Positions 1 through 64,000 of a stretch of DNA of 64,000 bases are shown one piece after another. Each line of letters starts with the position of its first letter. Position 1 is the first letter of the stretch. This DNA comes from an uncultured Litoreibacter sp. (lineage in GTDB: Bacteria > Pseudomonadota > Alphaproteobacteria > Rhodobacterales > Rhodobacteraceae), in NCBI GenBank assembly GCA_947492995.1, contig CANLOU010000003.1, forward strand, positions 310,001 to 374,000, given 5' to 3'. The notes beneath the pieces are model-generated. The model did not search any database. It was not told the origin of the DNA and saw only the letters and a list, made by a program, of their open reading frames with translations. A program made the translations under genes and the position numbers.

Positions 1-603
<603 letters not shown>

Positions 604-1929
604 TTAGATATCAAGTGTATTGTCTTTTTCCCACTGCGAGAAATGCGACGTGAAATCATCCCATTCCTGCTGCTTCATCTTCAGATACGCGTCAGAGAAT
701 TCATCCCCCATCGCCGCCTTCAAGTCTTTGTCGCGGTTATAGGCGCGCATGGCGTCCAGCATGTTCAGAGGCAGCTTTGGCGCGCCGCGCACCTTGTGGC
801 CCTCGGCATACATGTCAATGTCGTAGCGTTTGCCGGGGTCGGCTTGGGACCGCACGCCGGACAGGCCCGCCGCGATGATAACGGCCTGCAGCAGATAGGG
901 GTTCACGGCGCCATCGGGCAGGCGCAACTCGAACCGGCCGGGGCCCGGCACACGCACCATATGGGTGCGGTTGTTGCCGGTCCATGTCACAGTGTTGGGC
1001 GCCCATGTGGCCCCTGACATGGTGCGCGGCGCGTTGATGCGTTTGTAGCTGTTCACCGTCGGGTTGGTGATCGCGGCCAAAGCCGAGGCGTGCTTCATGA
1101 TGCCGCCGAGGAAATGGCGGCCCTTGTCGCTCAATCCCAGCTCCGCGGTTTGGCTGCTGTCGTTGGGTTCCGCCGCGAAGACGTTGGTTTTGCCCGCTTT
1201 ATCCCAAACCGAGATATGCGCGTGGCACCCGTTGCCGGTCAGCCCCTCAACAGGTTTCGGCATGAAGGTGGCGCGGTAGCCGTGCTTCTCGGCCACGCAT
1301 TTGGCCATGAATTTGAAGAAGGAATGCTTGTCCGCCGTCGCCAGTGCGTCGTCGTAATCCCAGTTCATTTCCCACTGGCCGTTCGCGTCTTCATGGTCGT
1401 TTTGGTAGGGGTTCCAGCCCAGCTCCAACATGTGGTCGGAGATCTCGCGGATCACGTCCAGACGGCGCATGAACGCCTGCTGGTCATAGCAGGGCTTGGC
1501 CGCCGTGTCGTATTCGTCGCTGATCTGGTCACCGGCAGGGGTCAGCAGGAAGAACTCCGCCTCGATGCCCGTTTTGACCCGCATGCCTTCCTCGGCCGCT
1601 TCCGCGATCAGGCGGCGCAACACGTTGCGCGGGGCTTGGGCGACGTCCTCGCCCTCCATGACGCAATTGCCCGGCACCCATGCGATGGTCTTGTCCCACG
1701 GCAAGATAATCACGGCCTCAGGGTCCGGCACCGCCAGCATGTCGGGATGCGCGGGGGTCAGGTCCAACCATGTGGCAAAGCCCGCAAAGCCGGCACCGTC
1801 TTCCTGCATGTCCGCAATGGCGCGGGCAGGGACCAATTTGGCGCGTTGTCCGCCAAAAAGGTCAGTGAAAGAAATCATAAAGTATTTGATGTTATTCTGT
1901 TCGGCGAAGGTTGCGAGATCAGTTGCCAT
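604..1929 (-). CDS. gmaS: Gamma-glutamylmethylamide synthetase GmaS
   Basis: Glutamine-synthetase-family enzyme that joins monomethylamine to glutamate with ATP, giving gamma-glutamylmethylamide. It is 441 residues. The catalytic Gln-synt_C landmarks are present: an E-A-E-F metal-binding strand (GIEAEFFLL), the NGCHAHIS loop, the NPTVNSYKR segment and an R-FELRLPDG strand. Length and N terminus (MATDLATFAEQN) fit GmaS rather than GlnA. It lies directly downstream of mgsABC and upstream of tmm, which is the methylamine context used to tell GmaS from ordinary glutamine synthetase. Ethanolamine- or polyamine-type GS homologues are the alternative but the neighbours argue against them. Confidence 0.93.
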   Translation of the reverse strand: MATDLATFAEQNNIKYFMISFTDLFGGQRAKLVPARAIADMQEDGAGFAGFATWLDLTPAHPDMLAVPDPEAVIILPWDKTIAWVPGNCVMEGEDVAQAPRNVLRRLIAEAAEEGMRVKTGIEAEFFLLTPAGDQISDEYDTAAKPCYDQQAFMRRLDVIREISDHMLELGWNPYQNDHEDANGQWEMNWDYDDALATADKHSFFKFMAKCVAEKHGYRATFMPKPVEGLTGNGCHAHISVWDKAGKTNVFAAEPNDSSQTAELGLSDKGRHFLGGIMKHASALAAITNPTVNSYKRINAPRTMSGATWAPNTVTWTGNNRTHMVRVPGPGRFELRLPDGAVNPYLLQAVIIAAGLSGVRSQADPGKRYDIDMYAEGHKVRGAPKLPLNMLDAMRAYNRDKDLKAAMGDEFSDAYLKMKQQEWDDFTSHFSQWEKDNTLDI

Positions 1930-1958
1930 TGTTTTTTCGTCCCTGTCGTTAAGAATTG

Positions 1959-1986
1959 AGGGCGCGTACCATGCTGGTCGCGCCCT
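1959..1986. other. Hairpin between mgsC and gmaS
   Basis: An 8-bp inverted repeat AGGGCGCG / CGCGCCCT with a 12-base loop sits in the 65-base gap between mgsC and gmaS. In the direction of transcription (minus) it is not followed by a U tract, so it is more likely a processing or mRNA-stability element than a terminator. Confidence 0.5.
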
Positions 1987-1994
1987 TCATTTAG

Positions 1995-3341
1995 CTAGTA
2001 AGAGGTGCCAGGTTTGCCGGGGTACCAGTCGGTGCCAGCCAGCGGGACCTGCGCCATGGCGGCGGCCTCCATTGTTAAGGCCACAAGGTCCTCGGGTTCC
2101 AGGTTGTGCATGTGGTTTTTGCCGCAGGCCCGCGCGATGGTTTGCGCCTCCAGCGTCAGAACTTTCAGGTAGTTGCGCAAGCGGCGACCGCCTTCCACGG
2201 GGTCAAAGCGCTTCATCAGCTCTGGGTCCTGTGTGGTGATGCCGGCCGGGTCTTGACCCTCGTGCCAGTCGTCATACGCGCCCGCAGTGGTGCCTAAGGC
2301 GTTGTATTCGTTTTCCCATTTCGGGTCGTTGTCACCCAGCGCGATCAGCGCCGCCGTGCCAATGGCAACCGCGTCAGCCCCCAAAGCCATGGCTTTGGCG
2401 ACGTCCGCGCCGTTGCGGATCCCGCCAGAGACGATCAGTTGCACCTCACGGTGCATCCCCAAATCCTGCAACGCCCTGACCGCAGGGCGTATACATGCAA
2501 GCGTCGGCTGGCCGACATGTTCAATGAAAACGTCCTGCGTGGCAGCGGTGCCGCCTTGCATGCCGTCCAGAACGACCACGTCGGCACCGGCTTTCACGGC
2601 CAGCGTCGTATCAAAATAGGGCCGCGCGCCCGCAACCTTAACGTAGATCGGAACTTTCCAACCTGTGATTTCGCGCAATTCGAGGATTTTGATCTCAAGA
2701 TCGTCCGGTCCGGTCCAATCCGGATGCCGGCAAGACGACCTTTGGTCGATGCCTTTTGGCAAATTTCGCATCTCGGCCACGCGGTCGCTAATCTTTTGGC
2801 CCAGCAACATGCCCCCGCCGCCGGGTTTGGCGCCTTGGCCCACGACGATTTCGATGGCGTCCGCTTTGCGCAGGTCGTCCGGGTTCATGCCATAGCGAGA
2901 CGGGAGGTATTGATATACCAGCTTGGAGGAGTGCCCACGCTCCTCCGGCGTCATGCCACCATCGCCTGTGGTGGTCGATGTGCCAGCCGCTGACGCGCCA
3001 CGGCCCAAGGCCTCCTTGGCGGGGCCAGACAGCGCGCCGAAGCTCATGCCTGCGATGGTAATGGGGATATCCAGCTTGATCGGGTTGGACGCGTGGCGAC
3101 CGCCCAGCGTGACGTCCGTGCCGCATTTTTCTCTGTAACCCTCTAAAGGATAACGAGAAATCGACGCGCCCAAAAATAGCAGATCGTCGAAATGAGGCAC
3201 CTTGCGTTTTGCCCCACCGCCCCGAATGTCGTAGATGCCCGTCGCCGCCGCGCGACGGATGTCGCTGTTGGCGTCTTGCGTGAAGGTCGCTGATTGGCGC
3301 GGCGTGGTGTGCGGGATGCCTTTGGCGTCGTGGTCTTTCAT
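1995..3341 (-). CDS. mgsC: N-methylglutamate synthase subunit MgsC (FMN, glutamate-synthase-like)
   Basis: Glu_synthase-domain protein of 448 residues that with MgsA and MgsB converts gamma-glutamylmethylamide to N-methylglutamate. The FMN barrel is visible: KLDIPITIAGMSFGALS near residues 90-105, the STTTGDGGM loop, the KPGGGGMLLGQKI stretch, and the phosphate-binding segment VSGGIRNGADVAKAMALGADAV. The C-terminal cysteines used for the Fe-S cluster in full-size glutamate synthase are not arranged in the same way. It is third in mgsA-mgsB-mgsC, 12 bases after mgsB. A stand-alone archaeal-type GltB is the alternative; the split three-gene layout and gmaS next door favour MgsC. Confidence 0.9.
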   Translation of the reverse strand: MKDHDAKGIPHTTPRQSATFTQDANSDIRRAAATGIYDIRGGGAKRKVPHFDDLLFLGASISRYPLEGYREKCGTDVTLGGRHASNPIKLDIPITIAGMSFGALSGPAKEALGRGASAAGTSTTTGDGGMTPEERGHSSKLVYQYLPSRYGMNPDDLRKADAIEIVVGQGAKPGGGGMLLGQKISDRVAEMRNLPKGIDQRSSCRHPDWTGPDDLEIKILELREITGWKVPIYVKVAGARPYFDTTLAVKAGADVVVLDGMQGGTAATQDVFIEHVGQPTLACIRPAVRALQDLGMHREVQLIVSGGIRNGADVAKAMALGADAVAIGTAALIALGDNDPKWENEYNALGTTAGAYDDWHEGQDPAGITTQDPELMKRFDPVEGGRRLRNYLKVLTLEAQTIARACGKNHMHNLEPEDLVALTMEAAAMAQVPLAGTDWYPGKPGTSY

Positions 3342-3353
3342 CTCAAGCTTCCC

Positions 3354-4037
3354 TTAATACGCCGCAGCGTTGTCGACGTCGAAATTGTAAAGCGTGCGGG
3401 CAGAGCCGTAGCGTTTGAACTCGGAGGCTTTGGCGTCGCAGCCGCCCCGTTCCAGCAGCTCTTCCAGCATCTTGATATGCTCAGGCCGCATCTCTTTCTC
3501 GATGCAATCCGCGCCCAGCGATTTGACCGACCCGCGCACAAAGAACCGCGCCTCATAGCAGCTGTCGCCCAAAGCGTCGCCCGCGTCGCCGCAGACCACG
3601 ATGTTGCCCGACTGCGCCATGAAAGCAGACATATGCCCGATATTGCCATGCACGATGATGTCGATGCCTTTCATCGAAATCCCGCAGCGCGAGGAGGCGT
3701 TGCCCTTGATAATCAACGTGCCGCCATGGCCCGTCGCACCTGCATATTGCGAGGCGTCTCCTTCGACGATCACGGTGCCAGACATCATGTTTTCAGCCGT
3801 TCCTGGGCCAGCCGAGCCATGCACATGCACGGTCGCCTGTTTGTTCATGCCCGCGCAGTAATAGCCGGTGGAGCCTTTGACATTCACCTCAATCGGCGCG
3901 TCCAGGCCCACCGCAATCGCGTGGCTGCCCTTGGGGTTGATGATTTCCCAATGGGTCTGATTGGTGTTCTCAGCCTGCGCATGCAGGGTCGAGTTCAACG
4001 CGCGCAGTCCCTGCGCCTCCAGATCAAATGTTTGCAT
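3354..4037 (-). CDS. mgsB: N-methylglutamate synthase subunit MgsB (GXGXG domain)
   Basis: Protein of 227 residues built of the glutamate synthase C-terminal GXGXG beta-helix: repeated strands ending in G-x-G (VNVKGSTG, VHVHGSAGPG, VIVEGDAS, LIIKGNASS, IIVHGNIG, IVVCGDAGD). It has no enzyme active site of its own and in the family acts as a structural core for the amidotransferase and synthase parts. Its ATG directly abuts the mgsA stop with no spacer, implying translational coupling. A separate GXGXG polypeptide between a class II amidotransferase and an FMN synthase is the signature of mgsABC (also called glxBCD). Confidence 0.9.
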   Translation of the reverse strand: MQTFDLEAQGLRALNSTLHAQAENTNQTHWEIINPKGSHAIAVGLDAPIEVNVKGSTGYYCAGMNKQATVHVHGSAGPGTAENMMSGTVIVEGDASQYAGATGHGGTLIIKGNASSRCGISMKGIDIIVHGNIGHMSAFMAQSGNIVVCGDAGDALGDSCYEARFFVRGSVKSLGADCIEKEMRPEHIKMLEELLERGGCDAKASEFKRYGSARTLYNFDVDNAAAY

Positions 4038-4967
4038 TTACGCCGCTTTCTCTTGCGCGGTGGGGGCCGCGTTATGCGACCAGAAATAGACGGTGGCGGG
4101 CTCCGGCTCCCAGACGCGGGCGTCCTCGATGCCCGGCAGGTTCACCAGCGCGCGGTATTCGGACCCGAAGGCCACGTATTGGTCGGTCTCGGCCATCACG
4201 GCGGGCTTGCAGGCAATCGGGTCGCGGACCACGCCGAACCCGTCTTTGGTGCCGACGAGGAATGTGAAAAACCCGTCCAGATCATCCAGCGAACTTTCCA
4301 AAGCCTCCCCAAGGGTCGACCCGGTCTGCATCTTCCACGTCAGATAGGCGGCCCCAACTTCGGTGTCATTCTCGGTCTCGATGTGAACCCCAAGACGCCG
4401 CAGTTTGCGGCGCAGCGAATTGTGGTTGGACAGTGATCCGTTATGGACAAGGCACTGATCCGAGCCAGTGTTGAACGGGTGCGCGCCCATCGTGGTCACC
4501 GCCGACTCGGTGGCCATCCTGGTGTGACCGATTCCATGTGTCCCGCTCATTTGCCGTACATCAAAGCGTTCTGCCACATTTTTAGGCAGTCCAACCTCTT
4601 TGTAGATTTCAAGCGTTTCGCCATGGCTCATGACACGAACAGAGGGTCTGATGTCGCTCAAAGCGGCGCGGGCCTCGGCCACCTGATCGGCCTGAATTTC
4701 CAGCACGGCATGGGTGTCTTTGACACTCATCTTGACCTTGCCTTTGACCAGCTTGCGCAGCTCGTTGTCGAGCTTGTCAAAGTCCGTTTCGGGGGCGTCA
4801 GACTGGACCGTCAGTTTGGCGTTACCGTCTGTTTCTGCACCATAAATCGCGATGCCTGCACTGTCAGGGCCGCGGTCGGTCATGGTGACGAGCATGTCCG
4901 TCAGCATGTCGCCCAATTTGGGCTCCAGCGATTTGTCTTTCAAGAAAAGTCCGACGATCCCGCACAT
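4038..4967 (-). CDS. mgsA: N-methylglutamate synthase subunit MgsA (class II glutamine amidotransferase)
   Basis: Ntn-type amidotransferase of 309 residues. The mature nucleophile Cys is residue 2 (MCGIVGLF), followed by the conserved MTDRGPDSAG, GHTRMATES and VHNGSLSNHNSLR segments of GATase_6. In the complex it would release methylamine (or ammonia) from the gamma-glutamyl amide and pass it to MgsC. It is the first gene of mgsABC-gmaS-tmm and is transcribed divergently from amt across a 205-base gap, so the operon promoter should lie there. Confidence 0.9.
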   Translation of the reverse strand: MCGIVGLFLKDKSLEPKLGDMLTDMLVTMTDRGPDSAGIAIYGAETDGNAKLTVQSDAPETDFDKLDNELRKLVKGKVKMSVKDTHAVLEIQADQVAEARAALSDIRPSVRVMSHGETLEIYKEVGLPKNVAERFDVRQMSGTHGIGHTRMATESAVTTMGAHPFNTGSDQCLVHNGSLSNHNSLRRKLRRLGVHIETENDTEVGAAYLTWKMQTGSTLGEALESSLDDLDGFFTFLVGTKDGFGVVRDPIACKPAVMAETDQYVAFGSEYRALVNLPGIEDARVWEPEPATVYFWSHNAAPTAQEKAA

Positions 4968-5039
4968 GGCGCGTGCCCTCCCACAGGTGGTCTGTAATCC
5001 GACTCAAACGCTAGCACCGAAAAATCGAACGCTCAACCC

Positions 5040-5058
5040 GTGGGAAACTATTTTTCAC
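5040..5058. promoter_or_regulatory. Candidate operator in the mgsA-amt divergent gap
   Basis: The 19-base imperfect palindrome GTGGGAAACTATTTTTCAC (pattern GTGnnAAAnnnTTTnnCAC) lies between the divergent mgsA and amt genes. It resembles the AT-rich GGAAA-type elements upstream of dmmD and tmoX. No regulator is proven; the XRE-cupin protein at 10786-11442 is the obvious local candidate. Confidence 0.35.
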
Positions 5059-5172
5059 CTAAGTTAAAAAAAGAGTCGCCAGAAAGGTTAACTCGTGCTT
5101 CATTTTTAGCAGCGTCGCGCGAACTCATATGACGACGCATCGAAAGCCAACAGAAAGACACGGGGGTCTATC

Positions 5173-6576
5173 GTGGAACAACAACTCGCTGAGCTTGTCG
5201 CCAAAGTAGCGGAGCTAGAGGCGGCAGGGGGCGGTGCAAAAGTCACCAACACCATGTTTGCCGAAACCTATTATTATCTCACAATCCCGCTGATGATTAT
5301 CATCCATGCGGGCTTCTTGGCCTACGAGATGGGCGCGTCTCGGATGAAAAACGTGCTGTCATCCGGCGCCAAGAACATTCTCGCTTTTGCGTTTATGATC
5401 CCGACTTTCTACTTCTTTGGCTGGTGGGTCTATTTTGGCTTCCCGACAGGTATTCCGGGTGAAGCTGGCCCGATGGGCATTTCCGGCATCGAATACGCCA
5501 ACTCCATCGCTTGGGGCTGGGGCGAAAGTGCGCAGTATATGGGGCCAAATATCTCCGATAATATCTCGGGCGTGTTCTTTGGGGCCTTCGCACTGTTTGC
5601 GGCGACAACCGCGTCGATCATGTCGGGCGCAGTTATCGAGCGTATCCAGACCGTGGGCTTTGTGATCCTTGCCGTGGTGCTTGGGTCCTTCGCTTGGGTC
5701 GTGGCTGCGGCTTGGGGCTGGCATGCAGATGGCTGGTTGGTCACGCAATGGGGTCTGCATGACTTCGGCGCGGCGGGGCTTGTCCATGCGGTTGCCGGCT
5801 TCTTTGCTCTGGGTGTGTTGGTCAATCTCGGGCCACGGATCGGCAAGTTCAACGCTGACGGCACTGCCAACCATATTGCGGGGCATAACATGCCGCTGAC
5901 CGTCGTCGGCTTGATGCTGATTATCGTGGGCTTCTGGGGCTTCTTGATGGCCTGCGTCGTTCCTCCGGGCGAGGGATGGTCATGGTTCCCTGACAAGTTC
6001 GCCACGATCTACGGCACGCCAATCACGCTCGGGGCGCTGTCCTTCAACATTTTGATGGGCGTCGCTGGCGGTATCATCGGCTCGTGGATTGTCACCAAGG
6101 ATCCGTTCTGGATGATGTCCGGCGCGCTTGCAGGTATCATCTCGGTCGCGTCTGGGCTGGACATCTACTATCCGGCTCTGGCCTTCATTATCGCCTTCTC
6201 GGCGGGTGCCATTCTCAAGCCATGCGCAGCATTCCTTGAGAAGCGCGGTATTGACGACGCGGTTGGTGCTGTGACGGTTCATGGCACAATCGGGCTGTAT
6301 GGCCTGATCCTGTTGGGTGTCTTTGGCTCAGGCTTCCCTGCGCTGCAGGGTGCTGCGGGTGAAGTGCCAACGATCAGCCTGATTGGCCAGATTGTGGGCG
6401 CTGTGGTGTTCTTCCTGCTGGGCTTCGTGCCGGGCTACGTGATCTCGCTGATCCTAAAGATGTTCGGGATGCTGCGTGTGCCGGAAGGGGCCGAGATCGC
6501 GGGTATGGATACCGTCAAAGTTCCAGCTCAGGGCTACCCCGAAGGCATCCCCGCCTCGGCTGCCCCAGCTGAATAA
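5173..6576 (+). CDS. amt: Ammonium/methylammonium transporter, Amt family
   Basis: Inner-membrane Amt/Rh channel of 467 residues with about eleven hydrophobic segments. The conserved Asp and first pore His lie in GLHDFGAAGLVHAVAGF, and the second pore His in AVTVHGTIGLYG, so the twin-His pore is kept. The GTG at 5173 follows GGGGGT. It adds an acidic, coil-prone N terminus of about 30 residues (two ELVAKVAELEA-like heptads) before the first membrane helix. No GlnK gene is adjacent, unlike classical glnK-amtB pairs. Position between mgsABC-gmaS-tmm and dmmDABC suggests uptake or recapture of ammonium or methylammonium; substrate is inferred. Confidence 0.9.
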   Translation: MEQQLAELVAKVAELEAAGGGAKVTNTMFAETYYYLTIPLMIIIHAGFLAYEMGASRMKNVLSSGAKNILAFAFMIPTFYFFGWWVYFGFPTGIPGEAGPMGISGIEYANSIAWGWGESAQYMGPNISDNISGVFFGAFALFAATTASIMSGAVIERIQTVGFVILAVVLGSFAWVVAAAWGWHADGWLVTQWGLHDFGAAGLVHAVAGFFALGVLVNLGPRIGKFNADGTANHIAGHNMPLTVVGLMLIIVGFWGFLMACVVPPGEGWSWFPDKFATIYGTPITLGALSFNILMGVAGGIIGSWIVTKDPFWMMSGALAGIISVASGLDIYYPALAFIIAFSAGAILKPCAAFLEKRGIDDAVGAVTVHGTIGLYGLILLGVFGSGFPALQGAAGEVPTISLIGQIVGAVVFFLLGFVPGYVISLILKMFGMLRVPEGAEIAGMDTVKVPAQGYPEGIPASAAPAE

Positions 6577-6599
6577 ACCGATTATAAGAGGAGAGAACC

Positions 6600-6773
6600 A
6601 TGGGTTTTCCATATGAAGAAGCAAGCTGGTCGGTCGTAGACGGCGCGATGTTTATGGGATGGGGGTCGGCGGCGCCGGGCCTGTACACCTTCATCGCGGC
6701 GGTGCTGTGTGCGGCGGTTCTGGTGATCGGCCACGCGTCCGAGAAAAAGAAAGCCAAACGCTTCGACAAGTAA
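6600..6773 (+). CDS. 57-residue single-pass membrane protein after amt
   Basis: I do not recognise this protein. It starts 23 bases after the amt stop with a strong AGGAGAG ribosome site. The layout is a short acidic N terminus (MGFPYEEASW), a Gly/Ala segment, one membrane helix at about residues 27-46 (GLYTFIAAVLCAAVLVIGHA), and a basic tail EKKKAKRFDK placing the C terminus in the cytoplasm by the positive-inside rule. A terminator follows directly, so amt and this gene form a two-gene unit. It may be an accessory or assembly partner of Amt; that is inference from position and topology only. Confidence 0.75.
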   Translation: MGFPYEEASWSVVDGAMFMGWGSAAPGLYTFIAAVLCAAVLVIGHASEKKKAKRFDK

Positions 6774-6791
6774 GAGCACAGTAAACGCGAC

Positions 6792-6820
6792 GGGGCCGTT
6801 CCATTGGGGCGGCCCCTTTG
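6792..6820 (+). terminator. Intrinsic terminator of amt unit
   Basis: A stem GGGGCCG / CGGCCCC with an 11-base loop is followed by TTTGCTTT, 19 bases after the small membrane protein gene. Confidence 0.8.
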
Positions 6821-6830
6821 CTTTGAAAAA

Positions 6831-6855
6831 TTGCCTGACAGGAAAATAATTTGCC
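6831..6855. promoter_or_regulatory. AT-rich palindromic element upstream of dmmD
   Basis: GGAAAATAATTTGCC at 6841-6855 is a near-perfect palindrome centred about 82 bases before dmmD. Together with the preceding TTGCCTGACA it matches 16 of 22 positions with the element at 16857-16878 upstream of tmoX, suggesting a shared operator or promoter feature. Confidence 0.4.
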
Positions 6856-6929
6856 TCACGTTCTTGCTTTTTGAAATGGGCTGGGGCTGAATACTTGCAA
6901 CAAGAGACTCACAAAACAGGGGACACATC

Positions 6930-8081
6930 ATGGCCATTCTTTGGAGACACTCCGCGCTGGCGCATCGCCACGCAGCGATCGGCGGCGAACTGGAAGACTG
7001 GAACGGGATGGGGACCGCCTGGTTCTACGACAACACCCCGGAACGCGCCAAAGCCGATTACGAGGCGATCCGCACCAAAGCCGGCCTGATGGATGTGTCC
7101 GGCCTGAAGAAGGTGCATGTGGTTGGCGAAGACGCAGCCTATGTGATTGACCGGGTCACCACCCGCAATGTTGAAAAGATCGGCGTCGGCCGGTCCACCT
7201 ATGCCGCGATGTTGGACGAGCGTGGGCTCTTCATTGATGACTGTGTGATCTACCACCTCGCCGTGAATTCCTGGATGGTGGTGCATGGCACCGGCACTGG
7301 CATGGAGCAGCTGACCAAGGTGGCCGCTGCGAAGAACTGCTCGGTCATCATGGATGACGACCTGCATGATATGTCGCTTCAGGGGCCTGTCGCGGTTGAT
7401 TTCCTGGCCAAGCATGTCGATGGCATCCGCGACCTTGCGTATTTCGGCATCCTGCACACCAAGCTGTTTGGCCGGAACGTGATGATTAGCCGGACCGGCT
7501 ACACCGGTGAGCGCGGCTACGAGATATTTGTGGGTCGCAAGGACGCGGTGCATGTCTGGGACAACATCCTGTCGGATGGCGAAAGCATGGGCATCCGGCC
7601 CACGCAGTTCAGCACCTTGGATATGCTGCGGATCGAAAGCTACCTGCTGTTCTACCCCGGCGACAACTCGGAAACCTTCCCGTTTGAGGACGGCTCCCCT
7701 GCGGGCGACAGCCTGTGGGAGCTTGGTTTGGACTTCGTCGTCTCGCCGGGCAAGGAAGGCTTCATCGGGGCTGAAAACCACTACGCCATGGAAGGCCGCG
7801 AGCGCTTCAAAATCTACGGCGTTCAGCTCTCCGACAGCATGGACCAGATGGAGATGTTTGCCCGCGTGATGCAGGGCGACAAGGATGTCGGCGTCATCAC
7901 CTATGGCCTGTCGTCGGAGCTGAACAATTATTCCGTCGCCATTGCGCGGCTTGACCCGTCCGTGGCGAAAGCCGGCACCAAGCTGGTCGTCAAGCAGCCT
8001 GACGGGACCGAGCTTGCCGCGACTGCCGAAGAAATGCCGTTCTACGACAAGGACAAGCAAATCCGCACCGCCAAAGGTTAA
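6930..8081 (+). CDS. dmmD: DmmD, GcvT-like folate-binding subunit of dimethylamine demethylation
   Basis: Aminomethyltransferase (GCV_T) family protein of 383 residues. Visible family features are GLMDVSGLKKVHVVG near residue 52, the DERGLFIDDCVIYHL segment and the RTGYTGERGYEIFV strand near residues 190-204 typical of tetrahydrofolate-binding T-protein folds. In the dmm system it is thought to hand formaldehyde released from dimethylamine to tetrahydrofolate. It is first in dmmDABC. A hairpin separates it from dmmA. Related GcvT-like proteins act in DMSP demethylation (DmdA), but the three downstream dmm genes settle the assignment. Confidence 0.88.
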   Translation: MAILWRHSALAHRHAAIGGELEDWNGMGTAWFYDNTPERAKADYEAIRTKAGLMDVSGLKKVHVVGEDAAYVIDRVTTRNVEKIGVGRSTYAAMLDERGLFIDDCVIYHLAVNSWMVVHGTGTGMEQLTKVAAAKNCSVIMDDDLHDMSLQGPVAVDFLAKHVDGIRDLAYFGILHTKLFGRNVMISRTGYTGERGYEIFVGRKDAVHVWDNILSDGESMGIRPTQFSTLDMLRIESYLLFYPGDNSETFPFEDGSPAGDSLWELGLDFVVSPGKEGFIGAENHYAMEGRERFKIYGVQLSDSMDQMEMFARVMQGDKDVGVITYGLSSELNNYSVAIARLDPSVAKAGTKLVVKQPDGTELAATAEEMPFYDKDKQIRTAKG

Positions 8082-8087
8082 GAACAA

Positions 8088-8115
8088 AAGGGCGCATGTC
8101 TAGGTGTGCGCCCTT
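8088..8115 (+). other. Hairpin between dmmD and dmmA
   Basis: A perfect 9-bp stem AAGGGCGCA / TGCGCCCTT with a 10-base loop ends 21 bases before the dmmA start and just upstream of its AAGAGG ribosome site. No U tract follows, so I read it as a leaky stop or stability element that could set a different DmmD:DmmABC ratio. Confidence 0.5.
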
Positions 8116-8136
8116 CCTGTCTTCAAGAGGACATCC

Positions 8137-8733
8137 ATGTCGAAATTTGAATTCCCGCCAGCCATCAAGAGCCGCCCCGTCTACGGCACGCTTGAGGCCC
8201 GCCCCGGCAAGCATCACCTGATGATCGCCGACGCCGAAGGGGCAGAGGCGATCCTTGCGATTGCCACGCCGGAGCTGATGGCCAACACCCACATCATCTA
8301 CATCCCGCGTGGCACCGATTACGCGGACAAGCTGCGGGCGCTGAACCCGGTGCAATTCTACGAAGGTCCAAGCTACGCAGCGTCGGTGACGCGCATTCAA
8401 CGCACGCTGGAAAGGTCCCATATGGGGTTGCAGATTTATCTGGCGGGCACCGAAGGGCTGATGGGGCAGGCCCAAAACGAAGCCATGAAGGCGGGCTTCC
8501 CGTTCAACGCCATTCAGACGGAACATCGCGGCTCCATCGCACGGCGGATGCAATGTGTGCATTGCAAGGGCATTACCGAGGACGTCGAGATCGACCCGTT
8601 TGTGTGCTCGCATTGCGGGTTAAACCTGTTTGTGCGCGATCACTATTCGCGCCGCCTTGCCGCCTATCAGGGCGTGTGCATTGATGCCGAAGACCCCGGC
8701 AACGTGCCGCCATCAAAGGGGATTTATGAATGA
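8137..8733 (+). CDS. dmmA: Dimethylamine monooxygenase subunit DmmA
   Basis: Small subunit of 198 residues in the dimethylamine monooxygenase. A C-terminal metal-binding knuckle is visible: CVHC at residues 140-143 and CSHC at 157-160, followed by the conserved LFVRDHYSRRLAAYQGV tail that marks the DmmA family. The ATG at 8137 was chosen over the upstream GTG at 8104 because AAGAGG lies six bases before it. The stop overlaps the dmmB start (ATGA). Its exact part in electron transfer or assembly is not shown by the sequence. Confidence 0.85.
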   Translation: MSKFEFPPAIKSRPVYGTLEARPGKHHLMIADAEGAEAILAIATPELMANTHIIYIPRGTDYADKLRALNPVQFYEGPSYAASVTRIQRTLERSHMGLQIYLAGTEGLMGQAQNEAMKAGFPFNAIQTEHRGSIARRMQCVHCKGITEDVEIDPFVCSHCGLNLFVRDHYSRRLAAYQGVCIDAEDPGNVPPSKGIYE

Positions 8734-9716
8734 GCGCCGCCCCACAGAAAGCCAAAGCTGGCGCCGAGAAGATCGAGGTCACCGTCAGCGCCGTTGTGCC
8801 GCTCAACGATCTGGTGACGCGGTTTGAATTCACCCGCGCCGATGGCGCGCCGTTCCCGCCATTCTCAGGTGGGGCGCACACGGTCGTGGAAATGGACGAC
8901 AATGGCCGCACCCGGCTGAACCCCTATTCGCTGATGTCCGACCCGAATGATCTCAGCACCTACGCCATCTCCGTGCGCCGCGATGACGAGGGGCGGGGCG
9001 GCTCGCTTTTCATGCACCGCAACGTCAAGGCGGGCGATGCGATGACCATCACCTATCCGGTGAACCTGTTCTCGCTGGATCTGCGGGCCAAGAAACACAT
9101 CTTCTTTGCGGGCGGCATCGGGATCACGCCCTTCATGGCGATGATCGCGCAGCTGGAGAAATCCAACGGCAATTGGGAGCTGCACTACGCCTGCAGGACC
9201 GAAAGCCTTGGAACCTATGTCGATGTGCTCAGCTATAAATACTCCGGCAAGGTGCATGTCTATTACGATGACCGGAACCAGGCGATTGCGCTCGAAGATC
9301 TGCTGGACGGGCAGCCCTTGGGCACCAACGCTTATGTCTGCGGCCCGAAGGGCATGATTGACTGGGTGCATGCCACGGCGTCGGCCGCCGGGTGGCCCGA
9401 TGCCAATGTCCATTCGGAGGAATTTCTGGCCCCGCAACCCGGCGCACCCTTCGAGGTCCGCCTGTGCCAGTCCGACAAAACCATCACCGTGGGTGAGCAT
9501 GAAAGCCTGCTGGAAGCGATCGAGCGGGCAGGGGTGGAAGCTCCGTTCCTGTGCCGTGGCGGATCCTGCGGGCAATGCGAAACCGACGTCGTGTCCAGCG
9601 ATGGGGAATTCGTGCACCGCGACCATTGGCTGGATGACGAAGAACACGCCTCTGGCAAGAAAATCATGCCCTGCGTCAGCCGCTTCGTCGGCAAATCTCT
9701 GGAGCTAGACAGATGA
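8730..9716 (+). CDS. dmmB: Dimethylamine monooxygenase reductase subunit DmmB
   Basis: Phthalate-dioxygenase-reductase-type protein of 328 residues carrying electrons from NAD(P)H to the oxygenase. Order of domains: flavin-binding barrel with RLNPYSLMSDP, nucleotide-binding domain with GGIGITPF, and a C-terminal plant-type [2Fe-2S] ferredoxin domain with C275, C280, C283 and a last Cys in MPCVSRF. Start overlaps dmmA and stop overlaps dmmC (both ATGA), so the three are coupled. Subunit letters follow the gene order D-A-B-C reported for roseobacters. Confidence 0.88.
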   Translation: MSAAPQKAKAGAEKIEVTVSAVVPLNDLVTRFEFTRADGAPFPPFSGGAHTVVEMDDNGRTRLNPYSLMSDPNDLSTYAISVRRDDEGRGGSLFMHRNVKAGDAMTITYPVNLFSLDLRAKKHIFFAGGIGITPFMAMIAQLEKSNGNWELHYACRTESLGTYVDVLSYKYSGKVHVYYDDRNQAIALEDLLDGQPLGTNAYVCGPKGMIDWVHATASAAGWPDANVHSEEFLAPQPGAPFEVRLCQSDKTITVGEHESLLEAIERAGVEAPFLCRGGSCGQCETDVVSSDGEFVHRDHWLDDEEHASGKKIMPCVSRFVGKSLELDR

Positions 9717-10780
9717 CCATTCAATTCAACGACGAAACCTTCCGCGATGACTACACGTTCCGCAATTCTGACTGGGCCATCGACCGGTTCCCGTTCCCGT
9801 TCCACGAAGACAGCTACATGTACGCCGTCAATATGGAGCAGCATCGCGGCGGGCCTGACGGGTCGGTCTATGAAAAGCGCTTCGATGTAGACGAGCATTA
9901 CGTCGCCGAGATGCGCGACCGCGCGATGGTCTTGGCGGATGATCCGCTGCGCTGCCAGTCGCTGCCGCATATGACGCTGGCGGGGTGGGACCTGTTGGAG
10001 CTTATTATGGTCAGCAAGTCCGAGGACTACCCCGACCTCTTCGAACTGCACCGCGACGGCGACAGGTGGCGCTGGGTGAACAAGCCGATGGGCATTGATG
10101 ACAGCTTCACCTTTATGGATGAAACCACACTGCCCTACGGGCCGATGGAATACATCACGCGGCAAACGCAGGGCGATTTCTGCGTGCTGGACCAGCGCGA
10201 GGACAACTTGTGGATGGACGCGGGCATCGTGACGACGCAGGCCGACTGGTCGCTTGATTTCGACATCGGGATGAACTTCTTCGAATGGCACGCACCGGTG
10301 CCTCTGGCCCATGAAAAAGGCATCTTTGTGCGTGCGTTGAAATTTTTGCTCAACATCCAGCAAGGCGCGCCTGCGCGGCGGCTGAATTGGACAATGACGG
10401 TGAACCCGCTGTTGGACACAAGCCCTGAGAACTACCACAAATGGGGCGTGCAAAAGACCACTTTGACGCCGGAAAACATCGGTGAGAAACAGCACCTGCG
10501 GGTGGAGTTGCAAACCTTCTTCCGGCTGCCGCGCTCCAACGCGTTGGTCTTCCCGATCCGTTGCTACCTGTGCAGCTTCCAAGACCTGATGACCAAGCCA
10601 AAATGGGGCCGCCGGCTGCACCGCGTGGTGCGTGACCTGCCAGAGGAATTGGCGACCTACAAAGGCTTCATCGACAACCGCCCAATGATGCTGGACTACC
10701 TGTCAAAATTTGATGACGGGCTGCCCACATCGCCCGGCGTGTTCCCGGATACAGAGACCGAACCGCCGCTGCAAACCTGA
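9713..10780 (+). CDS. dmmC: Dimethylamine monooxygenase heme subunit DmmC (DUF3445)
   Basis: Protein of 355 residues of the DUF3445 / heme-dependent oxidative N-demethylase alpha family, the likely site where dimethylamine is oxidised to methylamine and formaldehyde. Family-typical blocks include the N-terminal FPFHEDSYMYAVN region, MTLAGWDLLELIM, a central HAPVPLAHEKGIFVRAL block and RLPRSNALVFPIRCYLCSF near the C terminus. It is the last gene of dmmDABC and ends five bases before the convergent XRE-cupin gene. The heme ligand cannot be proved by reading alone. Confidence 0.87.
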   Translation: MTIQFNDETFRDDYTFRNSDWAIDRFPFPFHEDSYMYAVNMEQHRGGPDGSVYEKRFDVDEHYVAEMRDRAMVLADDPLRCQSLPHMTLAGWDLLELIMVSKSEDYPDLFELHRDGDRWRWVNKPMGIDDSFTFMDETTLPYGPMEYITRQTQGDFCVLDQREDNLWMDAGIVTTQADWSLDFDIGMNFFEWHAPVPLAHEKGIFVRALKFLLNIQQGAPARRLNWTMTVNPLLDTSPENYHKWGVQKTTLTPENIGEKQHLRVELQTFFRLPRSNALVFPIRCYLCSFQDLMTKPKWGRRLHRVVRDLPEELATYKGFIDNRPMMLDYLSKFDDGLPTSPGVFPDTETEPPLQT

Positions 10781-10785
10781 CCCGC

Positions 10786-11442
10786 TCAGGTGTTCTGCGG
10801 GTAGCTGATGATCGACAGGTAGCGGGCTGGCAGTTTCACCAGCTTCTCGGGGCCATGCGGTGCATCGGCGTCAAAGAAAAGGGTGTCGCCCGATTTCAGC
10901 GAATGCACGTCATCGCCATGCCGGTACTCCACTTCGCCCTCCAGCATGTAGATCGTCTCGATCCCGCCATGTTGAAAGGTTGGAAACACGTCTGATTGCT
11001 CGTTGAGCGTGATGAGATATGGTTCCACGATCACGCCTGACGCGTTGGACCCGATATGGCCCAGCAATTTGTATTGGTGATTGGCGCGGGTGCCTTCACG
11101 GTCAATTTCCACGCCTTCGCCTGATCGCGTGTGAACCGCTTGGCGGCTTTCCTCGAACTGGCGGAAAAAGCTGGTCAGCGGCACGCTCAGGGCATTGGCC
11201 AGCGTCTGCAAAGTGGTGAGGGAGGGCGAGGTGTTGCCGTTTTCAATTTTTGACAGCATGCCGATGGATAGCCCGGTGATGCCGGCCAACTCCGCAACGG
11301 TGATTTCCTGCTGACGACGAAACGCGCGGACTTGACGGCCAATGGCCACCTCTAGGACTTTCTCGCGCTCCCCGTCCCGGACGCGGTGCGGGTCCTGTGT
11401 AAGTTTGCTAACCATATCAGGGCTCAATTTTTCAATGTTCAA
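10786..11442 (-). CDS. XRE-cupin transcriptional regulator
   Basis: One-component regulator of 218 residues: a lambda-repressor-like helix-turn-helix at about residues 34-88 (VAELAGITGLSIGMLSKIENGNTSPSL read in parts) and a C-terminal cupin sensor at about 145-210 with the YMLEGEVEYRHGDDVHSL and GDTLFFDADAPHG blocks. The reading frame begins at TTG 11442, which has AAAAGG upstream; ATG 11415 is an alternative start with a poorer ribosome site. It lies convergent to dmmC inside the methylamine island, so it likely controls dmm, mgs-gmaS-tmm, mgd or tmo genes. The ligand is unknown. Confidence 0.85.
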   Translation of the reverse strand: MNIEKLSPDMVSKLTQDPHRVRDGEREKVLEVAIGRQVRAFRRQQEITVAELAGITGLSIGMLSKIENGNTSPSLTTLQTLANALSVPLTSFFRQFEESRQAVHTRSGEGVEIDREGTRANHQYKLLGHIGSNASGVIVEPYLITLNEQSDVFPTFQHGGIETIYMLEGEVEYRHGDDVHSLKSGDTLFFDADAPHGPEKLVKLPARYLSIISYPQNT

Positions 11443-11510
11443 CTTGCTTGCCTTTTAACAGCTGCCATTTCAACGGCAATTCCAACTGGCCTTTAATGAG
11501 GTCCAGTATA

Positions 11511-11526
11511 GGGCAATTTTATTCCC
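11511..11526. promoter_or_regulatory. Possible autoregulatory element before the XRE-cupin gene
   Basis: GGGCAATTTTATTCCC in the 170-base gap upstream of the regulator resembles the reverse complement of the dmmD element (GGCAAATTATTTTCC). Weak on its own; noted because the same style of sequence occurs at the other methylamine promoters. Otherwise the gap holds nothing recognisable. Confidence 0.25.
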
Positions 11527-11612
11527 GTGAGGACAAAAAGAACGCCCAACAGTGAAAAAACTCCCAACACAGGGGAGTCTCTAGGAGAAGGCGCAGGCTC
11601 TGCGCGTCTCGC

Positions 11613-12179
11613 CTAAAGCGCTGACGCCATCGCTGTCGTGATCGCGTGATGAAGCGATCCGGCAGACGCCCGTGGGCCGAGAATGCGAATGAAGCTCTGC
11701 GGGTCGCCGCAAATGACAAAACACCCCAGATGATGAATTGACGTGCGGGTCGCGTCGCCGCCCGTCATGGCACGAATGTTGACGTTGCAAAGCAGCTCCA
11801 TCACCGGTCGTACATCATCGCCCGCCAGATCGAAGCCGCACCAGGCATCTGTCTGTTCGGTCACCGACGCCGCGTCTTTGAGCGTCGCCTTGACCTGCTC
11901 CGCCAAATCCTCATGCGTGGCGAAATCTGCGCCGATCATCCACTGGTCCGGCCCCATCCAAACGGCCGAAAATGGCTGTGCCAACAGCGCCTTGCCAGCG
12001 TCCGGCGGGGCGGCTTTCAAAACCGCCTTCAATGCTTTGGCGCAGGCCTTTTCCTTGCCCAACCGTGCCGCGACGGATGCCAGTGCCAGGTCGGTGATCT
12101 CGGTGCAGGTGACGCCTGCCACCTGATCCACGCGTGGCGCGGTGCCGCCAAGGGCGGTGATGGGTGTGAGACTATGCAC
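11613..12179 (-). CDS. mgdD: N-methylglutamate dehydrogenase subunit D (sarcosine oxidase gamma-type)
   Basis: Gamma subunit of a four-subunit sarcosine-oxidase-family enzyme, 188 residues, with a small GcvT-like fold and the LGPDQWMIG-like strand seen here as MGPDQWMIG and a DAWCGFDLAG segment. The GTG at 12179 was chosen because it overlaps the end of the alpha gene by 8 bases; the open frame upstream runs inside that gene. Fourth gene of mgdA-B-C-D. Gamma subunits contact the beta/alpha flavins and are poorly conserved, so the assignment rests mostly on position. Confidence 0.8.
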   Translation of the reverse strand: MHSLTPITALGGTAPRVDQVAGVTCTEITDLALASVAARLGKEKACAKALKAVLKAAPPDAGKALLAQPFSAVWMGPDQWMIGADFATHEDLAEQVKATLKDAASVTEQTDAWCGFDLAGDDVRPVMELLCNVNIRAMTGGDATRTSIHHLGCFVICGDPQSFIRILGPRASAGSLHHAITTAMASAL

Positions 12180-15117
12180 GGACGCGCTCCCCCTCTGGGT
12201 CGACGAAATGGGCGGACACGATTTCAACCTCCACCGTCAGGTTGGTCACAGGCGAGACCAGCCGCATCCTCTCCCCCTTGCGGTTGCCGCCATCCTTCAG
12301 GAAGCCCAGCCCAATCATGCTGTCCAACTCTGGCGAAAAGGCAGCGGAGGTGACATATCCCTGATCGTGCGCCGCATCGACGGGGCCGGTGGCTTTCATA
12401 AGATGCCCGCCCGCTGTCACTTTCTGCGAGGCGTCCAGCGGCTTGATCCCTACCTGCATCAACGCGTCTTCCTCGTTCAGGCCGGGGCGCTCAGACAGTT
12501 TCGAGCCGATGCTGTCCTTGGCCTTGCTCACCATGCGGCCCATGCCGAGGTTCAGCGCCGTCGTGGTGCCGTTCAGCTCGTTGCCCGCCGCGTGGCCTTT
12601 TTCGATCCGCATGACGCCAAGGGCCTCAGTACCGTAAGGCGTGACGTCGAATTCTTCGCCCTCGCTCATCAGCTTGCGCATCAGCGCGTCGCCATAACGC
12701 GACGGGACCGCAATCTCGAACGCTAACTCGCCAGAGAAGGAGATGCGGAACAGCCGCGCACGCAGCCCGCCGCAGACGGTGATGTTGGCGCAGGCCATAA
12801 ACGGGAACGCCTCGTTCGAGATGTCATGGTCCGCATCCACGATCTTTTGCAGCAGCTTGCGCGAGTTCGGTCCCGCGACTGCGTATTGCGCCCAGCCTTC
12901 GGTGGTGGAGATCAGCTGAACATCCATGTCGGGGAACAGGCATTGGCGCACGAATTCCATGTGCTGGTAGACCTTCGCGGCGTTTGCAGTGGTGGTGGTG
13001 ACGACGAAATGGTCCTCCTCCAGCCGCGCGGCGGTGCCGTCATCCATGGCGATGCCGTCCTCGCGCAACATCAGCCCGTAGCGGGTTTTGCCGACGGCCA
13101 GCTTGGCGAAGCCGTTGCAGTAAACCTTGTTCAGAAACGCTGCGGCATCCGTGCCTTGCACGTCAATCTTGCCAAGTGTGGTGCAGTCGCAGACGCCGAC
13201 CGACGCCCGCGTGGCCTTGACCTCGCGGTCAACGCTTTCGCGCCAATGGGTTTCGCCTGCGATCGGGAACCATTGCGCGCGCAGCCAGTTGCCAACCTCG
13301 ACAAATACCGCGCCACGTTCCTTGGCCCAGAAATGGGAGGGCGTTAGGCGGGTCGGGTGAAATTCCATCCCGCGCATCCGGCCGCCAAAGGCACCGATGG
13401 CGGTGGGTGTGTAGGGCGGGCGGAAGATGGTCGTGCCGACCTCGGGGATGGCTTTGCCAGCAAGCTCGGCCATGATCGCCAGGCCACCCATGTTGGAGGT
13501 TTTGCCCTGATCGGTGGCCATGCCCAATGTGGTGTAGCGTTTCAGATGCTCGACGGAGCGGAACCCTTCCTGATGGCTCAGCTTCACGTCCTTCACGGTC
13601 ACATCGTTTTGCTGGTCCAGCCAGGCGCGGGAGCAGCCTTCGACATACCAGAACGGGGTCTGGGTGACGGGGGCGTCCTCGGCCTTGGGCACAGGGGCCG
13701 CGCGGCCCTTGATGCCTAGCGCTTTCTTCGCCTCCGCGGCGCCGGATTGCAGGGCGTCATGGGTGGAGAACAGGCCCACTGCAGCACCTGCGACGGACAT
13801 GCCCGGGGGCAATGTGCCGCCGGGGACAAAGGCCGCAAGATCGTCGTTCCAAGTGGGGCGCCCGCGCTGGTGGCAGGTCAGATGCACGTTGGGGTTCCAG
13901 CCGCCAGACACGCCAAGCGCGCCGCATTCTAACGTGCGCTCAGACCCGTCTGCCAGCCGGAGCTCGGCGAAGGTCAGGCCCAATCGGCCTTTGCTGTCTA
14001 TCACCTGCGCGCCTTTGAGCACCTCGTATTGGTCTGAGAACGGCGCGTCGAGGCGGGTGTCGACCACGGCGGCGATCTTGACGCCTTTGGCGTGCAGATC
14101 AATGGCGGTGCGGTGCCCGTCATCATTGTTGGTGAAAACCGCGATCCGGTGCGCGGGTGTGGCCGCCCAACGGTTGGCGTAGCTGCGCAGCGCGGAGGCC
14201 AGCATTATGCCCGGACGGTCATTGTTGTCGAACGCAATCGGGCGTTCCGTTGCGCCTGCGCAAAGCAGCGTTTTGGGGGCGTAGATGCGCCACAGAATTT
14301 GGCGGGGTTTGCCCTCGTCCGGTATGTGGACGTGGTCGGAGACACGTTCTACCGCGCCGTAGATGCCGTGGTCAAACGCGCCGATTACGGTGGTGCGGGG
14401 CATCAGGCGCACGTTGTTCATGGCAAACAATTCCGCGATGGAGTGCGCAACCCATGCGTCTGCATGCGCGTCATTGATCGACAGGGTTTCCGAATTCAGC
14501 CGCCCGCCCATGGCGAAATCTTCATCGGCGAGGATCACCTGAGCGCCGGACCGACCGGCGGTCAAAGCAGCAGACAGCCCGGCTGGCCCCGCGCCAATAA
14601 CCAGCAGGTCGCAATGCCGGAACCCTTTGTCATAGACGTCAGGGTCGGCCTTCATTGACAACGACCCAAGGCCTGCGGCTTTGCGGATGATCGGCTCGTA
14701 GATTTTCTCCCAGAACGCGGCGGGCCACATGAAGGTCTTGTAGTAGAAGCCCGCGGTCAGGAAGGTGGAGAAGCGGTCGTTGATCGCCATCGCGTCGAAC
14801 GCGAGCGAGGGCCAGCGGTTCTGCGACTTGGCCATAAGCCCGTGATACAACTCCGCCGTGGTCGCCCTTGTGCTGGGTTCCTGCCGCGCGCCGCCGCGCA
14901 GTTCGACCATGGCGTTGGGTTCCTCCGATCCGGCGGTCAATGGGCCGCGCGGGCGGTGGTATTTGAAGGACCGGCCCATCAGGCGCACATTGTTGGCCAG
15001 AAGGGCCGAGGCAAGCGTGTCGCCCTGATAGCCCTGATAGGCCTTGCCATCAAAATGGAAGTTCAGCGGGGCGTCGCGGTTGATCTGGCCCCCGGCCAGG
15101 CGGTTGGGCTGGGTCAT
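12172..15117 (-). CDS. mgdC: N-methylglutamate dehydrogenase subunit C (sarcosine oxidase alpha-type)
   Basis: Alpha subunit of 981 residues. N-terminal ferredoxin-like Fer2_4 domain (GDTLASALLANNVRLMGRSFKYHRPRG read in parts), then a two-dinucleotide oxidoreductase domain with VIGAGPAGLSAAL near residue 175, and a C-terminal aminomethyltransferase half (GCV_T) that binds folate and takes up the C1 unit. The ATG at 15117 overlaps the delta stop; the frame stays open upstream but reads through the delta gene and is not the start. Close homologues are called SoxA; the gmaS-mgs-dmm context makes N-methylglutamate the more likely substrate than sarcosine. Confidence 0.82.
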   Translation of the reverse strand: MTQPNRLAGGQINRDAPLNFHFDGKAYQGYQGDTLASALLANNVRLMGRSFKYHRPRGPLTAGSEEPNAMVELRGGARQEPSTRATTAELYHGLMAKSQNRWPSLAFDAMAINDRFSTFLTAGFYYKTFMWPAAFWEKIYEPIIRKAAGLGSLSMKADPDVYDKGFRHCDLLVIGAGPAGLSAALTAGRSGAQVILADEDFAMGGRLNSETLSINDAHADAWVAHSIAELFAMNNVRLMPRTTVIGAFDHGIYGAVERVSDHVHIPDEGKPRQILWRIYAPKTLLCAGATERPIAFDNNDRPGIMLASALRSYANRWAATPAHRIAVFTNNDDGHRTAIDLHAKGVKIAAVVDTRLDAPFSDQYEVLKGAQVIDSKGRLGLTFAELRLADGSERTLECGALGVSGGWNPNVHLTCHQRGRPTWNDDLAAFVPGGTLPPGMSVAGAAVGLFSTHDALQSGAAEAKKALGIKGRAAPVPKAEDAPVTQTPFWYVEGCSRAWLDQQNDVTVKDVKLSHQEGFRSVEHLKRYTTLGMATDQGKTSNMGGLAIMAELAGKAIPEVGTTIFRPPYTPTAIGAFGGRMRGMEFHPTRLTPSHFWAKERGAVFVEVGNWLRAQWFPIAGETHWRESVDREVKATRASVGVCDCTTLGKIDVQGTDAAAFLNKVYCNGFAKLAVGKTRYGLMLREDGIAMDDGTAARLEEDHFVVTTTTANAAKVYQHMEFVRQCLFPDMDVQLISTTEGWAQYAVAGPNSRKLLQKIVDADHDISNEAFPFMACANITVCGGLRARLFRISFSGELAFEIAVPSRYGDALMRKLMSEGEEFDVTPYGTEALGVMRIEKGHAAGNELNGTTTALNLGMGRMVSKAKDSIGSKLSERPGLNEEDALMQVGIKPLDASQKVTAGGHLMKATGPVDAAHDQGYVTSAAFSPELDSMIGLGFLKDGGNRKGERMRLVSPVTNLTVEVEIVSAHFVDPEGERVRA

Positions 15118-15398
15118 TTGGAGCGCCCCATTTTGCGCGCCACGTCGCGGGCGATTTCGACCTTGCTGATCTCGTGGGTCAGCGTGTTGCGGGTGATGAC
15201 GAGCCAGGACCGGTCGCCGCCCTCGTGCCACCACAGTTCGCGGTGGGTGCCTGCGGGGTTGTCGCGCAGATAGGCGTAGTCGTGCCAGTCCTGCGGGCTG
15301 GCCGTGTCGGGGTCGGGGCGGTCGATCATCGCGGCGTCGCCCAGATAGGTGAATTCGGCGCTGTCGCGCGGGCCCAGAATGGGATGATTGATAATCAT
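15114..15398 (-). CDS. mgdB: N-methylglutamate dehydrogenase subunit B (sarcosine oxidase delta-type, no zinc Cys)
   Basis: Delta subunit of 94 residues recognised by the EFTYLGDA, DYAYLRDNPAGTHRELWWHEGG and TRNTLTHEI blocks. In classic sarcosine oxidase delta, a CPxCG motif plus a His and a Cys bind zinc. Here the N terminus reads NHPILGPRD and the later site HEGGDR, so the cysteines are gone. That loss supports a specialised branch such as N-methylglutamate dehydrogenase. The ATG at 15398 is preceded by a weak ribosome site; the stop overlaps mgdC by four bases. Confidence 0.83.
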   Translation of the reverse strand: MIINHPILGPRDSAEFTYLGDAAMIDRPDPDTASPQDWHDYAYLRDNPAGTHRELWWHEGGDRSWLVITRNTLTHEISKVEIARDVARKMGRSK

Positions 15399-15458
15399 AG
15401 GTCGGAGCCTTTGAAGGGCGTTGCGATGTGAGTATTTTTGCCAAAACGAAACATGGTG

Positions 15459-16709
15459 TCAGTGCAGATTGGGCTGATTGCCCATCCCTTTTTCGTCGAT
15501 CATGTGGCCTGTCTCGAAACGGTTGAAGCGGTAGGCCGTGGCCGTTGGGTGCGGGGCGTCACGGGCCAGCAGATGCGCGAAGGCGTAGCCGGAGGCGGGC
15601 GTGGCCTTGAAGCCGCCATAGCACCAGCCGCCATTGAAATAGAGCCCGTCGATATGGGTGCGGTCGATGATGGGCGAGCCGTCCATCGACATGTCCATGA
15701 TGCCGCCCCACATCCGCAAAAGCCGCGCGCGGCCGATCATCGGCATGATCGCCATGCCGCCCTCGCAGACGTCTTCGACCACGGGCAGGTTGCCGCGCTG
15801 CGCGTAGGAGTTGTAGCCGTCGAGGTCACCGCCAAAAACCAAACCGCCTTTGTCGGATTGCGACACGTAGAAATGGCCTGCGCCGAAGGTGATGACCCCC
15901 GGCAGCACCGGCTTCAGCCCCTCGGACACAAAGGCCTGCAGCACGTGGCTTTCAATGGGCAGGCGCATGCCGGCTTTCGACATCAGCCGGCCCGACGACC
16001 CGGCGACCGCGCAGCCCACACGGTTCGCGCCGATGAAACCCTTGGAGGTTTCGACGCCGAGGCATTTGCCATTCTTGATCTTGAACCCCGTCACTTCGCA
16101 ATTCTGAATAATGTCGACGCCGCGGCTGTCGGCGGATCGCGCGTAGCCCCAGGCAACCGCGTCATGGCGTACGGTGCCGCCGCGCCGCTGGGCCAGCCCG
16201 CCCTTGATGGGGAAGCGGGCGTCGTTGAAATTGAGGAACGGGTATTCCTTTTTGATCTGGTCGAGGTCGAGATATTCCGCATCCGCCCCGTTCAGCATCA
16301 TCGCGTTGCCGCGCCGGATGAAGGCGTCGCGTTGGGCGTCTGAATGGATCAGGTTCATGATGCCACGTTGGGACACCATGGCGTTGTAGTTCAGGTCCTG
16401 CTCCAGCCCCTCCCACAGCTTGAGGGAAAACTCGTAGAACGGCTCGTTGCCGTCCAACAGGTAGTTGGAGCGGATGATCGTCGTGTTGCGCCCCACATTG
16501 CCGCCGCCGATCCAGCCTTTTTCGATGACGGCGACCTTTTTCTCGCCGTAGACCTTCGCCAGATAATGCGCTGTTGCCAGCCCGTGGCCGCCGCCGCCGA
16601 TGATGATGATGTCGTAATGGGGCTGGGGCTCAGGGTCGCGCCACGCGGGTGCCCACCCTTTGTGACCCGTCAGGGCCTCTTTGATTACCTTGAAGCCGGA
16701 GTAGCGCAT
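15459..16709 (-). CDS. mgdA: N-methylglutamate dehydrogenase subunit A (sarcosine oxidase beta-type)
   Basis: FAD/FMN subunit of 416 residues that oxidises the N-methyl amino acid. The FAD motif GGGGHG is at residues 38-43, followed by VIEKGWIGGGNVGRNTT. The RGGTVRHDAVAWGYAR block holds the His that in the family carries covalent FMN. ATG 16709 gives the usual family length; the frame upstream is not conserved-looking. First gene of mgdABCD, divergent from tmoX across a 291-base gap. Without the neighbours it would be annotated SoxB. Confidence 0.83.
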   Translation of the reverse strand: MRYSGFKVIKEALTGHKGWAPAWRDPEPQPHYDIIIIGGGGHGLATAHYLAKVYGEKKVAVIEKGWIGGGNVGRNTTIIRSNYLLDGNEPFYEFSLKLWEGLEQDLNYNAMVSQRGIMNLIHSDAQRDAFIRRGNAMMLNGADAEYLDLDQIKKEYPFLNFNDARFPIKGGLAQRRGGTVRHDAVAWGYARSADSRGVDIIQNCEVTGFKIKNGKCLGVETSKGFIGANRVGCAVAGSSGRLMSKAGMRLPIESHVLQAFVSEGLKPVLPGVITFGAGHFYVSQSDKGGLVFGGDLDGYNSYAQRGNLPVVEDVCEGGMAIMPMIGRARLLRMWGGIMDMSMDGSPIIDRTHIDGLYFNGGWCYGGFKATPASGYAFAHLLARDAPHPTATAYRFNRFETGHMIDEKGMGNQPNLH

Positions 16710-16824
16710 GACATCGAACCCTTTGTTGAGGGAGTGTCGCCCCTCAAACGCATCTCGTCGCCCTGAAACCCGACATTTCCTTGTTTGAATCGGACCCCGA
16801 GGCGCATTTTCAGGCAGGTTGCCA

Positions 16825-16878
16825 AAAATTATGACACGCCGCCACAAGAAAAAAACTTGATTGATAGGAAAATTATGA
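16825..16878. promoter_or_regulatory. Paired AT-rich elements between mgdA and tmoX
   Basis: The 10-base word AAAATTATGA occurs at 16825-16834 and again at 16869-16878, exactly 44 bases apart (about four helical turns). The second copy sits in TTGATTGATAGGAAAATTATGA, which matches 16 of 22 positions with the element before dmmD. Likely regulator sites for the divergent mgd and tmo operons. The rest of the 291-base gap shows no gene. Confidence 0.4.
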
Positions 16879-16976
16879 AAGACTGCATCCCATGGAATAC
16901 TTGGGGGTGTTCAGAGAATCGCTGTGCCCCTCCTCGCGTGGCGAAAGCTGCGTCATTCTGAAAAGCGGCGACATGA

Positions 16977-17945
<969 letters not shown>

Positions 17946-17971
17946 ACCGCCTAAAATTGGGTAACGACTTT

Positions 17972-18006
17972 CGCCCGCCCGAGGTTATGCTTCGGGCGGG
18001 CGTTTT
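17972..18006 (+). terminator. Terminator between tmoX and tmoW
   Basis: An 11-bp stem CGCCCGCCCGA / TCGGGCGGGCG with a 9-base loop is followed by TTTT. Lying inside the operon, it would let more binding protein than channel be made. Confidence 0.8.
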
Positions 18007-18045
18007 AAACACCGGACATGAAGTCGGTGAGGGGAGAGCACTAAG

Positions 18046-19062
18046 ATGACTGCCAACACTGTCATTTCCTGCAAGAACGTCTGGAAAATCTTTGGCAATA
18101 ACCCAGAGGCGTATCTGTCAAAGATGCCCGATGGGCATAGCTTCGACGACATTCGCAAAGACGGGTATATTGCGGGCGTCAAAGATGTCTCCATCGAGGT
18201 GTCTCGCGGAGAGATGCTGGTCATCATGGGGCTGTCTGGGTCTGGCAAATCGACGTTGGTGCGCTGCTTCTCGCGGCTGCACGACATCACCGGCGGCACC
18301 ATCGAGGTCGAGGGGCAAGACATCATGTCCCTGTCCGAGAAAGAGCTGATTGATCTGCGCCGCAACAAGATGGGGATGGTGTTTCAATCCTTCGGTCTGC
18401 TGCCGCACCGGACCGTTTTGGACAACGTGGCTTTCCCGCTGGAAATGCGTGGTCAGGACAAGCATGAACGCCGCGCACGGGCGCTGGAGGTTGTGAAACT
18501 TGTGGGCCTTGAAGGGCGCGAGGATTACTTCCCGCGCGAGCTGTCAGGTGGGCAACAGCAACGGGTTGGCATTGCGCGGTCGCTGGCGATTGAGCCTGAT
18601 ATTTGGTTCCTCGATGAGCCTTTCTCCGCACTTGATCCGCTGATCCGGCGCGAGATGCAGGACGAGTTCCTGCGGCTGCAAGAGCTGCTGGGCAAGACGA
18701 TTGTTTTCATCACTCACGACTTTGACGAAGCCCTGCGCCTTGCCGACCGGATCGCCATCATGAAGGACGGCGCGGTAGAACAATGCGACACGCCCGATCA
18801 AATCGTGTTGAACCCGGCCACCGAATATGTGCGCAAGTTTACTGAAGAAATCGACAAGGCTCGCGTCGTGCATGCGGGCGTGCTGGCCAAGGCGGACCTG
18901 AAGGCGACGGGCGATCCTGTGGACGCGAAAGCCTCTGTTCAAGACCTTGCGCGGCTGCTGGTGCAAGACAAACGCAAGACGATCCCCGTGGCGCGCGACG
19001 GCGCTGTGATTGGCGGGATGGATCGCGCCGAGGCGCTTGAAATTTTGTTGGAGGCGGGCTGA
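18046..19062 (+). CDS. tmoW: TMAO ABC transporter ATP-binding protein TmoW
   Basis: ProV/OpuAA-type ATPase of 338 residues on the cytoplasmic face. Walker A GLSGSGKST at 62-70, signature LSGGQQQRVGIARSLA, Walker B WFLDEPFSALDP and switch His in FITHDFDEALR are all intact. The C-terminal part from about residue 260 is a short CBS-like extension. The N terminus has about 40 residues (NPEAYLSKMPDG) before the first beta strand that is typical of betaine-type ATPases. The stop overlaps the tmoV start. Confidence 0.85.
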   Translation: MTANTVISCKNVWKIFGNNPEAYLSKMPDGHSFDDIRKDGYIAGVKDVSIEVSRGEMLVIMGLSGSGKSTLVRCFSRLHDITGGTIEVEGQDIMSLSEKELIDLRRNKMGMVFQSFGLLPHRTVLDNVAFPLEMRGQDKHERRARALEVVKLVGLEGREDYFPRELSGGQQQRVGIARSLAIEPDIWFLDEPFSALDPLIRREMQDEFLRLQELLGKTIVFITHDFDEALRLADRIAIMKDGAVEQCDTPDQIVLNPATEYVRKFTEEIDKARVVHAGVLAKADLKATGDPVDAKASVQDLARLLVQDKRKTIPVARDGAVIGGMDRAEALEILLEAG

Positions 19063-21044
19063 TGGCCGACGTCACCGACAGCTACCGGCCCGACCGCATG
19101 GCGGGGTTCAGCCGCACCCAATGGGCGCAGGTGCTGGTGGGCGTGGCGGTTGTTCTGACAGTCTTGCAATATACGGGTTTATTGCCCGCAGCCTTCCACC
19201 GTTTGCCGGAAGAATTGGTGCCCAATTTTGCGGGCTGGCTGGATGCAATTTTCAATTTTGTCAAAGATGACTTGGGCTTGCTGGCGCTGACGCGGTTGCT
19301 GACGGAAGGGTTGCAGTGGCTGCTGGATGTCACGGCGAACTTGCTGTTCGGCAAGCGCCGATGGCCCAATATCGGGCCGATCCCATGGACTGCGGTGGCG
19401 GCGGTTGCGGGTGTCGTTGGCTACTATTTGGGGGGCTGGCGCATGGCGCTTCTTGGCGCCGGCACCTTCATCTGGACCGCACTTATCGGCCAATGGACAA
19501 TCGCGATGGAGACGATGTCGGTTCTTGTCGTGGCCGCACCTTTGGCGTTCTTCATCGGTCTGGGCTTTGGCATTCTGGCATGGCGCAAACCTTGGGTGAA
19601 CCGCGCCATCAAACCGGTCCTGTCGGTGCTGCAAACCTTGCCGTTTTTCACCTACCTTTTGCCCGCCGTGATCTTCTTCAAAGTGGGCCCGACGGCGGGG
19701 GCTGTGGCCACCACGATCTATGCCATTCCGCCAATGATTTTGATGACCACGCTGGGCTTGCAAAAGGTCTCGCCCGAGGTCGTGGAGGCCGGCAATATGA
19801 GCGGCTGCACCCGCTGGCAATTGCTGCGCCATGTCTACCTGCCTTCGGCGCGAACCGAGATACTGGTGGGCGTCAATCAGGTCATCATGTTGTGCCTCGC
19901 GATGGTCGTTCTGACGGCCTTCATCGGCATGCCCGGATTGGGGGCAAAACTGCTGGCGATGATGGGCAGCTTCAAGCTGGGCAGATCGTTCGAGATTGGC
20001 ATCACAATCGTCTTGCTGGCCGTTATGTTGGACCGCATGTCGAAGGCCTGGGTGGTCAAACAACCCGAGCATTTTGAGAAGGGCACACCGTGGTGGAAAA
20101 AGCACTTCATGCTGCTGTTGGGCGTCGGGCTGTTCTTGTTCTTTGTGCTGCTGTCGCAATTCGTTCCCGAGGCGCAAGCCCTTGGACGCAGACAGAATTT
20201 TAGCCAGGGCAAGGAGCTGGACAACCTTATCAAAGGGTTCCTCAACATTGATGTGGTGAAGGCCACGACGGGGTTCCTGAGGGCCTTTGTGAACGTGCAG
20301 ATCCTGATCCCGTTCCGCAACTTCATGCTGTCGATTCCGACGCCTGCATTCATCTTGTTGGTGATCGCGTTTGCGCTGTGGCTGGGGGGTAAAAAGCAGG
20401 CGGTTTATGCGGGGGTTTTCTTCTCGCTGGTGGCGCTGTCTGGATGGTGGGATCGCTCTGTTATTACGCTGTATTCGGTGATCTCGGCGGTGGTGATTGC
20501 GATGATGATCGGGTTGCCGTTGGGCATCGTGGCGGCGCGGACGGAGAAGTGGTCGAAACGCATCCTGCTGGTCTGCGATACGGCGCAGACCTTTCCGAGT
20601 TTTGTCTATTTGATTCCGGCGATTATGCTGTTTGGGATCACGGATATTGCGGTGATTTTCTCGATCCTGATTTTCGCCATGGTGCCGCTGACGCGCTACA
20701 CGATTGAGGGGCTGCGGACCGTGCCCGTGGAGATGACTGAGGCGGCGGATATGGCGGGGGCGACGCGGATGCAAAAGCTGTGGAAAGTCCAGCTGCCATT
20801 GGCTTTGCCGACGATGGCGGTGGGGTTCAACCAAGCCATAATGTTCGCGTTTTTCATGGTGATTATCGCGGCCTTTATCGGCACGCAGGACCTTGGCCAG
20901 GAGCTGCAGCGGACCCTTGCGGGGACGGATATGGGCAAGAATTTTGTGCTTGGGATTTGTGTGGCGCTGATGGCGCTGACCTTTGATCTGACGATCCTGA
21001 AATGGGCGTCGGATCAGAAGAAAAAGCTGGGGCTGGGCGACTAG
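19062..21044 (+). CDS. tmoV: TMAO ABC transporter permease TmoV, two permease domains in one chain
   Basis: Inner-membrane permease of 660 residues holding two BPD_transp_1 units. The first EAA loop reads EAGNMSGCTRWQLLRHV in the N half and the second EAADMAGATRMQKLWKV in the C half, so one polypeptide supplies both halves of the channel. ProW-type betaine permeases have only one unit and act as dimers; the fused form is usual for TmoV. Third gene of tmoXWV; nothing downstream on this strand. Confidence 0.85.
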   Translation: MADVTDSYRPDRMAGFSRTQWAQVLVGVAVVLTVLQYTGLLPAAFHRLPEELVPNFAGWLDAIFNFVKDDLGLLALTRLLTEGLQWLLDVTANLLFGKRRWPNIGPIPWTAVAAVAGVVGYYLGGWRMALLGAGTFIWTALIGQWTIAMETMSVLVVAAPLAFFIGLGFGILAWRKPWVNRAIKPVLSVLQTLPFFTYLLPAVIFFKVGPTAGAVATTIYAIPPMILMTTLGLQKVSPEVVEAGNMSGCTRWQLLRHVYLPSARTEILVGVNQVIMLCLAMVVLTAFIGMPGLGAKLLAMMGSFKLGRSFEIGITIVLLAVMLDRMSKAWVVKQPEHFEKGTPWWKKHFMLLLGVGLFLFFVLLSQFVPEAQALGRRQNFSQGKELDNLIKGFLNIDVVKATTGFLRAFVNVQILIPFRNFMLSIPTPAFILLVIAFALWLGGKKQAVYAGVFFSLVALSGWWDRSVITLYSVISAVVIAMMIGLPLGIVAARTEKWSKRILLVCDTAQTFPSFVYLIPAIMLFGITDIAVIFSILIFAMVPLTRYTIEGLRTVPVEMTEAADMAGATRMQKLWKVQLPLALPTMAVGFNQAIMFAFFMVIIAAFIGTQDLGQELQRTLAGTDMGKNFVLGICVALMALTFDLTILKWASDQKKKLGLGD

Positions 21045-21083
21045 TCGGCGTTAACGGGATCGCAACCGGTGGGGTGTGCTCAT

Positions 21084-21151
21084 CGGTTTTGTACGGAGTT
21101 TTGTACAAATTGGGGTAAGTCCCAGAGGGCCGAAACCCAAATTGTACAAAA
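21084..21151. repeat. TTTTGTAC repeats and long inverted repeat
   Basis: In the 256-base gap after tmoV the word TTTTGTAC occurs at about 21087 and 21099, and inverted at 21144-21151. Arms TTTTGTACAAATTGGG (21099-21114) and CCCAAATTGTACAAAA (21136-21151) pair at 15 of 16 positions around a 21-base loop. No gene is visible here. It may be an operator array or the scar of a mobile element. Confidence 0.6.
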
Positions 21152-21239
21152 TAGAAATGCGCAGACCCTCCTTGGCGCGGCTGGCTTTTGTCCATTGGCG
21201 CACGTTAAAACGGGGCAGATTTCGCGTTCATAAAGCCTT

Positions 21240-21265
21240 CATAGTTCGGCCGTGGCCGAACTATG
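21240..21265. terminator. Strong dyad between convergent tmoV and lysR
   Basis: CATAGTTCGGCC and GGCCGAACTATG form a perfect 12-bp stem with a two-base spacer, between the convergent ends of tmoV and the LysR gene. There is no clear U tract in either direction, so termination is likely but not certain. Confidence 0.55.
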
Positions 21266-21300
21266 CGCTGCATGGTTTCCGGCTCAAAAGGACCCGGGTT

Positions 21301-22134
21301 TCAGGTCAGCACAGAGACGCAATCGTCGAACCAGTCCCACGCCTTTCGGGCGCTGCTGTTGACCGTCAAAAAGACGCGGCGTTCGAACTCGATGGCGTGG
21401 TCGAGATGGTAGAGCCGCGCGCGCTTTAGTTTCGGGTTGGCGATGCGGTGCGGCAGGTAGGCGCTGCCGCCCGATTTCAGCAAATGTTGCAGCCCCAACT
21501 GGGCGCTGCTGAAGCTGAGCCGCGCGGTGTCTGCGTCGGCATAGGCGGCGGCATGGGCGCGGCCAAATTCCTCGCCCGCTTCGACATAGACATAGTTGGG
21601 ATCAAACGTGACGGGGCTGTCGGGCTGGCTTGAGACGAGGATCAGCCGGTCGGGGGGCAGTTCGATCTGCTCGTCGCGCGGGCCTGCGGCGGAGCGGTGG
21701 GTAAAGGCCAGATCGGATTTGCCTTGCGCGACCCAGCCCGCGATTTCCGTTTGGCTGCCCTGCCAGACCGAGATGGCGATGTGGGGGTAGTGCTGGCGCA
21801 GGTAGCTGAAGAAGCGCTCGCCAAGCGCGGGCCAGAGGTCGGTTTCACATGCGATGTTGCACACGGTGTTCAGCCCGTCGGGCAGGGCGGTTTCCTGTCG
21901 GGCCTGCCGCCACAGATCGGAGATGGTCAGCGCGTAGCGTTCGAGCCGGACGCCTGCGGGCGTTAGGGTCGCGCCGGACTTGTGGCGGTTAATCAGCGGC
22001 TGGCCCAGTTCTTCCTCTAAAGCCTTGAGGCGGGCGGTGACGGTGGATTGCGTGACGTTCAACACCTGAGACGCGCGCACGAGGCTGCCAGTGTCGATGA
22101 TGGCGAGGAAGGTTTGAAGTTCGGTATCGTTCAT
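21301..22134 (-). CDS. LysR-family regulator of the flavin-monooxygenase operon
   Basis: Protein of 277 residues with the LysR winged helix at the N terminus (ELQTFLAIIDTGSLVRASQVLNVTQSTVTARLKALEEELG read in parts) and a substrate-binding domain behind it. ATG 22134 puts the helix-turn-helix at the usual distance from the N terminus. It is divergent from the flavin reductase gene with a 95-base gap that contains two inverted repeats, the standard layout for a LysR activator and its target. Inducer unknown. Confidence 0.85.
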   Translation of the reverse strand: MNDTELQTFLAIIDTGSLVRASQVLNVTQSTVTARLKALEEELGQPLINRHKSGATLTPAGVRLERYALTISDLWRQARQETALPDGLNTVCNIACETDLWPALGERFFSYLRQHYPHIAISVWQGSQTEIAGWVAQGKSDLAFTHRSAAGPRDEQIELPPDRLILVSSQPDSPVTFDPNYVYVEAGEEFGRAHAAAYADADTARLSFSSAQLGLQHLLKSGGSAYLPHRIANPKLKRARLYHLDHAIEFERRVFLTVNSSARKAWDWFDDCVSVLT

Positions 22135-22143
22135 ATCCCATAA

Positions 22144-22205
22144 TTCGGATATTCCGAACTTAATGTCCAATATAATTCGTTATCGCGATGTAGGGAATCG
22201 CGATA
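22144..22205. promoter_or_regulatory. Two inverted repeats in the lysR / flavin reductase gap
   Basis: TTCGGATATTCCGAA at 22144-22158 is a near-perfect 15-base palindrome beside the lysR start. TATCGCGAT (22181-22189) and ATCGCGATA (22197-22205) form perfect 9-base arms with a 7-base spacer, about 25 bases before the flavin reductase start. Both are good candidates for LysR binding. Confidence 0.6.
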
Positions 22206-22229
22206 CCTTTCTCCAAAAGGAGAGCGCCA

Positions 22230-22727
22230 ATGGGACAGGATATTGCCAGCCGCGACGACTTTATCGCCGCCATGCGCTGCGTGGCCAGCAGCGTCAGCGT
22301 GGTCACCACGGACGGGGTTGCGGGGCGGCACGGGGCGACGGTGTCGGCGTTTTGTTCGGTCTCGGCGGACCCGCCGACGGCCTTGGTCTGTTTGAACACG
22401 TCGTCGAAAATCGCGCGGCTGGTACGCGAAAACGGGGCGTTCAAGTTGAACGTTTTGCCTGCGGGGGCATCGGATATCGCGGACCGCTTTGCGGGACGGC
22501 ATGACGCGCAGGTTGCGGACCGGTTTGAGGGCGTCAGCGTCTCGGGGCGGGTGCCGGGCCTGACGGGGGCCACGACCCTGTGCTGCACGCTGACCCAAGC
22601 GGTCGAGGCGGGCACGCATCTGGTCTGTATCGGCGAGGTCAACGAAGTTCAGGTGGGGGCGGATATGCCGCTGACCTATCTGGCGGGGCGGTATCATCCA
22701 TTGTCGAGCGAGGGAGTTGGAGCATGA
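22230..22727 (+). CDS. Flavin reductase domain protein
   Basis: HpaC-type NAD(P)H:flavin oxidoreductase of 165 residues, likely supplying reduced FMN or FAD to the luciferase-type monooxygenase three genes on. Flavin_Reduct blocks are seen: MRCVASSVSVVTTDG, GATVSAFCSVSADPPTALVCLN, FKLNVLP and the C-terminal LTYLAGRYHPL. It has AAAAGGAGAGCGCC before ATG 22230. First gene of a seven-gene operon; the stop overlaps the next start (ATGA). Confidence 0.85.
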   Translation: MGQDIASRDDFIAAMRCVASSVSVVTTDGVAGRHGATVSAFCSVSADPPTALVCLNTSSKIARLVRENGAFKLNVLPAGASDIADRFAGRHDAQVADRFEGVSVSGRVPGLTGATTLCCTLTQAVEAGTHLVCIGEVNEVQVGADMPLTYLAGRYHPLSSEGVGA

Positions 22728-24196
22728 GCATTGCACGCTATGAAATGCTGATCGACGGGGCCTGGGTTGGGGCGTCGGACGGCGGCACGTTTGAAAGCAT
22801 CAACCCCGCCACGGGCGCGGTTTGGGCAGTGATGCCGGAGGCCACAGCGGCGGATGTGGACCGCGCGGTGCGTGCGGCGGACGCGGCGTTGCAGGGCGCA
22901 TGGGGGCAGATGACGCCGACGGCGCGGGGCAAATGCCTGCGCCGGTTGGGCGATTTGATGGCCGCAAAGTCCGAGGATTTGGGGCGGGTGGAAACCACCG
23001 ACACCGGCAAGATGTTCAAGGAAACCGCGTGGCAGGCGACCTATATTGCGGAGTATTTCCATTTCTACGCAGGTGCCGCCGACAAGGTGCATGGCGACAC
23101 GCTGCCGATTGATAAGCCCGACATGTTTGTGTTCACCGACCGCGAGCCGATTGGCGTGGTGGCGGCTGTCATTCCGTGGAACAGCCAGATGTTTTTAACG
23201 GCTGTGAAGGTCGGCCCCGCGCTGGCGGCGGGCAACACGATGGTGCTGAAAGCGTCCGAGATGGCGTCGGCCCCGTTGCTGGAATTTGGCAAATTGATTG
23301 CCGAGGCGGGCATCCCCGACGGGGTGGTCAACATCGTGACCGGCGGCGGGGAGCCCTGCGGCAAGGCGCTGACCACCCATCCTTTGGTGGCCAAGATCGC
23401 GTTTACCGGCGGCCCGAATGCTGCGCGGCATATCGTGCGGAACTCTGCTGAGAATTTTGCTGAGGTCTCGCTGGAATTGGGCGGCAAGTCCCCGTTCATC
23501 GTGTTTGACGACGCCAATATCGAGAGCGCGGTCAATGGATCCGTCGCGGGGATATTTGGGGCCACCGGGCAAAGCTGCGTGGCGGGGTCCCGGCTGTATC
23601 TGCATGAAGATATTGCGGATGAATTCCTGGAGCGGATGGTGGGGATTGCGTCCAACATCGTGATTGGCGACCCGCAGGCGGAGGCCACCGAGATGGGGCC
23701 GCTCTGCACCCAAGGGCAGATGGACCATATCGAGCGGCAGGTGGCGCGGGCCTTGGAGCAGGGCGGCAAAGTGCTGCATGGCGGCAAACGCTTGGCGGGG
23801 GAGGGCCTGTATTTCGAGCCGACCATCATCGACTGCCCGCGTCAGGACATGGAGATCGTGGATACGGAACTGTTCGGTCCCGTATTATCCGTGCAGCGGT
23901 TCCGGACCGAGGACGAGGTGGTGGCGCTGGCTAATGACACCAAACACGGGCTGGCGGCGGGGATCTTTACGCGGGACTCGGCGCGCTCGGTGCGGATGTC
24001 GAAGCGGGTGAAGGCGGGGATTGTGTGGGTGAACACGTATCGCGCCATCTCGCCGATTGCGGAGTTTGGGGGGATGAAGACCTCGGGCTACGGGCGCGAG
24101 GCGGGGATGCAGGCGGTCTACAGCTACACGCGGCCCAAAACAGTGTGGATGAACCTGTCGGATGACCCGATTGCCAACCCTTTCAAGATGAGGTGA
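22724..24196 (+). CDS. Aldehyde dehydrogenase
   Basis: NAD(P)-dependent aldehyde dehydrogenase of 490 residues. The catalytic Glu lies in SLELGGKSPFIVFDD and the catalytic Cys in ATGQSCVAGSRLYL; the oxyanion Asn region reads VIPWNSQMF. ATG 22724 overlaps the flavin reductase stop. The open frame extends further upstream but would overlap that gene. The substrate aldehyde is unknown; it presumably comes from the monooxygenase or hydrolase reactions of the same operon. Confidence 0.88.
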   Translation: MSIARYEMLIDGAWVGASDGGTFESINPATGAVWAVMPEATAADVDRAVRAADAALQGAWGQMTPTARGKCLRRLGDLMAAKSEDLGRVETTDTGKMFKETAWQATYIAEYFHFYAGAADKVHGDTLPIDKPDMFVFTDREPIGVVAAVIPWNSQMFLTAVKVGPALAAGNTMVLKASEMASAPLLEFGKLIAEAGIPDGVVNIVTGGGEPCGKALTTHPLVAKIAFTGGPNAARHIVRNSAENFAEVSLELGGKSPFIVFDDANIESAVNGSVAGIFGATGQSCVAGSRLYLHEDIADEFLERMVGIASNIVIGDPQAEATEMGPLCTQGQMDHIERQVARALEQGGKVLHGGKRLAGEGLYFEPTIIDCPRQDMEIVDTELFGPVLSVQRFRTEDEVVALANDTKHGLAAGIFTRDSARSVRMSKRVKAGIVWVNTYRAISPIAEFGGMKTSGYGREAGMQAVYSYTRPKTVWMNLSDDPIANPFKMR

Positions 24197-24200
24197 GGTG

Positions 24201-25232
24201 ATGAAGTTTCATTTAGCAGTGAATTTGGAGCGCATGGACGCAGGCACCTGCATGATGGCGGTGCGCGACCACACGTTGGAATTGGTGCAGATGGCCGACA
24301 AGGCCGGGTTCGAAGTGGCGTGGGCCGCCGAACACCACGCGCTGGAGATGACCATTGCGCCCAACCCGTTTCAGCTGATGACATGGTGGGCGGACCATAC
24401 GGAGCGCATCCGCGTGGGCTGCGGCGTGGCGAATGCCGCGTATTGGCACCCGATCAACCTGGCGGGCGAGGCCGCGATGGTGGACCTGCTGTCGGGCGGG
24501 CGGCTGGAACTGGGGCTGGGCTCGGGCGCGTATCAGCGCGAGTTTGACCGGATGCACCCGGGGCTGCCGCAGCCCGAGAGCTACAAGTTTTTGCAGGAGA
24601 TGCTGCCGCTGGTCCGCGAGCTGTGGAAGGGCGACGTCGAACATAATGGCGACAAGTGGCAATTCCCCAAATCGACGTCTTGCCCCAAGCCGGTGCAGGA
24701 CGAGGTGCCGATGTGGGTGGCGGCGCGCTCGCCCATTACGTTTGACTATGCGGTGGAAAACGACTGCAACATCATGTGCTGGCCGCTGACCATGCCGTTT
24801 TCGGAAGCGGAGAAATACCGCGGCCAGCTGGACGAGAGCATTGCCAAGGCGGGCGGCTGGACCGGGACCTTTGCCCTGATGCGGCACACGTCGGTCTATG
24901 ACAACGAGGACGACCGCGCGGCCACCATGGGCGCGATCCGCAACGTGCTGGGGCAGTTCGGCAACCTGATGATGAAGAAAGGTGACGTGGTGAACGGGTT
25001 CCCCGACCGCGTGCCGCTGGAAGAGCTGGAAGGCAATGTGCGGGTGGAGCCTGCCATGTTGGAGGAGAACCTGATGTTCGGCTCGCCTGAGACGGTGATT
25101 TCCAAGCTGAAAGCCTATGAAAAACTGGGCGTGGACGCCTTTATTTACTACGCCTCTATGGGGTTGGATATGGAGGTGCAGAAGCGCTCCATGCGCCTCT
25201 TTATCAATGAAGTTATGCCGGAGTTTGCCTGA
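24201..25232 (+). CDS. Luciferase-like flavin-dependent monooxygenase (LLM class)
   Basis: Bacterial-luciferase-fold oxygenase of 343 residues, expected to use reduced flavin from the first gene of the operon. Visible family blocks: EVAWAAEHHALEMTIAPNPFQL (in parts), RIRVGCGVANAAYWHPINLAGEAAMVD, and GGRLELGLGSGAYQREFDRM. Of two possible starts, ATG 24201 follows GAGGTG. Such two-component systems open N-heterocycles or cleave C-S, C-N or C-P bonds in other bacteria; the substrate here is not revealed. It is coupled to the DUF1185 gene by a one-base overlap. Confidence 0.85.
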   Translation: MKFHLAVNLERMDAGTCMMAVRDHTLELVQMADKAGFEVAWAAEHHALEMTIAPNPFQLMTWWADHTERIRVGCGVANAAYWHPINLAGEAAMVDLLSGGRLELGLGSGAYQREFDRMHPGLPQPESYKFLQEMLPLVRELWKGDVEHNGDKWQFPKSTSCPKPVQDEVPMWVAARSPITFDYAVENDCNIMCWPLTMPFSEAEKYRGQLDESIAKAGGWTGTFALMRHTSVYDNEDDRAATMGAIRNVLGQFGNLMMKKGDVVNGFPDRVPLEELEGNVRVEPAMLEENLMFGSPETVISKLKAYEKLGVDAFIYYASMGLDMEVQKRSMRLFINEVMPEFA

Positions 25233-25828
25233 TGCCTGTCGAGATACGCCGTACCATTTTGAACATCCAAGACACCCATATCGAGGGGTGGAAGAAGGTC
25301 GAGGTGCCGACCAAGCTGGTCAGCGCCATGGCGATCATCAAGAACCCGTGGTTCGGGCGGGGCCATGTTGAGAACCTGCGGCCCGAGATTATGGAGCATG
25401 GGCCGGAGCTGGGGCAGCTGCTGACGGATATGATTTTGGGCGTCACTGGTGACGCCTTGGAGGGTTACGGCAAGGCGTCCGTGGTTGGCATGGGCGGCGA
25501 GATCGAGCACGCGCAGGCGCTGACCCACACGCTGTGGTTTGGCAACAAGTTCCGCGAGGCGGTGAACGCGCAGACCTATCTGGTGTTTTCAAACACGCGC
25601 GGGGCGGCGGGGTGCTCGCTGATGATCCCGTTGATGCACAAAGAAGATGGCGGGCTGCGCTCGCATTACCAGACCATCCATGTGTCCGTGCAGGACGCGC
25701 CTGCGGAGGACGAGATTATCGTGGCCTTGGGGGCCTCTGTGGGCGGGCATCCCAACCACCGGATCGGCAACCGCTATCAGGACCTCAAAGAGATGGGCCA
25801 TGACGTGGACAACCCCGCGGGTGTCTGA
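25232..25828 (+). CDS. DUF1185 (so-called amino acid synthesis family) protein
   Basis: Protein of 198 residues of the PF06684 family, recognised from RRTILNIQDTHIEGW at the N terminus, VGMGGEIEHAQALTHTLWFGNKFREAV, and ALGASVGGHPNHRIGNR near the end. The family name amino acid synthesis is historical and no biosynthetic role should be read from it. No classic catalytic motif is visible. Conserved pairing with a luciferase-type monooxygenase suggests an isomerase or hydrolase acting on its product; this is inference. Confidence 0.75.
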   Translation: MPVEIRRTILNIQDTHIEGWKKVEVPTKLVSAMAIIKNPWFGRGHVENLRPEIMEHGPELGQLLTDMILGVTGDALEGYGKASVVGMGGEIEHAQALTHTLWFGNKFREAVNAQTYLVFSNTRGAAGCSLMIPLMHKEDGGLRSHYQTIHVSVQDAPAEDEIIVALGASVGGHPNHRIGNRYQDLKEMGHDVDNPAGV

Positions 25829-26612
25829 GCGCGCCCCAGACGGGACGGCTTTTGAGGTCTTGGGGCCTGAGGACGGCACGCGGGTTGTTTTGATCCACGG
25901 GCTGGGGCTGTCGCGGCAATTATGGGAGGCGCATCTGCCCGCCTTCGCGGGCCACCGGGTGCTTCTATATGATCTGTATGGCCACGGGGAGAGTGCGCCA
26001 CCGCCCGAGGCTGCCTCGCTGACGGTGTTTTCCGACCAGATCGCCGCGTTGATGGACCATGTGGGATGGGCGGACGCGCATATCGTGGGCTTCTCCATCG
26101 GGGGGATGATTAACCGCCGCTTTGCGTTGGATTTCCGCGCGCGGGTGCGGTCGCTGGTGATTTTGAACTCGCCGCATGACCGGGGGGACGCGGCGCAGGC
26201 TGCTGTGGAGGCGCGGGCGCAATCGGTGCGGGATCAAGGCGCGTTCTCCACTTTTGACGCCGCGCTGAAACGATGGTTCACGCCGGGATATTTAGAGAAC
26301 AGTGATGGTGGGGCGTTGGTGCGTCATTGGCGGGGGCAGGTGGATGCCGAGAGCTATGCGCAGACGGCCTGGGTTCTGGCGCATGGCGTGCGGGAGCTGA
26401 TTGCGCCAATTCCCGCTGTGGATGTGCCAACGCTGGTGATGACCTGCGAGAAGGACAGCGGGTCGACGCCTGCGATGAGCGAGGGCATTGCGGCGGAGAT
26501 TGCGGGGGCGGAGCTGGTGATTGTGCCGGAGTTGCAGCATTTGGGGCTGATGGAACGGCCAGAGCTGTTTGCGGCGCGGGTCGTCGCGTTTTTGGAAAGG
26601 GTTGAACGATGA
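25800..26612 (+). CDS. Alpha/beta hydrolase
   Basis: Hydrolase of 270 residues. Oxyanion segment LIHGLGLSRQLW near residue 30, nucleophile elbow G-F-S-I-G-G, a late acid in TCEKDSG and catalytic His in LQHLGLMERPELF. It resembles 3-oxoadipate enol-lactonase-type enzymes, a common fate for ring-cleavage lactones. Start uncertain: ATG 25800 (with AAGAGATGG upstream) overlaps DUF1185 by 29 bases, GTG 25821 is the other choice. The stop overlaps the next start (ATGA). Confidence 0.82.
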   Translation: MTWTTPRVSERAPDGTAFEVLGPEDGTRVVLIHGLGLSRQLWEAHLPAFAGHRVLLYDLYGHGESAPPPEAASLTVFSDQIAALMDHVGWADAHIVGFSIGGMINRRFALDFRARVRSLVILNSPHDRGDAAQAAVEARAQSVRDQGAFSTFDAALKRWFTPGYLENSDGGALVRHWRGQVDAESYAQTAWVLAHGVRELIAPIPAVDVPTLVMTCEKDSGSTPAMSEGIAAEIAGAELVIVPELQHLGLMERPELFAARVVAFLERVER

Positions 26613-28297
26613 GCACTGTGATGAGCGGCGGGCAGGCGGCGATTGAGGCGTTGCAGGCGGAGGAGACCAGCCACGTGTTCGGGCTGATCGGATCGGCCAC
26701 GATGGAGATGTTTGACGCTTTATATGACGCGGAGGGGATTTCGTTTGTGGGCGTGCATGACGAGCGCACGGGGACCCATATGGCGGACGGGTTTGCGCGG
26801 GCCTCGGGCAAGGCGGGCGTGATATTGGCGGGGCAGAACGGGCCCGGGGCCACCAATCTGGTGACGGGATTGAGCCAGGCGATGGCGGCGTTCTCGCCGG
26901 TGGTGTCAATTGCGGGGGCCTTGTCCTCGGGCCATGTGTACCGCGACGCGTTCCAGGAGGTAGACCAGCAATCGCTGTTTACGCCGGTGACCAAGAAGAC
27001 CTGGACCGCGCCGTCGGCCGAGCGGGTGCCGGAGCTGTTTCGCGAAGCGTTTCGCACTGCCTTGTCGCCGCGCATGGGGCCGGTGCAACTGAACCTGCCG
27101 CGTGACGTGTTGGCCGCGCAGGCAGAGTTTGACCCGATGCAGGCGCCATCCGGCTACCGCAATATGTCGCTGCCGGCGGGGCATCCGGACCATATTGCCA
27201 AGGCGGCTGCGATGCTGGCGGGCGCGGAGCGGCCGGTGATTGTGGCCGGTGGCGGGATCAAGACCACCGGCGGGCATGAGGCGGCCTTGGCGCTGGCGGA
27301 GGCGCTGGGGTGCCCGGTGGTGACCTCCCCCGGGCATGGCGACGCGGTCCCGTTCGGGCATCCGCTGAATGCGGGGCAGATGGGGCCGCGTGGCAACGCG
27401 GTGGCGTCGCGGCTGGTGAAAGAGGCGGATGTCATTCTGGCGCTGGGGACCCGGCTGGGGTTCAACGCCACGTTCTACACCTATGACAACATCAACCGCG
27501 CGGCGCAGATCATTCAGATCGAGCTGGAGCCGACCGCCATCGGGCGGTTTTTCCCGGTGGCGCTGGGCATCTGGGCGGATGCGCCTTTGGCGGCGGGGCA
27601 GATCACGGAGGCCTTGGGCGCGATGGCGCAGCGGGGTGCGGCGGAGGCCTGGACGGCTGCGTTTCAGGCGGAGCGGCAGGCGTTTTTGGCGCAGCGCGAC
27701 GTGGACGCGATTGAGACGGGGCCGACGCAGCCCTCGGGGCTGTTCAAGGCGCTCAGGGGCGTGCTGCCAAGGGACGCGGCGATCACCATGGATGCGGGGA
27801 CGCTGTGCTTGCAGGCCACGGATGCGCTAAATTACTGGACGCCGAAATCGCTGTTTACGCCGCTGGATTTCGGGCTGGTGGGCTTTTCGTTTGCCTGCGG
27901 CTTGGGGGTGAAATGCGCGCAGCCGGACCGGCCCGTGGTCAGCCTGATGGGCGACGGGGGGTTCGGGATGACCGTGTCGGAGCTGTCGACGGCGGTGGAT
28001 CATGGGATCAACACCGTCACCGTGGTGATGAACAACGCATGCTGGGGGGCGGAGAAAGCGTATCAGCGCGACTTCTTCAACGGGCGCTATATCGGGGCGG
28101 ACGTGTCGAGCCCCGACTTTGCCAAGCTGGCGGATTTATACGGGGCCAAGGGCTACCGCGCCGACACATTGGCGGAGGTTGCGCCCGCGATCGAGGCGGC
28201 GCTGGCCTGCGGCAAACCGGCGGTGGTGGACGTGGCGGTGGACCCGAACGCGCTGTACTCGTTCCGGCGCGACAGCTTCAAGCACAGGGGCGGGTGA
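26609..28297 (+). CDS. Thiamine-diphosphate enzyme, sulfoacetaldehyde acetyltransferase-like
   Basis: ThDP enzyme of 562 residues with three domains. The activating Glu is in GVHDERTGTHMADGFARASG; QNGPGATNLVTG and FQEVDQQSLF follow; the cofactor motif starts GDGGFGMTVSEL and ends NNACWGAEK. The WGAEKAYQRDFFNGRYIGAD block resembles sulfoacetaldehyde acetyltransferase (Xsc) more than acetolactate synthase. It is not a standard Xsc: the N terminus is short and it sits in a monooxygenase operon instead of beside pta. It may split a C2 or larger aldehyde or keto acid made by this operon. Confidence 0.8.
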   Translation: MSTVMSGGQAAIEALQAEETSHVFGLIGSATMEMFDALYDAEGISFVGVHDERTGTHMADGFARASGKAGVILAGQNGPGATNLVTGLSQAMAAFSPVVSIAGALSSGHVYRDAFQEVDQQSLFTPVTKKTWTAPSAERVPELFREAFRTALSPRMGPVQLNLPRDVLAAQAEFDPMQAPSGYRNMSLPAGHPDHIAKAAAMLAGAERPVIVAGGGIKTTGGHEAALALAEALGCPVVTSPGHGDAVPFGHPLNAGQMGPRGNAVASRLVKEADVILALGTRLGFNATFYTYDNINRAAQIIQIELEPTAIGRFFPVALGIWADAPLAAGQITEALGAMAQRGAAEAWTAAFQAERQAFLAQRDVDAIETGPTQPSGLFKALRGVLPRDAAITMDAGTLCLQATDALNYWTPKSLFTPLDFGLVGFSFACGLGVKCAQPDRPVVSLMGDGGFGMTVSELSTAVDHGINTVTVVMNNACWGAEKAYQRDFFNGRYIGADVSSPDFAKLADLYGAKGYRADTLAEVAPAIEAALACGKPAVVDVAVDPNALYSFRRDSFKHRGG

Positions 28298-28632
28298 TGA
28301 TTACGCGGTATGCCATTTTCGGGGGCACGGTGACGCCGGGCCAAGAGGCCGCGATGCGGGACTGGGTGACGGCGCATTTGACGCCGCTGTGGCGCAAGTT
28401 TGCCTGCGCCGAGGAGGTGCGGGTGCTGTTCGGGGTGGAGCAGGACGCGGACGGGCCGACCATCCCGCTGATCCTGGCGATCACCTATGCCGACCGCGAC
28501 GCCATGGCCAAGGGCGTGGACAGCCCGGCGCGCCACGCCGCGAAAGACCTGCTGCCGGAGCTATACGCGCGGTTCTACGACGAGGTGGCGCTGTGGCACT
28601 ACGTGATGGACCGCGAGCAGTATTTCGACTGA
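28297..28632 (+). CDS. Small dimeric alpha/beta-barrel protein, function unknown
   Basis: Protein of 111 residues, start overlapping the ThDP enzyme stop. The pattern of two beta-alpha-beta units (RYAIFGGTVTPGQEAAMRDWV ... PLILAITYADRDAMAKGVDSPARH, read in parts) and a late ALWHYVMD strand fits an EthD- or DUF-type ferredoxin-like barrel. I do not recognise the exact family. Proteins of this fold in catabolic operons are often isomerases or heme-free monooxygenase helpers. Last gene of the operon; it ends two bases from the convergent GntR gene. Confidence 0.6.
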   Translation: MITRYAIFGGTVTPGQEAAMRDWVTAHLTPLWRKFACAEEVRVLFGVEQDADGPTIPLILAITYADRDAMAKGVDSPARHAAKDLLPELYARFYDEVALWHYVMDREQYFD

Positions 28633-28634
28633 CG

Positions 28635-29312
28635 CTAAAGGCTGTTGAGGTGGTGCTTGCGCAGCAGCTGGATCAGCATTTCCTTGGCCGCCGTGCGGTG
28701 GACGTGGTGCATGCGGTGGGCCGTTTTGGCGTCGCCCTGGCGGATGGCTGCAAGAAGCTTGCGGTGGTCCTCGTTGGAGCGGGTTGGCAGCGGGCGCATG
28801 TGCAGCGTCACCAGCCGCGCGCGGCGCACCTGATCTGACAGCATGCCGACAATGGATTGCACCCGCGAATTGTTGCCCAGCCGGACGAGTTCGTGGTGAA
28901 ACGCGTCATCTGCCTGCGCCCAGGCGTCGAGGTCGTTTTGGCGCAGCGCGCGGTCCATCTCGTCGACGGTCACGCTGAGGCGTGACAATTCGGTGTCGCT
29001 ATACCCGGCCCGCGCGGCATTGGCGGCGGCGAGGCTCTCCAGCTCGGTCAGAATGTCATAGATCTCCGTCATGTCGGCGGGCGAGAGCGGTTTGATGCGG
29101 ACGCCCTTGCGGGGGCGGACATCGACCAGCCCTTGCCCCTCCAGCACCAGCAGGGCCTCACGCACGGGCGTGCGGGACATGCCCAGCGCCTCGGCAAGCT
29201 CGCTTTCCAGATGGTCGGTGCCTGCTCCAAGTTTGCCCGTGAATATCTGCGACCGGAGCTGTTCAACGGCGGCGGCGGAGCTGGATTGCGTCTTAGGGGC
29301 ACTGGTCATCAT
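28635..29312 (-). CDS. GntR-family (FadR/FCD subgroup) regulator
   Basis: Protein of 225 residues: N-terminal winged helix with LRSQIFTGKLGAG, ESELAEALGMSRTPVREAL and VRPRKGVRI, and a C-terminal all-helical FCD ligand domain with DAFHHELVRLGNN and a HRTAAKEM tail supplying metal-binding histidines. ATG 29312 was preferred to an upstream in-frame start inside the oxidoreductase stop region. It ends a TAXI-TRAP operon four bases after the Gfo/Idh gene and likely senses the imported acid. Confidence 0.85.
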   Translation of the reverse strand: MMTSAPKTQSSSAAAVEQLRSQIFTGKLGAGTDHLESELAEALGMSRTPVREALLVLEGQGLVDVRPRKGVRIKPLSPADMTEIYDILTELESLAAANAARAGYSDTELSRLSVTVDEMDRALRQNDLDAWAQADDAFHHELVRLGNNSRVQSIVGMLSDQVRRARLVTLHMRPLPTRSNEDHRKLLAAIRQGDAKTAHRMHHVHRTAAKEMLIQLLRKHHLNSL

Positions 29313-29316
29313 GTGG

Positions 29317-30324
29317 CTAAATCTCCACTTTGCACTTGTTTTGGGACGAAGAGTATATGGCCTGCTCAATTTGGATCACAGTAAGATATTCCTGTACTGA
29401 ATTTTCAAACGGTGCGCCGCTGACAATCGCGTCAGCAACATGGGCCTGCAGGGCGTAGGTGCAATCGCCCCCAAAATTGGGGCTGGTATCGGGTGGCAGA
29501 ACCTCGGTGGCAGCCACGGCGCCAAAGCTGCGCAGATGGACGGAGCCGTCGCCGTGAAGGGTCAGCGTCCCTTTGGTGCCCTCAAAGAGGCCTTCGCCCA
29601 TCGTGCACCGCGTATTGGCCGCCGCGTGGTCGAGGTTGCGATTGCCATCAAACACCACGCGCACCCCGCCGGGGTGGTCGAACAGAACAAAGCCTGCGTC
29701 CTCGCCTGCAATCACCGGGTTGACCTGCCGCAAGTCGGCGTAGACGGCTTGGGGATCGCCAAACAGGTAGCGGAACGTATCGACGTAATGCACGCCCGTT
29801 TCATGGATCAAGAAGCGCGGCATCTTCTGAAAATAGGGCTGGCGCGCCAGATAGGCCTGTGGCCCCTGACCGTCGCCCGGACGCAGGCGGAACGTGGCCT
29901 GCAAGACCTGCCCGATGGCCCCGCCCGCGATTTGCGCGTGGATGGCGCGAAACCATGGCTGGAAGCGAAAATTCTCGTGGATGACCAGCGGCACATCGGC
30001 CTTGGCGGCCAAGGCGGCCATCTGTTGTGCCTCCTCAAGGGAGGTGCAGAACGGCTTTTGGCAAATGATCGCCTTGAGCGGGTGTTTCAGGGCCGTGCGG
30101 ATGGCGTCGGCATGGCCTTCGGGGGAGACGATAATGTCCAGAATATCGGGCTGGGCCTGCGCCAGCATGTCAGCCAGCGTGTCGAAGACGGGCAGGCCGG
30201 TGGCCTCGGCCTTGGCCCGGTCGCGGTTGGTGACGCCGACCAGCTGCGTGTCGGGGATGCGCCGCCACCCGTCGAAATGGAACTGGCTGAAATAGCCTGC
30301 GCCGATGCAGGCGACTTTTAGCAT
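29317..30324 (-). CDS. Gfo/Idh/MocA-family NAD(P)-dependent oxidoreductase
   Basis: Dehydrogenase of 335 residues. Rossmann motif IGAGYFSQFHFDGW at the N terminus, an EKP-like CQKPFCTSLEEA catalytic block near residue 95, and the HETGVHYVDTFRYLFG block of the C-terminal sheet. ATG 30324 overlaps the previous gene by seven bases. Members oxidise sugars, inositols or sugar acids. With a TRAP transporter and an isopropylmalate-dehydrogenase homologue in the same operon, a hydroxy-acid or sugar-acid substrate is plausible. Confidence 0.82.
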   Translation of the reverse strand: MLKVACIGAGYFSQFHFDGWRRIPDTQLVGVTNRDRAKAEATGLPVFDTLADMLAQAQPDILDIIVSPEGHADAIRTALKHPLKAIICQKPFCTSLEEAQQMAALAAKADVPLVIHENFRFQPWFRAIHAQIAGGAIGQVLQATFRLRPGDGQGPQAYLARQPYFQKMPRFLIHETGVHYVDTFRYLFGDPQAVYADLRQVNPVIAGEDAGFVLFDHPGGVRVVFDGNRNLDHAAANTRCTMGEGLFEGTKGTLTLHGDGSVHLRSFGAVAATEVLPPDTSPNFGGDCTYALQAHVADAIVSGAPFENSVQEYLTVIQIEQAIYSSSQNKCKVEI

Positions 30325-31406
30325 TCTAGCCGCGCTCCGATGGCTTGGGCGGCTTGGGCCGTGTTTGCCGAGCCGCCCAGATCGGCGGTGACGTCTTGGC
30401 GGGCGAGCACTTGGGCGTCTACCGCGTCGCGCAGGCGGGCCGCGTCGTCGCACATGGCCCCAATGCCGTGCTTGAGCCCCAGCCAGTCGAGCATCATCGC
30501 CGCCGACAGGATCATTGCAAACGGGTTGGCCTTGCCTTGGCCCGCAATGTCGGGCGCCGAGCCGTGGCAGGGCTGGAACACCGCCTGATGCAACCCGATG
30601 TCAGCCGACGGCGCAAGGCCCAAGCCGCCCATCAGCCCCGCACCCAGATCGGACAGGATGTCGCCGAACATGTTCTCGGTGACCAGCACGTCAAAATCCC
30701 ATGGCTTTTGCACCATCCAAAGCGCGGTGGCGTCGACATAGGCGTGGTCTGACGTCAGGTCGGGGTGTTTGGCGGCTTCGGCGTCAAACAACTCGCGGAA
30801 AAAGGCGAAGGCGCGGAAGACATTGGCCTTGTCCACGCAAGTCACGCGGCCCGGCCCGCGCCCCTGAGCCTTGCGGTCTTTGGCGAGGTTGAAGGTGAAT
30901 GCAAAGAGCAGCTCGGATACCTCGCGGGTAATCAGCAGCGTCTCGCGGGCCTCGTCTTTGGTGACCTCGCCGCGCCCTTGCGTGTGGAACAGCCCTTCGG
31001 TGCTTTCGCGGATCAGCACAAAATCTATGGTCTTGCCCGCAGGCATTTTCAGGGGCGTCTCGCCCCCTTCGGCCACACGGACAGGGCGCACGCCCGCGAA
31101 CAGCTTGAACGCCTTGCGCAGATCAATCTGGGGGGAGATTTCGGTGCCATCATCGTAGCGCACATCGGGCAGGCCCATGGCAGAGAGCAGGATCGCATCG
31201 GCCGTCTTGGCGGCTTGCAGCGAGGCCTCCGGCAGGCTGTCGCCGGTTTTGGCGTAATGCGCAGCGCCCGCAGGGTGAGAGGTGAAAGACAGGGCATAGT
31301 CCGGCGTCTGGTCGGCAATTTTTGCAAGCAGCGCCACCGTGGGGACGGTGATCTCTGGGCCGATGCCGTCGCCTTCGAAGACGGCAATGTCGAACGTCTT
31401 GGTCAT
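30318..31406 (-). CDS. Isocitrate/isopropylmalate dehydrogenase-family enzyme, tartrate dehydrogenase-like
   Basis: Decarboxylating or oxidising dehydrogenase of 362 residues. EGDGIGPEI at the N terminus, IRESTEGLFHTQGRG for substrate binding, ENMFGDILSDLGAGLMGGLG for the metal site and CHGSAPDIAGQGKANP for the adenine loop are all present. LeuB itself is usually found with leuCD; here the gene sits with a TAXI-TRAP transporter and a Gfo/Idh enzyme, so a tartrate-, malate- or similar 2-hydroxyacid role is more likely. Start ATG 31406 is preceded by AAAGGAAAT. Confidence 0.8.
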   Translation of the reverse strand: MTKTFDIAVFEGDGIGPEITVPTVALLAKIADQTPDYALSFTSHPAGAAHYAKTGDSLPEASLQAAKTADAILLSAMGLPDVRYDDGTEISPQIDLRKAFKLFAGVRPVRVAEGGETPLKMPAGKTIDFVLIRESTEGLFHTQGRGEVTKDEARETLLITREVSELLFAFTFNLAKDRKAQGRGPGRVTCVDKANVFRAFAFFRELFDAEAAKHPDLTSDHAYVDATALWMVQKPWDFDVLVTENMFGDILSDLGAGLMGGLGLAPSADIGLHQAVFQPCHGSAPDIAGQGKANPFAMILSAAMMLDWLGLKHGIGAMCDDAARLRDAVDAQVLARQDVTADLGGSANTAQAAQAIGARLEC

Positions 31407-31424
31407 AGTATTTCCTTTAGGCCC

Positions 31425-31450
31425 ATTAATGTATTCGTCAATGTATACAT
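31425..31450. promoter_or_regulatory. Candidate GntR operator
   Basis: The perfect palindrome ATGTATACAT at 31441-31450 is preceded by a related half, AATGTATT, at 31429-31436. TGTATACA-like dyads are common FCD-GntR operators. It lies between the TRAP permease and the dehydrogenase genes of the operon ending in gntR. Confidence 0.45.
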
Positions 31451-31478
31451 AAAGAGATGCTGGGAAGAAGCAAAGCCC

Positions 31479-33509
31479 TTATGCCGCAGTTTGCCCCCTT
31501 TTGGCGAATTGCAGCAAGAGGATGGGCGACATAAGGGCCAAGCCGATCAACATCGTCGTCACACCCGGCGCAATGAACAGGAAGGACACGATGGCGACGT
31601 ACCAGCGCTCCCACATGGCGAGCCGGGTGAACAGGAAGCCCGAAAAGGCAATGCCGAGCGACGCGATGCCCAACATGGCGCCGACCAATGTGTAGGTGAA
31701 GGCCCACCACGTGAACCCGTCCACCACCAGCAGCAGCGCGGGGGAGTAGACGAAGACGAAGGGCACCAGCGCCTTGGCGATGCCCAGCCGGAACGCCGTG
31801 TTGCCCGTTTGGAACGGGTTCGACCCCGCAATGCCCGCCGCCGCATAGGCGGCCAGCGCCACGGGGGGCGTGATGTCGGCCAGCACCCCGTAATAGAACA
31901 CGAAGAAATGGGCCACGATGGGTTCCACGTTCAGCATCTGGAACGCCCCGGCGGTGACCGACACCAAAATGATGTAAGTGGCCGTCGTCGGCACCCCCGC
32001 GCCCATCACGATGCAGGCCACCGCCACCAAGACCAGCGAGAAGAACAGCGCCCATTGCTGCAGATCGAAGTAGCTGAACGGCCAGATATTGGCGAACACG
32101 GCGGCAAAATCATTGGCGGTCTGGATCACGATTGCCCCGACCCGGAAGCCCGTGCCGGTCAGGGTGATGACCCCCACGATGATGCCCACGCAGGCGGCGG
32201 CAGAGCCGATGGCGATGGTAGACCGCGCGCCCGCGGCCAGCGCGTCCCAAAGGCCCGGAAGGGTCATGCGGTCATTGGGCTTGAGAATGCCGACGACCAC
32301 GCAGGCGATGATGGCGTAGACGGCGGCGTAGTCCGGCGTCCGGCCCGCAAGGATCATGTAGATGAGGATGACCAGCGGCGCGGCGGCCAGCCAGTTGGTC
32401 CTGAGCACCTTCCACAGGATCGGCATCTCTTCTTTGGATAGCCCGCGCAGGCCCAGCTTTTTGGCCTCCAGATGGACCATCACGAAGATGCCGAAGTAAT
32501 GCAGGAAGGCGGGGAACAGCGCCGCCGCCAGCACGTCGCGCAGCGGGATGTTGAGAAAGTCCACCATGATGAAGGCCGCGGCCCCCATGACGGGCGGGGT
32601 GATCTGGCCGCCGGTGGAAGACGTGGCCTCGGTCGCGCCCGCGAAATGCGGCGGGTAGCCCACCTTTTTCATGGCGGGGATCGTCAGCGCCCCGGTGGTC
32701 ACCGTGTTGGCGATGGAGGACCCGGAGATCGACCCCATGAAAGCCGACGCGCAAATCGCGACCTTGGCAGGGCCGCCGGAATAGCGGCCAGCGGCCACGG
32801 TGGCCAGATCAATGAACAGCTGCCCCAGCCCGATGCGGGCGGCGAGCACGCCGAACAGGATGAACAAAAACACGTATTTGGCCATCGCCCCGATGGCGAT
32901 GCCATAGATGCCCTGGGTGCCGTAGATGCCGTCGACAAAGCCTTCCCAAGCCACCCCGCCGTGGCGCAACAGGCCCGGCGCGTGGTTGCCGTAGATGGCG
33001 TAGAGCACGAAGGCGCCCGCGATCAGGGGCAGGGTGTAGCCGATGGACCGGCGCGCGGCTTCCAGCGTAAATAACAGCACGACCGACCCCATGAACGTGT
33101 CGGTGGCGTTGGGGTTGCCCGCGCGGATCGCGGCCTCCGCCGGGTCCAGCAGCGGCAGGTACAAGGCGGCGGAAACCGCCAGAACAGCGAGGATGATGTC
33201 GAAGATGTGGACCCCGTCCACATATATCCAGCCGGTGGGGGGCGGGCCGACCTTGGCGCTTTTCTTCCACGAGAACAGCAGGAAGGTCAGGCCAAGCACG
33301 AAGGCAAGGTGAACGCCGAAATGCAAAAGCTCGCGGATCAGCGCGAAGCCCGACGCGTAGAAATGGTAGACCGACATGGCCACCAGAAAGACCGAAACGA
33401 CCGCCGCCATTTTCGACCCCATGGGCCGGAAGGCGCTTTCGCTGTCGAAGCGGCGTTCAAGCTCTGCCAGCTCTTCTGGGGAAAGCTCGGGGGTGGTGTC
33501 GGTGGCCAT
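31479..33509 (-). CDS. TRAP transporter, fused small and large permease (DctQM, TAXI type)
   Basis: Inner-membrane protein of 676 residues. The N-terminal part (to about 200) holds the small-permease helices and a DctM-type large permease follows, with GSVVLLFTLEAARRSIGYTLP, ASAFMGSISGSSIANTVTTGALTIP, and GGQITPPVMGAAAFIMVDFL, all TRAP 4TM/12TM hallmarks. It drives sodium-coupled uptake together with the TAXI binding protein encoded just upstream. A strong terminator lies in the gap between the two. Confidence 0.9.
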   Translation of the reverse strand: MATDTTPELSPEELAELERRFDSESAFRPMGSKMAAVVSVFLVAMSVYHFYASGFALIRELLHFGVHLAFVLGLTFLLFSWKKSAKVGPPPTGWIYVDGVHIFDIILAVLAVSAALYLPLLDPAEAAIRAGNPNATDTFMGSVVLLFTLEAARRSIGYTLPLIAGAFVLYAIYGNHAPGLLRHGGVAWEGFVDGIYGTQGIYGIAIGAMAKYVFLFILFGVLAARIGLGQLFIDLATVAAGRYSGGPAKVAICASAFMGSISGSSIANTVTTGALTIPAMKKVGYPPHFAGATEATSSTGGQITPPVMGAAAFIMVDFLNIPLRDVLAAALFPAFLHYFGIFVMVHLEAKKLGLRGLSKEEMPILWKVLRTNWLAAAPLVILIYMILAGRTPDYAAVYAIIACVVVGILKPNDRMTLPGLWDALAAGARSTIAIGSAAACVGIIVGVITLTGTGFRVGAIVIQTANDFAAVFANIWPFSYFDLQQWALFFSLVLVAVACIVMGAGVPTTATYIILVSVTAGAFQMLNVEPIVAHFFVFYYGVLADITPPVALAAYAAAGIAGSNPFQTGNTAFRLGIAKALVPFVFVYSPALLLVVDGFTWWAFTYTLVGAMLGIASLGIAFSGFLFTRLAMWERWYVAIVSFLFIAPGVTTMLIGLALMSPILLLQFAKRGQTAA

Positions 33510-33529
33510 GGCTTTGGGTCCTGTCGGAG

Positions 33530-33566
33530 TAAAAAAAGGCCCGGGCGCTGGTCTGCGTCCGGGCCT
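33530..33566 (-). terminator. Terminator between TAXI binding protein and TRAP permease
   Basis: On the minus strand AGGCCCGG and CCGGGCCT form an 8-bp stem (14-base loop) followed by seven T. As with tmoX, it lies behind the binding-protein gene and inside the operon. Confidence 0.82.
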
Positions 33567-33584
33567 ATTTGCGTGAAGCGTGGC

Positions 33585-34598
33585 TTATTCGATCAGACCG
33601 GCTTCTTTGTAGAACCGCTCCGCACCGGGGTGCAGAGGCACACCGACGCCGTTCAGCGCGGTGTCTGGCGTGATGGTTTTGCCTTTTGCGTGACCCACAT
33701 CCAGCAGCTTGCGGGACTCGTCGTTCCACAGGGCTTTGGTGATGTTGTAGATCAGCTCCTCGTCCTCTTTGGCAGAGGTGAACCACTGAGCGCCAACCGC
33801 GACGGTGGGTGTGGTGGCCACGCCTTCATAGGTGCCTTCGGGGATGTCGGAGGCCGCGAAGAAGCCGTATTTTTCGGTCAGGGCCGCAGCGCCCGCGCCG
33901 TCGATGGGCACCAGCTTGATGTCGGCAGACGAGGCCAGTTCGACGATGCCGCCCGTCGGGTAGCCCGCCACTGCGAAGAACGCGTCAATCTTGCCGTTGC
34001 GCAGAGCCTCGGCCGCCGCGTTGCCCTTCAGGGCCTCGGCGGTGACGTCGTCCGTGCTGAGGCCATTGGCATCGAGGATCAGGCCCGCGTCGACATAGGT
34101 GCCGGAGCCGGGCTCATCCAGCGACACGCGCTTGCCCTTCAGGTCGGCCACGGAATTGATGCCGCTGTCAGCCAGCGCCACAAGATGGATGTGCTCTTCG
34201 AACAGCGCCGCGATGGTACGCAGGTCGGTGGCAGGTTCCTGACCGTCCATAGTGCCGGTGCCGGTATAGGCCCAATAGGCCACGTCGGACTGGGCAAAGC
34301 CCGAGTTGCGCAGGCCGGAGATGATGGCGTTCACATTGTCCACGGAGCCGCGTGATGACACGGCCGACGCGATCAGCCCGTCGACGCCGCAAGACCCGCC
34401 TTCGCCGCATTCGCGCGACCCCGGAGGCTTGGAAATCGCGTTTGCGATCACGCCGCCCACCGGATAGTAGGTGAAGGCGGTGCCGCCCGTGCCGATTGTG
34501 AAGAACTTGATGTCTTGGGCGAATGTCGCGCCGGCCATGCCAAGCGCCACGACCGCGCCAAGGCCCGCAGCCTTCAGCGATTGAGTGAAATGTTTCAT
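33585..34598 (-). CDS. TAXI-family TRAP transporter solute-binding protein
   Basis: Periplasmic binding protein of 337 residues with a Sec signal peptide cut near ATFA-QD (residue 28). IGTGGTAFTYYPVGGVIANAI is the TAXI N-terminal block; a disulfide-capable pair is seen in SRECGEGGSCGVDG; VADLKGKRVSLDEPGSGTYVDA is the central block. Glutamate- or 2-oxoglutarate-like acids are known ligands of the family; none is proven here. It heads the operon with TRAP permease, two dehydrogenases and GntR. Confidence 0.9.
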   Translation of the reverse strand: MKHFTQSLKAAGLGAVVALGMAGATFAQDIKFFTIGTGGTAFTYYPVGGVIANAISKPPGSRECGEGGSCGVDGLIASAVSSRGSVDNVNAIISGLRNSGFAQSDVAYWAYTGTGTMDGQEPATDLRTIAALFEEHIHLVALADSGINSVADLKGKRVSLDEPGSGTYVDAGLILDANGLSTDDVTAEALKGNAAAEALRNGKIDAFFAVAGYPTGGIVELASSADIKLVPIDGAGAAALTEKYGFFAASDIPEGTYEGVATTPTVAVGAQWFTSAKEDEELIYNITKALWNDESRKLLDVGHAKGKTITPDTALNGVGVPLHPGAERFYKEAGLIE

Positions 34599-34606
34599 TG
34601 ATATGT

Positions 34607-34626
34607 CTCCCTATAGATCAAGGGAG
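34607..34626. promoter_or_regulatory. Hairpin covering the TAXI ribosome site
   Basis: On the minus strand CTCCCT (34626-34621) can pair with AGGGAG (34612-34607), the latter being the ribosome site nine bases before the TAXI start. It could restrain translation of that gene or, more simply, be chance. Confidence 0.3.
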
Positions 34627-34664
34627 CATGTCGGATGCGATTGGGCTTCGCAACCGGTTTGGGC

Positions 34665-37600
34665 CTAGTAGTCTTTTTCGAAATAGATGCCGATGGACGT
34701 GTCGCCCGTGGCGGTGGCCGTGCCACGCGCGGTCAGCGACGGGGTCAGGTCAATGTTGATCGACACCTCTGCGCCATCTGTGCCGCCGACGGTGACGTCG
34801 GTATAGACGTTGTCCGACAGGTATTTCCCGGCCCTGAGCCCGGCATTGCCGTCCTCGTCTGTGGTGATGTCCAGATCGTCAAGATCGAAGCTTTTGCGCA
34901 GCTTGGACACGATGCCCTCGCCGCCATTGCCTGCCAGCGTGGCCACGGCATTGGCCAGCTGCAGCGCCTGAAAGGCGGAAAGCTGCGACGCGTCGCGGCC
35001 AAAGAAAATCTGCGCCAGAACCTCGTCCTGCGGGGCCTCGGGCGAGGATTCGAACCGCACCTGCGGCTCGGAAGCAGGGCCTTCAATGATGACGCTGGCC
35101 GTGCCCACGGAGGTGCGGGTGGTTGCGACAAAGCGCAGGAACGGGTCGAAGTTGCCCTGCAACTGCACGGTGCCCTCGTCCAGCTCGAACCGCTTTTCGA
35201 GAATATCAAGCCGGCCACGGATCAGCTCGAACTGGCCCGATGAGATGATGTTGGCGGTGGTGCCCGTCAGGCGCAGCGTGCCGCCAAGTTCCGCGTCCAG
35301 CCCACGCCCACGCACAAAGATGCGCGACGGCGCGGAGACCAGAATGTCCAGCGGGTAGGCCGCACCGCTGCTGCTGCTGGAGGTTTCCTCGGGTTTGTTC
35401 AGGCCCGCGCGGCCTTGCGTCTGGCGTACCGCGGCGGACGCGCCGACATGGGCGATTTGCGGGATGATCGTGAACCCGCCAAGGCCGGAGGAGGGGACGG
35501 AGACATCGGTCTCGCCCACATCAATGCGGCCCGCGATGCGGGCGCCGCCCGTCAGGTTGCCATTGACCGAGATGCCCCCGTTCAGCGTGGTGCGATAGAG
35601 CGCCGGATCGACGACTTCGACATTGGTCAGCGCGATGTTGAGATTTGCGGGGATCGCGCCTGTCAGCGTCACGGGACCGTTCACGGTAAGCGTGCCGCCC
35701 GACGACACGGCGGCGCGCATATCAATGGAGGCGCGGCCCTGGGCCAGCCCGATATTGGCCGCAATGTCGGTCAAAGCGACGCGGAAATTTGGCGCCGACA
35801 GCCGCCCGTCGCTGGTGCTGATCTGGCCCGACACCGACCCCAATGCGGCAGGGCCGTCAATGCGCAGATCAAAGCGCGACTGGCCTTGGATGCTGCGCGG
35901 CTCAAGGAACGGATTGGCCAGCGCCAAAGGCGCGTTGCCCGCCACCGACAGCCCAAGCGTGCCATCGGTGCCGACCCGGCCAACCACGTCCGCGGTGGTG
36001 CCCGCGGGCCCGGCCACGGCCGTGTCGACGAACCAGTTCGCTCCCTGCTGGCGCGCCGTGCCATCAAGGCGCAACGGCCCGCTGAACTGCGGCACAACGG
36101 GCGCCACGTTGGGCAGGTTGAGCACATATGTGACCGCCGGGGCAGGGCCGGTGACGTCGCCTGCGACCTGCGCGGTCAGGCCATAGGGGCCTGACAGGTT
36201 GGTGTCGACGCTCAGGGTGTCGCCGGTTTGCTTTGCCGTGCCTGCGACCGAAAGGGGGCCGTTGAATTGCGGTGCCAGCGGGCGGATGTTGGGCAGGTTG
36301 GCATCAAAGGTGATGTCAGGTGAGTTTTCGCCGGTGACCCGGCCGATGACGGTTGCGTCGGCCCCGTAAGGGCCGCTTGCCTTGACGTCGACGCTGATCC
36401 CTTCGGCGCCCTGTTTTGCGGTGCCCGCGACCGCCAGCGGCCCGCTATATTGGGGCGCGAAAGGCGTGATGCTGGGCAGCTTGGCGTCGAACGCCACGTC
36501 GGGGGCGTTGTCGCCCGTGACGCGCCCTTCGACCGTTGCAACCAGTCCGTAGGGGCCATTCACATCGGTGTCCAAGCGCCAGCCAAGCGGCGACTGGAAG
36601 GCCACGCCTTCCAGCTTGGCAGCGCCGCGATAGTCCGGCACGAAGGCGTTGATCTCGGGGATGTTGGCCAGAAACGCCACCCGCGCCTGCGGCCCGGTGA
36701 CCAAGCCATCTACGGAGGCAGTGACGTTGTTGGGCGCGGTCGCGTCCACATCGACGCGCACCCCGGCGGCGTCTTGCGTTGCGGATCCCGTCACGCTCAA
36801 CGGCCCCTCGATGTCGGGGACCAGCAGCGCGGCGTCGGCAAGGCGCATGTCGAACGTGGCGTCCACCCGCCCCGTCTCCAGCCGCGCGTCGCCGGTCAGC
36901 GCGATCTGCGCGTTGCGGATGTCGAGCCCTTTGAGCGAGGTCCCCGTGGTGTCGCGCACCGCCGTCAGCGCCAGCGTTGTGCGGCCCGCCAGAACGGCGT
37001 CGGCCTGCGCCTGCCCGATGGCCAGCGCGGTGGTCCCGCCGGTGACCTTGATGTCAAAGATGCCGCCCAGCGCCGCGCTGCCTTGCAAGGCCACATCTGC
37101 GGCCCCTTCCAGCATCTGGCCCGAGATGGCCGCGAAGCGCGACAGGTCCTGCGCCTTCAGCGCCACGTCGAAATCTGTGTTGAACCCGCTGTCGAGATCG
37201 TTGACCACGGCGTCGCCGGTCAGGCCGTAATCCGCGCCGGACAGGTTCAAACCGCTCAGGCGGAGGGGCTGGCCTTCCACGAAGGCGATGTCGAGCGTGC
37301 CTGACAGCGCCTGCCCAACGGCCTCTGAGAGGGAGGCATCGGCAAAGGCGATGCCGTTGGTGTCGAAGGTCACCGCCGCGCTGACCTGACCGATGGCATT
37401 CACGTTGCCCTCCAACACGCCGTCTGCGGCCAGTTTGGTCTGCGTGATGCTGACGTCGGACCGTTCCAGCCCGGTGACGTCAAAGACGCCGGCCCAGCGG
37501 TTGTCGTCATCGCTGTCAAAAGTCAGGGTGAAATCGGCTGATCCGATGCGCGTCTCCTCGCCGGAGAGCGGCAACAGAACCGCGCTGCCATCGGGGCTTT

Positions 37601-38630
37601 CCAGCTGCGCCGATATATCCATCAATGTAGGCCAGTAGTCGCGGTTCAGCGCGACCGCGCCTTGCAGGCGCAGCGCTTCGGTCTGCAGGTCCAACGCGTC
37701 AAGCGCCAGCGCGCCGTCGCTGGCCTGCTGGCCCGAGACCACCAGCTGCACGTCGTCGCCGAAGAAGGGGCGATATTGCGGCGCAAACAGCGCCGTGACG
37801 TCGCCGCCAATGTCGGCTGTAAAGCTGCGCGCGGGGGCGGCGCCGGGGCTGGACACCTCGTCTGCGGCAAGGGCAATCTGCCCGCTGAGGCGTTCTTCGC
37901 CATCTGTGGCCAGATACAGCTCGGTCGTGAAATCATTCAGCGGCCCGGTGCCGTTCAGGCGCAGCTCGACGCTTGGGTCGCCCGGCACATCCAACAGCCG
38001 CGCGGCGATGCCGCCTGCCTCTTCGCGCATGTTCAGCGCAAGCCGCAGCGCCTGATCCGCAGCAGCGTAGCCCGCGTCGACATCGAAGGCGCCGGTTTTG
38101 CCATCGGTGCGGGTGGCGTTCAGTTTGATGTCGCCTTCGCCGTTGGCCAACTGGCCGGATGCGGTCAATGTCAGCGCCACATCCTCGCCCAACACGGGCG
38201 CGCCAAGGGTGATCGTTTCCGCCACCAAAGTGGCGATGTTGATCGAGACGGGCAATTCCGGCAAGGCGAAGGGGGTCGCCTCAGCGGCGGGCAGCTCGCT
38301 TTCGGCGGCGACGGGCAGCCGCGCCAGATCAATCCGGCGGGCCGAGAGCTGTTCGACCTCGATCCGCCCGCGCAGCAGCGCGGACCGGTTCCAGTCAATC
38401 ACCACGTCTTCCAGCGTCAGCCAGATGCCCTCGTTATCGGCGATTGTGATGCTGGCAATGCTGGCCGCGCTGCTGAACGCACCTGCAAAGCCGTTGATCT
38501 GCACGTCGCGGCCTTCGCCGCCAAGACTGTCTTGCAGCAGGTTGGTCAGATAGCCTTTGTCGCCGTCTTGCGCCCACACAGCCGCCGGGGCCAGAAGGAG
38601 CCAGATTACAAGAAACGCGCGCATCAGCAT
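34665..38630 (-). CDS. tamB: Translocation and assembly module protein TamB
   Basis: Very large periplasm-spanning protein of 1321 residues. A signal/anchor helix (FLVIWLLLAPAAVWA) leads; the middle is a long run of AsmA/DUF490-style beta repeats, with the theme NGPYG-VATVEGRVTGDNAPDVAFDAKLP-like unit repeated about four times near residues 700-900; the DUF490 domain closes the C terminus, ending in the short beta strand SIGIYFEKDY that docks to the outer membrane. It is thought to move phospholipids or assist barrel protein insertion with TamA, whose gene overlaps immediately upstream. Confidence 0.9.
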   Translation of the reverse strand: MLMRAFLVIWLLLAPAAVWAQDGDKGYLTNLLQDSLGGEGRDVQINGFAGAFSSAASIASITIADNEGIWLTLEDVVIDWNRSALLRGRIEVEQLSARRIDLARLPVAAESELPAAEATPFALPELPVSINIATLVAETITLGAPVLGEDVALTLTASGQLANGEGDIKLNATRTDGKTGAFDVDAGYAAADQALRLALNMREEAGGIAARLLDVPGDPSVELRLNGTGPLNDFTTELYLATDGEERLSGQIALAADEVSSPGAAPARSFTADIGGDVTALFAPQYRPFFGDDVQLVVSGQQASDGALALDALDLQTEALRLQGAVALNRDYWPTLMDISAQLESPDGSAVLLPLSGEETRIGSADFTLTFDSDDDNRWAGVFDVTGLERSDVSITQTKLAADGVLEGNVNAIGQVSAAVTFDTNGIAFADASLSEAVGQALSGTLDIAFVEGQPLRLSGLNLSGADYGLTGDAVVNDLDSGFNTDFDVALKAQDLSRFAAISGQMLEGAADVALQGSAALGGIFDIKVTGGTTALAIGQAQADAVLAGRTTLALTAVRDTTGTSLKGLDIRNAQIALTGDARLETGRVDATFDMRLADAALLVPDIEGPLSVTGSATQDAAGVRVDVDATAPNNVTASVDGLVTGPQARVAFLANIPEINAFVPDYRGAAKLEGVAFQSPLGWRLDTDVNGPYGLVATVEGRVTGDNAPDVAFDAKLPSITPFAPQYSGPLAVAGTAKQGAEGISVDVKASGPYGADATVIGRVTGENSPDITFDANLPNIRPLAPQFNGPLSVAGTAKQTGDTLSVDTNLSGPYGLTAQVAGDVTGPAPAVTYVLNLPNVAPVVPQFSGPLRLDGTARQQGANWFVDTAVAGPAGTTADVVGRVGTDGTLGLSVAGNAPLALANPFLEPRSIQGQSRFDLRIDGPAALGSVSGQISTSDGRLSAPNFRVALTDIAANIGLAQGRASIDMRAAVSSGGTLTVNGPVTLTGAIPANLNIALTNVEVVDPALYRTTLNGGISVNGNLTGGARIAGRIDVGETDVSVPSSGLGGFTIIPQIAHVGASAAVRQTQGRAGLNKPEETSSSSSGAAYPLDILVSAPSRIFVRGRGLDAELGGTLRLTGTTANIISSGQFELIRGRLDILEKRFELDEGTVQLQGNFDPFLRFVATTRTSVGTASVIIEGPASEPQVRFESSPEAPQDEVLAQIFFGRDASQLSAFQALQLANAVATLAGNGGEGIVSKLRKSFDLDDLDITTDEDGNAGLRAGKYLSDNVYTDVTVGGTDGAEVSINIDLTPSLTARGTATATGDTSIGIYFEKDY

Positions 38631-40424
38631 CTAAAAGGCCTGCCCGATACCGATGTAAATCTCGAAGCCCGAATTGTCGCCGGGGCCGCTGACAGGCACG
38701 GCCAAATCCACGCGGATTGGCCCGATGCCGGTGTCATAGCGCACGCCGAACCCGGCACCGGTGTGCCAGTTGCCGGTTGATCCGTCGGGGAAGGACTCGG
38801 ACCCGATATAGCCTGCATCCACAAAGCCCACGACGCTAAGTTTGTCGCCGGTCTTGACCCGCACCTCGCCCGACAGGCCGAGGAAGGACCGCCCGCCGAT
38901 CTCCTGCCCGCCACCAAGATCCACGCCAAGCGATTGGTAATCCTGCCCGCGCACCGTGCCGCCGCCGCCCGAATAGAACAAAAAGTCCGTCGGGGCGGTC
39001 GCAAGCGACGGCCCCACGACCGAGCCCAGCTGGCCACGCAGCGCAAAGGTCAGGTTCTGCTCTTTTCCGACCGTTTTGAATACCCGCCCGTCCAGATAAG
39101 TCCGCAGCCCGTTATCCGTGCCGTCAATCGCCACAAATGGCGTCAGGCTGGCCAAGGCATAGTAGCCACTTTTCGCATTCAGTTGGTCATCGCGGTAATC
39201 GAACTCAGCCGAGGCGGGCAGGGTGAAGATTGTATAGTTGCGGGTCCCGAACGCATCCTCGGTGCGGGCATGCTGCAACCCGACGCCGAACGTGTATTCG
39301 CGCTGGTCGGACGCGAAGCGCCGTATCCCGGCCTCGATGTTGAACCGGTCGGCGCTGAAACTTTCCTCGTCGAGGCTTTCCAATTCGGTCAGCAAGAAAA
39401 AGTCGGTGTCTTCGTTGAACGTCGCAGGCCGCGAAAACTTCGCGCCCAATTTGAAATCGGTGCCGCCGGTCTGGCCGCCCACGCCGCTGATCTCGCCCTC
39501 CACTCTGAACCGCTCGGCCCCGCCAAAGAGGTTGCGATGCAGCCAGAACGCCGACACGCCCAACCCATCCGTCGTCGAGATATCTGCGCCAATTCCGAAA
39601 CGTCGCGGCTTTTCCTCGACGATCTGCAGGTCGATGTCCAAAACATTGCCCGGACTGATCTGCTCGGCCTCGCTGAGCGCGGCGACCGAGAAAGCGCCGG
39701 TGCGGCGCAGCCGTGTGGTGGCTTTTTGGACCTCATCGGGATCAAACACCTGACCGGTCGGCAGACCGGCAATCTCGCGGATGCGTTCGGTCCGCACGGC
39801 CTGATTGCCCCGAATGCGCAGCTGTCCGAATGTCAGGCGCGGCCCGGGGGCCAGCGCGACCTGCGCGTTCAAAATTCGGTCGGGGTGCCGCGCGGTCAGC
39901 TGTTGGGCGCCGACCGCCGCCTTCGCATGGCCTGCGTCCCGCCACCCGTCAATTCCCGCCTCAACGGCGTCGCGGATCGCGCCCGTGCGCGCGATCTCGC
40001 CGGTCGCATAGCTGTCGGGCAAGGTGGTTTGCGACGTGACAGGCGCAATCGCGGCCTGTCCGAACTTGAACTGCGGGCCGGGGTTGACCGAAATCTCGAT
40101 GCGGCCAATCGGGCCGGGCGAGCCCAAAGGCGAGATGCCGGCCGCTTCGCGCCCATTGACGCGGATGTTGATAACCGGGGCGAAATAGCCCTCTTCGTAC
40201 AGCGCGCCAATCAGCCGGCCATAGTCGGCCTGCGCTGCGGCAAGAATGTCCTGCGGGGCCGCATCCGCGTCGTCCGCCAGCGGCACAACCAGCGAGGCGC
40301 TGCGCAATTGCGCGGTCAGCTCTTCGGATTGGGAGGCCGCGGAAAAGCGCAGATCAAAAGCCAGCGCCGGGTGCGAAACCATCAGCAGCGCGGCGGTCGC
40401 AAGGGGTAGGAAACGGATCGGCAT
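38631..40424 (-). CDS. tamA: Translocation and assembly module protein TamA (Omp85 family)
   Basis: Outer-membrane barrel protein of 597 residues with a signal peptide ending near SHPALA-F (residue 22), three POTRA-like repeats to about residue 270, and a C-terminal surface-antigen barrel with the Omp85 lid-lock features (FLFYSGGGGTVRGQDYQSLG and a GPIRVDLAVPV strand). The frame is open further upstream but ATG 40424 begins the signal peptide. Together with tamB it forms a two-gene operon. Confidence 0.9.
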   Translation of the reverse strand: MPIRFLPLATAALLMVSHPALAFDLRFSAASQSEELTAQLRSASLVVPLADDADAAPQDILAAAQADYGRLIGALYEEGYFAPVINIRVNGREAAGISPLGSPGPIGRIEISVNPGPQFKFGQAAIAPVTSQTTLPDSYATGEIARTGAIRDAVEAGIDGWRDAGHAKAAVGAQQLTARHPDRILNAQVALAPGPRLTFGQLRIRGNQAVRTERIREIAGLPTGQVFDPDEVQKATTRLRRTGAFSVAALSEAEQISPGNVLDIDLQIVEEKPRRFGIGADISTTDGLGVSAFWLHRNLFGGAERFRVEGEISGVGGQTGGTDFKLGAKFSRPATFNEDTDFFLLTELESLDEESFSADRFNIEAGIRRFASDQREYTFGVGLQHARTEDAFGTRNYTIFTLPASAEFDYRDDQLNAKSGYYALASLTPFVAIDGTDNGLRTYLDGRVFKTVGKEQNLTFALRGQLGSVVGPSLATAPTDFLFYSGGGGTVRGQDYQSLGVDLGGGQEIGGRSFLGLSGEVRVKTGDKLSVVGFVDAGYIGSESFPDGSTGNWHTGAGFGVRYDTGIGPIRVDLAVPVSGPGDNSGFEIYIGIGQAF

Positions 40425-40601
40425 TATGTGTACTGGAACCCTCGGGGCCTGTGTGTCCGCCGTCTTTGATCGCAGCGATGCTCTATAACGCAGTTTGCGG
40501 GTCTGCGGGCGGGACTGCAATGCCGTTCCGGCCCCGATGCCGCATTTTTGATGGCTTTCTTGGCGGATCGGGCGGCGCATAGGAGGATGTCCGCCGATGG
40601 C

Positions 40602-41363
40602 TCAGAGTTTGAGCAGCTGTCCGGGCCCGTCCCGGCCCAGTTTCACCCCGGCCAGCCGCGCCAGATGCCATATCAGCACCTGGTTGCTGGACAGCACCGG
40701 CAGCCCGGTGGCGCGTTCCAGCCCGTCAATGACGTCAAATGTGCGCAGGTTGGTGCAAGACAGGAACACCGCGTCAACGTCGCCGCTGGCGGCCAGCGCG
40801 GCGGCGGCGTCGTGGACCGAGGCGGGGCTGATCTGGACCACCTTGCGTTCCGTGGCTTCCTCGAACGAGCCGAAGACGGGGGTGTCGACGCCGTTTTGCG
40901 CCAGCACGCCGCGCAGGACGGCGGAGACCTCCTCGATATAGGGCGACAGGATGGCCAGTCGCTTGACGCCAAGGGCGTCGCAGGCGGCGATCAGGGCCGA
41001 CACCGGTTCGCTGACATGCGCGGTGTCGACGCCTTGTCCCACCAGCGCGGCGATGCGGGCTTGGCCGATCTGCGCGGTGCCGGAGGTGCAGCCATATCCG
41101 ACGGCGTCAAGCCGCAGCCCCCGGGGGAACAGCGCGGCGGCGTTTGGCAGGTGGTGTTCCATCTGTTGCAGGGTGTCGTTGGTGACGGTCAACCCGCTGG
41201 GGACGCGGCTGACATAAAGCGCTGCGGAGGCGGGCAGGACCCGCCGAAAATCCTGCTCTATGGTTTCGTCGGATTGCAGAACCAGAAGGCCGATGGCCTT
41301 GGCGGGCTGCCGGTCTATTGCCCCGTCCGATGCCCCGTCCAATGTGTAGGGAAACGCTGTCAT
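40602..41363 (-). CDS. Asp/Glu racemase superfamily protein (maleate isomerase / EutA type)
   Basis: Protein of 253 residues. The two catalytic cysteines of the superfamily are seen in GCTSGT and LSCTNLR, each at the end of a beta strand. The fold is shared by aspartate racemase, maleate isomerase, arylmalonate decarboxylase and EutA of ectoine utilisation. The start overlaps the M24 hydrolase stop (ATGA). Reaction unknown; the trio lacks the other eut genes (ornithine cyclodeaminase EutC, DoeB) expected for ectoine. Confidence 0.72.
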   Translation of the reverse strand: MTAFPYTLDGASDGAIDRQPAKAIGLLVLQSDETIEQDFRRVLPASAALYVSRVPSGLTVTNDTLQQMEHHLPNAAALFPRGLRLDAVGYGCTSGTAQIGQARIAALVGQGVDTAHVSEPVSALIAACDALGVKRLAILSPYIEEVSAVLRGVLAQNGVDTPVFGSFEEATERKVVQISPASVHDAAAALAASGDVDAVFLSCTNLRTFDVIDGLERATGLPVLSSNQVLIWHLARLAGVKLGRDGPGQLLKL

Positions 41364-42502
41364 CCGGGCAGCTCCGCGATGTCATGGGGGGCGGGGCTGC
41401 TGAGGTAGTCGGCCCCGCTTTGGGTGATGACGATGTTTTCTTCATGCACCAGCATCTTGCCGGGCCAGGTCTCGATGCCCGGCTCTAGGGTCAGCACCAT
41501 GCCCGGTTCAAGAACCGTTTGGTCGGCGGGTATCAGGGACGGCCATTCCGTCAGCTGCATGCCCAGCCCGTGCCCAAGCCGCCCGGCGTCACTGCCCCCC
41601 GTACCCCCGGTGCAAATCTGGTCCATGGCGTGAAACAGCTGAGCGGTGGTGGCGCCCGGTCTGGCGATCTGGAATGCGGCGTGGGTGGCGTCGATCAGCT
41701 TGCTATGGGCGGCGGCGGTCACGTCCGATGGCGGCCCAACGGAGAAATTACGGTCGAAGTCGCAGAAATACCCGTCATGCACCAATCCGGTGTCCAACAT
41801 CAGCACGTCGCCGCGGGCCAAAGGCACATCCGTGGCGGGGGAGATGACGTCCCCATACCCGTCGCGGCTGGCGCCGCCCGCCAGATACGGCACCCAGTCC
41901 GCGCCTTCTTCGAGGCAAAGCATCTGGAACCGGCGAAACACCTCTTCCAGCGGGATGCCGGTGCGGGCAATCTCGCCAACGCGGGCGAAGGCGCGGTCGG
42001 CGATGCCGCAGGCCGCCCTGATCTTGGCAATCTCGTCAGATGATTTCACCAGCCGGCAGCGGCGGGTGATGGCGTGGTCGTCGACCAGATCAACGCGCTC
42101 GCGCAGGCGCAGCAAAGACGCCAGCGGCATGCGCGCATGGCTTTCCATGCCTTGCGCTATGCCGACCGGCCCGCCGCCTGCAACCTCGGCCAGGGTGTCA
42201 ATCAGCAGCGACACCCCGTCATCTTCCAGATCAGGGGCGCGCCATGTGCGGATGTCAAAAATCCACGTGCTGCGCATCAGCGCGGCACCAATGGAGGGGA
42301 TCACGGCAATCGGGTCACCGCTGGCGGGCAGGATCAGAAACCACGGGCGGGTCGGGCTTTCCCAAAACCGCGTCAGGTAGCCGCTGAAATACCGCACCTC
42401 GGGTTCGGTCGTCAAAAGCAGGGCGGCTAGCCCGGCCTCGGCCATCATGGTTTGCGCGCGGTCGCGCCTGAGGTGGAATTCTGCCTCCTCAAAACCGCGC
42501 AT
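41360..42502 (-). CDS. M24-family metallopeptidase/hydrolase
   Basis: Pita-bread-fold hydrolase of 380 residues with a creatinase-type N domain. All five dinuclear metal ligands can be placed: two Asp in MLDTGLVHDGYFCDFDRNF, His in GHGLGMQL, Glu in LTLEPGIE and Glu in VHEENIVIT. Creatinases lack this full set, so it is a Xaa-Pro-peptidase or DoeA-like amidohydrolase. ATG 42502 shares one base with the upstream PLP lyase stop. Substrate unknown. Confidence 0.8.
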   Translation of the reverse strand: MRGFEEAEFHLRRDRAQTMMAEAGLAALLLTTEPEVRYFSGYLTRFWESPTRPWFLILPASGDPIAVIPSIGAALMRSTWIFDIRTWRAPDLEDDGVSLLIDTLAEVAGGGPVGIAQGMESHARMPLASLLRLRERVDLVDDHAITRRCRLVKSSDEIAKIRAACGIADRAFARVGEIARTGIPLEEVFRRFQMLCLEEGADWVPYLAGGASRDGYGDVISPATDVPLARGDVLMLDTGLVHDGYFCDFDRNFSVGPPSDVTAAAHSKLIDATHAAFQIARPGATTAQLFHAMDQICTGGTGGSDAGRLGHGLGMQLTEWPSLIPADQTVLEPGMVLTLEPGIETWPGKMLVHEENIVITQSGADYLSSPAPHDIAELPG

Positions 42503-43527
42503 TACGCAGGCCCTTCGCTCAGGATGCACAGCACGCGGGAGGTCGCCGTCAGGCCGAACGCGCCCTGCGCCCGCATCACCGCCACAAGCCCAGCCCCGCC
42601 GGATGGCGATGTTGCAAGCCCCGCATCGGCCAGCCCCTGCATGGCGCCTGCTGCCTCGTCTTCGCTTAGGGTGCAGAACCAGTCTGCGTCCCGCGCCAGC
42701 CCTTTCAGGGCAATCAGCGACGGCTCTTTGCAATCCAGCCGCCCCATATTGGACACCGGCCCCTCCGTCACGACGGACTGCCCCGCCTCGACCGAGGCGA
42801 TCAGGGCGGGTGCGGCTTCCGGTTCGACCACGGTGATAACAGGCCCGTCCCCCCATTCGGCCCGGACGGCGGCGGCACATGCGCCCGCCAGCCCGCCAAC
42901 ACCTGCTTGCAAAAAGACATGGGTCGGGGCGGGGTCGAGCTGGTCAAACACCTCTGCCATCAGGGCCAGATAGCCTTCCATCAACTTATGCGGGGCCTCG
43001 AAATATCCGTCCCACGAGCTGTCAGACAACAGCTGCCAGCCATTGTCATTGGCGGCCTTCAAAGCCGCCGCCATGCTGTCTTCGTAGATCGCGCCTTCGC
43101 GCCGGACCTGCGCGCCGGTCGCTCTGAGCCGCTCGGCAAAGCTTTCGGGCACGGATTGGGCGATGTAGATCACGGCCGACGCGCCGAACACCTGCGCGCC
43201 GGTTGCAACGGACAGCCCGTGGTTGCCGGCGCTTGCCGTCACATAGGTGCGCCCGGCGGCCAATCCGGCCTCCGCATCGCAGGCGATGACATAGGCCGCA
43301 CCAAGGGCCTTGAAGCTGCCCAGCCCCATGCGGCCGCGTTCGTCTTTGACATTAAGCTCGGCGACATCGGCCAACGCGTCGGCGCGGCGCAGCGGGGTGG
43401 TCGCGGCACTTGGGCACCGCGCCAGCAGCGCCACCGGGGCCTGAAGGTCAGCGCTTGGAAACGGTATGGCATCGGGCACGTCGATCTGCTGGTCAGAACC
43501 ACGATAGGGGTTGGCAATCACGCGCAT
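42502..43527 (-). CDS. PLP-dependent lyase, diaminopropionate ammonia-lyase / threonine dehydratase type
   Basis: Fold type II PLP enzyme of 341 residues. The cofactor Lys is in the MGLGSFKALGAAY block (K73 from the chosen ATG) and the SAGNHGLSVA loop binds the phosphate. The ERGRMGLGSFKALG wording fits diaminopropionate ammonia-lyase and EutB more than IlvA. ATG 43527 was preferred to a TTG six bases earlier. First of a three-gene set downstream of ureG (90 bases), so it may read through from urease. Confidence 0.75.
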   Translation of the reverse strand: MRVIANPYRGSDQQIDVPDAIPFPSADLQAPVALLARCPSAATTPLRRADALADVAELNVKDERGRMGLGSFKALGAAYVIACDAEAGLAAGRTYVTASAGNHGLSVATGAQVFGASAVIYIAQSVPESFAERLRATGAQVRREGAIYEDSMAAALKAANDNGWQLLSDSSWDGYFEAPHKLMEGYLALMAEVFDQLDPAPTHVFLQAGVGGLAGACAAAVRAEWGDGPVITVVEPEAAPALIASVEAGQSVVTEGPVSNMGRLDCKEPSLIALKGLARDADWFCTLSEDEAAGAMQGLADAGLATSPSGGAGLVAVMRAQGAFGLTATSRVLCILSEGPA

Positions 43528-43616
43528 GGACAAGGCTCCGTTGTTTGCCCGACCATGACGGCAACACGGACGCCGTTCAACGCATGTTTCGCCGCCTCAG
43601 CGCCCAGAAACGACGC

Positions 43617-44234
43617 CTAGCGCAGCCCGCCAATGGCGCGGATGTGGTCCAGAATGGCGGCGACACCCTCGCCATGTTTGACCTGCGCGAAGACAAAGGG
43701 TTTGCCCGCCCGCATTCGGGTGGCGTCGCGCTCCATCACATCCAGCGAGGCCCCGACATGCGGGGCAAGGTCGGTCTTGTTTATGACCAAAATGTCCGAG
43801 CGCGTGATTGCGGGGCCGCCCTTGCGCGGAATTTCCTCCCCCGCCGCGACGTCGATGACATAGATCGTCAGGTCGGCCAGCTCGGGCGAGAAGGTGGCCG
43901 ACAGATTGTCGCCGCCGCTCTCGATCAGGATCGCGTCAAGGTCGGGGAAGGCGTGGTTCAGCCCGTCAATGGCCGCCAGATTGATCGAGGCATCCTCCCG
44001 GATTGCCGTATGCGGGCAGCCGCCGGTCTCCACCCCGCGGATCCGGTCCGACGGCAGGGCCTGCATCCGCACCAGCGCCTCCGCGTCTTCTTGGGTGTAG
44101 ATGTCGTTGGTCACCACCGCCACCGAATGGGTGTCCCTGAGCGCCCCGCACAGGGCCGCCGTCAGCGAGGTTTTTCCCGCGCCCACAGGCCCGCCGATGC
44201 CAATCCTCAAAGGCCCGTTCATAGAAGTGGTCAT
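43617..44234 (-). CDS. ureG: Urease accessory GTPase UreG
   Basis: GTPase of 205 residues that powers nickel delivery to urease. P-loop GPVGAGKTS near residues 15-23, [15 protein letters not shown] containing the metal-binding CPH, and [18 protein letters not shown] are all present. Start overlaps ureF stop (ATGA). Last gene of the urease cluster. Confidence 0.95.
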
Positions 44235-44866
44235 GTTCGAAATATCCTCGGTCCCATGTCTTCGTGCTTCATCGAGGCCACGTCAGCCCCCCATGCCGAG
44301 CCGCCCAGATCATCCAGCCCGCAGCTTTGCGTGGCGGCGACAACCTCGCTGCACACTGCGCCCAGCCTTTCGATCATCGCCTGCGCGTCGGTCTGGCCCA
44401 AGGCGCTTAGCCGCTGCGCGGCGGCCACAAGGTTGGACATGAAGGCGTGCAGGTAGATGGTCAAAACCGGCGCCAGCGGCATCCGCTTTTCGGCGGCGGC
44501 CCAGCCCAGGGCAACGGGGTAGATCAACGCGGGCGCGTCCATGCCAAAGGCGCCCCGCAGGGTCCGGCAAAACGCGGCCCCCTGCTGTTCGGTCTCCAAC
44601 AGCCGTTCCGCCGAGGGGGCCAATGCGCGGCCCAAAGCGTCGGCCTCGGCGCTGCGCCCGTCGAACCCGGACCGCAGCAGGATCGCGTCGTTGCGCCCCG
44701 CGCCGTGGCGCAGCACGTCCTGCAGCCAGGCCTCCACATCCAGATCGGGGGCGGTGCCAAGCGCAAATTCCAGCCCGTGGCTGTAGCTGAACGCCCCGAC
44801 GGGGAAGGCCGGCGACAGCCATTGCGTCAGCACCATCAGCTGCGCCGCGCTCAGGTCAGTGGGCAT
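44231..44866 (-). CDS. ureF: Urease accessory protein UreF
   Basis: Helical protein of 211 residues that links UreD to UreG in the activation complex. [21 protein letters not shown] is the family hallmark at the N terminus. ATG 44866 overlaps the ureE end by 11 bases; an upstream in-frame extension would run into ureE. Confidence 0.93.
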
Positions 44867-45308
44867 GGCTGTGGGTCCGCCCGTGCCCGTATGCGCCGCC
44901 CTCGGGGGTGAACGGCTCGCGCACGTCGCGCACACATGCCCCCAGCTTTTCCATCAGGTCGCGGATCACATGGTCGGGCTGCACCAGCACCCGGGCCTCT
45001 TCGATCTGGGCGGGGCAGTGGCGGTTGCCGATATGCCAAACCAGCGGCAAAAGCTGGTGCGCGGTGATCTCAAGCAGGGCTTCTTCTGCGGCCACAACGG
45101 CGATCAGCCGTCCGTCATCCAGCTCAAACGCGTCGCCGTCATCGACGGAGACGGTCTGGGGCAGGTCGACCAGAAAGCTGGTGCCTGCGTCATCTGTCAG
45201 CATCTTGCGGCGCAAAAAGCGCGCCTCGTAGTCCAGGCGGCACAGGCCCTGCGTGGGCGCGCCGTGGCCGGCGCGGCGCAGGGTGTTTGCGATCGAAGGC
45301 CCGCTCAT
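44856..45308 (-). CDS. ureE: Urease nickel chaperone UreE
   Basis: Nickel-binding chaperone of 150 residues. The interface His is in the WHIGNRHCPAQ block, and the C terminus ends in a His-rich tail GRTHSHAH that can hold extra nickel. It begins 16 bases after the DUF1127-like gene and is separated from ureC by about 2.5 kb of non-urease genes. Confidence 0.93.
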   Translation of the reverse strand: MSGPSIANTLRRAGHGAPTQGLCRLDYEARFLRRKMLTDDAGTSFLVDLPQTVSVDDGDAFELDDGRLIAVVAAEEALLEITAHQLLPLVWHIGNRHCPAQIEEARVLVQPDHVIRDLMEKLGACVRDVREPFTPEGGAYGHGRTHSHAH

Positions 45309-45324
45309 AGGCCCGGCCTATGGA

Positions 45325-45561
45325 TCAGAGGAACATCCGTGGCCCGAAGATGCGTTGAATTTCGTCCACCCGCGAGGTGCCCTTGGCCTCCAGCTCCGCA
45401 TCGGACTTCATGTTCAGATGCTCGATCTCTTTCGCAATCGAGCTGCTGTTCGCGATCAGCACCAGCACGTCCATAACCCGTGATCCAAAGGTCTTGAGCT
45501 TGGTCGACAGGGACCATGCCGGCAGGGCCATGCTGAAGTGTTTTTGAGTTGTTGTCGCCAT
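45325..45561 (-). CDS. Small DUF1127-like protein
   Basis: Protein of 78 residues starting at ATG 45561, with AAGGAAC upstream. The C-terminal half (AKEIEHLNMKSDAELEAKG then RVDEIQRIFG) looks like the DUF1127 helical motif; in other alphaproteobacteria such proteins act in RNA metabolism or phosphate/nitrogen responses. The basic DUF1127 arginine run is missing, so the family call is tentative. It lies between the M20 gene and ureE, in the urease direction. The 168 bases upstream hold its likely promoter and nothing else that I recognise. Confidence 0.65.
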   Translation of the reverse strand: MATTTQKHFSMALPAWSLSTKLKTFGSRVMDVLVLIANSSSIAKEIEHLNMKSDAELEAKGTSRVDEIQRIFGPRMFL

Positions 45562-45729
45562 TGGAAACGTTCCTTTTGTCCAAAAAAGTGTTTCCTCCCG
45601 TGATGTTAAGATGCGGTCGCGCGCCCGCTGGCGCAACCGATAATGGCGGGACCCTGCGTTGCGTTCCATGCAACCCTGGCAACCCTGCACGGCCCTGCGT
45701 CAACGCGCGTCGTGTAACTTTGGCCATGC

Positions 45730-46920
45730 TCACCCCGCCAGCCTTTGCTCTGCCAGGGTCACCCAATACGAGCATCCCATCGGGATGATCTCGTCGTTGA
45801 AGTCGTATTCTGGGTGATGCAGCCCCGCGTTGCGCCCGCCTTCTACATTCACGCCCAGCTGGATATATGCGCCGGGGCAGGCCTGCAGCATGTAGGCAAA
45901 ATCCTCCCCGCCCGTGACGCGCGGGGCCTGCGCGTTCACCTTGCCGCTGACGGCCTGTGCCGCGGCCACGCAATGGTCGGTCTCCCGCGCGTGGTTGTCC
46001 ATGACGGGGTAGGGGATCTCGTCCATCGTCACCTCGGCCTCGGCCCCATAGGCCTGCGCCGTGACTTGCGCCAAATCGCGCACCCGCTGCAACGCCACCT
46101 CGCGCAGCTGTTGGTCAAAGCTGCGCACCGTGCCCTGCAGCCGCACATGTTCGGGGATGACATTGTACGTCTCGCTCTCCGTCCGGAAGCTGGTGACCGA
46201 GACCACCAGCGGCTGCTGCGGGTCCGCGTTGCGCGAGACAATCGACTGCAGCGCCATCACAATGGCCGATCCCACAAGCGTCGTGTCCACCGTGTTGTTG
46301 GGCCGCGCCGCATGCCCGCCTTTGCCGCGCACATTGATCGTGAAGCTGTCGCAGGCCGCATAAAACGGCCCCGAGCGGATCGCAAATTCGCCAAACGGCA
46401 CGACAGGGGAATTGTGCATGCCGTAAATCTCGGAAATTGCGAACCGGTCAATCAGCCCGTCCTGCACCATCTCCTCGGCGCCCGCGCCGCCTTCCTCGGC
46501 AGGCTGGAACACCACAGCTACGGTCCCCTCGAAATTCCGCGTCTCGGCCAGATATTGCGCCGCCCCCAGCAGCATCGCGGTGTGTCCGTCATGCCCGCAG
46601 GCATGCATCTTGCCCACAACGGTCGAGGCATGTTCCACCCCCGACGCCTCCAGGATGGGCAGCGCGTCCATGTCGGCGCGCAGCGCGATCACCTTGCCAC
46701 CGGTTTTGGACGCGGGGCCGTTGCGCCCATGGATCAGCCCCACCACCCCGGTGCGGCCCAGACCTTCGACCACCTCGTCACAGCCAAAGGCGCCCAGCTT
46801 CTGCGCCACAATCGCGCTGGTGCGATGCGTGTCATACAGTAGCTCGGGATTGGCATGGAAATCCCGCCGCCAGGCGGTGATCTCGGGGTGCAATTCGGCA
46901 AATCGGTTGCGGATGGGCAT
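45730..46920 (-). CDS. M20D-family amidohydrolase (hippurate hydrolase-like)
   Basis: Zinc or manganese carboxypeptidase/amidohydrolase of 396 residues. The metal-binding blocks are seen: MHACGHDGHTAMLLG, the catalytic acidic pair in QPAEEGGAG, MHN in IYGMHNSPVVPFGEF, and a late TGGEDFAYML. Family members cleave N-acyl amino acids, hippurate or IAA-conjugates. It follows the HNH gene by 18 bases within the split urease cluster; a link with urea metabolism is not obvious. Confidence 0.85.
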   Translation of the reverse strand: MPIRNRFAELHPEITAWRRDFHANPELLYDTHRTSAIVAQKLGAFGCDEVVEGLGRTGVVGLIHGRNGPASKTGGKVIALRADMDALPILEASGVEHASTVVGKMHACGHDGHTAMLLGAAQYLAETRNFEGTVAVVFQPAEEGGAGAEEMVQDGLIDRFAISEIYGMHNSPVVPFGEFAIRSGPFYAACDSFTINVRGKGGHAARPNNTVDTTLVGSAIVMALQSIVSRNADPQQPLVVSVTSFRTESETYNVIPEHVRLQGTVRSFDQQLREVALQRVRDLAQVTAQAYGAEAEVTMDEIPYPVMDNHARETDHCVAAAQAVSGKVNAQAPRVTGGEDFAYMLQACPGAYIQLGVNVEGGRNAGLHHPEYDFNDEIIPMGCSYWVTLAEQRLAG

Positions 46921-46938
46921 GCGGCCGGTCCTTCTTGG

Positions 46939-47709
46939 TTAGGGCGCGATCAGTTGATCTTTTGTAGCGCAATAATGCGCCTCCCGGTGACAGTTGGGGC
47001 AAAGGGCTGCGGTGTTTTCGACAGTGTCTGGTCCGTCCTCAGCTAAAGGTATTTTGTGATGCACCTCAAGATAGGGCCTGCCCGCCGCCGTTAAAAAAGG
47101 CGCGGGGGCGTGGCAACTGTCGCAAACACCATCCGCCAGCTCAAGCCGTTCGGCGACGACATCGGGGTTGCGGCGATAGCTGACAATGATGGTTGTCGTC
47201 TTTTGGGGGGTGCTGTCTGCGCGCGCCAATCGGGCTTGCCGGTCTTTCGGCGTGTCCAAGGTGGAGCGGATGATGGCAGCTTGAAAATCGCCGTCTGCCC
47301 CCTTGCCACGGGCGGGTGCAGTTAAAATGGCCTGATACTCCGCGCACAACGCGCGCAGGGCCGGGCGGTTTCCGCCCGTCTTCAGCGTCTCGTAGTAATC
47401 CGCGTGGGACAATGTCGCCGACAGCGCGCGGCTCAAGCCCTCTTTTCCATAGTCGGCAAGGATGCCGTCAAAGAAAATGCGGGTGGCAAGCTGGCTCAGC
47501 GTGCGGTGATAGGTTTGGCCTGCCAGCATCTGGCGCAAAATGCGAATGTGATCGGTTGCGCTTGCGTGGTTCATGTTGAAGCTCTGGTGGAGGTCCGCCA
47601 CGGCGCTGGCCTCCTCCTTGCCGTGCAGCACCAAAACGCCCTCGCGGTATGCCGCCTCAATCTCGACGCGGGTGATCTTTTGCCGCTCCGGGGTTTGTTT
47701 GTCTGCCAT
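46939..47709 (-). CDS. HNH endonuclease-domain protein inside the urease cluster
   Basis: Protein of 256 residues. The C-terminal HNH nuclease is clear: CDSC, YLEVHHKIPLAEDG, then NTAALCPNCHREAHY, with the two CxxC pairs binding zinc. The N-terminal 170 residues are helical, with no named domain that I recognise, and might select target DNA, as in McrA- or ScoMcrA-type restriction proteins. No methylase lies nearby. It is flanked by a 146-base AT-rich gap, and its presence between ureC and ureE suggests late insertion. Confidence 0.78.
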   Translation of the reverse strand: MADKQTPERQKITRVEIEAAYREGVLVLHGKEEASAVADLHQSFNMNHASATDHIRILRQMLAGQTYHRTLSQLATRIFFDGILADYGKEGLSRALSATLSHADYYETLKTGGNRPALRALCAEYQAILTAPARGKGADGDFQAAIIRSTLDTPKDRQARLARADSTPQKTTTIIVSYRRNPDVVAERLELADGVCDSCHAPAPFLTAAGRPYLEVHHKIPLAEDGPDTVENTAALCPNCHREAHYCATKDQLIAP

Positions 47710-47823
47710 TTTATGCGCTCCCAAATGCTATCTGTTTTTGTTGCTCCGGCAGTGATGGAAGGCGATTAATAAGTGGTTAAAATTTTTTCCATAATCTTGA
47801 TTTATCAACAGGTTACAGGTTTC

Positions 47824-47857
47824 GACGCATGCGTCGCGCCCGCGTTGGGCATGCGTC
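47824..47857. terminator. Inverted repeat at the end of ureC
   Basis: GACGCATGC (47824-47832) and GCATGCGTC (47849-47857) are perfect inverted arms reaching the ureC stop, and GACGCATGCGTC at 47824-47835 is itself a 12-base palindrome. It probably ends or slows transcription after ureC. The rest of the gap to the HNH gene is AT-rich with no gene. Confidence 0.5.
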
Positions 47858-49616
47858 AGAACAAGAAATACCGCTGCGCCATGGGCAAGACCTCCGCCGG
47901 CTCGCAGGTCAAAAGCTCTCCATCCGCGCGGACCTCATAGGTCTCGGGGTTCACCTCCACCTCCGGCAAAGCGTCGTTCAAAATCAGGTCCTTCTTCCCG
48001 ATATTTCTGGTGTTTTCCACCGCCAGACATTCCTTGGCCAGCCCCAGCTTGCCCCGCACGTCCTCCTCCATCGCCGCCGCACTGGTGAAGACCACGGCCG
48101 AGTGCTCCACCGCCCGCCCCATCGCCCCGAACATGGGCCGCGAGTAGACCGGCTGCGGCGTCGGGATCGAGGCATTCGGGTCCCCCATCTGCGCGCAGAC
48201 AATCGAGCCGCCCATCAGCACCATCTCGGGCTTCACGCCGAAAAACGCCGGGTTCCAGATCACAATATCGGCGCGCTTGCCTTCCTCCAGCGAGCCGATC
48301 TCGCGGCTGATGCCGTGGGCAATCGCGGGGTTGATCGTGTATTTCGCAATGTAGCGCCGCACCCGAAAGTTGTCGTTCTCTCCTGTCTCCTCGCTCAGCC
48401 GGCCGCGCTGTTTCTTCATCTTGTCGGCGGTCTGCCATGTGCGGATCAAAACCTCGCCCACGCGCCCCATCGCTTGGCTGTCCGACGCGATGATCGAGAA
48501 CGCCCCCATGTCGTGCAGGATGTCTTCCGCCGCGATGGTCTCGCGCCGGATGCGGCTTTCGGCAAAGGCCACGTCCTCGGGGATCGACTTGTCCAGATGG
48601 TGGCACACCATCAGCATGTCGAGATGTTCCTCCAGCGTGTTCACCGTAAAGGGCCGCGTCGGGTTGGTGGAGGAGGGCAGCACATGCGCGTCGCCGCAAA
48701 TCTTGATAATGTCGGGCGCATGACCGCCGCCCGCACCTTCCGTGTGGAACGCGTGGATGGTGCGCCCCTTCATGGCCGCCACCGTGTTCTCCACGAACCC
48801 GCTTTCGTTCAGCGTGTCGGTGTGGATCATCACCTGCACGTCCATGTCGTCGGCCACCCCAAGGCAGCAATCAATCGCCGCGGGCGTCGTGCCCCAATCC
48901 TCGTGTAGCTTCAGCGCGCAGGCGCCGCCTTTCACCATCTCGACCAAGGCGTCGGGGCGCGAGGCGTTGCCCTTGCCCGCGAACCCGATATTCATCGGGA
49001 CGCCGTCGACGGCCTGCATCATCCGCCCGATATGCCAGGGGCCGGGCGTGCAGGTGGTGGCCAAGGTCCCATGCGCGGGGCCGGTGCCGCCACCCAGCAT
49101 GGTGGTCAGCCCTGAATGCAACGCGTCCTCCATCTGCTGGGGGCAGATGAAATGGATATGGCTGTCAAAGCCCCCCGCCGTCACGATCCGGCCCTCACCG
49201 GCAATCGCCTCGGTTCCCGGACCCACCACAATGTCCACGCCCGGCTGGGTGTCGGGGTTGCCGGCTTTGCCGATCTTGTGGATGCGCCCGTCCTTCAGGC
49301 CAATGTCAGCCTTGTAGATGCCTGAGTGGTCTACAATCAGCGCGTTGGTAATGACCGTGTCGACCGCCCCCGCTGCGCGGGTGGCTTGGGATTGGCCCAT
49401 CCCGTCCCGGATCACCTTGCCGCCGCCAAATTTCACTTCCTCACCGTAGGCCAATGCGTTGCCGCCCGACCCGCCCGACGAGGCCCCCCCCGCGCGTTCT
49501 GCAATCAGGTCGCGCTCGACCTCGATAATCAGATCCGTGTCCGCCAGCCGCACCTTGTCGCCCACGGTGGGACCAAACATCGCGGCGTAGTCGCCTCTGG
49601 AAATGGTGGCTGGCAT
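47856..49616 (-). CDS. ureC: Urease alpha (catalytic) subunit UreC with an extra Gly/Ser loop
   Basis: Nickel enzyme subunit of 586 residues hydrolysing urea. Ligands are in place: HxH in [12 protein letters not shown], the carbamylated Lys in [11 protein letters not shown], His in [11 protein letters not shown] and [13 protein letters not shown], flap Cys/His in MVCHHL, and Asp in [11 protein letters not shown]. It is 19 residues longer than Klebsiella UreC; about 17 of these form a Gly/Ser-rich insert at residues 39-56 (around [13 protein letters not shown]) just before [11 protein letters not shown]. The start overlaps the ureB stop by one base. Confidence 0.95.
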
Positions 49617-49921
49617 TACAAATCTCCCATCACGCGTCCGTTAAACCCAAAGACCCGCCGCGCCCCCGATATAGGGATCAATGACACGTCCCGCGTTTGC
49701 CCCGGCTCGAACCGCACGGCGGTTCCGGCGGCGATGTCCAAACGCATCCCCCGCGCGGTGGCGCGGTCAAACTCCAATGCAAAATTCGCCTCGCCAAAGT
49801 GGAAATGTGATCCCACTTGCACCGGCCGGTCGCCGGTATTGGCCACCGTCAAAACAGTCACGGCTGCGCCGGCATTCAGTTCCAATACGCCGTTGGCGGG
49901 AAATATCTCACCTGGGATCAT
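49616..49921 (-). CDS. ureB: Urease beta subunit UreB
   Basis: Structural subunit of 101 residues with [16 protein letters not shown] at the start, [11 protein letters not shown] and [15 protein letters not shown] in the middle. ATG 49921 fits the family N terminus and follows AAGCGAGG; the open frame runs 15 codons further upstream without support. Separated from ureA by a 88-base gap with tandem hairpins. Confidence 0.95.
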
Positions 49922-49964
49922 GTGGGCCTCGCTTCTTTTTGCCAAAAATATGCCCGCCGGAGGC

Positions 49965-50010
49965 AAAAATCTTCGGCGAAGATTTTTACAATTTTTCGTC
50001 GAAAAATTGT
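49965..50010. repeat. Tandem hairpins between ureA and ureB
   Basis: Two perfect 10-bp hairpins with three-base loops lie back to back: AAAAATCTTC/GAAGATTTTT (49965-49987) and ACAATTTTTC/GAAAAATTGT (49988-50010), the second starting at the ureA stop. A third weaker pair TTTTTGCC/GGCAAAAA follows to 49936. Similar elements are familiar from intergenic regions of Rhodobacterales. Confidence 0.75.
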
Positions 50011-50312
50011 CATCGGATTGGGTTGTGGACCGTCACCAGTTTGGTGCCGTCCGGGAAGGTCGCCTCGACCTGGACGTCATGGATCATCTCGGCCACGCCG
50101 TCCATGCACTGCGCGCGCGTCACCACCTGCGCTCCGGCCTCCATCATGTCGGCCACGCTGCGCCCGTCCCGCGCGCCCTCGACCACAGCGTCTGTTATCA
50201 GCGCGATGGCCTCGGGGTGGTTCAGCTTCACGCCGCGGGCAAGCCGCTTGCGGGCCACTTCTGCGGCCATGGCGACCAACAGTTTGTCTTTTTCTCGGGG
50301 GGTCAGTTGCAT
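50010..50312 (-). CDS. ureA: Urease gamma subunit UreA
   Basis: Structural subunit of 100 residues with the typical [20 protein letters not shown] start, [21 protein letters not shown] and [18 protein letters not shown] end. It follows ureD by three bases. Confidence 0.95.
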
Positions 50313-50315
50313 ATC

Positions 50316-51179
50316 TCAAAGGGTCCAAGTTCTTGGGATGTCGTTGCCGGATAGCAGGGCGATCAGTGGGACTGCGACCCGGCGCAAGGCGAGGGCGTCT
50401 TGCGCAATCAGGCGCGCTGAAAGCAGGTCAGGCGCTTTCAGGCTGACGCCGCCAGCCTCACCGACGATCCGCTTTGCGGCTTCCAGCTGAAGCGACGCTG
50501 ATGGGCAGGCAAAAACAACCGAGGCAACGGCGCGCTGTCCTGATGTCACCGCGTCGCCGCCAAGCGCGCGCTCCACATCGCCGGCAAGCTGTGTCGCATC
50601 CGCGTGGACCAGCGCTCCGTCGCGCCGGATGCGCAACTGGTCGCTGAACCGGATGTCGCGCAGGTGTTCGCCCATGGCGGTGCGGCCAAAGATCAAAGGC
50701 TCGATCATCACAAACCTTGCATCTGCCGCCAAATCAACCTCCATCCGCCGCGAAAAGCTGGAGCGATCGAACAAGATGGTTTCCTGCGGCAACCAGTTCA
50801 GCCGTCCGCCCGCGCCAACTGACAGCTTTGTCGACAGCCGCGCTGTTTCCTGGCCTATGGCGCGGTAGATCCGTTCGGCCGTTTGGGTGGTCAATGTGGT
50901 TTCGGTATGCGCGGCGCCCAGCGCCTCTACACTAAATCTGTCGCCGCCGGTCAGCCCGCCTGCGCAGTTTATCATCACCCCTGTCAGCGCGTTTCCAGCG
51001 GGGCGTGGGAATAACATCCGCAAAGAGCCGGATTGGTGCAAATCGCGCAAGACCGTCAGGTCGTCTCGCCGCTTGGATGCCATGCGCAGCGCACCGCGTG
51101 CGCGGGGCTGTGCTTGGGGGGAAGGCTTGATTGCAGTTTCGGTGATGGCTCGGCTCCTCAGCCACCGATCAAATCGCAT
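50316..51179 (-). CDS. ureD: Urease accessory protein UreD
   Basis: Scaffold of 287 residues that binds apo-urease with UreF and UreG and conducts nickel. CAGGLTGGDRFSVE, a TTQTAERIYRA block and FDRSSFSRRMEVDL are the family landmarks. First gene of the operon, starting 72 bases after the znuB stop; no promoter motif that I can assign stands out in this short gap. Confidence 0.93.
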   Translation of the reverse strand: MRFDRWLRSRAITETAIKPSPQAQPRARGALRMASKRRDDLTVLRDLHQSGSLRMLFPRPAGNALTGVMINCAGGLTGGDRFSVEALGAAHTETTLTTQTAERIYRAIGQETARLSTKLSVGAGGRLNWLPQETILFDRSSFSRRMEVDLAADARFVMIEPLIFGRTAMGEHLRDIRFSDQLRIRRDGALVHADATQLAGDVERALGGDAVTSGQRAVASVVFACPSASLQLEAAKRIVGEAGGVSLKAPDLLSARLIAQDALALRRVAVPLIALLSGNDIPRTWTL

Positions 51180-51251
51180 GGGCTGTAGCTGCGCAACGGT
51201 TTGGCCCGCAAAAACCGACCTCCGCTGCCCGAGTGCCTAAAAATCGGGCAT

Positions 51252-52043
51252 TCAGGAGGGCCGCAGGCTGGCGACCCCTTGGCTCAGCGCAAAAATGGCC
51301 GCCGCGACACACACAATCGAGGGGCCCGCCGGCGTGTCATAGAGCGCGGATGCCTGCAGGCCCAACACGGCCGACACGGCCCCGATGATGGCGGCTTTGA
51401 CCGCCATGCCCTCGGGGGTGCGTGACAGCGGCCTGGCACCCGCGGCAGGGATGATAAGCATCGCGGCGATCAGCAAGACGCCCACCACTTTGATGGCCAC
51501 GGCCACGACGATGGCAAGCGACAGGGTCAGAACCAGCTGTTCTGCTTTGGGGTTGAGCCCGCCTGCATAGGCAAGGTCGGGGTTCAACGTCGCGGTGAGC
51601 AGGGCCTGCCAGCGCAACATAGTCATCGCCAGAACAAGCAAAGCGCCGCCCCAGATGACAACCAGATCGCCGCGCCCAACGGCCAGAATGTCGCCAAACA
51701 GATACGCCATCAAATCAATGCGCACGCCTTGCAGGAAGGACACCGCCACCAATCCCAATGCCAGCGCCGAATGCGACAGCACCCCCAGCATGGTGTCCAT
51801 GGCCAAGGTGCGCCCGCTCAGCCCGGAGACCACAAGCGCCATTATCAGTGACACCACCAGCACCCCCGCAAAGATCGAGGTCGACAGCGCCAGTGACAAG
51901 GCCACGCCCAGAACGGCGGCATGCGCGGTCGCGTCGCCGAAATAAGCCATGCGCCGCCACACGACGAAACAGCCCAAGGGCGCAGCCGCCAAGGCGACGC
52001 CCAGCCCGGCGAGGGTGGCGCGGATCAAGAAGTCATCAAGCAT
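51252..52043 (-). CDS. znuB: Zinc ABC transporter permease ZnuB
   Basis: ABC-3 permease of 263 residues with about eight membrane helices (FLIRATLAGLGVALAAAPLGCFVVW first). YFGDATAHAAVLGVALSL and VVGVLLIAAMLIIPAAGARPLSRTPEGM are family blocks. ATG 52043 is chosen so that it overlaps znuC by eight bases; the open frame upstream codes the znuC His-tail region in another frame. Confidence 0.92.
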   Translation of the reverse strand: MLDDFLIRATLAGLGVALAAAPLGCFVVWRRMAYFGDATAHAAVLGVALSLALSTSIFAGVLVVSLIMALVVSGLSGRTLAMDTMLGVLSHSALALGLVAVSFLQGVRIDLMAYLFGDILAVGRGDLVVIWGGALLVLAMTMLRWQALLTATLNPDLAYAGGLNPKAEQLVLTLSLAIVVAVAIKVVGVLLIAAMLIIPAAGARPLSRTPEGMAVKAAIIGAVSAVLGLQASALYDTPAGPSIVCVAAAIFALSQGVASLRPS

Positions 52044-52770
52044 GGTCGTGCTCATGGTCATGGTGGTGATGATGATCGTGGTCATGGCGATACAGCGCCA
52101 ACGCCCCGCCGGTGCCCGAGCCAAACAAGGCGCGGTATTCCGGCGCGGAGGCCACAATGTCGGGCGCGCCGTGGCAGCAGACATGGCCGTTGAGGCAGAT
52201 GACCCGGTCCGAGGCGCTCATCACCACATGCAGCTCGTGGCTGACCATCAACACGGCGCAGCCAATGTCGCGGCGCAGGTCCTCGATCTGGCGGTAAAAC
52301 CCGGCCGAGCCGGGCTGGTCCAGTCCAGTGGTTGGCTCGTCCAGTACAAGCATATGGGGTTTCTCAAGCAGCGCGCGCGCCAGCAGGACGCGCTGAAACT
52401 GGCCCCCTGACAGCGCCGACATCTGGCGGCTTTGCAGGCCAGATGCACCCGCTTGATCCAACGCCTCATCGACCGCCTGTGCCCTGCGGCGCACGGGCAG
52501 GGACAAGAACCGCGACACGGTGATGGGCAGGGTCGCATCTATGGTCAAAGACTGCGGGACGTAGCCGATTCGCAAACCGCTTTCGCGGGTGACACGCCCG
52601 CCAGACGGTTGCACCGCGCCGATCAGGGCCCGCAGCAACGTTGTTTTGCCCGATCCGTTTGGGCCGACGACGGTTACGATTTCGCCCGCGTCAATGCTCA
52701 TATCCACATTGGTCAAGGCCTTGTGGCCGCCCAGCGTGACGCTGAGGCTTTCAGCTTTTATCAGGCTCAT
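52036..52770 (-). CDS. znuC: Zinc ABC transporter ATP-binding protein ZnuC
   Basis: ATPase of 244 residues. Walker A GPNGSGKTT near residue 36, signature LSGGQFQRVLLARALL, Walker B MLVLDEPTTGLD, switch His in MVSHELHVV. The C-terminal tail is a run of His and Asp (HDHDHHHHHDHEHDHA) that likely binds zinc. The start overlaps the zur stop (ATGA). Confidence 0.92.
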   Translation of the reverse strand: MSLIKAESLSVTLGGHKALTNVDMSIDAGEIVTVVGPNGSGKTTLLRALIGAVQPSGGRVTRESGLRIGYVPQSLTIDATLPITVSRFLSLPVRRRAQAVDEALDQAGASGLQSRQMSALSGGQFQRVLLARALLEKPHMLVLDEPTTGLDQPGSAGFYRQIEDLRRDIGCAVLMVSHELHVVMSASDRVICLNGHVCCHGAPDIVASAPEYRALFGSGTGGALALYRHDHDHHHHHDHEHDHA

Positions 52771-53240
52771 GACGTTTTGCAGGACGGGCAGGTGCCCTCT
52801 GCCTCGAAAATGGCGCGGTCGATCTCGAACCCTGCGGCCAGCGCGGCGCGGCCCAGCTGACCTGCCATCGGATCGGTCGCGGCTTCCGCGACGGCGTCGC
52901 ATGAGGTGCAGATCATGAAGGCCGGGTCATGCGCCTCGCCGGGATGGGCGCAGGCAACATAGGCGTTCAGTTTCTCGATCTTGTGGGCGAAGCCGTTCGA
53001 CACCAGAAAATCCAGCGCGCGGTAGGCCACCGGCGGGGCAGAGCCCATGCCGTCCGCTTTCAGGCGCTCCAACACATCATAGGCCCCCATGGCCTTGTGC
53101 TCGCGCAACAGGATTTCCAACGCGCGCCGCCGCACGGGCGTGAACTGCAATTTGCCGTCCGCGCAGTGCTGCGTCGCCGCTTCAAGCGCGCCGCTCACGC
53201 AGGCGGCGTGGTCATGTTTGTCAAAGGCCGGGCGGGACAA
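52767..53240 (-). CDS. zur: Zinc uptake regulator Zur (Fur family)
   Basis: Repressor of 157 residues. The winged helix region reads FTPVRRRALEILLREHKAMGAYDVLERL (in parts), with PPVAYRALDFLVSNGFAHKIEKLNAYVAC next, and C-terminal CTSC and CPSC pairs hold structural zinc. The start is TTG 53240, with GAGGTG five bases upstream; ATG at the same spot would hit a stop, and no in-frame ATG or GTG is nearby. It represses znu genes through the adjacent Zur box when zinc is plentiful. Confidence 0.9.
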   Translation of the reverse strand: MSRPAFDKHDHAACVSGALEAATQHCADGKLQFTPVRRRALEILLREHKAMGAYDVLERLKADGMGSAPPVAYRALDFLVSNGFAHKIEKLNAYVACAHPGEAHDPAFMICTSCDAVAEAATDPMAGQLGRAALAAGFEIDRAIFEAEGTCPSCKTS

Positions 53241-53266
53241 TGGGTCACCTCATCTTTCGGGTTGAT

Positions 53267-53283
53267 ATGTTATAACGTAACAT
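53267..53283. promoter_or_regulatory. Zur box
   Basis: ATGTTATAACGTAACAT is a 17-base palindrome in the 84-base gap between divergent zur-znuC-znuB and znuA. It agrees with the alphaproteobacterial Zur-box style (TGTTAT-n-ATAACA-like) and can control both directions. Confidence 0.85.
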
Positions 53284-53324
53284 TTACCGATGCTTCAACC
53301 ATAAACCACAAGGACTGTGATTCC

Positions 53325-54473
53325 ATGCTCAAACGTTTAGTTCTGCCGCTCGCACTTGCAACACCAGCCGCCGCCGACGCGCCGCGCGTTGTCACCGATA
53401 TTGCGCCGATGCAGTCCTTGGCGGCAATGGTGATGGGCGATTTGGGCAGCCCGGAGATGTTGATTGACCCGTCCGTTTCGCCGCATCACGCCAACCTGCG
53501 TCCCTCGCAGGCGGCGGCGCTGCAGGACGCCGATCTTGTGTTCATGATCGGGGAGGAGCTGACCCCGTGGTTGAGCGAACGCATGGAGGCGTTGGCCGGC
53601 GACGCCCGGGTTGTGACTTTTCTGGACGGCTCTCCGGTGTTGATTGAGCCAGGCAAGGTGGCAGAGGACGGCCATGACGATCACAAAGAGGGTCACCATG
53701 ACGAGCATGACGACCACGACGACCATGAAGGCCACGACCACGCTGAGGATCACGCCGAAGACAAAGATCACGACCATGCACAGGCGCATGAAGACGGCCA
53801 CGAGGACGGCCATGACGACGGCCACGAGGACGGGCACGAGGACGGGCACAAAGATGGGCATGACCACGACGATCACGCCAAAGAAGAAGACCACGCCCAT
53901 GAGGATGGCCATGAAGACCACGGGGATGAGGACGCGCACGGCCATGAAGGGCACGCGCATGCCATAGACCCCCATGCTTGGCTGGACCCACAAAACGCGG
54001 TGGCATGGCTTGGAAAAATGGGCTCCGCCCTCGGGGCTGCTGACCCGGAAAATGCAGCGACCTATACGCAGAATGCCGTTGCCGCGATGGGTGAAATCGG
54101 CGCTCTTATGGGCGAAATTGAGGCCTCCACCAGCACCTATAACGGGTCCGAGTATATCGCCTTTCACGACGCCTACAGCTATTTTTCTCAGCGCTGGGGA
54201 TATAAATCTGCGGGCTCGCTTGCCTCCAACGAAGGTGTGGCCCCCAGTGCCGCCGACATCAAAGCCGCGCGCGCCGAGATTGAGGAAGGCCATGTCAGCT
54301 GCCTGTTTACCGAGGCACAGTTCGGCCCCGACATTGTCGGCACCGTGGCCGAGGGGTTCGACGTCAAAGTGGTCGAGCTCGATCCATTGGGCGCAAAGCT
54401 GGAGCAAGGCCCAGAACTCTACAAAGCCCTGCTTGGCAATATCGCGCAGTCCTTTGCGGAGTGCCTGAGCTAA
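53325..54473 (+). CDS. znuA: Zinc-binding protein ZnuA with very long His-rich loop
   Basis: Periplasmic zinc receptor of 382 residues; signal peptide to about residue 18 (PAAA-DAP). Between residues 115 and 212 lies an acidic, His-rich loop in which I count about 29 His, built partly from repeats of HEDG/HDDG. The site ligands flank it: His in SPHHANLRPS, then HAIDPHAWLDPQN, and a later His in AFHDAYSYF. Typical ZnuA loops are shorter. A distant open-frame start upstream is ignored; ATG 53325 begins the signal peptide and follows AAGGACTG. Confidence 0.92.
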   Translation: MLKRLVLPLALATPAAADAPRVVTDIAPMQSLAAMVMGDLGSPEMLIDPSVSPHHANLRPSQAAALQDADLVFMIGEELTPWLSERMEALAGDARVVTFLDGSPVLIEPGKVAEDGHDDHKEGHHDEHDDHDDHEGHDHAEDHAEDKDHDHAQAHEDGHEDGHDDGHEDGHEDGHKDGHDHDDHAKEEDHAHEDGHEDHGDEDAHGHEGHAHAIDPHAWLDPQNAVAWLGKMGSALGAADPENAATYTQNAVAAMGEIGALMGEIEASTSTYNGSEYIAFHDAYSYFSQRWGYKSAGSLASNEGVAPSAADIKAARAEIEEGHVSCLFTEAQFGPDIVGTVAEGFDVKVVELDPLGAKLEQGPELYKALLGNIAQSFAECLS

Positions 54474-55297
54474 GCCGCCAAATCCAGAATGGCGCGGGCC
54501 TGCGCAGGTGTTGCGACGGCCCGCTCATACTTTTCGCACAACGCCACGGCGCGGCTGACCAGCGCCGCGTTTGACGGGGCCAGCGTGTCACGGTCCAGCC
54601 GCATGTTGTCCTCCAGCCCGGTGCGGGTGTGGCCGCCTGCGGCAATCGACCATTCGTTGACCAGTATCTGCCCCGGCCCCACGCCCGCGCCGCACCATTG
54701 CGCGTCCGGCATCAGGCGCCTGACGGTTTTGATGTAGTAATCGAACACGTCCCGGTCCACGGGCATCGCGTTCTTCACCCCCATCACAAACTGCACATAC
54801 AGCTTGCCCGGGATGCGGCCGTCACGGTTCAGCAATGCCGCCTGATGGATGTGGCTCAGGTCAAAGCACTCGATCTCGGGTTTCACGTTGTAGGTCCGCA
54901 TTTCGCCCGCCAGCCAGTCCACCAGATCGGGGCTGTTCTCATAGACCCGCGTCGGGAAGTTGTTTGACCCCACCGACAGGGAGGCCATGTCGGGCCGCAA
55001 AGGCAACATGCCGCCGCGTTCATGCCCCGCGCCGGACCGCCCGCCCGTGGACAGCTGCACAATCATGTTGGGGCAATGCGCCCGAATGCCTTCCATTAGC
55101 CGCCCGAATTTCTCAGGGTCGGAGGACGGCGTCTCGTCGTCATTGCGCACATGGCAATGCGCGATGGAGGCCCCGGCCTCAAAGGCCTCATGCGTGCTTT
55201 CGATCTGCTCCGCTACGGTGATCGGCACCGCCGGGTTGTTTGCTTTCCTCGGCACCGAGCCGGTGATCGCCACGCAGATGATGCAGGGGTTTGTCAT
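54470..55297 (-). CDS. Beta-keto acid cleavage enzyme (BKACE, DUF849)
   Basis: Zinc-dependent TIM-barrel enzyme of 275 residues that transfers acetyl-CoA onto a beta-keto acid, giving acetoacetate and a new CoA ester. IVAITGSVPRK-like block (CVAITGSVPRKANNPAVP), AGASIAHCHVRND with the HxH metal site, and GVGPGQILVNEWSIAAGGHTRTGLEDN near the C terminus are visible. It follows pcaG by one base in the pob/pca operon, so 3-oxoadipate is a likely substrate. Start ATG 55297 chosen inside a longer open frame. Confidence 0.85.
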   Translation of the reverse strand: MTNPCIICVAITGSVPRKANNPAVPITVAEQIESTHEAFEAGASIAHCHVRNDDETPSSDPEKFGRLMEGIRAHCPNMIVQLSTGGRSGAGHERGGMLPLRPDMASLSVGSNNFPTRVYENSPDLVDWLAGEMRTYNVKPEIECFDLSHIHQAALLNRDGRIPGKLYVQFVMGVKNAMPVDRDVFDYYIKTVRRLMPDAQWCGAGVGPGQILVNEWSIAAGGHTRTGLEDNMRLDRDTLAPSNAALVSRAVALCEKYERAVATPAQARAILDLAA

Positions 55298-55298
55298 G

Positions 55299-55859
55299 TC
55301 ATATATCCAGAAATACGGTTTCCTGCGGGCCTTGCAGGTGGATGTCAAATTGGTAGCCGCTGTCGGTGCGCGCGGCAATCAGCGTGGCGCGGCGGGCCTC
55401 GGGCACCGCTGCCATCACCGGGTCGCCGCCAAGATCATCCTCGGGGAAATACATCCGCGTATGCAGCCCCAGATTGATCCCCCGCGCCACGATCCAGAAG
55501 GTGATATGCGGCGCTTGCCCGCCCACGCTGCCGGGCTTCACGGTCTCGAACCGAAACGCGCCGGTGCCCATGTCCCCTGCGCTGCGCCCCAGCCCGGTGA
55601 AATGCGGGTCAGCGCCAGTTTGGCCGGGGTAGACGCCATGTGCATCCGCCTGCCAAATCTCCACCATCGCGTCCTTCAATGCCTCGCCCTGACCGTCAAA
55701 GACAGTGCCGGTCACGATGATGTCGTGACCCTGAACAGGCCCGGTTTTCATCACCGCCCCAAGGTCACCGCCATACATGGCCATCCCGTCGACATTCGGC
55801 GTGCAGCCGATATGCACATATGGTCCTGCCGTTTGTGATGGGGTTTCCCTGGCGCTCAT
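55299..55859 (-). CDS. pcaG: Protocatechuate 3,4-dioxygenase alpha subunit PcaG
   Basis: Intradiol dioxygenase alpha subunit of 186 residues, structural partner of PcaH. TPSQTAGPYVHIG opens the protein; DAMVEIWQADAHGVYPGQ and PHITFWIVARGINLGLHTRMYFPED follow. It keeps the general fold but not the complete iron site, as usual for alpha. Start overlaps pcaH stop (ATGA). Confidence 0.92.
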   Translation of the reverse strand: MSARETPSQTAGPYVHIGCTPNVDGMAMYGGDLGAVMKTGPVQGHDIIVTGTVFDGQGEALKDAMVEIWQADAHGVYPGQTGADPHFTGLGRSAGDMGTGAFRFETVKPGSVGGQAPHITFWIVARGINLGLHTRMYFPEDDLGGDPVMAAVPEARRATLIAARTDSGYQFDIHLQGPQETVFLDI

Positions 55860-56559
55860 GCCGCCCCCTCGAAAAACGTCTGATCCGGCCCGCGCAAGGT
55901 GATGTTGAACGCGTAGGCCCGCGCGTCAAACGGAACCGTCCGGTCCATATCCAGCTGCGCCACCAAGGTCTCGACCGCGGCCTTTGAGGTGATCGTGCCC
56001 ACAATCGGGCACAGCCAGATCATCGGGTCCCCTTCGAAATAAAGCTGCGTGATAAGCCGCTGTGCAAAGCTATGGCCGAAAACCGAGACATGAATATGCG
56101 CGGGCCGCCAGTCATTTGGCCCGTTGGGCCAGGGGTAGGGGCCGGGCTGGATGGTCCAGAACTCGTACCGCCCCTCGGCGTTGGTCATGCACCGCCCGCA
56201 GCCGCCAAAATTGGGGTCCAACGGGGCCAGATAGGCCTCCTTTGAGTGCCGATACCGCCCGCCCGCATTGGCCTGCCACACTTCGATCAGGGCATTGGGC
56301 ACTGGCCGGCCTTCTTCATCGCGCACCTGCCCATGCACGATGATGCGCGGGCCAATTGCTGTCTCGCCGGAGGCCGCAAAATTTTCGATCAGGTTCGCGT
56401 CATCGGGCCCGATCATGTCACGCGCAAAAACCGGCCCGCTCAGCTCGCTGGCCGTCGGCGGCAGCTGCAGCCGCTTATGTTTCGGCCCGCGGTAGGTTGT
56501 TGATTTGTAGGCCAGATCAATCGTAGGCGGATGCCAATCCAGATCGCGCGGCGGAAAGC

Positions 56560-56563
<4 letters not shown>
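55856..56563 (-). CDS. pcaH: Protocatechuate 3,4-dioxygenase beta subunit PcaH
   Basis: Iron-bearing subunit of 235 residues that opens protocatechuate between the hydroxyls. The ferric ligands can be placed: Tyr in GGRYRHSKEAY, Tyr in PGPYPWPNG and the two His in RPAHIHVSVFG. GTG 56563 overlaps the pcaC stop (GTGA) and gives the usual MSFPPRDLDWHPP start; the longer open frame reads through pcaC. Confidence 0.93.
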
Positions 56564-58106
<1,543 letters not shown>

Positions 58107-58186
58107 TCAATTTCCGCGCGCCGTAAATCCCATTCTGCCTTAGCTTCTTTCTGCTCGAAATATGCCGGGGGAGGAGCGTCAGCGAC

Positions 58187-58201
58187 GGGGGCAGAGCCCC
58201 C
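58187..58201. repeat. GGGGGC-AGA-GCCCCC hairpin between slcC and pobA
   Basis: A 6-bp GC stem with a three-base loop at 58187-58201 within a roughly 60-base element (58156-58204) of the kind often found between genes in Rhodobacterales. It may end slcC transcription. The remainder of the 144-base gap shows no gene. Confidence 0.6.
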
Positions 58202-58235
58202 TGAACATCATGTGCGGCGCAGCCGCCCAATCAGG

Positions 58236-59165
58236 TCAGCCCAAAAGCGCCTTGCGCACATTCTGCGCGGTCAAGGCCGAGACGCGGGTGTTGGATTCGA
58301 CTGTTACGCCCGCAATATGTGGCGTCAGGACCAAGTTGCGGCAGGCCTTGAATTTCGCCGCATCCTCCGCCGTCAGCGGCTCCTTGGCAAATACGTCCAA
58401 CGCGGCGCCTGCAATTTGACCCTCGAGCAAAGCGCGCGCCAAGGCTGTTTCGTCCACCACACCGCCTCGGGCCGCGTTGATGATAACGGCGTCTGATTTC
58501 ATCGCCGCAAAGATGTCTGCCCCCGCCATGTTGCGGGTCCCGTCGGTCAGCGGCACATGCAAAGAGAGTACGTCGCAGCCCGCCGCTAGTGACGCCAGAT
58601 CTTCATGCCGCGTGACGCCCTCCCACGCGGCGTCGCCTTCAGGCACAAATGGGTCCATGGCCGCGATTGACATGCCAAGCCCGCGCGCAAGCCCCGCGGT
58701 CTCCCGCGCGATTGAGCCAAAGCCTGCAAGACCCAAGGTCTTGCCCGACAGCTCGCCCCCGGACATGTCTTGGCGCGGCCATTCGCCCGCGATCATCCGG
58801 TCAAACCCCAGATAGGCCTGCCGCAGCAGAAGGGCGGCGGTGGTGATGACATATTCCGCAACCGACAGGTCATTCGCGCCGCTCGCAGGATGCACCGAAA
58901 TCCCTGCCGCCTTGCAGGCGTCAAGGTCGATATTGTCAAGGCCGACACCCAACCGGCCCACGGCCCGCAAGGCAGGTGCGCCTGCCAACACGGCCCCGCG
59001 CACTTGTGTGCGGTTGCGGACGATGATTGCGTCCGCGTCAGCCAGCTCCGCCAAAAGGCGGGTGTCGTCATCCACAAGCGTCGGGTCATAGACCACATTG
59101 TGGTCGGCCCGCAGGCCCTCCACGGCAGCTTCGTCCATAAACTCGGAGATGACGACTTTTTTCAT
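58236..59165 (-). CDS. slcC: D-2-hydroxyacid dehydrogenase, probable (S)-sulfolactate dehydrogenase SlcC
   Basis: NAD-dependent 2-hydroxyacid dehydrogenase of 309 residues. GLAGFGSIARETAGLARGLG forms the nucleotide fold; catalytic Arg, Glu and His are in NAARGGVVDE, LDVFAKEPL and LTPHIAGVT. The N terminus VVISEFMDEAAV is like SlcC as I recall it. Lying three bases after comE, it would oxidise (S)-sulfolactate to sulfopyruvate. A plain phosphoglycerate or lactate dehydrogenase is the alternative. Confidence 0.8.
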   Translation of the reverse strand: MKKVVISEFMDEAAVEGLRADHNVVYDPTLVDDDTRLLAELADADAIIVRNRTQVRGAVLAGAPALRAVGRLGVGLDNIDLDACKAAGISVHPASGANDLSVAEYVITTAALLLRQAYLGFDRMIAGEWPRQDMSGGELSGKTLGLAGFGSIARETAGLARGLGMSIAAMDPFVPEGDAAWEGVTRHEDLASLAAGCDVLSLHVPLTDGTRNMAGADIFAAMKSDAVIINAARGGVVDETALARALLEGQIAGAALDVFAKEPLTAEDAAKFKACRNLVLTPHIAGVTVESNTRVSALTAQNVRKALLG

Positions 59166-59168
59166 GGC

Positions 59169-59732
59169 TTACGCGTTCCGCTCTTTGATGGTTTCCATAA
59201 AGCGGTGACGGATCACGACAGGGTCCATGGTGATAACAGGCACCTTTATGTTGCCGCTTTCGCATTTGGCCACGATGATGGTCATCTTGTCACCCGCCAG
59301 CGCGTCCTTGACGGCCTGCACAGTGTCTTCGGCGGCGCATGTCACCACGTTTTCACAGCCACAGGCCTCAGCCACTTTCTCCAGCTTGGTCAGCTTGCCC
59401 GCATAGGTGGGCTGGTCGCCGGTGGACCCGTAGGACCCGTTATCGATAATCAGCAGCACATAGTTGTCGGCCACGTTATTGGCGATCGTCGGCAGCGTGC
59501 CCATGTTGGTCAAAACGGAACCGTCGCCGTCCACAACCAGCACTTTTTCCTTTTGCGCCAGCGCAAGGCCAAGCCCGATGGAGGAGGCCAGACCCATGGT
59601 GCCCAACATGTAGAAGTTGGTTGGCTGGTCGTCGATCATGTGCATTTCCTGGCTTGGCAGGCCAATGTTCATGACGGTCAGCGTGTCTTTGATGGTCGGG
59701 GCCAGTTCTTTCAGAATGTCAGAGCGGATCAT
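59169..59732 (-). CDS. comE: Sulfopyruvate decarboxylase beta subunit ComE
   Basis: ThDP-binding subunit of 187 residues. The cofactor motif reads GDGSVLTNMGTLPTIANN and the N terminus MIRSDILKELAP is typical. With ComD it converts sulfopyruvate to sulfoacetaldehyde. ATG 59732 lies two bases after the comD stop; a longer open frame overlaps comD and is rejected. Phosphonopyruvate decarboxylase is a fused relative. Confidence 0.88.
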   Translation of the reverse strand: MIRSDILKELAPTIKDTLTVMNIGLPSQEMHMIDDQPTNFYMLGTMGLASSIGLGLALAQKEKVLVVDGDGSVLTNMGTLPTIANNVADNYVLLIIDNGSYGSTGDQPTYAGKLTKLEKVAEACGCENVVTCAAEDTVQAVKDALAGDKMTIIVAKCESGNIKVPVITMDPVVIRHRFMETIKERNA

Positions 59733-59734
59733 GA

Positions 59735-60232
59735 TTAGTACCCTTTCCAGAAAGAGGCGTCCGTCAGGATCGCGACGGGTTTGTTGCACATGAAGGTGTA
59801 TTCAAGGATCTTGTCGAACTCTTCGACGTCGTTTTCCTCGTGGAAGTGGTATGTCGGGATGTTGAGCTGCGCCAGCAGCGCTTTGGTGTGCACGGCCATC
59901 TCGGCTTGGCAGGCCACGGGCTCGCCCAGCTCGCCGCGATACGAGATCAGCATTGGCAGCGGCATGCGGTAATACTGCGTCAGGGTCACCAGAGTGTTGA
60001 TCGTCACACCAATCGCGGTGTTCTGCATGATGATGGCAGAGCGTTTGCCGCCCATAAACGCGCCCGCGCACAGGCCCATGCCCTCGTCTTCCTTGTTGGA
60101 CGGGATGTGGTAAATCTCGGGGTGCTCTTCGCATTTTTCGATCACGCCGCCCAGCTGTTTGCAGGGCACGGTGGTGATGAACTCGACCTTGTGGCGCGCG
60201 AAGGCGTCCACGATCTTGTCATTGACGGACAT
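59735..60232 (-). CDS. comD: Sulfopyruvate decarboxylase alpha subunit ComD
   Basis: Pyrimidine-domain subunit of 165 residues. FITTVPCKQLGGVIE, SNKEDEGMGLCAGAFMGGK with the activating Glu, and IGVTINTLVTL are family features. First gene of comD-comE-slcC on the minus strand, following the lysR gene by 96 bases. The Xsc enzyme that would cleave sulfoacetaldehyde is not next to it. Confidence 0.88.
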   Translation of the reverse strand: MSVNDKIVDAFARHKVEFITTVPCKQLGGVIEKCEEHPEIYHIPSNKEDEGMGLCAGAFMGGKRSAIIMQNTAIGVTINTLVTLTQYYRMPLPMLISYRGELGEPVACQAEMAVHTKALLAQLNIPTYHFHEENDVEEFDKILEYTFMCNKPVAILTDASFWKGY

Positions 60233-60312
60233 GGGGTTGTCTCCTCAAGGGGTGAATTTGGAGCAGGTATCTTGCAAAAGACATGCGAAGGCAAATCAAA
60301 CTGATTTTACCA

Positions 60313-60335
60313 AAACTAAAGAATTGCTTTAGTTT
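60313..60335 (-). terminator. Hairpin at the lysR end
   Basis: AAACTAAAG and CTTTAGTTT pair perfectly around a five-base loop across the LysR stop; on the minus strand the stem ends in TTT followed by TGG. It may end lysR mRNA or, as a dyad in front of comD, be an operator. Confidence 0.5.
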
Positions 60336-61195
60336 CTGATAATAGCCTCAACTTCTTCAAGCAAACGCTCGGTCAGCCGCCTCTTGCGGCTGTCGGCGCG
60401 GCTCAGGATGCCCAGCTCTCGGGCGGGGGCGCCTTTCAGGGACAGCTTGCGAAGATCGGCAAAGGTCGCGTCGGGCACGCAGATGTCGGGGACCACCGAT
60501 AGGCCAAGGCCGTGCGACACCATCGCGGCGACGGCTTCCAAAGTTTCCATTTCCATCGCGGCTGACACCGCGATCTTTTGGGCCGCCAACCAGTCATCGG
60601 CCAAACGCCCCGCCGCGGCGCGGCGCGTGTGGCGAATGAAGGGATGCCCGGCCAACAAGGCGCGAGGGTCGTCCCCCTCAATATCGGGGCCCGCAATCAG
60701 CACAAAAGGCTCGCGGGCGACCGGCTGCCACAACATGTTCGTCTGCGGCGCGAAGGGGCCAAGCAAAGCGGCGTCCAATGCGCCGCGTTCTACCTGCTCG
60801 GACAGGTCATCTGACAGGCCCGGCACCACGCGGATGCGCAAATCGGGGTAGGCGGCAATCAGCTGTTTCACGGCGCGTGGCACCAAGACCCGCAATGTGG
60901 ACGGCACAGCCCCCAGCGTCATCTCGCCGACCAGCTGCGCGTCGCCGGTCAAATCGGTGAGCATGCCGTCATAGGCCAGCACCACGTCGCGCGCCTTGGG
61001 CACCAGACCTTGGCCAAGCGGGTTGAGACGCGGCACCTTGCGGTCGCGGTCAAACAGCGCCACGCCCAGATTTTCCTCCAGCCGCTTCATCTGCTGGCCC
61101 ACGGCGGCCTGGCTGACATTCACCCGGGCAGAGGCAGCCGCAAAGCTGCCGGTGTCCGACACCGCAATCAGGGTGCGCAGCAGGGTGATGGACAT
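60329..61195 (-). CDS. LysR-family regulator upstream of comDE-slcC
   Basis: Protein of 288 residues: winged helix in the first 60 residues (LIAVSDTGSFAAASARVNVSQAAVGQQMKRLEENLG in parts) and a LysR substrate domain with LRVLVPRAVKQLIAAYPDLRIRV. It sits 19 bases after iclR and points at comDE-slcC in the same direction; probably controls these genes. Ligand unknown; sulfolactate is a guess. Confidence 0.83.
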   Translation of the reverse strand: MSITLLRTLIAVSDTGSFAAASARVNVSQAAVGQQMKRLEENLGVALFDRDRKVPRLNPLGQGLVPKARDVVLAYDGMLTDLTGDAQLVGEMTLGAVPSTLRVLVPRAVKQLIAAYPDLRIRVVPGLSDDLSEQVERGALDAALLGPFAPQTNMLWQPVAREPFVLIAGPDIEGDDPRALLAGHPFIRHTRRAAAGRLADDWLAAQKIAVSAAMEMETLEAVAAMVSHGLGLSVVPDICVPDATFADLRKLSLKGAPARELGILSRADSRKRRLTERLLEEVEAIIRN

Positions 61196-61214
61196 GGCAG
61201 CCGCCCTCCGCCAG

Positions 61215-61982
61215 CTAGGATGAAAAGATCGTGTCGGTCAGCTTCTTTGAGGTGGCCAGAAGCACATCCACTTTGGTGCGGGCTTCCTCAATGGAAATAC
61301 GCTGCTCCGGCGCGTGGAACGCGACGGAGGCGCAGTAGCGGCCATTGGGGTCCAGAATTGGAACGGCGACGGCGACCATGCCCTCGAAATACTCGCACCG
61401 GTCCAGCGCGTAGCCTTGTTTGGCGATATCCTGCAATTCGTTGAGGAAGGCGTCGGGGTCGGTGATGGTGGTGTCGGTGTGCCGCTCCAGATGCATCACA
61501 TGCACAAGCCGACGGCGCTCGGCCTTGGGCAGGGAGGCAAGATAGGTCTTGCCCGACGCGGTGCAGTGAAACGGTACGTTGGTGCCGACGGGCAGTTGGA
61601 TGCGGAAGGGCCAGTCGGTCTCGACCCGGTCCTGGTAGGACATGCCGCGGTCTTCGGGGACGACAAAGTTCACGGTCTCGCCAATTTCGCGCGCCAGCTC
61701 TTGCAGCACTTGATGGCGGGCGACGTGGCTTGACGATGAATGCACGACCCCTTGCCCCATCATGCGGGCGCGCCTGCCGGGCCGCAATCCGCGCCCGCGT
61801 TCGTCGCGCATCAAGAACCCCTCTTCAAGCAGGGTGTTGCACAGGCGGTGGGTCGTCTGTTTGGGCAGCCCGATCTCGCGGCCGATCTCGGCGGGGGACA
61901 TTGGTTCTGGCTGCAGGCCCACGGCTTCCAGTATAAGCAAGGTGCGCAGGTTTGTTGGAATGCGGCTGCCGTCCTCCATCAT
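61215..61982 (-). CDS. IclR-family regulator
   Basis: Protein of 255 residues with an N-terminal helix-turn-helix (MSPAEIGREIGLPKQTTHRLCNTLLEEGFL in parts) and a C-terminal GAF-like ligand domain with PFHCTASGKTYLASLP and RCEYFEGMVAVAVPI. Starts ATG-ATG at 61982, preceded by GGGAGGATC. Divergent from the GMC oxidoreductase gene over a 122-base gap with a strong palindrome, so likely its regulator. Confidence 0.87.
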   Translation of the reverse strand: MMEDGSRIPTNLRTLLILEAVGLQPEPMSPAEIGREIGLPKQTTHRLCNTLLEEGFLMRDERGRGLRPGRRARMMGQGVVHSSSSHVARHQVLQELAREIGETVNFVVPEDRGMSYQDRVETDWPFRIQLPVGTNVPFHCTASGKTYLASLPKAERRRLVHVMHLERHTDTTITDPDAFLNELQDIAKQGYALDRCEYFEGMVAVAVPILDPNGRYCASVAFHAPEQRISIEEARTKVDVLLATSKKLTDTIFSS

Positions 61983-62053
61983 GATCCTCCCAAATCAATC
62001 GTGAGTATTTTTTCGCTTGTGCGACTCGTTGAAGCATGATGCAGTATAAAAAC

Positions 62054-62068
62054 GGGACTTCAAGTCCC
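62054..62068. promoter_or_regulatory. Palindromic operator between iclR and GMC gene
   Basis: GGGACTTCAAGTCCC is a perfect 15-base palindrome (7-base arms) right after a TATAAA sequence and 37 bases before the GMC start; a good IclR binding candidate. Confidence 0.6.
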
Positions 62069-62104
62069 AATTATTAGAAAATAGGCGCTTTTGGGAGGAA
62101 GTGA

Positions 62105-63736
62105 GTGGAATTTGACTTCATCATCGTTGGTGCAGGCTCCGCTGGTTGCGTTCTCGCAAACCGTCTTTCGGCCAATGGCAAATATAAAGTGGCAGTTCTG
62201 GAGGCGGGTGGCAAAGACACCTATCCATGGATCCACATCCCTGTCGGCTATTTCAAAACCATGTCCAACCCGAAAACGGATTGGATGTACACAACCGAAC
62301 CTGATCCCGGTTTGAATGGCCGCTCGCTCAGATGGCCGCGCGGCAAGGTGCTGGGCGGGTCGTCCTCCATCAACGGGCTGCTTTATGTGCGTGGTCAGGC
62401 GCAGGACTATGATGGCTGGCGTCAACTGGGCAACACAGGCTGGTCATGGGATGACGTGGCCCCCTTGTTCAAACGCTCCGAGACTTACGAAAACGGCACC
62501 AAGGAAGACGAGCTGCGTGGCGGCGACGGGCCATTGTCCGTGTCCGACACGACCGTGACGCGCAAATGCGTCGATGACTGGCTCACGGCCGCCGTCAATT
62601 GCGGCTACAAGCGCGCCAAGGACTATAACGGGGCGGACCAAGAAGGCGTGTCGCTTTTCCAGCTGACCACCCGCAACGGGCGTCGCTGTTCATCGGCAGT
62701 GGCCTATCTGAACCCGGCCAAGTCGCGCGACAACCTGACGGTGCTGACCCGCTGCGCAGTCGAAAAACTGACCTTCGAGGGCAAGCGCTGTACCGGCCTG
62801 ATCGCCAATCACAACGGCCAGCGGGTCACGATGACGGCGCATAAAGAGGTGGTTCTGTCCGCCGGTGCGCTGGCAAGCCCGCAAATCCTGATGGTCTCGG
62901 GTGTTGGCTCTGCCGACGAGCTGAAGCCGCTTGGCATCGACATGGTGCATGAACTCAAAGGCATCGGCAAAAACCTGCAAGACCACCTGCAGGCGCGGCC
63001 TGTCTACAAAACCTCGCTGCCCACTATCAACACCGAGGTATCCAACATCTTCAAGCAGGCGCTGATCGGCATGCAATATGTCGCGACCCGCAAGGGGCCA
63101 ATGGCGATGGCCGCGTCGCTTGGGACAGGCTTTCTGAAAACTCGCGAAGACTTGGATGTGCCGGATATTCAGTTCCACATCCAGCCGTTCAGCGCAGACA
63201 AAATCGACGAGGGCGCGCATAAGTTTTCCGCCTTCACCGCGTCGGTGCTGCAGCTGCGCCCCGAAAGCGTGGGTCATCTGGAACTGGCCTCCGCTGATAT
63301 GCGCGACTACCCGAAAATTCATCCCAACTATCTGGCAACAAAGACAGATTGCGACACAATCGTCGAAGGCGTGCGGATCACCCGCAAGATCACCGCCACC
63401 GCGCCCATCGCGCAGCATGTGACGTCTGAACATACGCCGGGGCCAAGTGTGGGCGACGATTACGACGAAATCCTCGAATGGGTGCGCAACACGTCGACCA
63501 CGATCTACCACCCGACCGGCACCTGCAAAATGGGCGTCGATGATATGGCGGTGGTTGACCCGCGCCTCAAGGTCATCGGCATGGAGGGCCTGCGCGTCGC
63601 GGATGCGTCGATCATGCCGATCATCGTGTCCGGCAACACCAACGCGCCGTCGATCATGATCGGGGAAAAGGCGTCAGACCTCATTCTGGAGGACGCCGAA
63701 AAAGGCGCCTCCGCACCAGTAAAAGAAATGGCCTAA
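62105..63736 (+). CDS. GMC-family FAD-dependent alcohol dehydrogenase
   Basis: Choline-dehydrogenase-like flavoprotein of 543 residues. FAD motif VGAGSAGCVLANRLS at residues 8-22, RWPRGKVLGGSSSINGLLYVRGQAQDYD as GMC signature 1, SAGALASPQILMVSGVG as signature 2, and catalytic His in YHPTGTCKMG with Asn in SGNTNAPSIMIGEKA. Start GTG 62105 follows GGGAGGAAGTGA. Substrate is an alcohol of unknown identity; not BetA by context. TerC-family gene follows by five bases. Confidence 0.87.
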   Translation: MEFDFIIVGAGSAGCVLANRLSANGKYKVAVLEAGGKDTYPWIHIPVGYFKTMSNPKTDWMYTTEPDPGLNGRSLRWPRGKVLGGSSSINGLLYVRGQAQDYDGWRQLGNTGWSWDDVAPLFKRSETYENGTKEDELRGGDGPLSVSDTTVTRKCVDDWLTAAVNCGYKRAKDYNGADQEGVSLFQLTTRNGRRCSSAVAYLNPAKSRDNLTVLTRCAVEKLTFEGKRCTGLIANHNGQRVTMTAHKEVVLSAGALASPQILMVSGVGSADELKPLGIDMVHELKGIGKNLQDHLQARPVYKTSLPTINTEVSNIFKQALIGMQYVATRKGPMAMAASLGTGFLKTREDLDVPDIQFHIQPFSADKIDEGAHKFSAFTASVLQLRPESVGHLELASADMRDYPKIHPNYLATKTDCDTIVEGVRITRKITATAPIAQHVTSEHTPGPSVGDDYDEILEWVRNTSTTIYHPTGTCKMGVDDMAVVDPRLKVIGMEGLRVADASIMPIIVSGNTNAPSIMIGEKASDLILEDAEKGASAPVKEMA

Positions 63737-63741
63737 CCTAC

Positions 63742-64000
63742 ATGGATATGATTCTCGACTTCGGCAAAATCATCATCGCCGACCTTATCCTTTCGGGCGA
63801 CAACGCTCTGATTATCGGCATGGCGGCCGCTGGCCTTGCGCCAGAGCTGCGCAAGAAGGCCATTCTCTATGGCATGATTATCGCGGCGGTGCTGCGCATC
63901 GTCTTTGCGGTGGTGGCGACCAGTCTCTTGGGCATCAAGGGCATCTTGTTCGTGGGCTCGCTGCTGTTGTTCTACGTGTGCTGGCGGTTGTTCGTCGAAA
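63742..64000 (+). CDS. TerC-family membrane protein, N-terminal part
   Basis: First 86 residues of an integral membrane protein, cut by the right edge. The N-terminal helix holds the family's acidic motif ADLILSGDNALIIGMAA; a second helix YGMIIAAVLRIVFAVVATSLL and a third begin after it. TerC/Alx/YjbE relatives export metal ions such as manganese. It follows the GMC gene by five bases and may share its IclR control. Confidence 0.82.
   Translation, partial: MDMILDFGKIIIADLILSGDNALIIGMAAAGLAPELRKKAILYGMIIAAVLRIVFAVVATSLLGIKGILFVGSLLLFYVCWRLFVE

Follow-up and report, generated by a model that had tools for sequence, protein, structure and literature searches.

A putative trigonelline-type ring-opening operon with a ThDP enzyme add-on in an uncultured Litoreibacter and its mostly marine relatives

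Trigonelline-type operons and the Litoreibacter locus

Trigonelline is a plant product with a nitrogen-containing ring, and the chemistry of its breakdown was reportedly set out by Perchat in 2018. Homarine and other N-methylated pyridinium betaines serve as osmolytes in the sea, and the genes behind their turnover by bacteria are only beginning to be assigned. In Acinetobacter baylyi, TgnF is a DUF1185 homologue that stimulates TgnE in the trigonelline pathway, according to the accessible part of PMC7913881. We found all five core families, namely flavin reductase (FR), luciferase-like monooxygenase (LLM), aldehyde dehydrogenase (ALDH), alpha/beta hydrolase (ABH) and DUF1185, in loci of Acinetobacter, S. 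meliloti pSymA and R. johnstonii. The A. baumannii record reads GntR-DUF1185-ABH-FR-LLM-ALDH, followed by NCS1, a porin and a second ALDH (transporter and porin assigned by eye), and on pSymA of S. meliloti 2011 the core set is accompanied by an SSADH-like ALDH and lies ~3-15 kb from putative nifB, nifA and fixABCX (by eye). To judge from genus and location, these two loci presumably degrade trigonelline; neither trigonelline-type comparison record is A. baylyi ADP1, and the Acinetobacter locus comes from plasmid records. A search for an Acinetobacter genome with the AceR model gave no match in 349 genomes.

The window analysed here, a 64,000-nucleotide stretch of contig CANLOU010000003.1 from an uncultured Litoreibacter sp., carries at 22230-28632 seven plus-strand genes in the order FR-ALDH-LLM-DUF1185-ABH-ThDP-small, with all coordinates confirmed. 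An earlier note had described these as same-direction genes with tight junctions, which the coordinates and overlaps bear out, every junction being an overlap or a 4-base gap. It had also not recognised the LLM/DUF1185 core, combined with an Xsc-like ThDP enzyme, as a pathway; as far as the core goes, it was wrong. Given the TgnF homology (accessible part of PMC7913881) and the five families shared with the Acinetobacter and S. meliloti loci, the core is, at the level of sequence, the known trigonelline set.

Like the tgn operon, the window operon pairs FR with LLM and holds ALDH, a serine ABH and DUF1185 in one cluster. However, its LLM falls outside the tgn clade of Acinetobacter and S. meliloti (~37% identity; SH-aLRT 100 for both branches), its regulator is of the LysR rather than the GntR type, and its ThDP enzyme and dimeric alpha+beta barrel (DABB) protein are extra. 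Several trigonelline-type loci carry SSADH or an NCS1/BCCT transporter, whereas none of these is among the seven genes of the window operon. A third type of LLM operon (A. fabrum pAt, R. etli, Thalassospira) shares with the window the FR-ALDH-LLM-ABH order and a nearby ABC transporter, and its LLM is 42-45% identical to that of the window. These operons have a helix-turn-helix regulator of ~600 residues and a CMD gene, with a NIPSNAP gene in A. fabrum; in the stretches examined a ThDP enzyme was not found, in contrast to the window operon. A Rut pyrimidine reading was discarded, with the RutF model under its cut-off and RutA structures matching weakly. From sequence comparison, the operon looks like a trigonelline-type ring-opening variant that belongs to a separate clade, mostly marine by record title, and carries a ThDP add-on.

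Genes, regulator and conservation of the operon

The FR gene (22230..22727, PF01613) overlaps the ALDH gene (22724..24196, PF00171) by 4 bases, and a gap of 4 bases separates the latter from the LLM gene (24201..25232, PF00296) when ATG 24201 is taken as its start. The LLM gene overlaps the DUF1185/AA_synth gene of the TgnF family (25232..25828; PF06684, 195 bits) by 1 base, which in turn overlaps the ABH gene (25800..26612, PF00561) by 29 bases, taking ATG 25800 as the ABH start. Overlaps of 4 bases and 1 base then join ABH to the Xsc-like ThDP gene (26609..28297, three ThDP Pfam domains) and ThDP to the small gene (28297..28632), whose product has a predicted DABB-type fold (AlphaFold2 and Foldseek). 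Six of the gene families named earlier are thus supported by Pfam; the small gene is without a Pfam match. We take FR, LLM, ALDH and ABH to be TgnA-like, TgnB-like, TgnC-like and TgnD-like in role, respectively. The LLM and DUF1185 of the operon are the sole PF00296 and PF06684 matches in the genome assembly.

Alignments revealed near-invariant columns common to LLM, ALDH, ABH and DUF1185 across clades. C285, E251 and N153 of the ALDH, presumably the usual catalytic residues of that family, are conserved (alignment columns ≥97%), as are S99 and H247 of the ABH. In DUF1185, conserved E90, H93 and R177 appear by eye to match the cavity residues of BB2672 (Glu90, His93 and an Arg) named in the accessible part of PMC2954203.

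A LysR-type regulator is encoded divergently at 21301..22134 on the minus strand, as proposed earlier and confirmed by Pfam (PF00126 and PF03466). The LysR/FR intergenic region (22135..22229) contains a AATTCGGATATTCCGAAC dyad and a TATCGCGAT inverted repeat. Both inverted repeats of the earlier note are thus present in the window, but TATCGCGAT is not conserved in relatives: searched as ATCGCGAT, the pair occurred in 0 of the 28 other extractable LysR-FR intergenic regions and only in the window's own (1/29), and we rejected it as a conserved operator. What recurs in these regions is an AATTCG...TTCGAA-like dyad with a downstream ATTCG (by eye, unscored). Directly after the operon lies a convergent GntR/FCD regulator gene (28638-29333); its top NCBIfam match, to a phosphonate regulator model, scores under the cut-off.

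LLM relatives were located at 163 places, from which 80 named loci were kept, 62 of them with enough flank for counting; owing to score thresholds, the counts are lower bounds. ABH was present in at least 56 of the 62 loci, ALDH in at least 51, DUF1185 in at least 47, the divergent LysR in at least 45, ThDP in at least 41, FR in at least 24 and the small gene in at least 16, with the exact seven-gene order in at least 6. The grouping of these genes is beyond chance. In many relatives (e.g., L036, L039 and L051) no FR was detected in the interval from LysR to ALDH, suggesting that the reductase may come from elsewhere.

Among 295 Rhodobacteraceae genomes, 78 had an LLM match at E ≤ 1e-60. The window-type LLM (identity ≥59%) was found in 29 genomes at 31 places, and most of the other matching genomes lay at 35-39%. 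The LLM tree, built by a quick method with midpoint rooting, comprised the 127 rows that remained of 144 once those with over 90% likeness to another, by simple comparison without gaps, had been removed. The trigonelline type (30 rows, SH-aLRT 100), the third type (6 rows, 99) and the window clade (90 rows, 100) formed separate branches; L129 is a long branch of unsure placement. Within the window LLM clade, whose basal rows are apparently paraphyletic, the window type forms a derived branch (73 rows, support 100). Orthologous LLMs also occur in MAGs labelled Acidimicrobiales/Acidimicrobiaceae, another phylum (L059, L063, L067, L076, L088, L095 and L100-L103), through either transfer or binning error.

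In most of the basal rows, ALDH-LLM points the same way as carnitine-type genes, with RidA, a hydrolase, a CoA-transferase and DUF1185 divergent from it. The carnitine-type genes of this sister subtype, R. pomeroyi included, are a CoA-transferase, an enoyl-CoA hydratase, a carnitine-dehydrogenase-like gene and BKACE. There are exceptions: L181 has the window-type order LysR-FR-ALDH-LLM-DUF1185-ABH in spite of its basal place, and L175 and L182 carry the carnitine set in part only. Locus L169 holds both the carnitine-type genes and DUF1185-ABH-ThDP, which suggests that the two wirings may be one evolving pathway. A fusion of a family III CoA-transferase to a flavin reductase domain on plasmid pW43B of Parasedimentitalea marina (L156:7031-9151) ties the CoA-transferase to the LLM.

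Other neighbours were observed more sporadically. A Rieske oxygenase gene sits between ALDH and LLM at L058:8883-10001 and in L105, L108 and L175. An arginase-family ureohydrolase occurs near the operon in L074, L077, L078, L094, L099, L064 (by eye), L169, L177 and L179, with an ADI/DDAH-family gene also in L074, and MttB-family methyltransferase genes lie near L090, L095, L097, L049 (by eye) and L117, the last being a trigonelline-type locus. The ureohydrolase, TauD, Rieske and MttB neighbours recur in a few lineages, partly related Roseovarius.

The ThDP enzyme and the small barrel protein

The best models for the ThDP enzyme are sulfoacetaldehyde acetyltransferases (Xsc), at 414.1 bits against a TIGR03457 cut-off of 676.4 and, for the second, 425 against 620. 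It resembles Xsc, its best-scoring ThDP family, in a conserved Glu and a GDG/NN motif (E52, GDG 448-450 and NN 475-476, conserved in ≥97% of 52 sequences). Elsewhere in the same genome, however, is an Xsc scoring 930 bits that is 31% identical to the operon enzyme. Judged by the score below cut-off and this separate Xsc, the operon enzyme is not Xsc.

Fourteen of the 295 genomes had the ThDP enzyme at ~67% identity or more; of these, 13 also have the window-type LLM, with G253 as the one genome without it (Fisher p = 6e-14, a value that overstates the association since the genomes are related). The conserved co-occurrence of LLM, DUF1185 and ThDP that the earlier note had proposed to look for was thus found. 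It has a limit, as 16 of the 29 genomes with the window-type LLM lack ThDP at this threshold, some of these being incomplete assemblies, which suggests that the enzyme is optional and serves a downstream or alternative branch. A ThDP subfamily 44-47% identical to it is present in other Rhodobacteraceae (L185-L192) in different gene contexts.

The small gene (28297-28632) matched no Pfam model. The AlphaFold2 model of its product (mean pLDDT 95.3, from a 20-sequence alignment) had its best Foldseek matches among EthD, 4-methylmuconolactone methylisomerase, polyketide cyclase, NIPSNAP and similar barrels; the predicted fold is of the DABB type. NIPSNAP and DUF1330 genes, whose products we take to have the same kind of fold, adjoin a number of trigonelline-type operons. 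A second small-barrel copy (~40-44% identical) was seen at L032:19177-19506, away from the operon and beside a dehydrogenase-like gene.

Substrate, proposed pathway and alternatives

A methylated-amine island occupies 607..16847 of the window, upstream of the operon. It comprises a gmaS-like (glutamine-synthetase-like) gene (607-1929), the glutamate-synthase-like mgsC (1998-3341), an amidotransferase-like mgsA-like gene (4041-4967), an ammonium transporter gene (5173-6573), DmmA-like and haem N-demethylase-like genes (8730-10777), and sarcosine-oxidase-like genes (12175-16847). The last are probably mgd, a guess given that relatives adjoin mgs-gmaS in only one (L201) of the nine mgs regions examined. 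The soxA model does not cover ~115 N-terminal residues of the sarcosine-oxidase-alpha-like protein (12175-15441), which may have a delta subunit fused to it; ~20 bases separate the alpha-like and beta-like genes. The layout of the island resembles that of the R. pomeroyi cluster SPO1548-1588 in the accessible part of PMC13390433.

An ABC transporter of the betaine/choline type follows on the plus strand (17001..21044; proV and choline-permease models). Its binding protein matches PDB 4xz6 (E = 1.1e-187), which we take to be the TMAO-binding TmoX of R. pomeroyi, and the transporter is therefore probably part of the amine island rather than of the operon; the idea that it imports the operon's substrate was set aside. 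Some relatives of the operon do have betaine-type ABC genes next to them.

At the threshold used, mgsC was present in 23 of the 29 genomes with the window-type LLM, in 33 of the 49 genomes of a second, mainly trigonelline-type LLM group, and in 39 of the 217 with neither (G043 counted in both LLM groups; G092, of the third type, left out). Both LLM groups thus go with methylamine/N-methylglutamate metabolism, as would be expected if both substrates were N-methylated. Genes for mgs were also seen around L075, L078, L094, L096, L168 and L173, and a gmaS-like gene in L172 and L174.

We consider it fairly likely, with a probability of roughly 0.7, that the operon and its distinct clade open, by oxidation of the trigonelline type, the ring of an N-methylated pyridinium betaine or of a similar N-heterocyclic one. 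The steps proposed here draw on homology and trigonelline chemistry. FR would supply reduced flavin, with which the LLM would oxygenate the ring carbon adjacent to the charged nitrogen, thereby opening the ring and yielding an N-formyl enamine aldehyde; ALDH would oxidise the aldehyde to the acid, and ABH, aided by DUF1185, would split off formate and the amine, after which methylamine or N-methylglutamate could enter the route encoded by the GmaS-Mgs-Mgd genes ~5-20 kb upstream. As an optional extension specific to the clade, the ThDP enzyme with the small barrel protein would most likely act on the carbonyl acid that is left, by cleavage or decarboxylation. The earlier note had suggested that a two-component LLM opens an N-heterocycle and that hydrolysis and aldehyde oxidation come next; this agrees with the evidence, for a substrate that is still putative. 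RidA, which we take to be an enamine/imine deaminase family and which is found alongside the LLM in the neighbouring subtype, counts for ring opening; the ureohydrolases near several relatives and the 6 of 29 genomes without mgsC count against it, and with only ~37% identity to the trigonelline clade the substrate class of the LLM could have changed.

As a single substrate, homarine (N-methylpicolinate) is the likeliest, a tentative choice at somewhat less than even odds. By analogy with trigonelline, cleavage between C5 and C6, oxidation and loss of formate would leave an N-methylglutamate skeleton. According to the accessible part of PMC13390433, which cites a 2026 homarine paper (Nat Microbiol 2026), Mgd participates in homarine catabolism, and the window links gmaS-like, mgs and probable mgd genes. 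R. pomeroyi quickly removes homarine from diatom medium (accessible part of PMC12817926), and the genome that we take to be R. pomeroyi (G680; 100% identity to the SPO0826 stretch) encodes one window-clade LLM (66%), the only further match there being at 29%; together these points lend homarine circumstantial support. Against homarine stand the carnitine-type genes in the LLM cluster of R. pomeroyi, superfluous in a simple homarine route, the ThDP enzyme, for which homarine chemistry offers no obvious job, and the existence of the third LLM type. We do not rely on the test by Heal 2021 of whether R. pomeroyi grows on homarine and trigonelline, since its authors deleted it (PMC10134881).

The same homarine evidence, Mgd and the drawdown by R. 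pomeroyi with its LLM, would also suit a reading in which the window clade is the published homarine operon, reportedly homABCDER. The finding would then already be known. This is a real possibility that we hold at rather less than an even chance; the third-type operons of A. fabrum, R. etli and Thalassospira are also possible candidates, and homarine gene sequences were not found in the accessible parts of the homarine, trigonelline and DUF1185 literature searched. A different reaction is suggested by the sister subtype, where ALDH-LLM-CaiD-LcdH are co-directed: the LLM might cleave the C-N bond of an acyclic quaternary amine of the gamma-butyrobetaine/carnitine type, yielding trimethylamine and an aldehyde for ALDH and leaving any ring intact, in keeping with the adjacent amine island and its probable TMAO transporter. 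However, such a reaction leaves ABH, DUF1185 and RidA unexplained, the first two being common to trigonelline-type loci, and the LcdH-like protein of L156 scores 305.5 against a carnitine dehydrogenase cut-off of 414. Neither carnitine dehydrogenase nor BKACE is among the seven operon genes (BKACE relatives elsewhere in the genome reach 55% at best), and we judge this reading unlikely.

The earlier note had also left room for a sulfonate pathway; in such a pathway the LLM would desulfonate and the Xsc-like enzyme would yield acetyl phosphate. Besides the Xsc models as best ThDP matches, a TauD-family gene cluster near five relatives (one Pfam-checked) would favour it. Yet the ThDP score of 414 bits is far under the cut-off of 676 and the genome has its own 930-bit Xsc, on which we rejected the reading; the LLM scores weakly on the SsuD and SfnG models, and model searches recognised no sulfonate gene among the seven. 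We regard it as highly improbable. Returning to oxidative ring opening, we offer as a doubtful extension that the ThDP enzyme may catalyse a new Xsc-like reaction, attacking an alpha-amino instead of an alpha-sulfo carbonyl with loss of the amine and formation of an acyl phosphate or acid, and that the clade's substrate is a marine N-methyl heterocyclic betaine without assigned catabolic genes.

The ThDP enzyme is nearly restricted to genomes with the window-type LLM and is directly assayable. The window LLM clade spans roseobacters, SAR116, Planktomarina and other lineages, as labelled, and is mostly marine. It represents a concrete gene set that, in the window, is physically linked to methylamine/N-methylglutamate metabolism.
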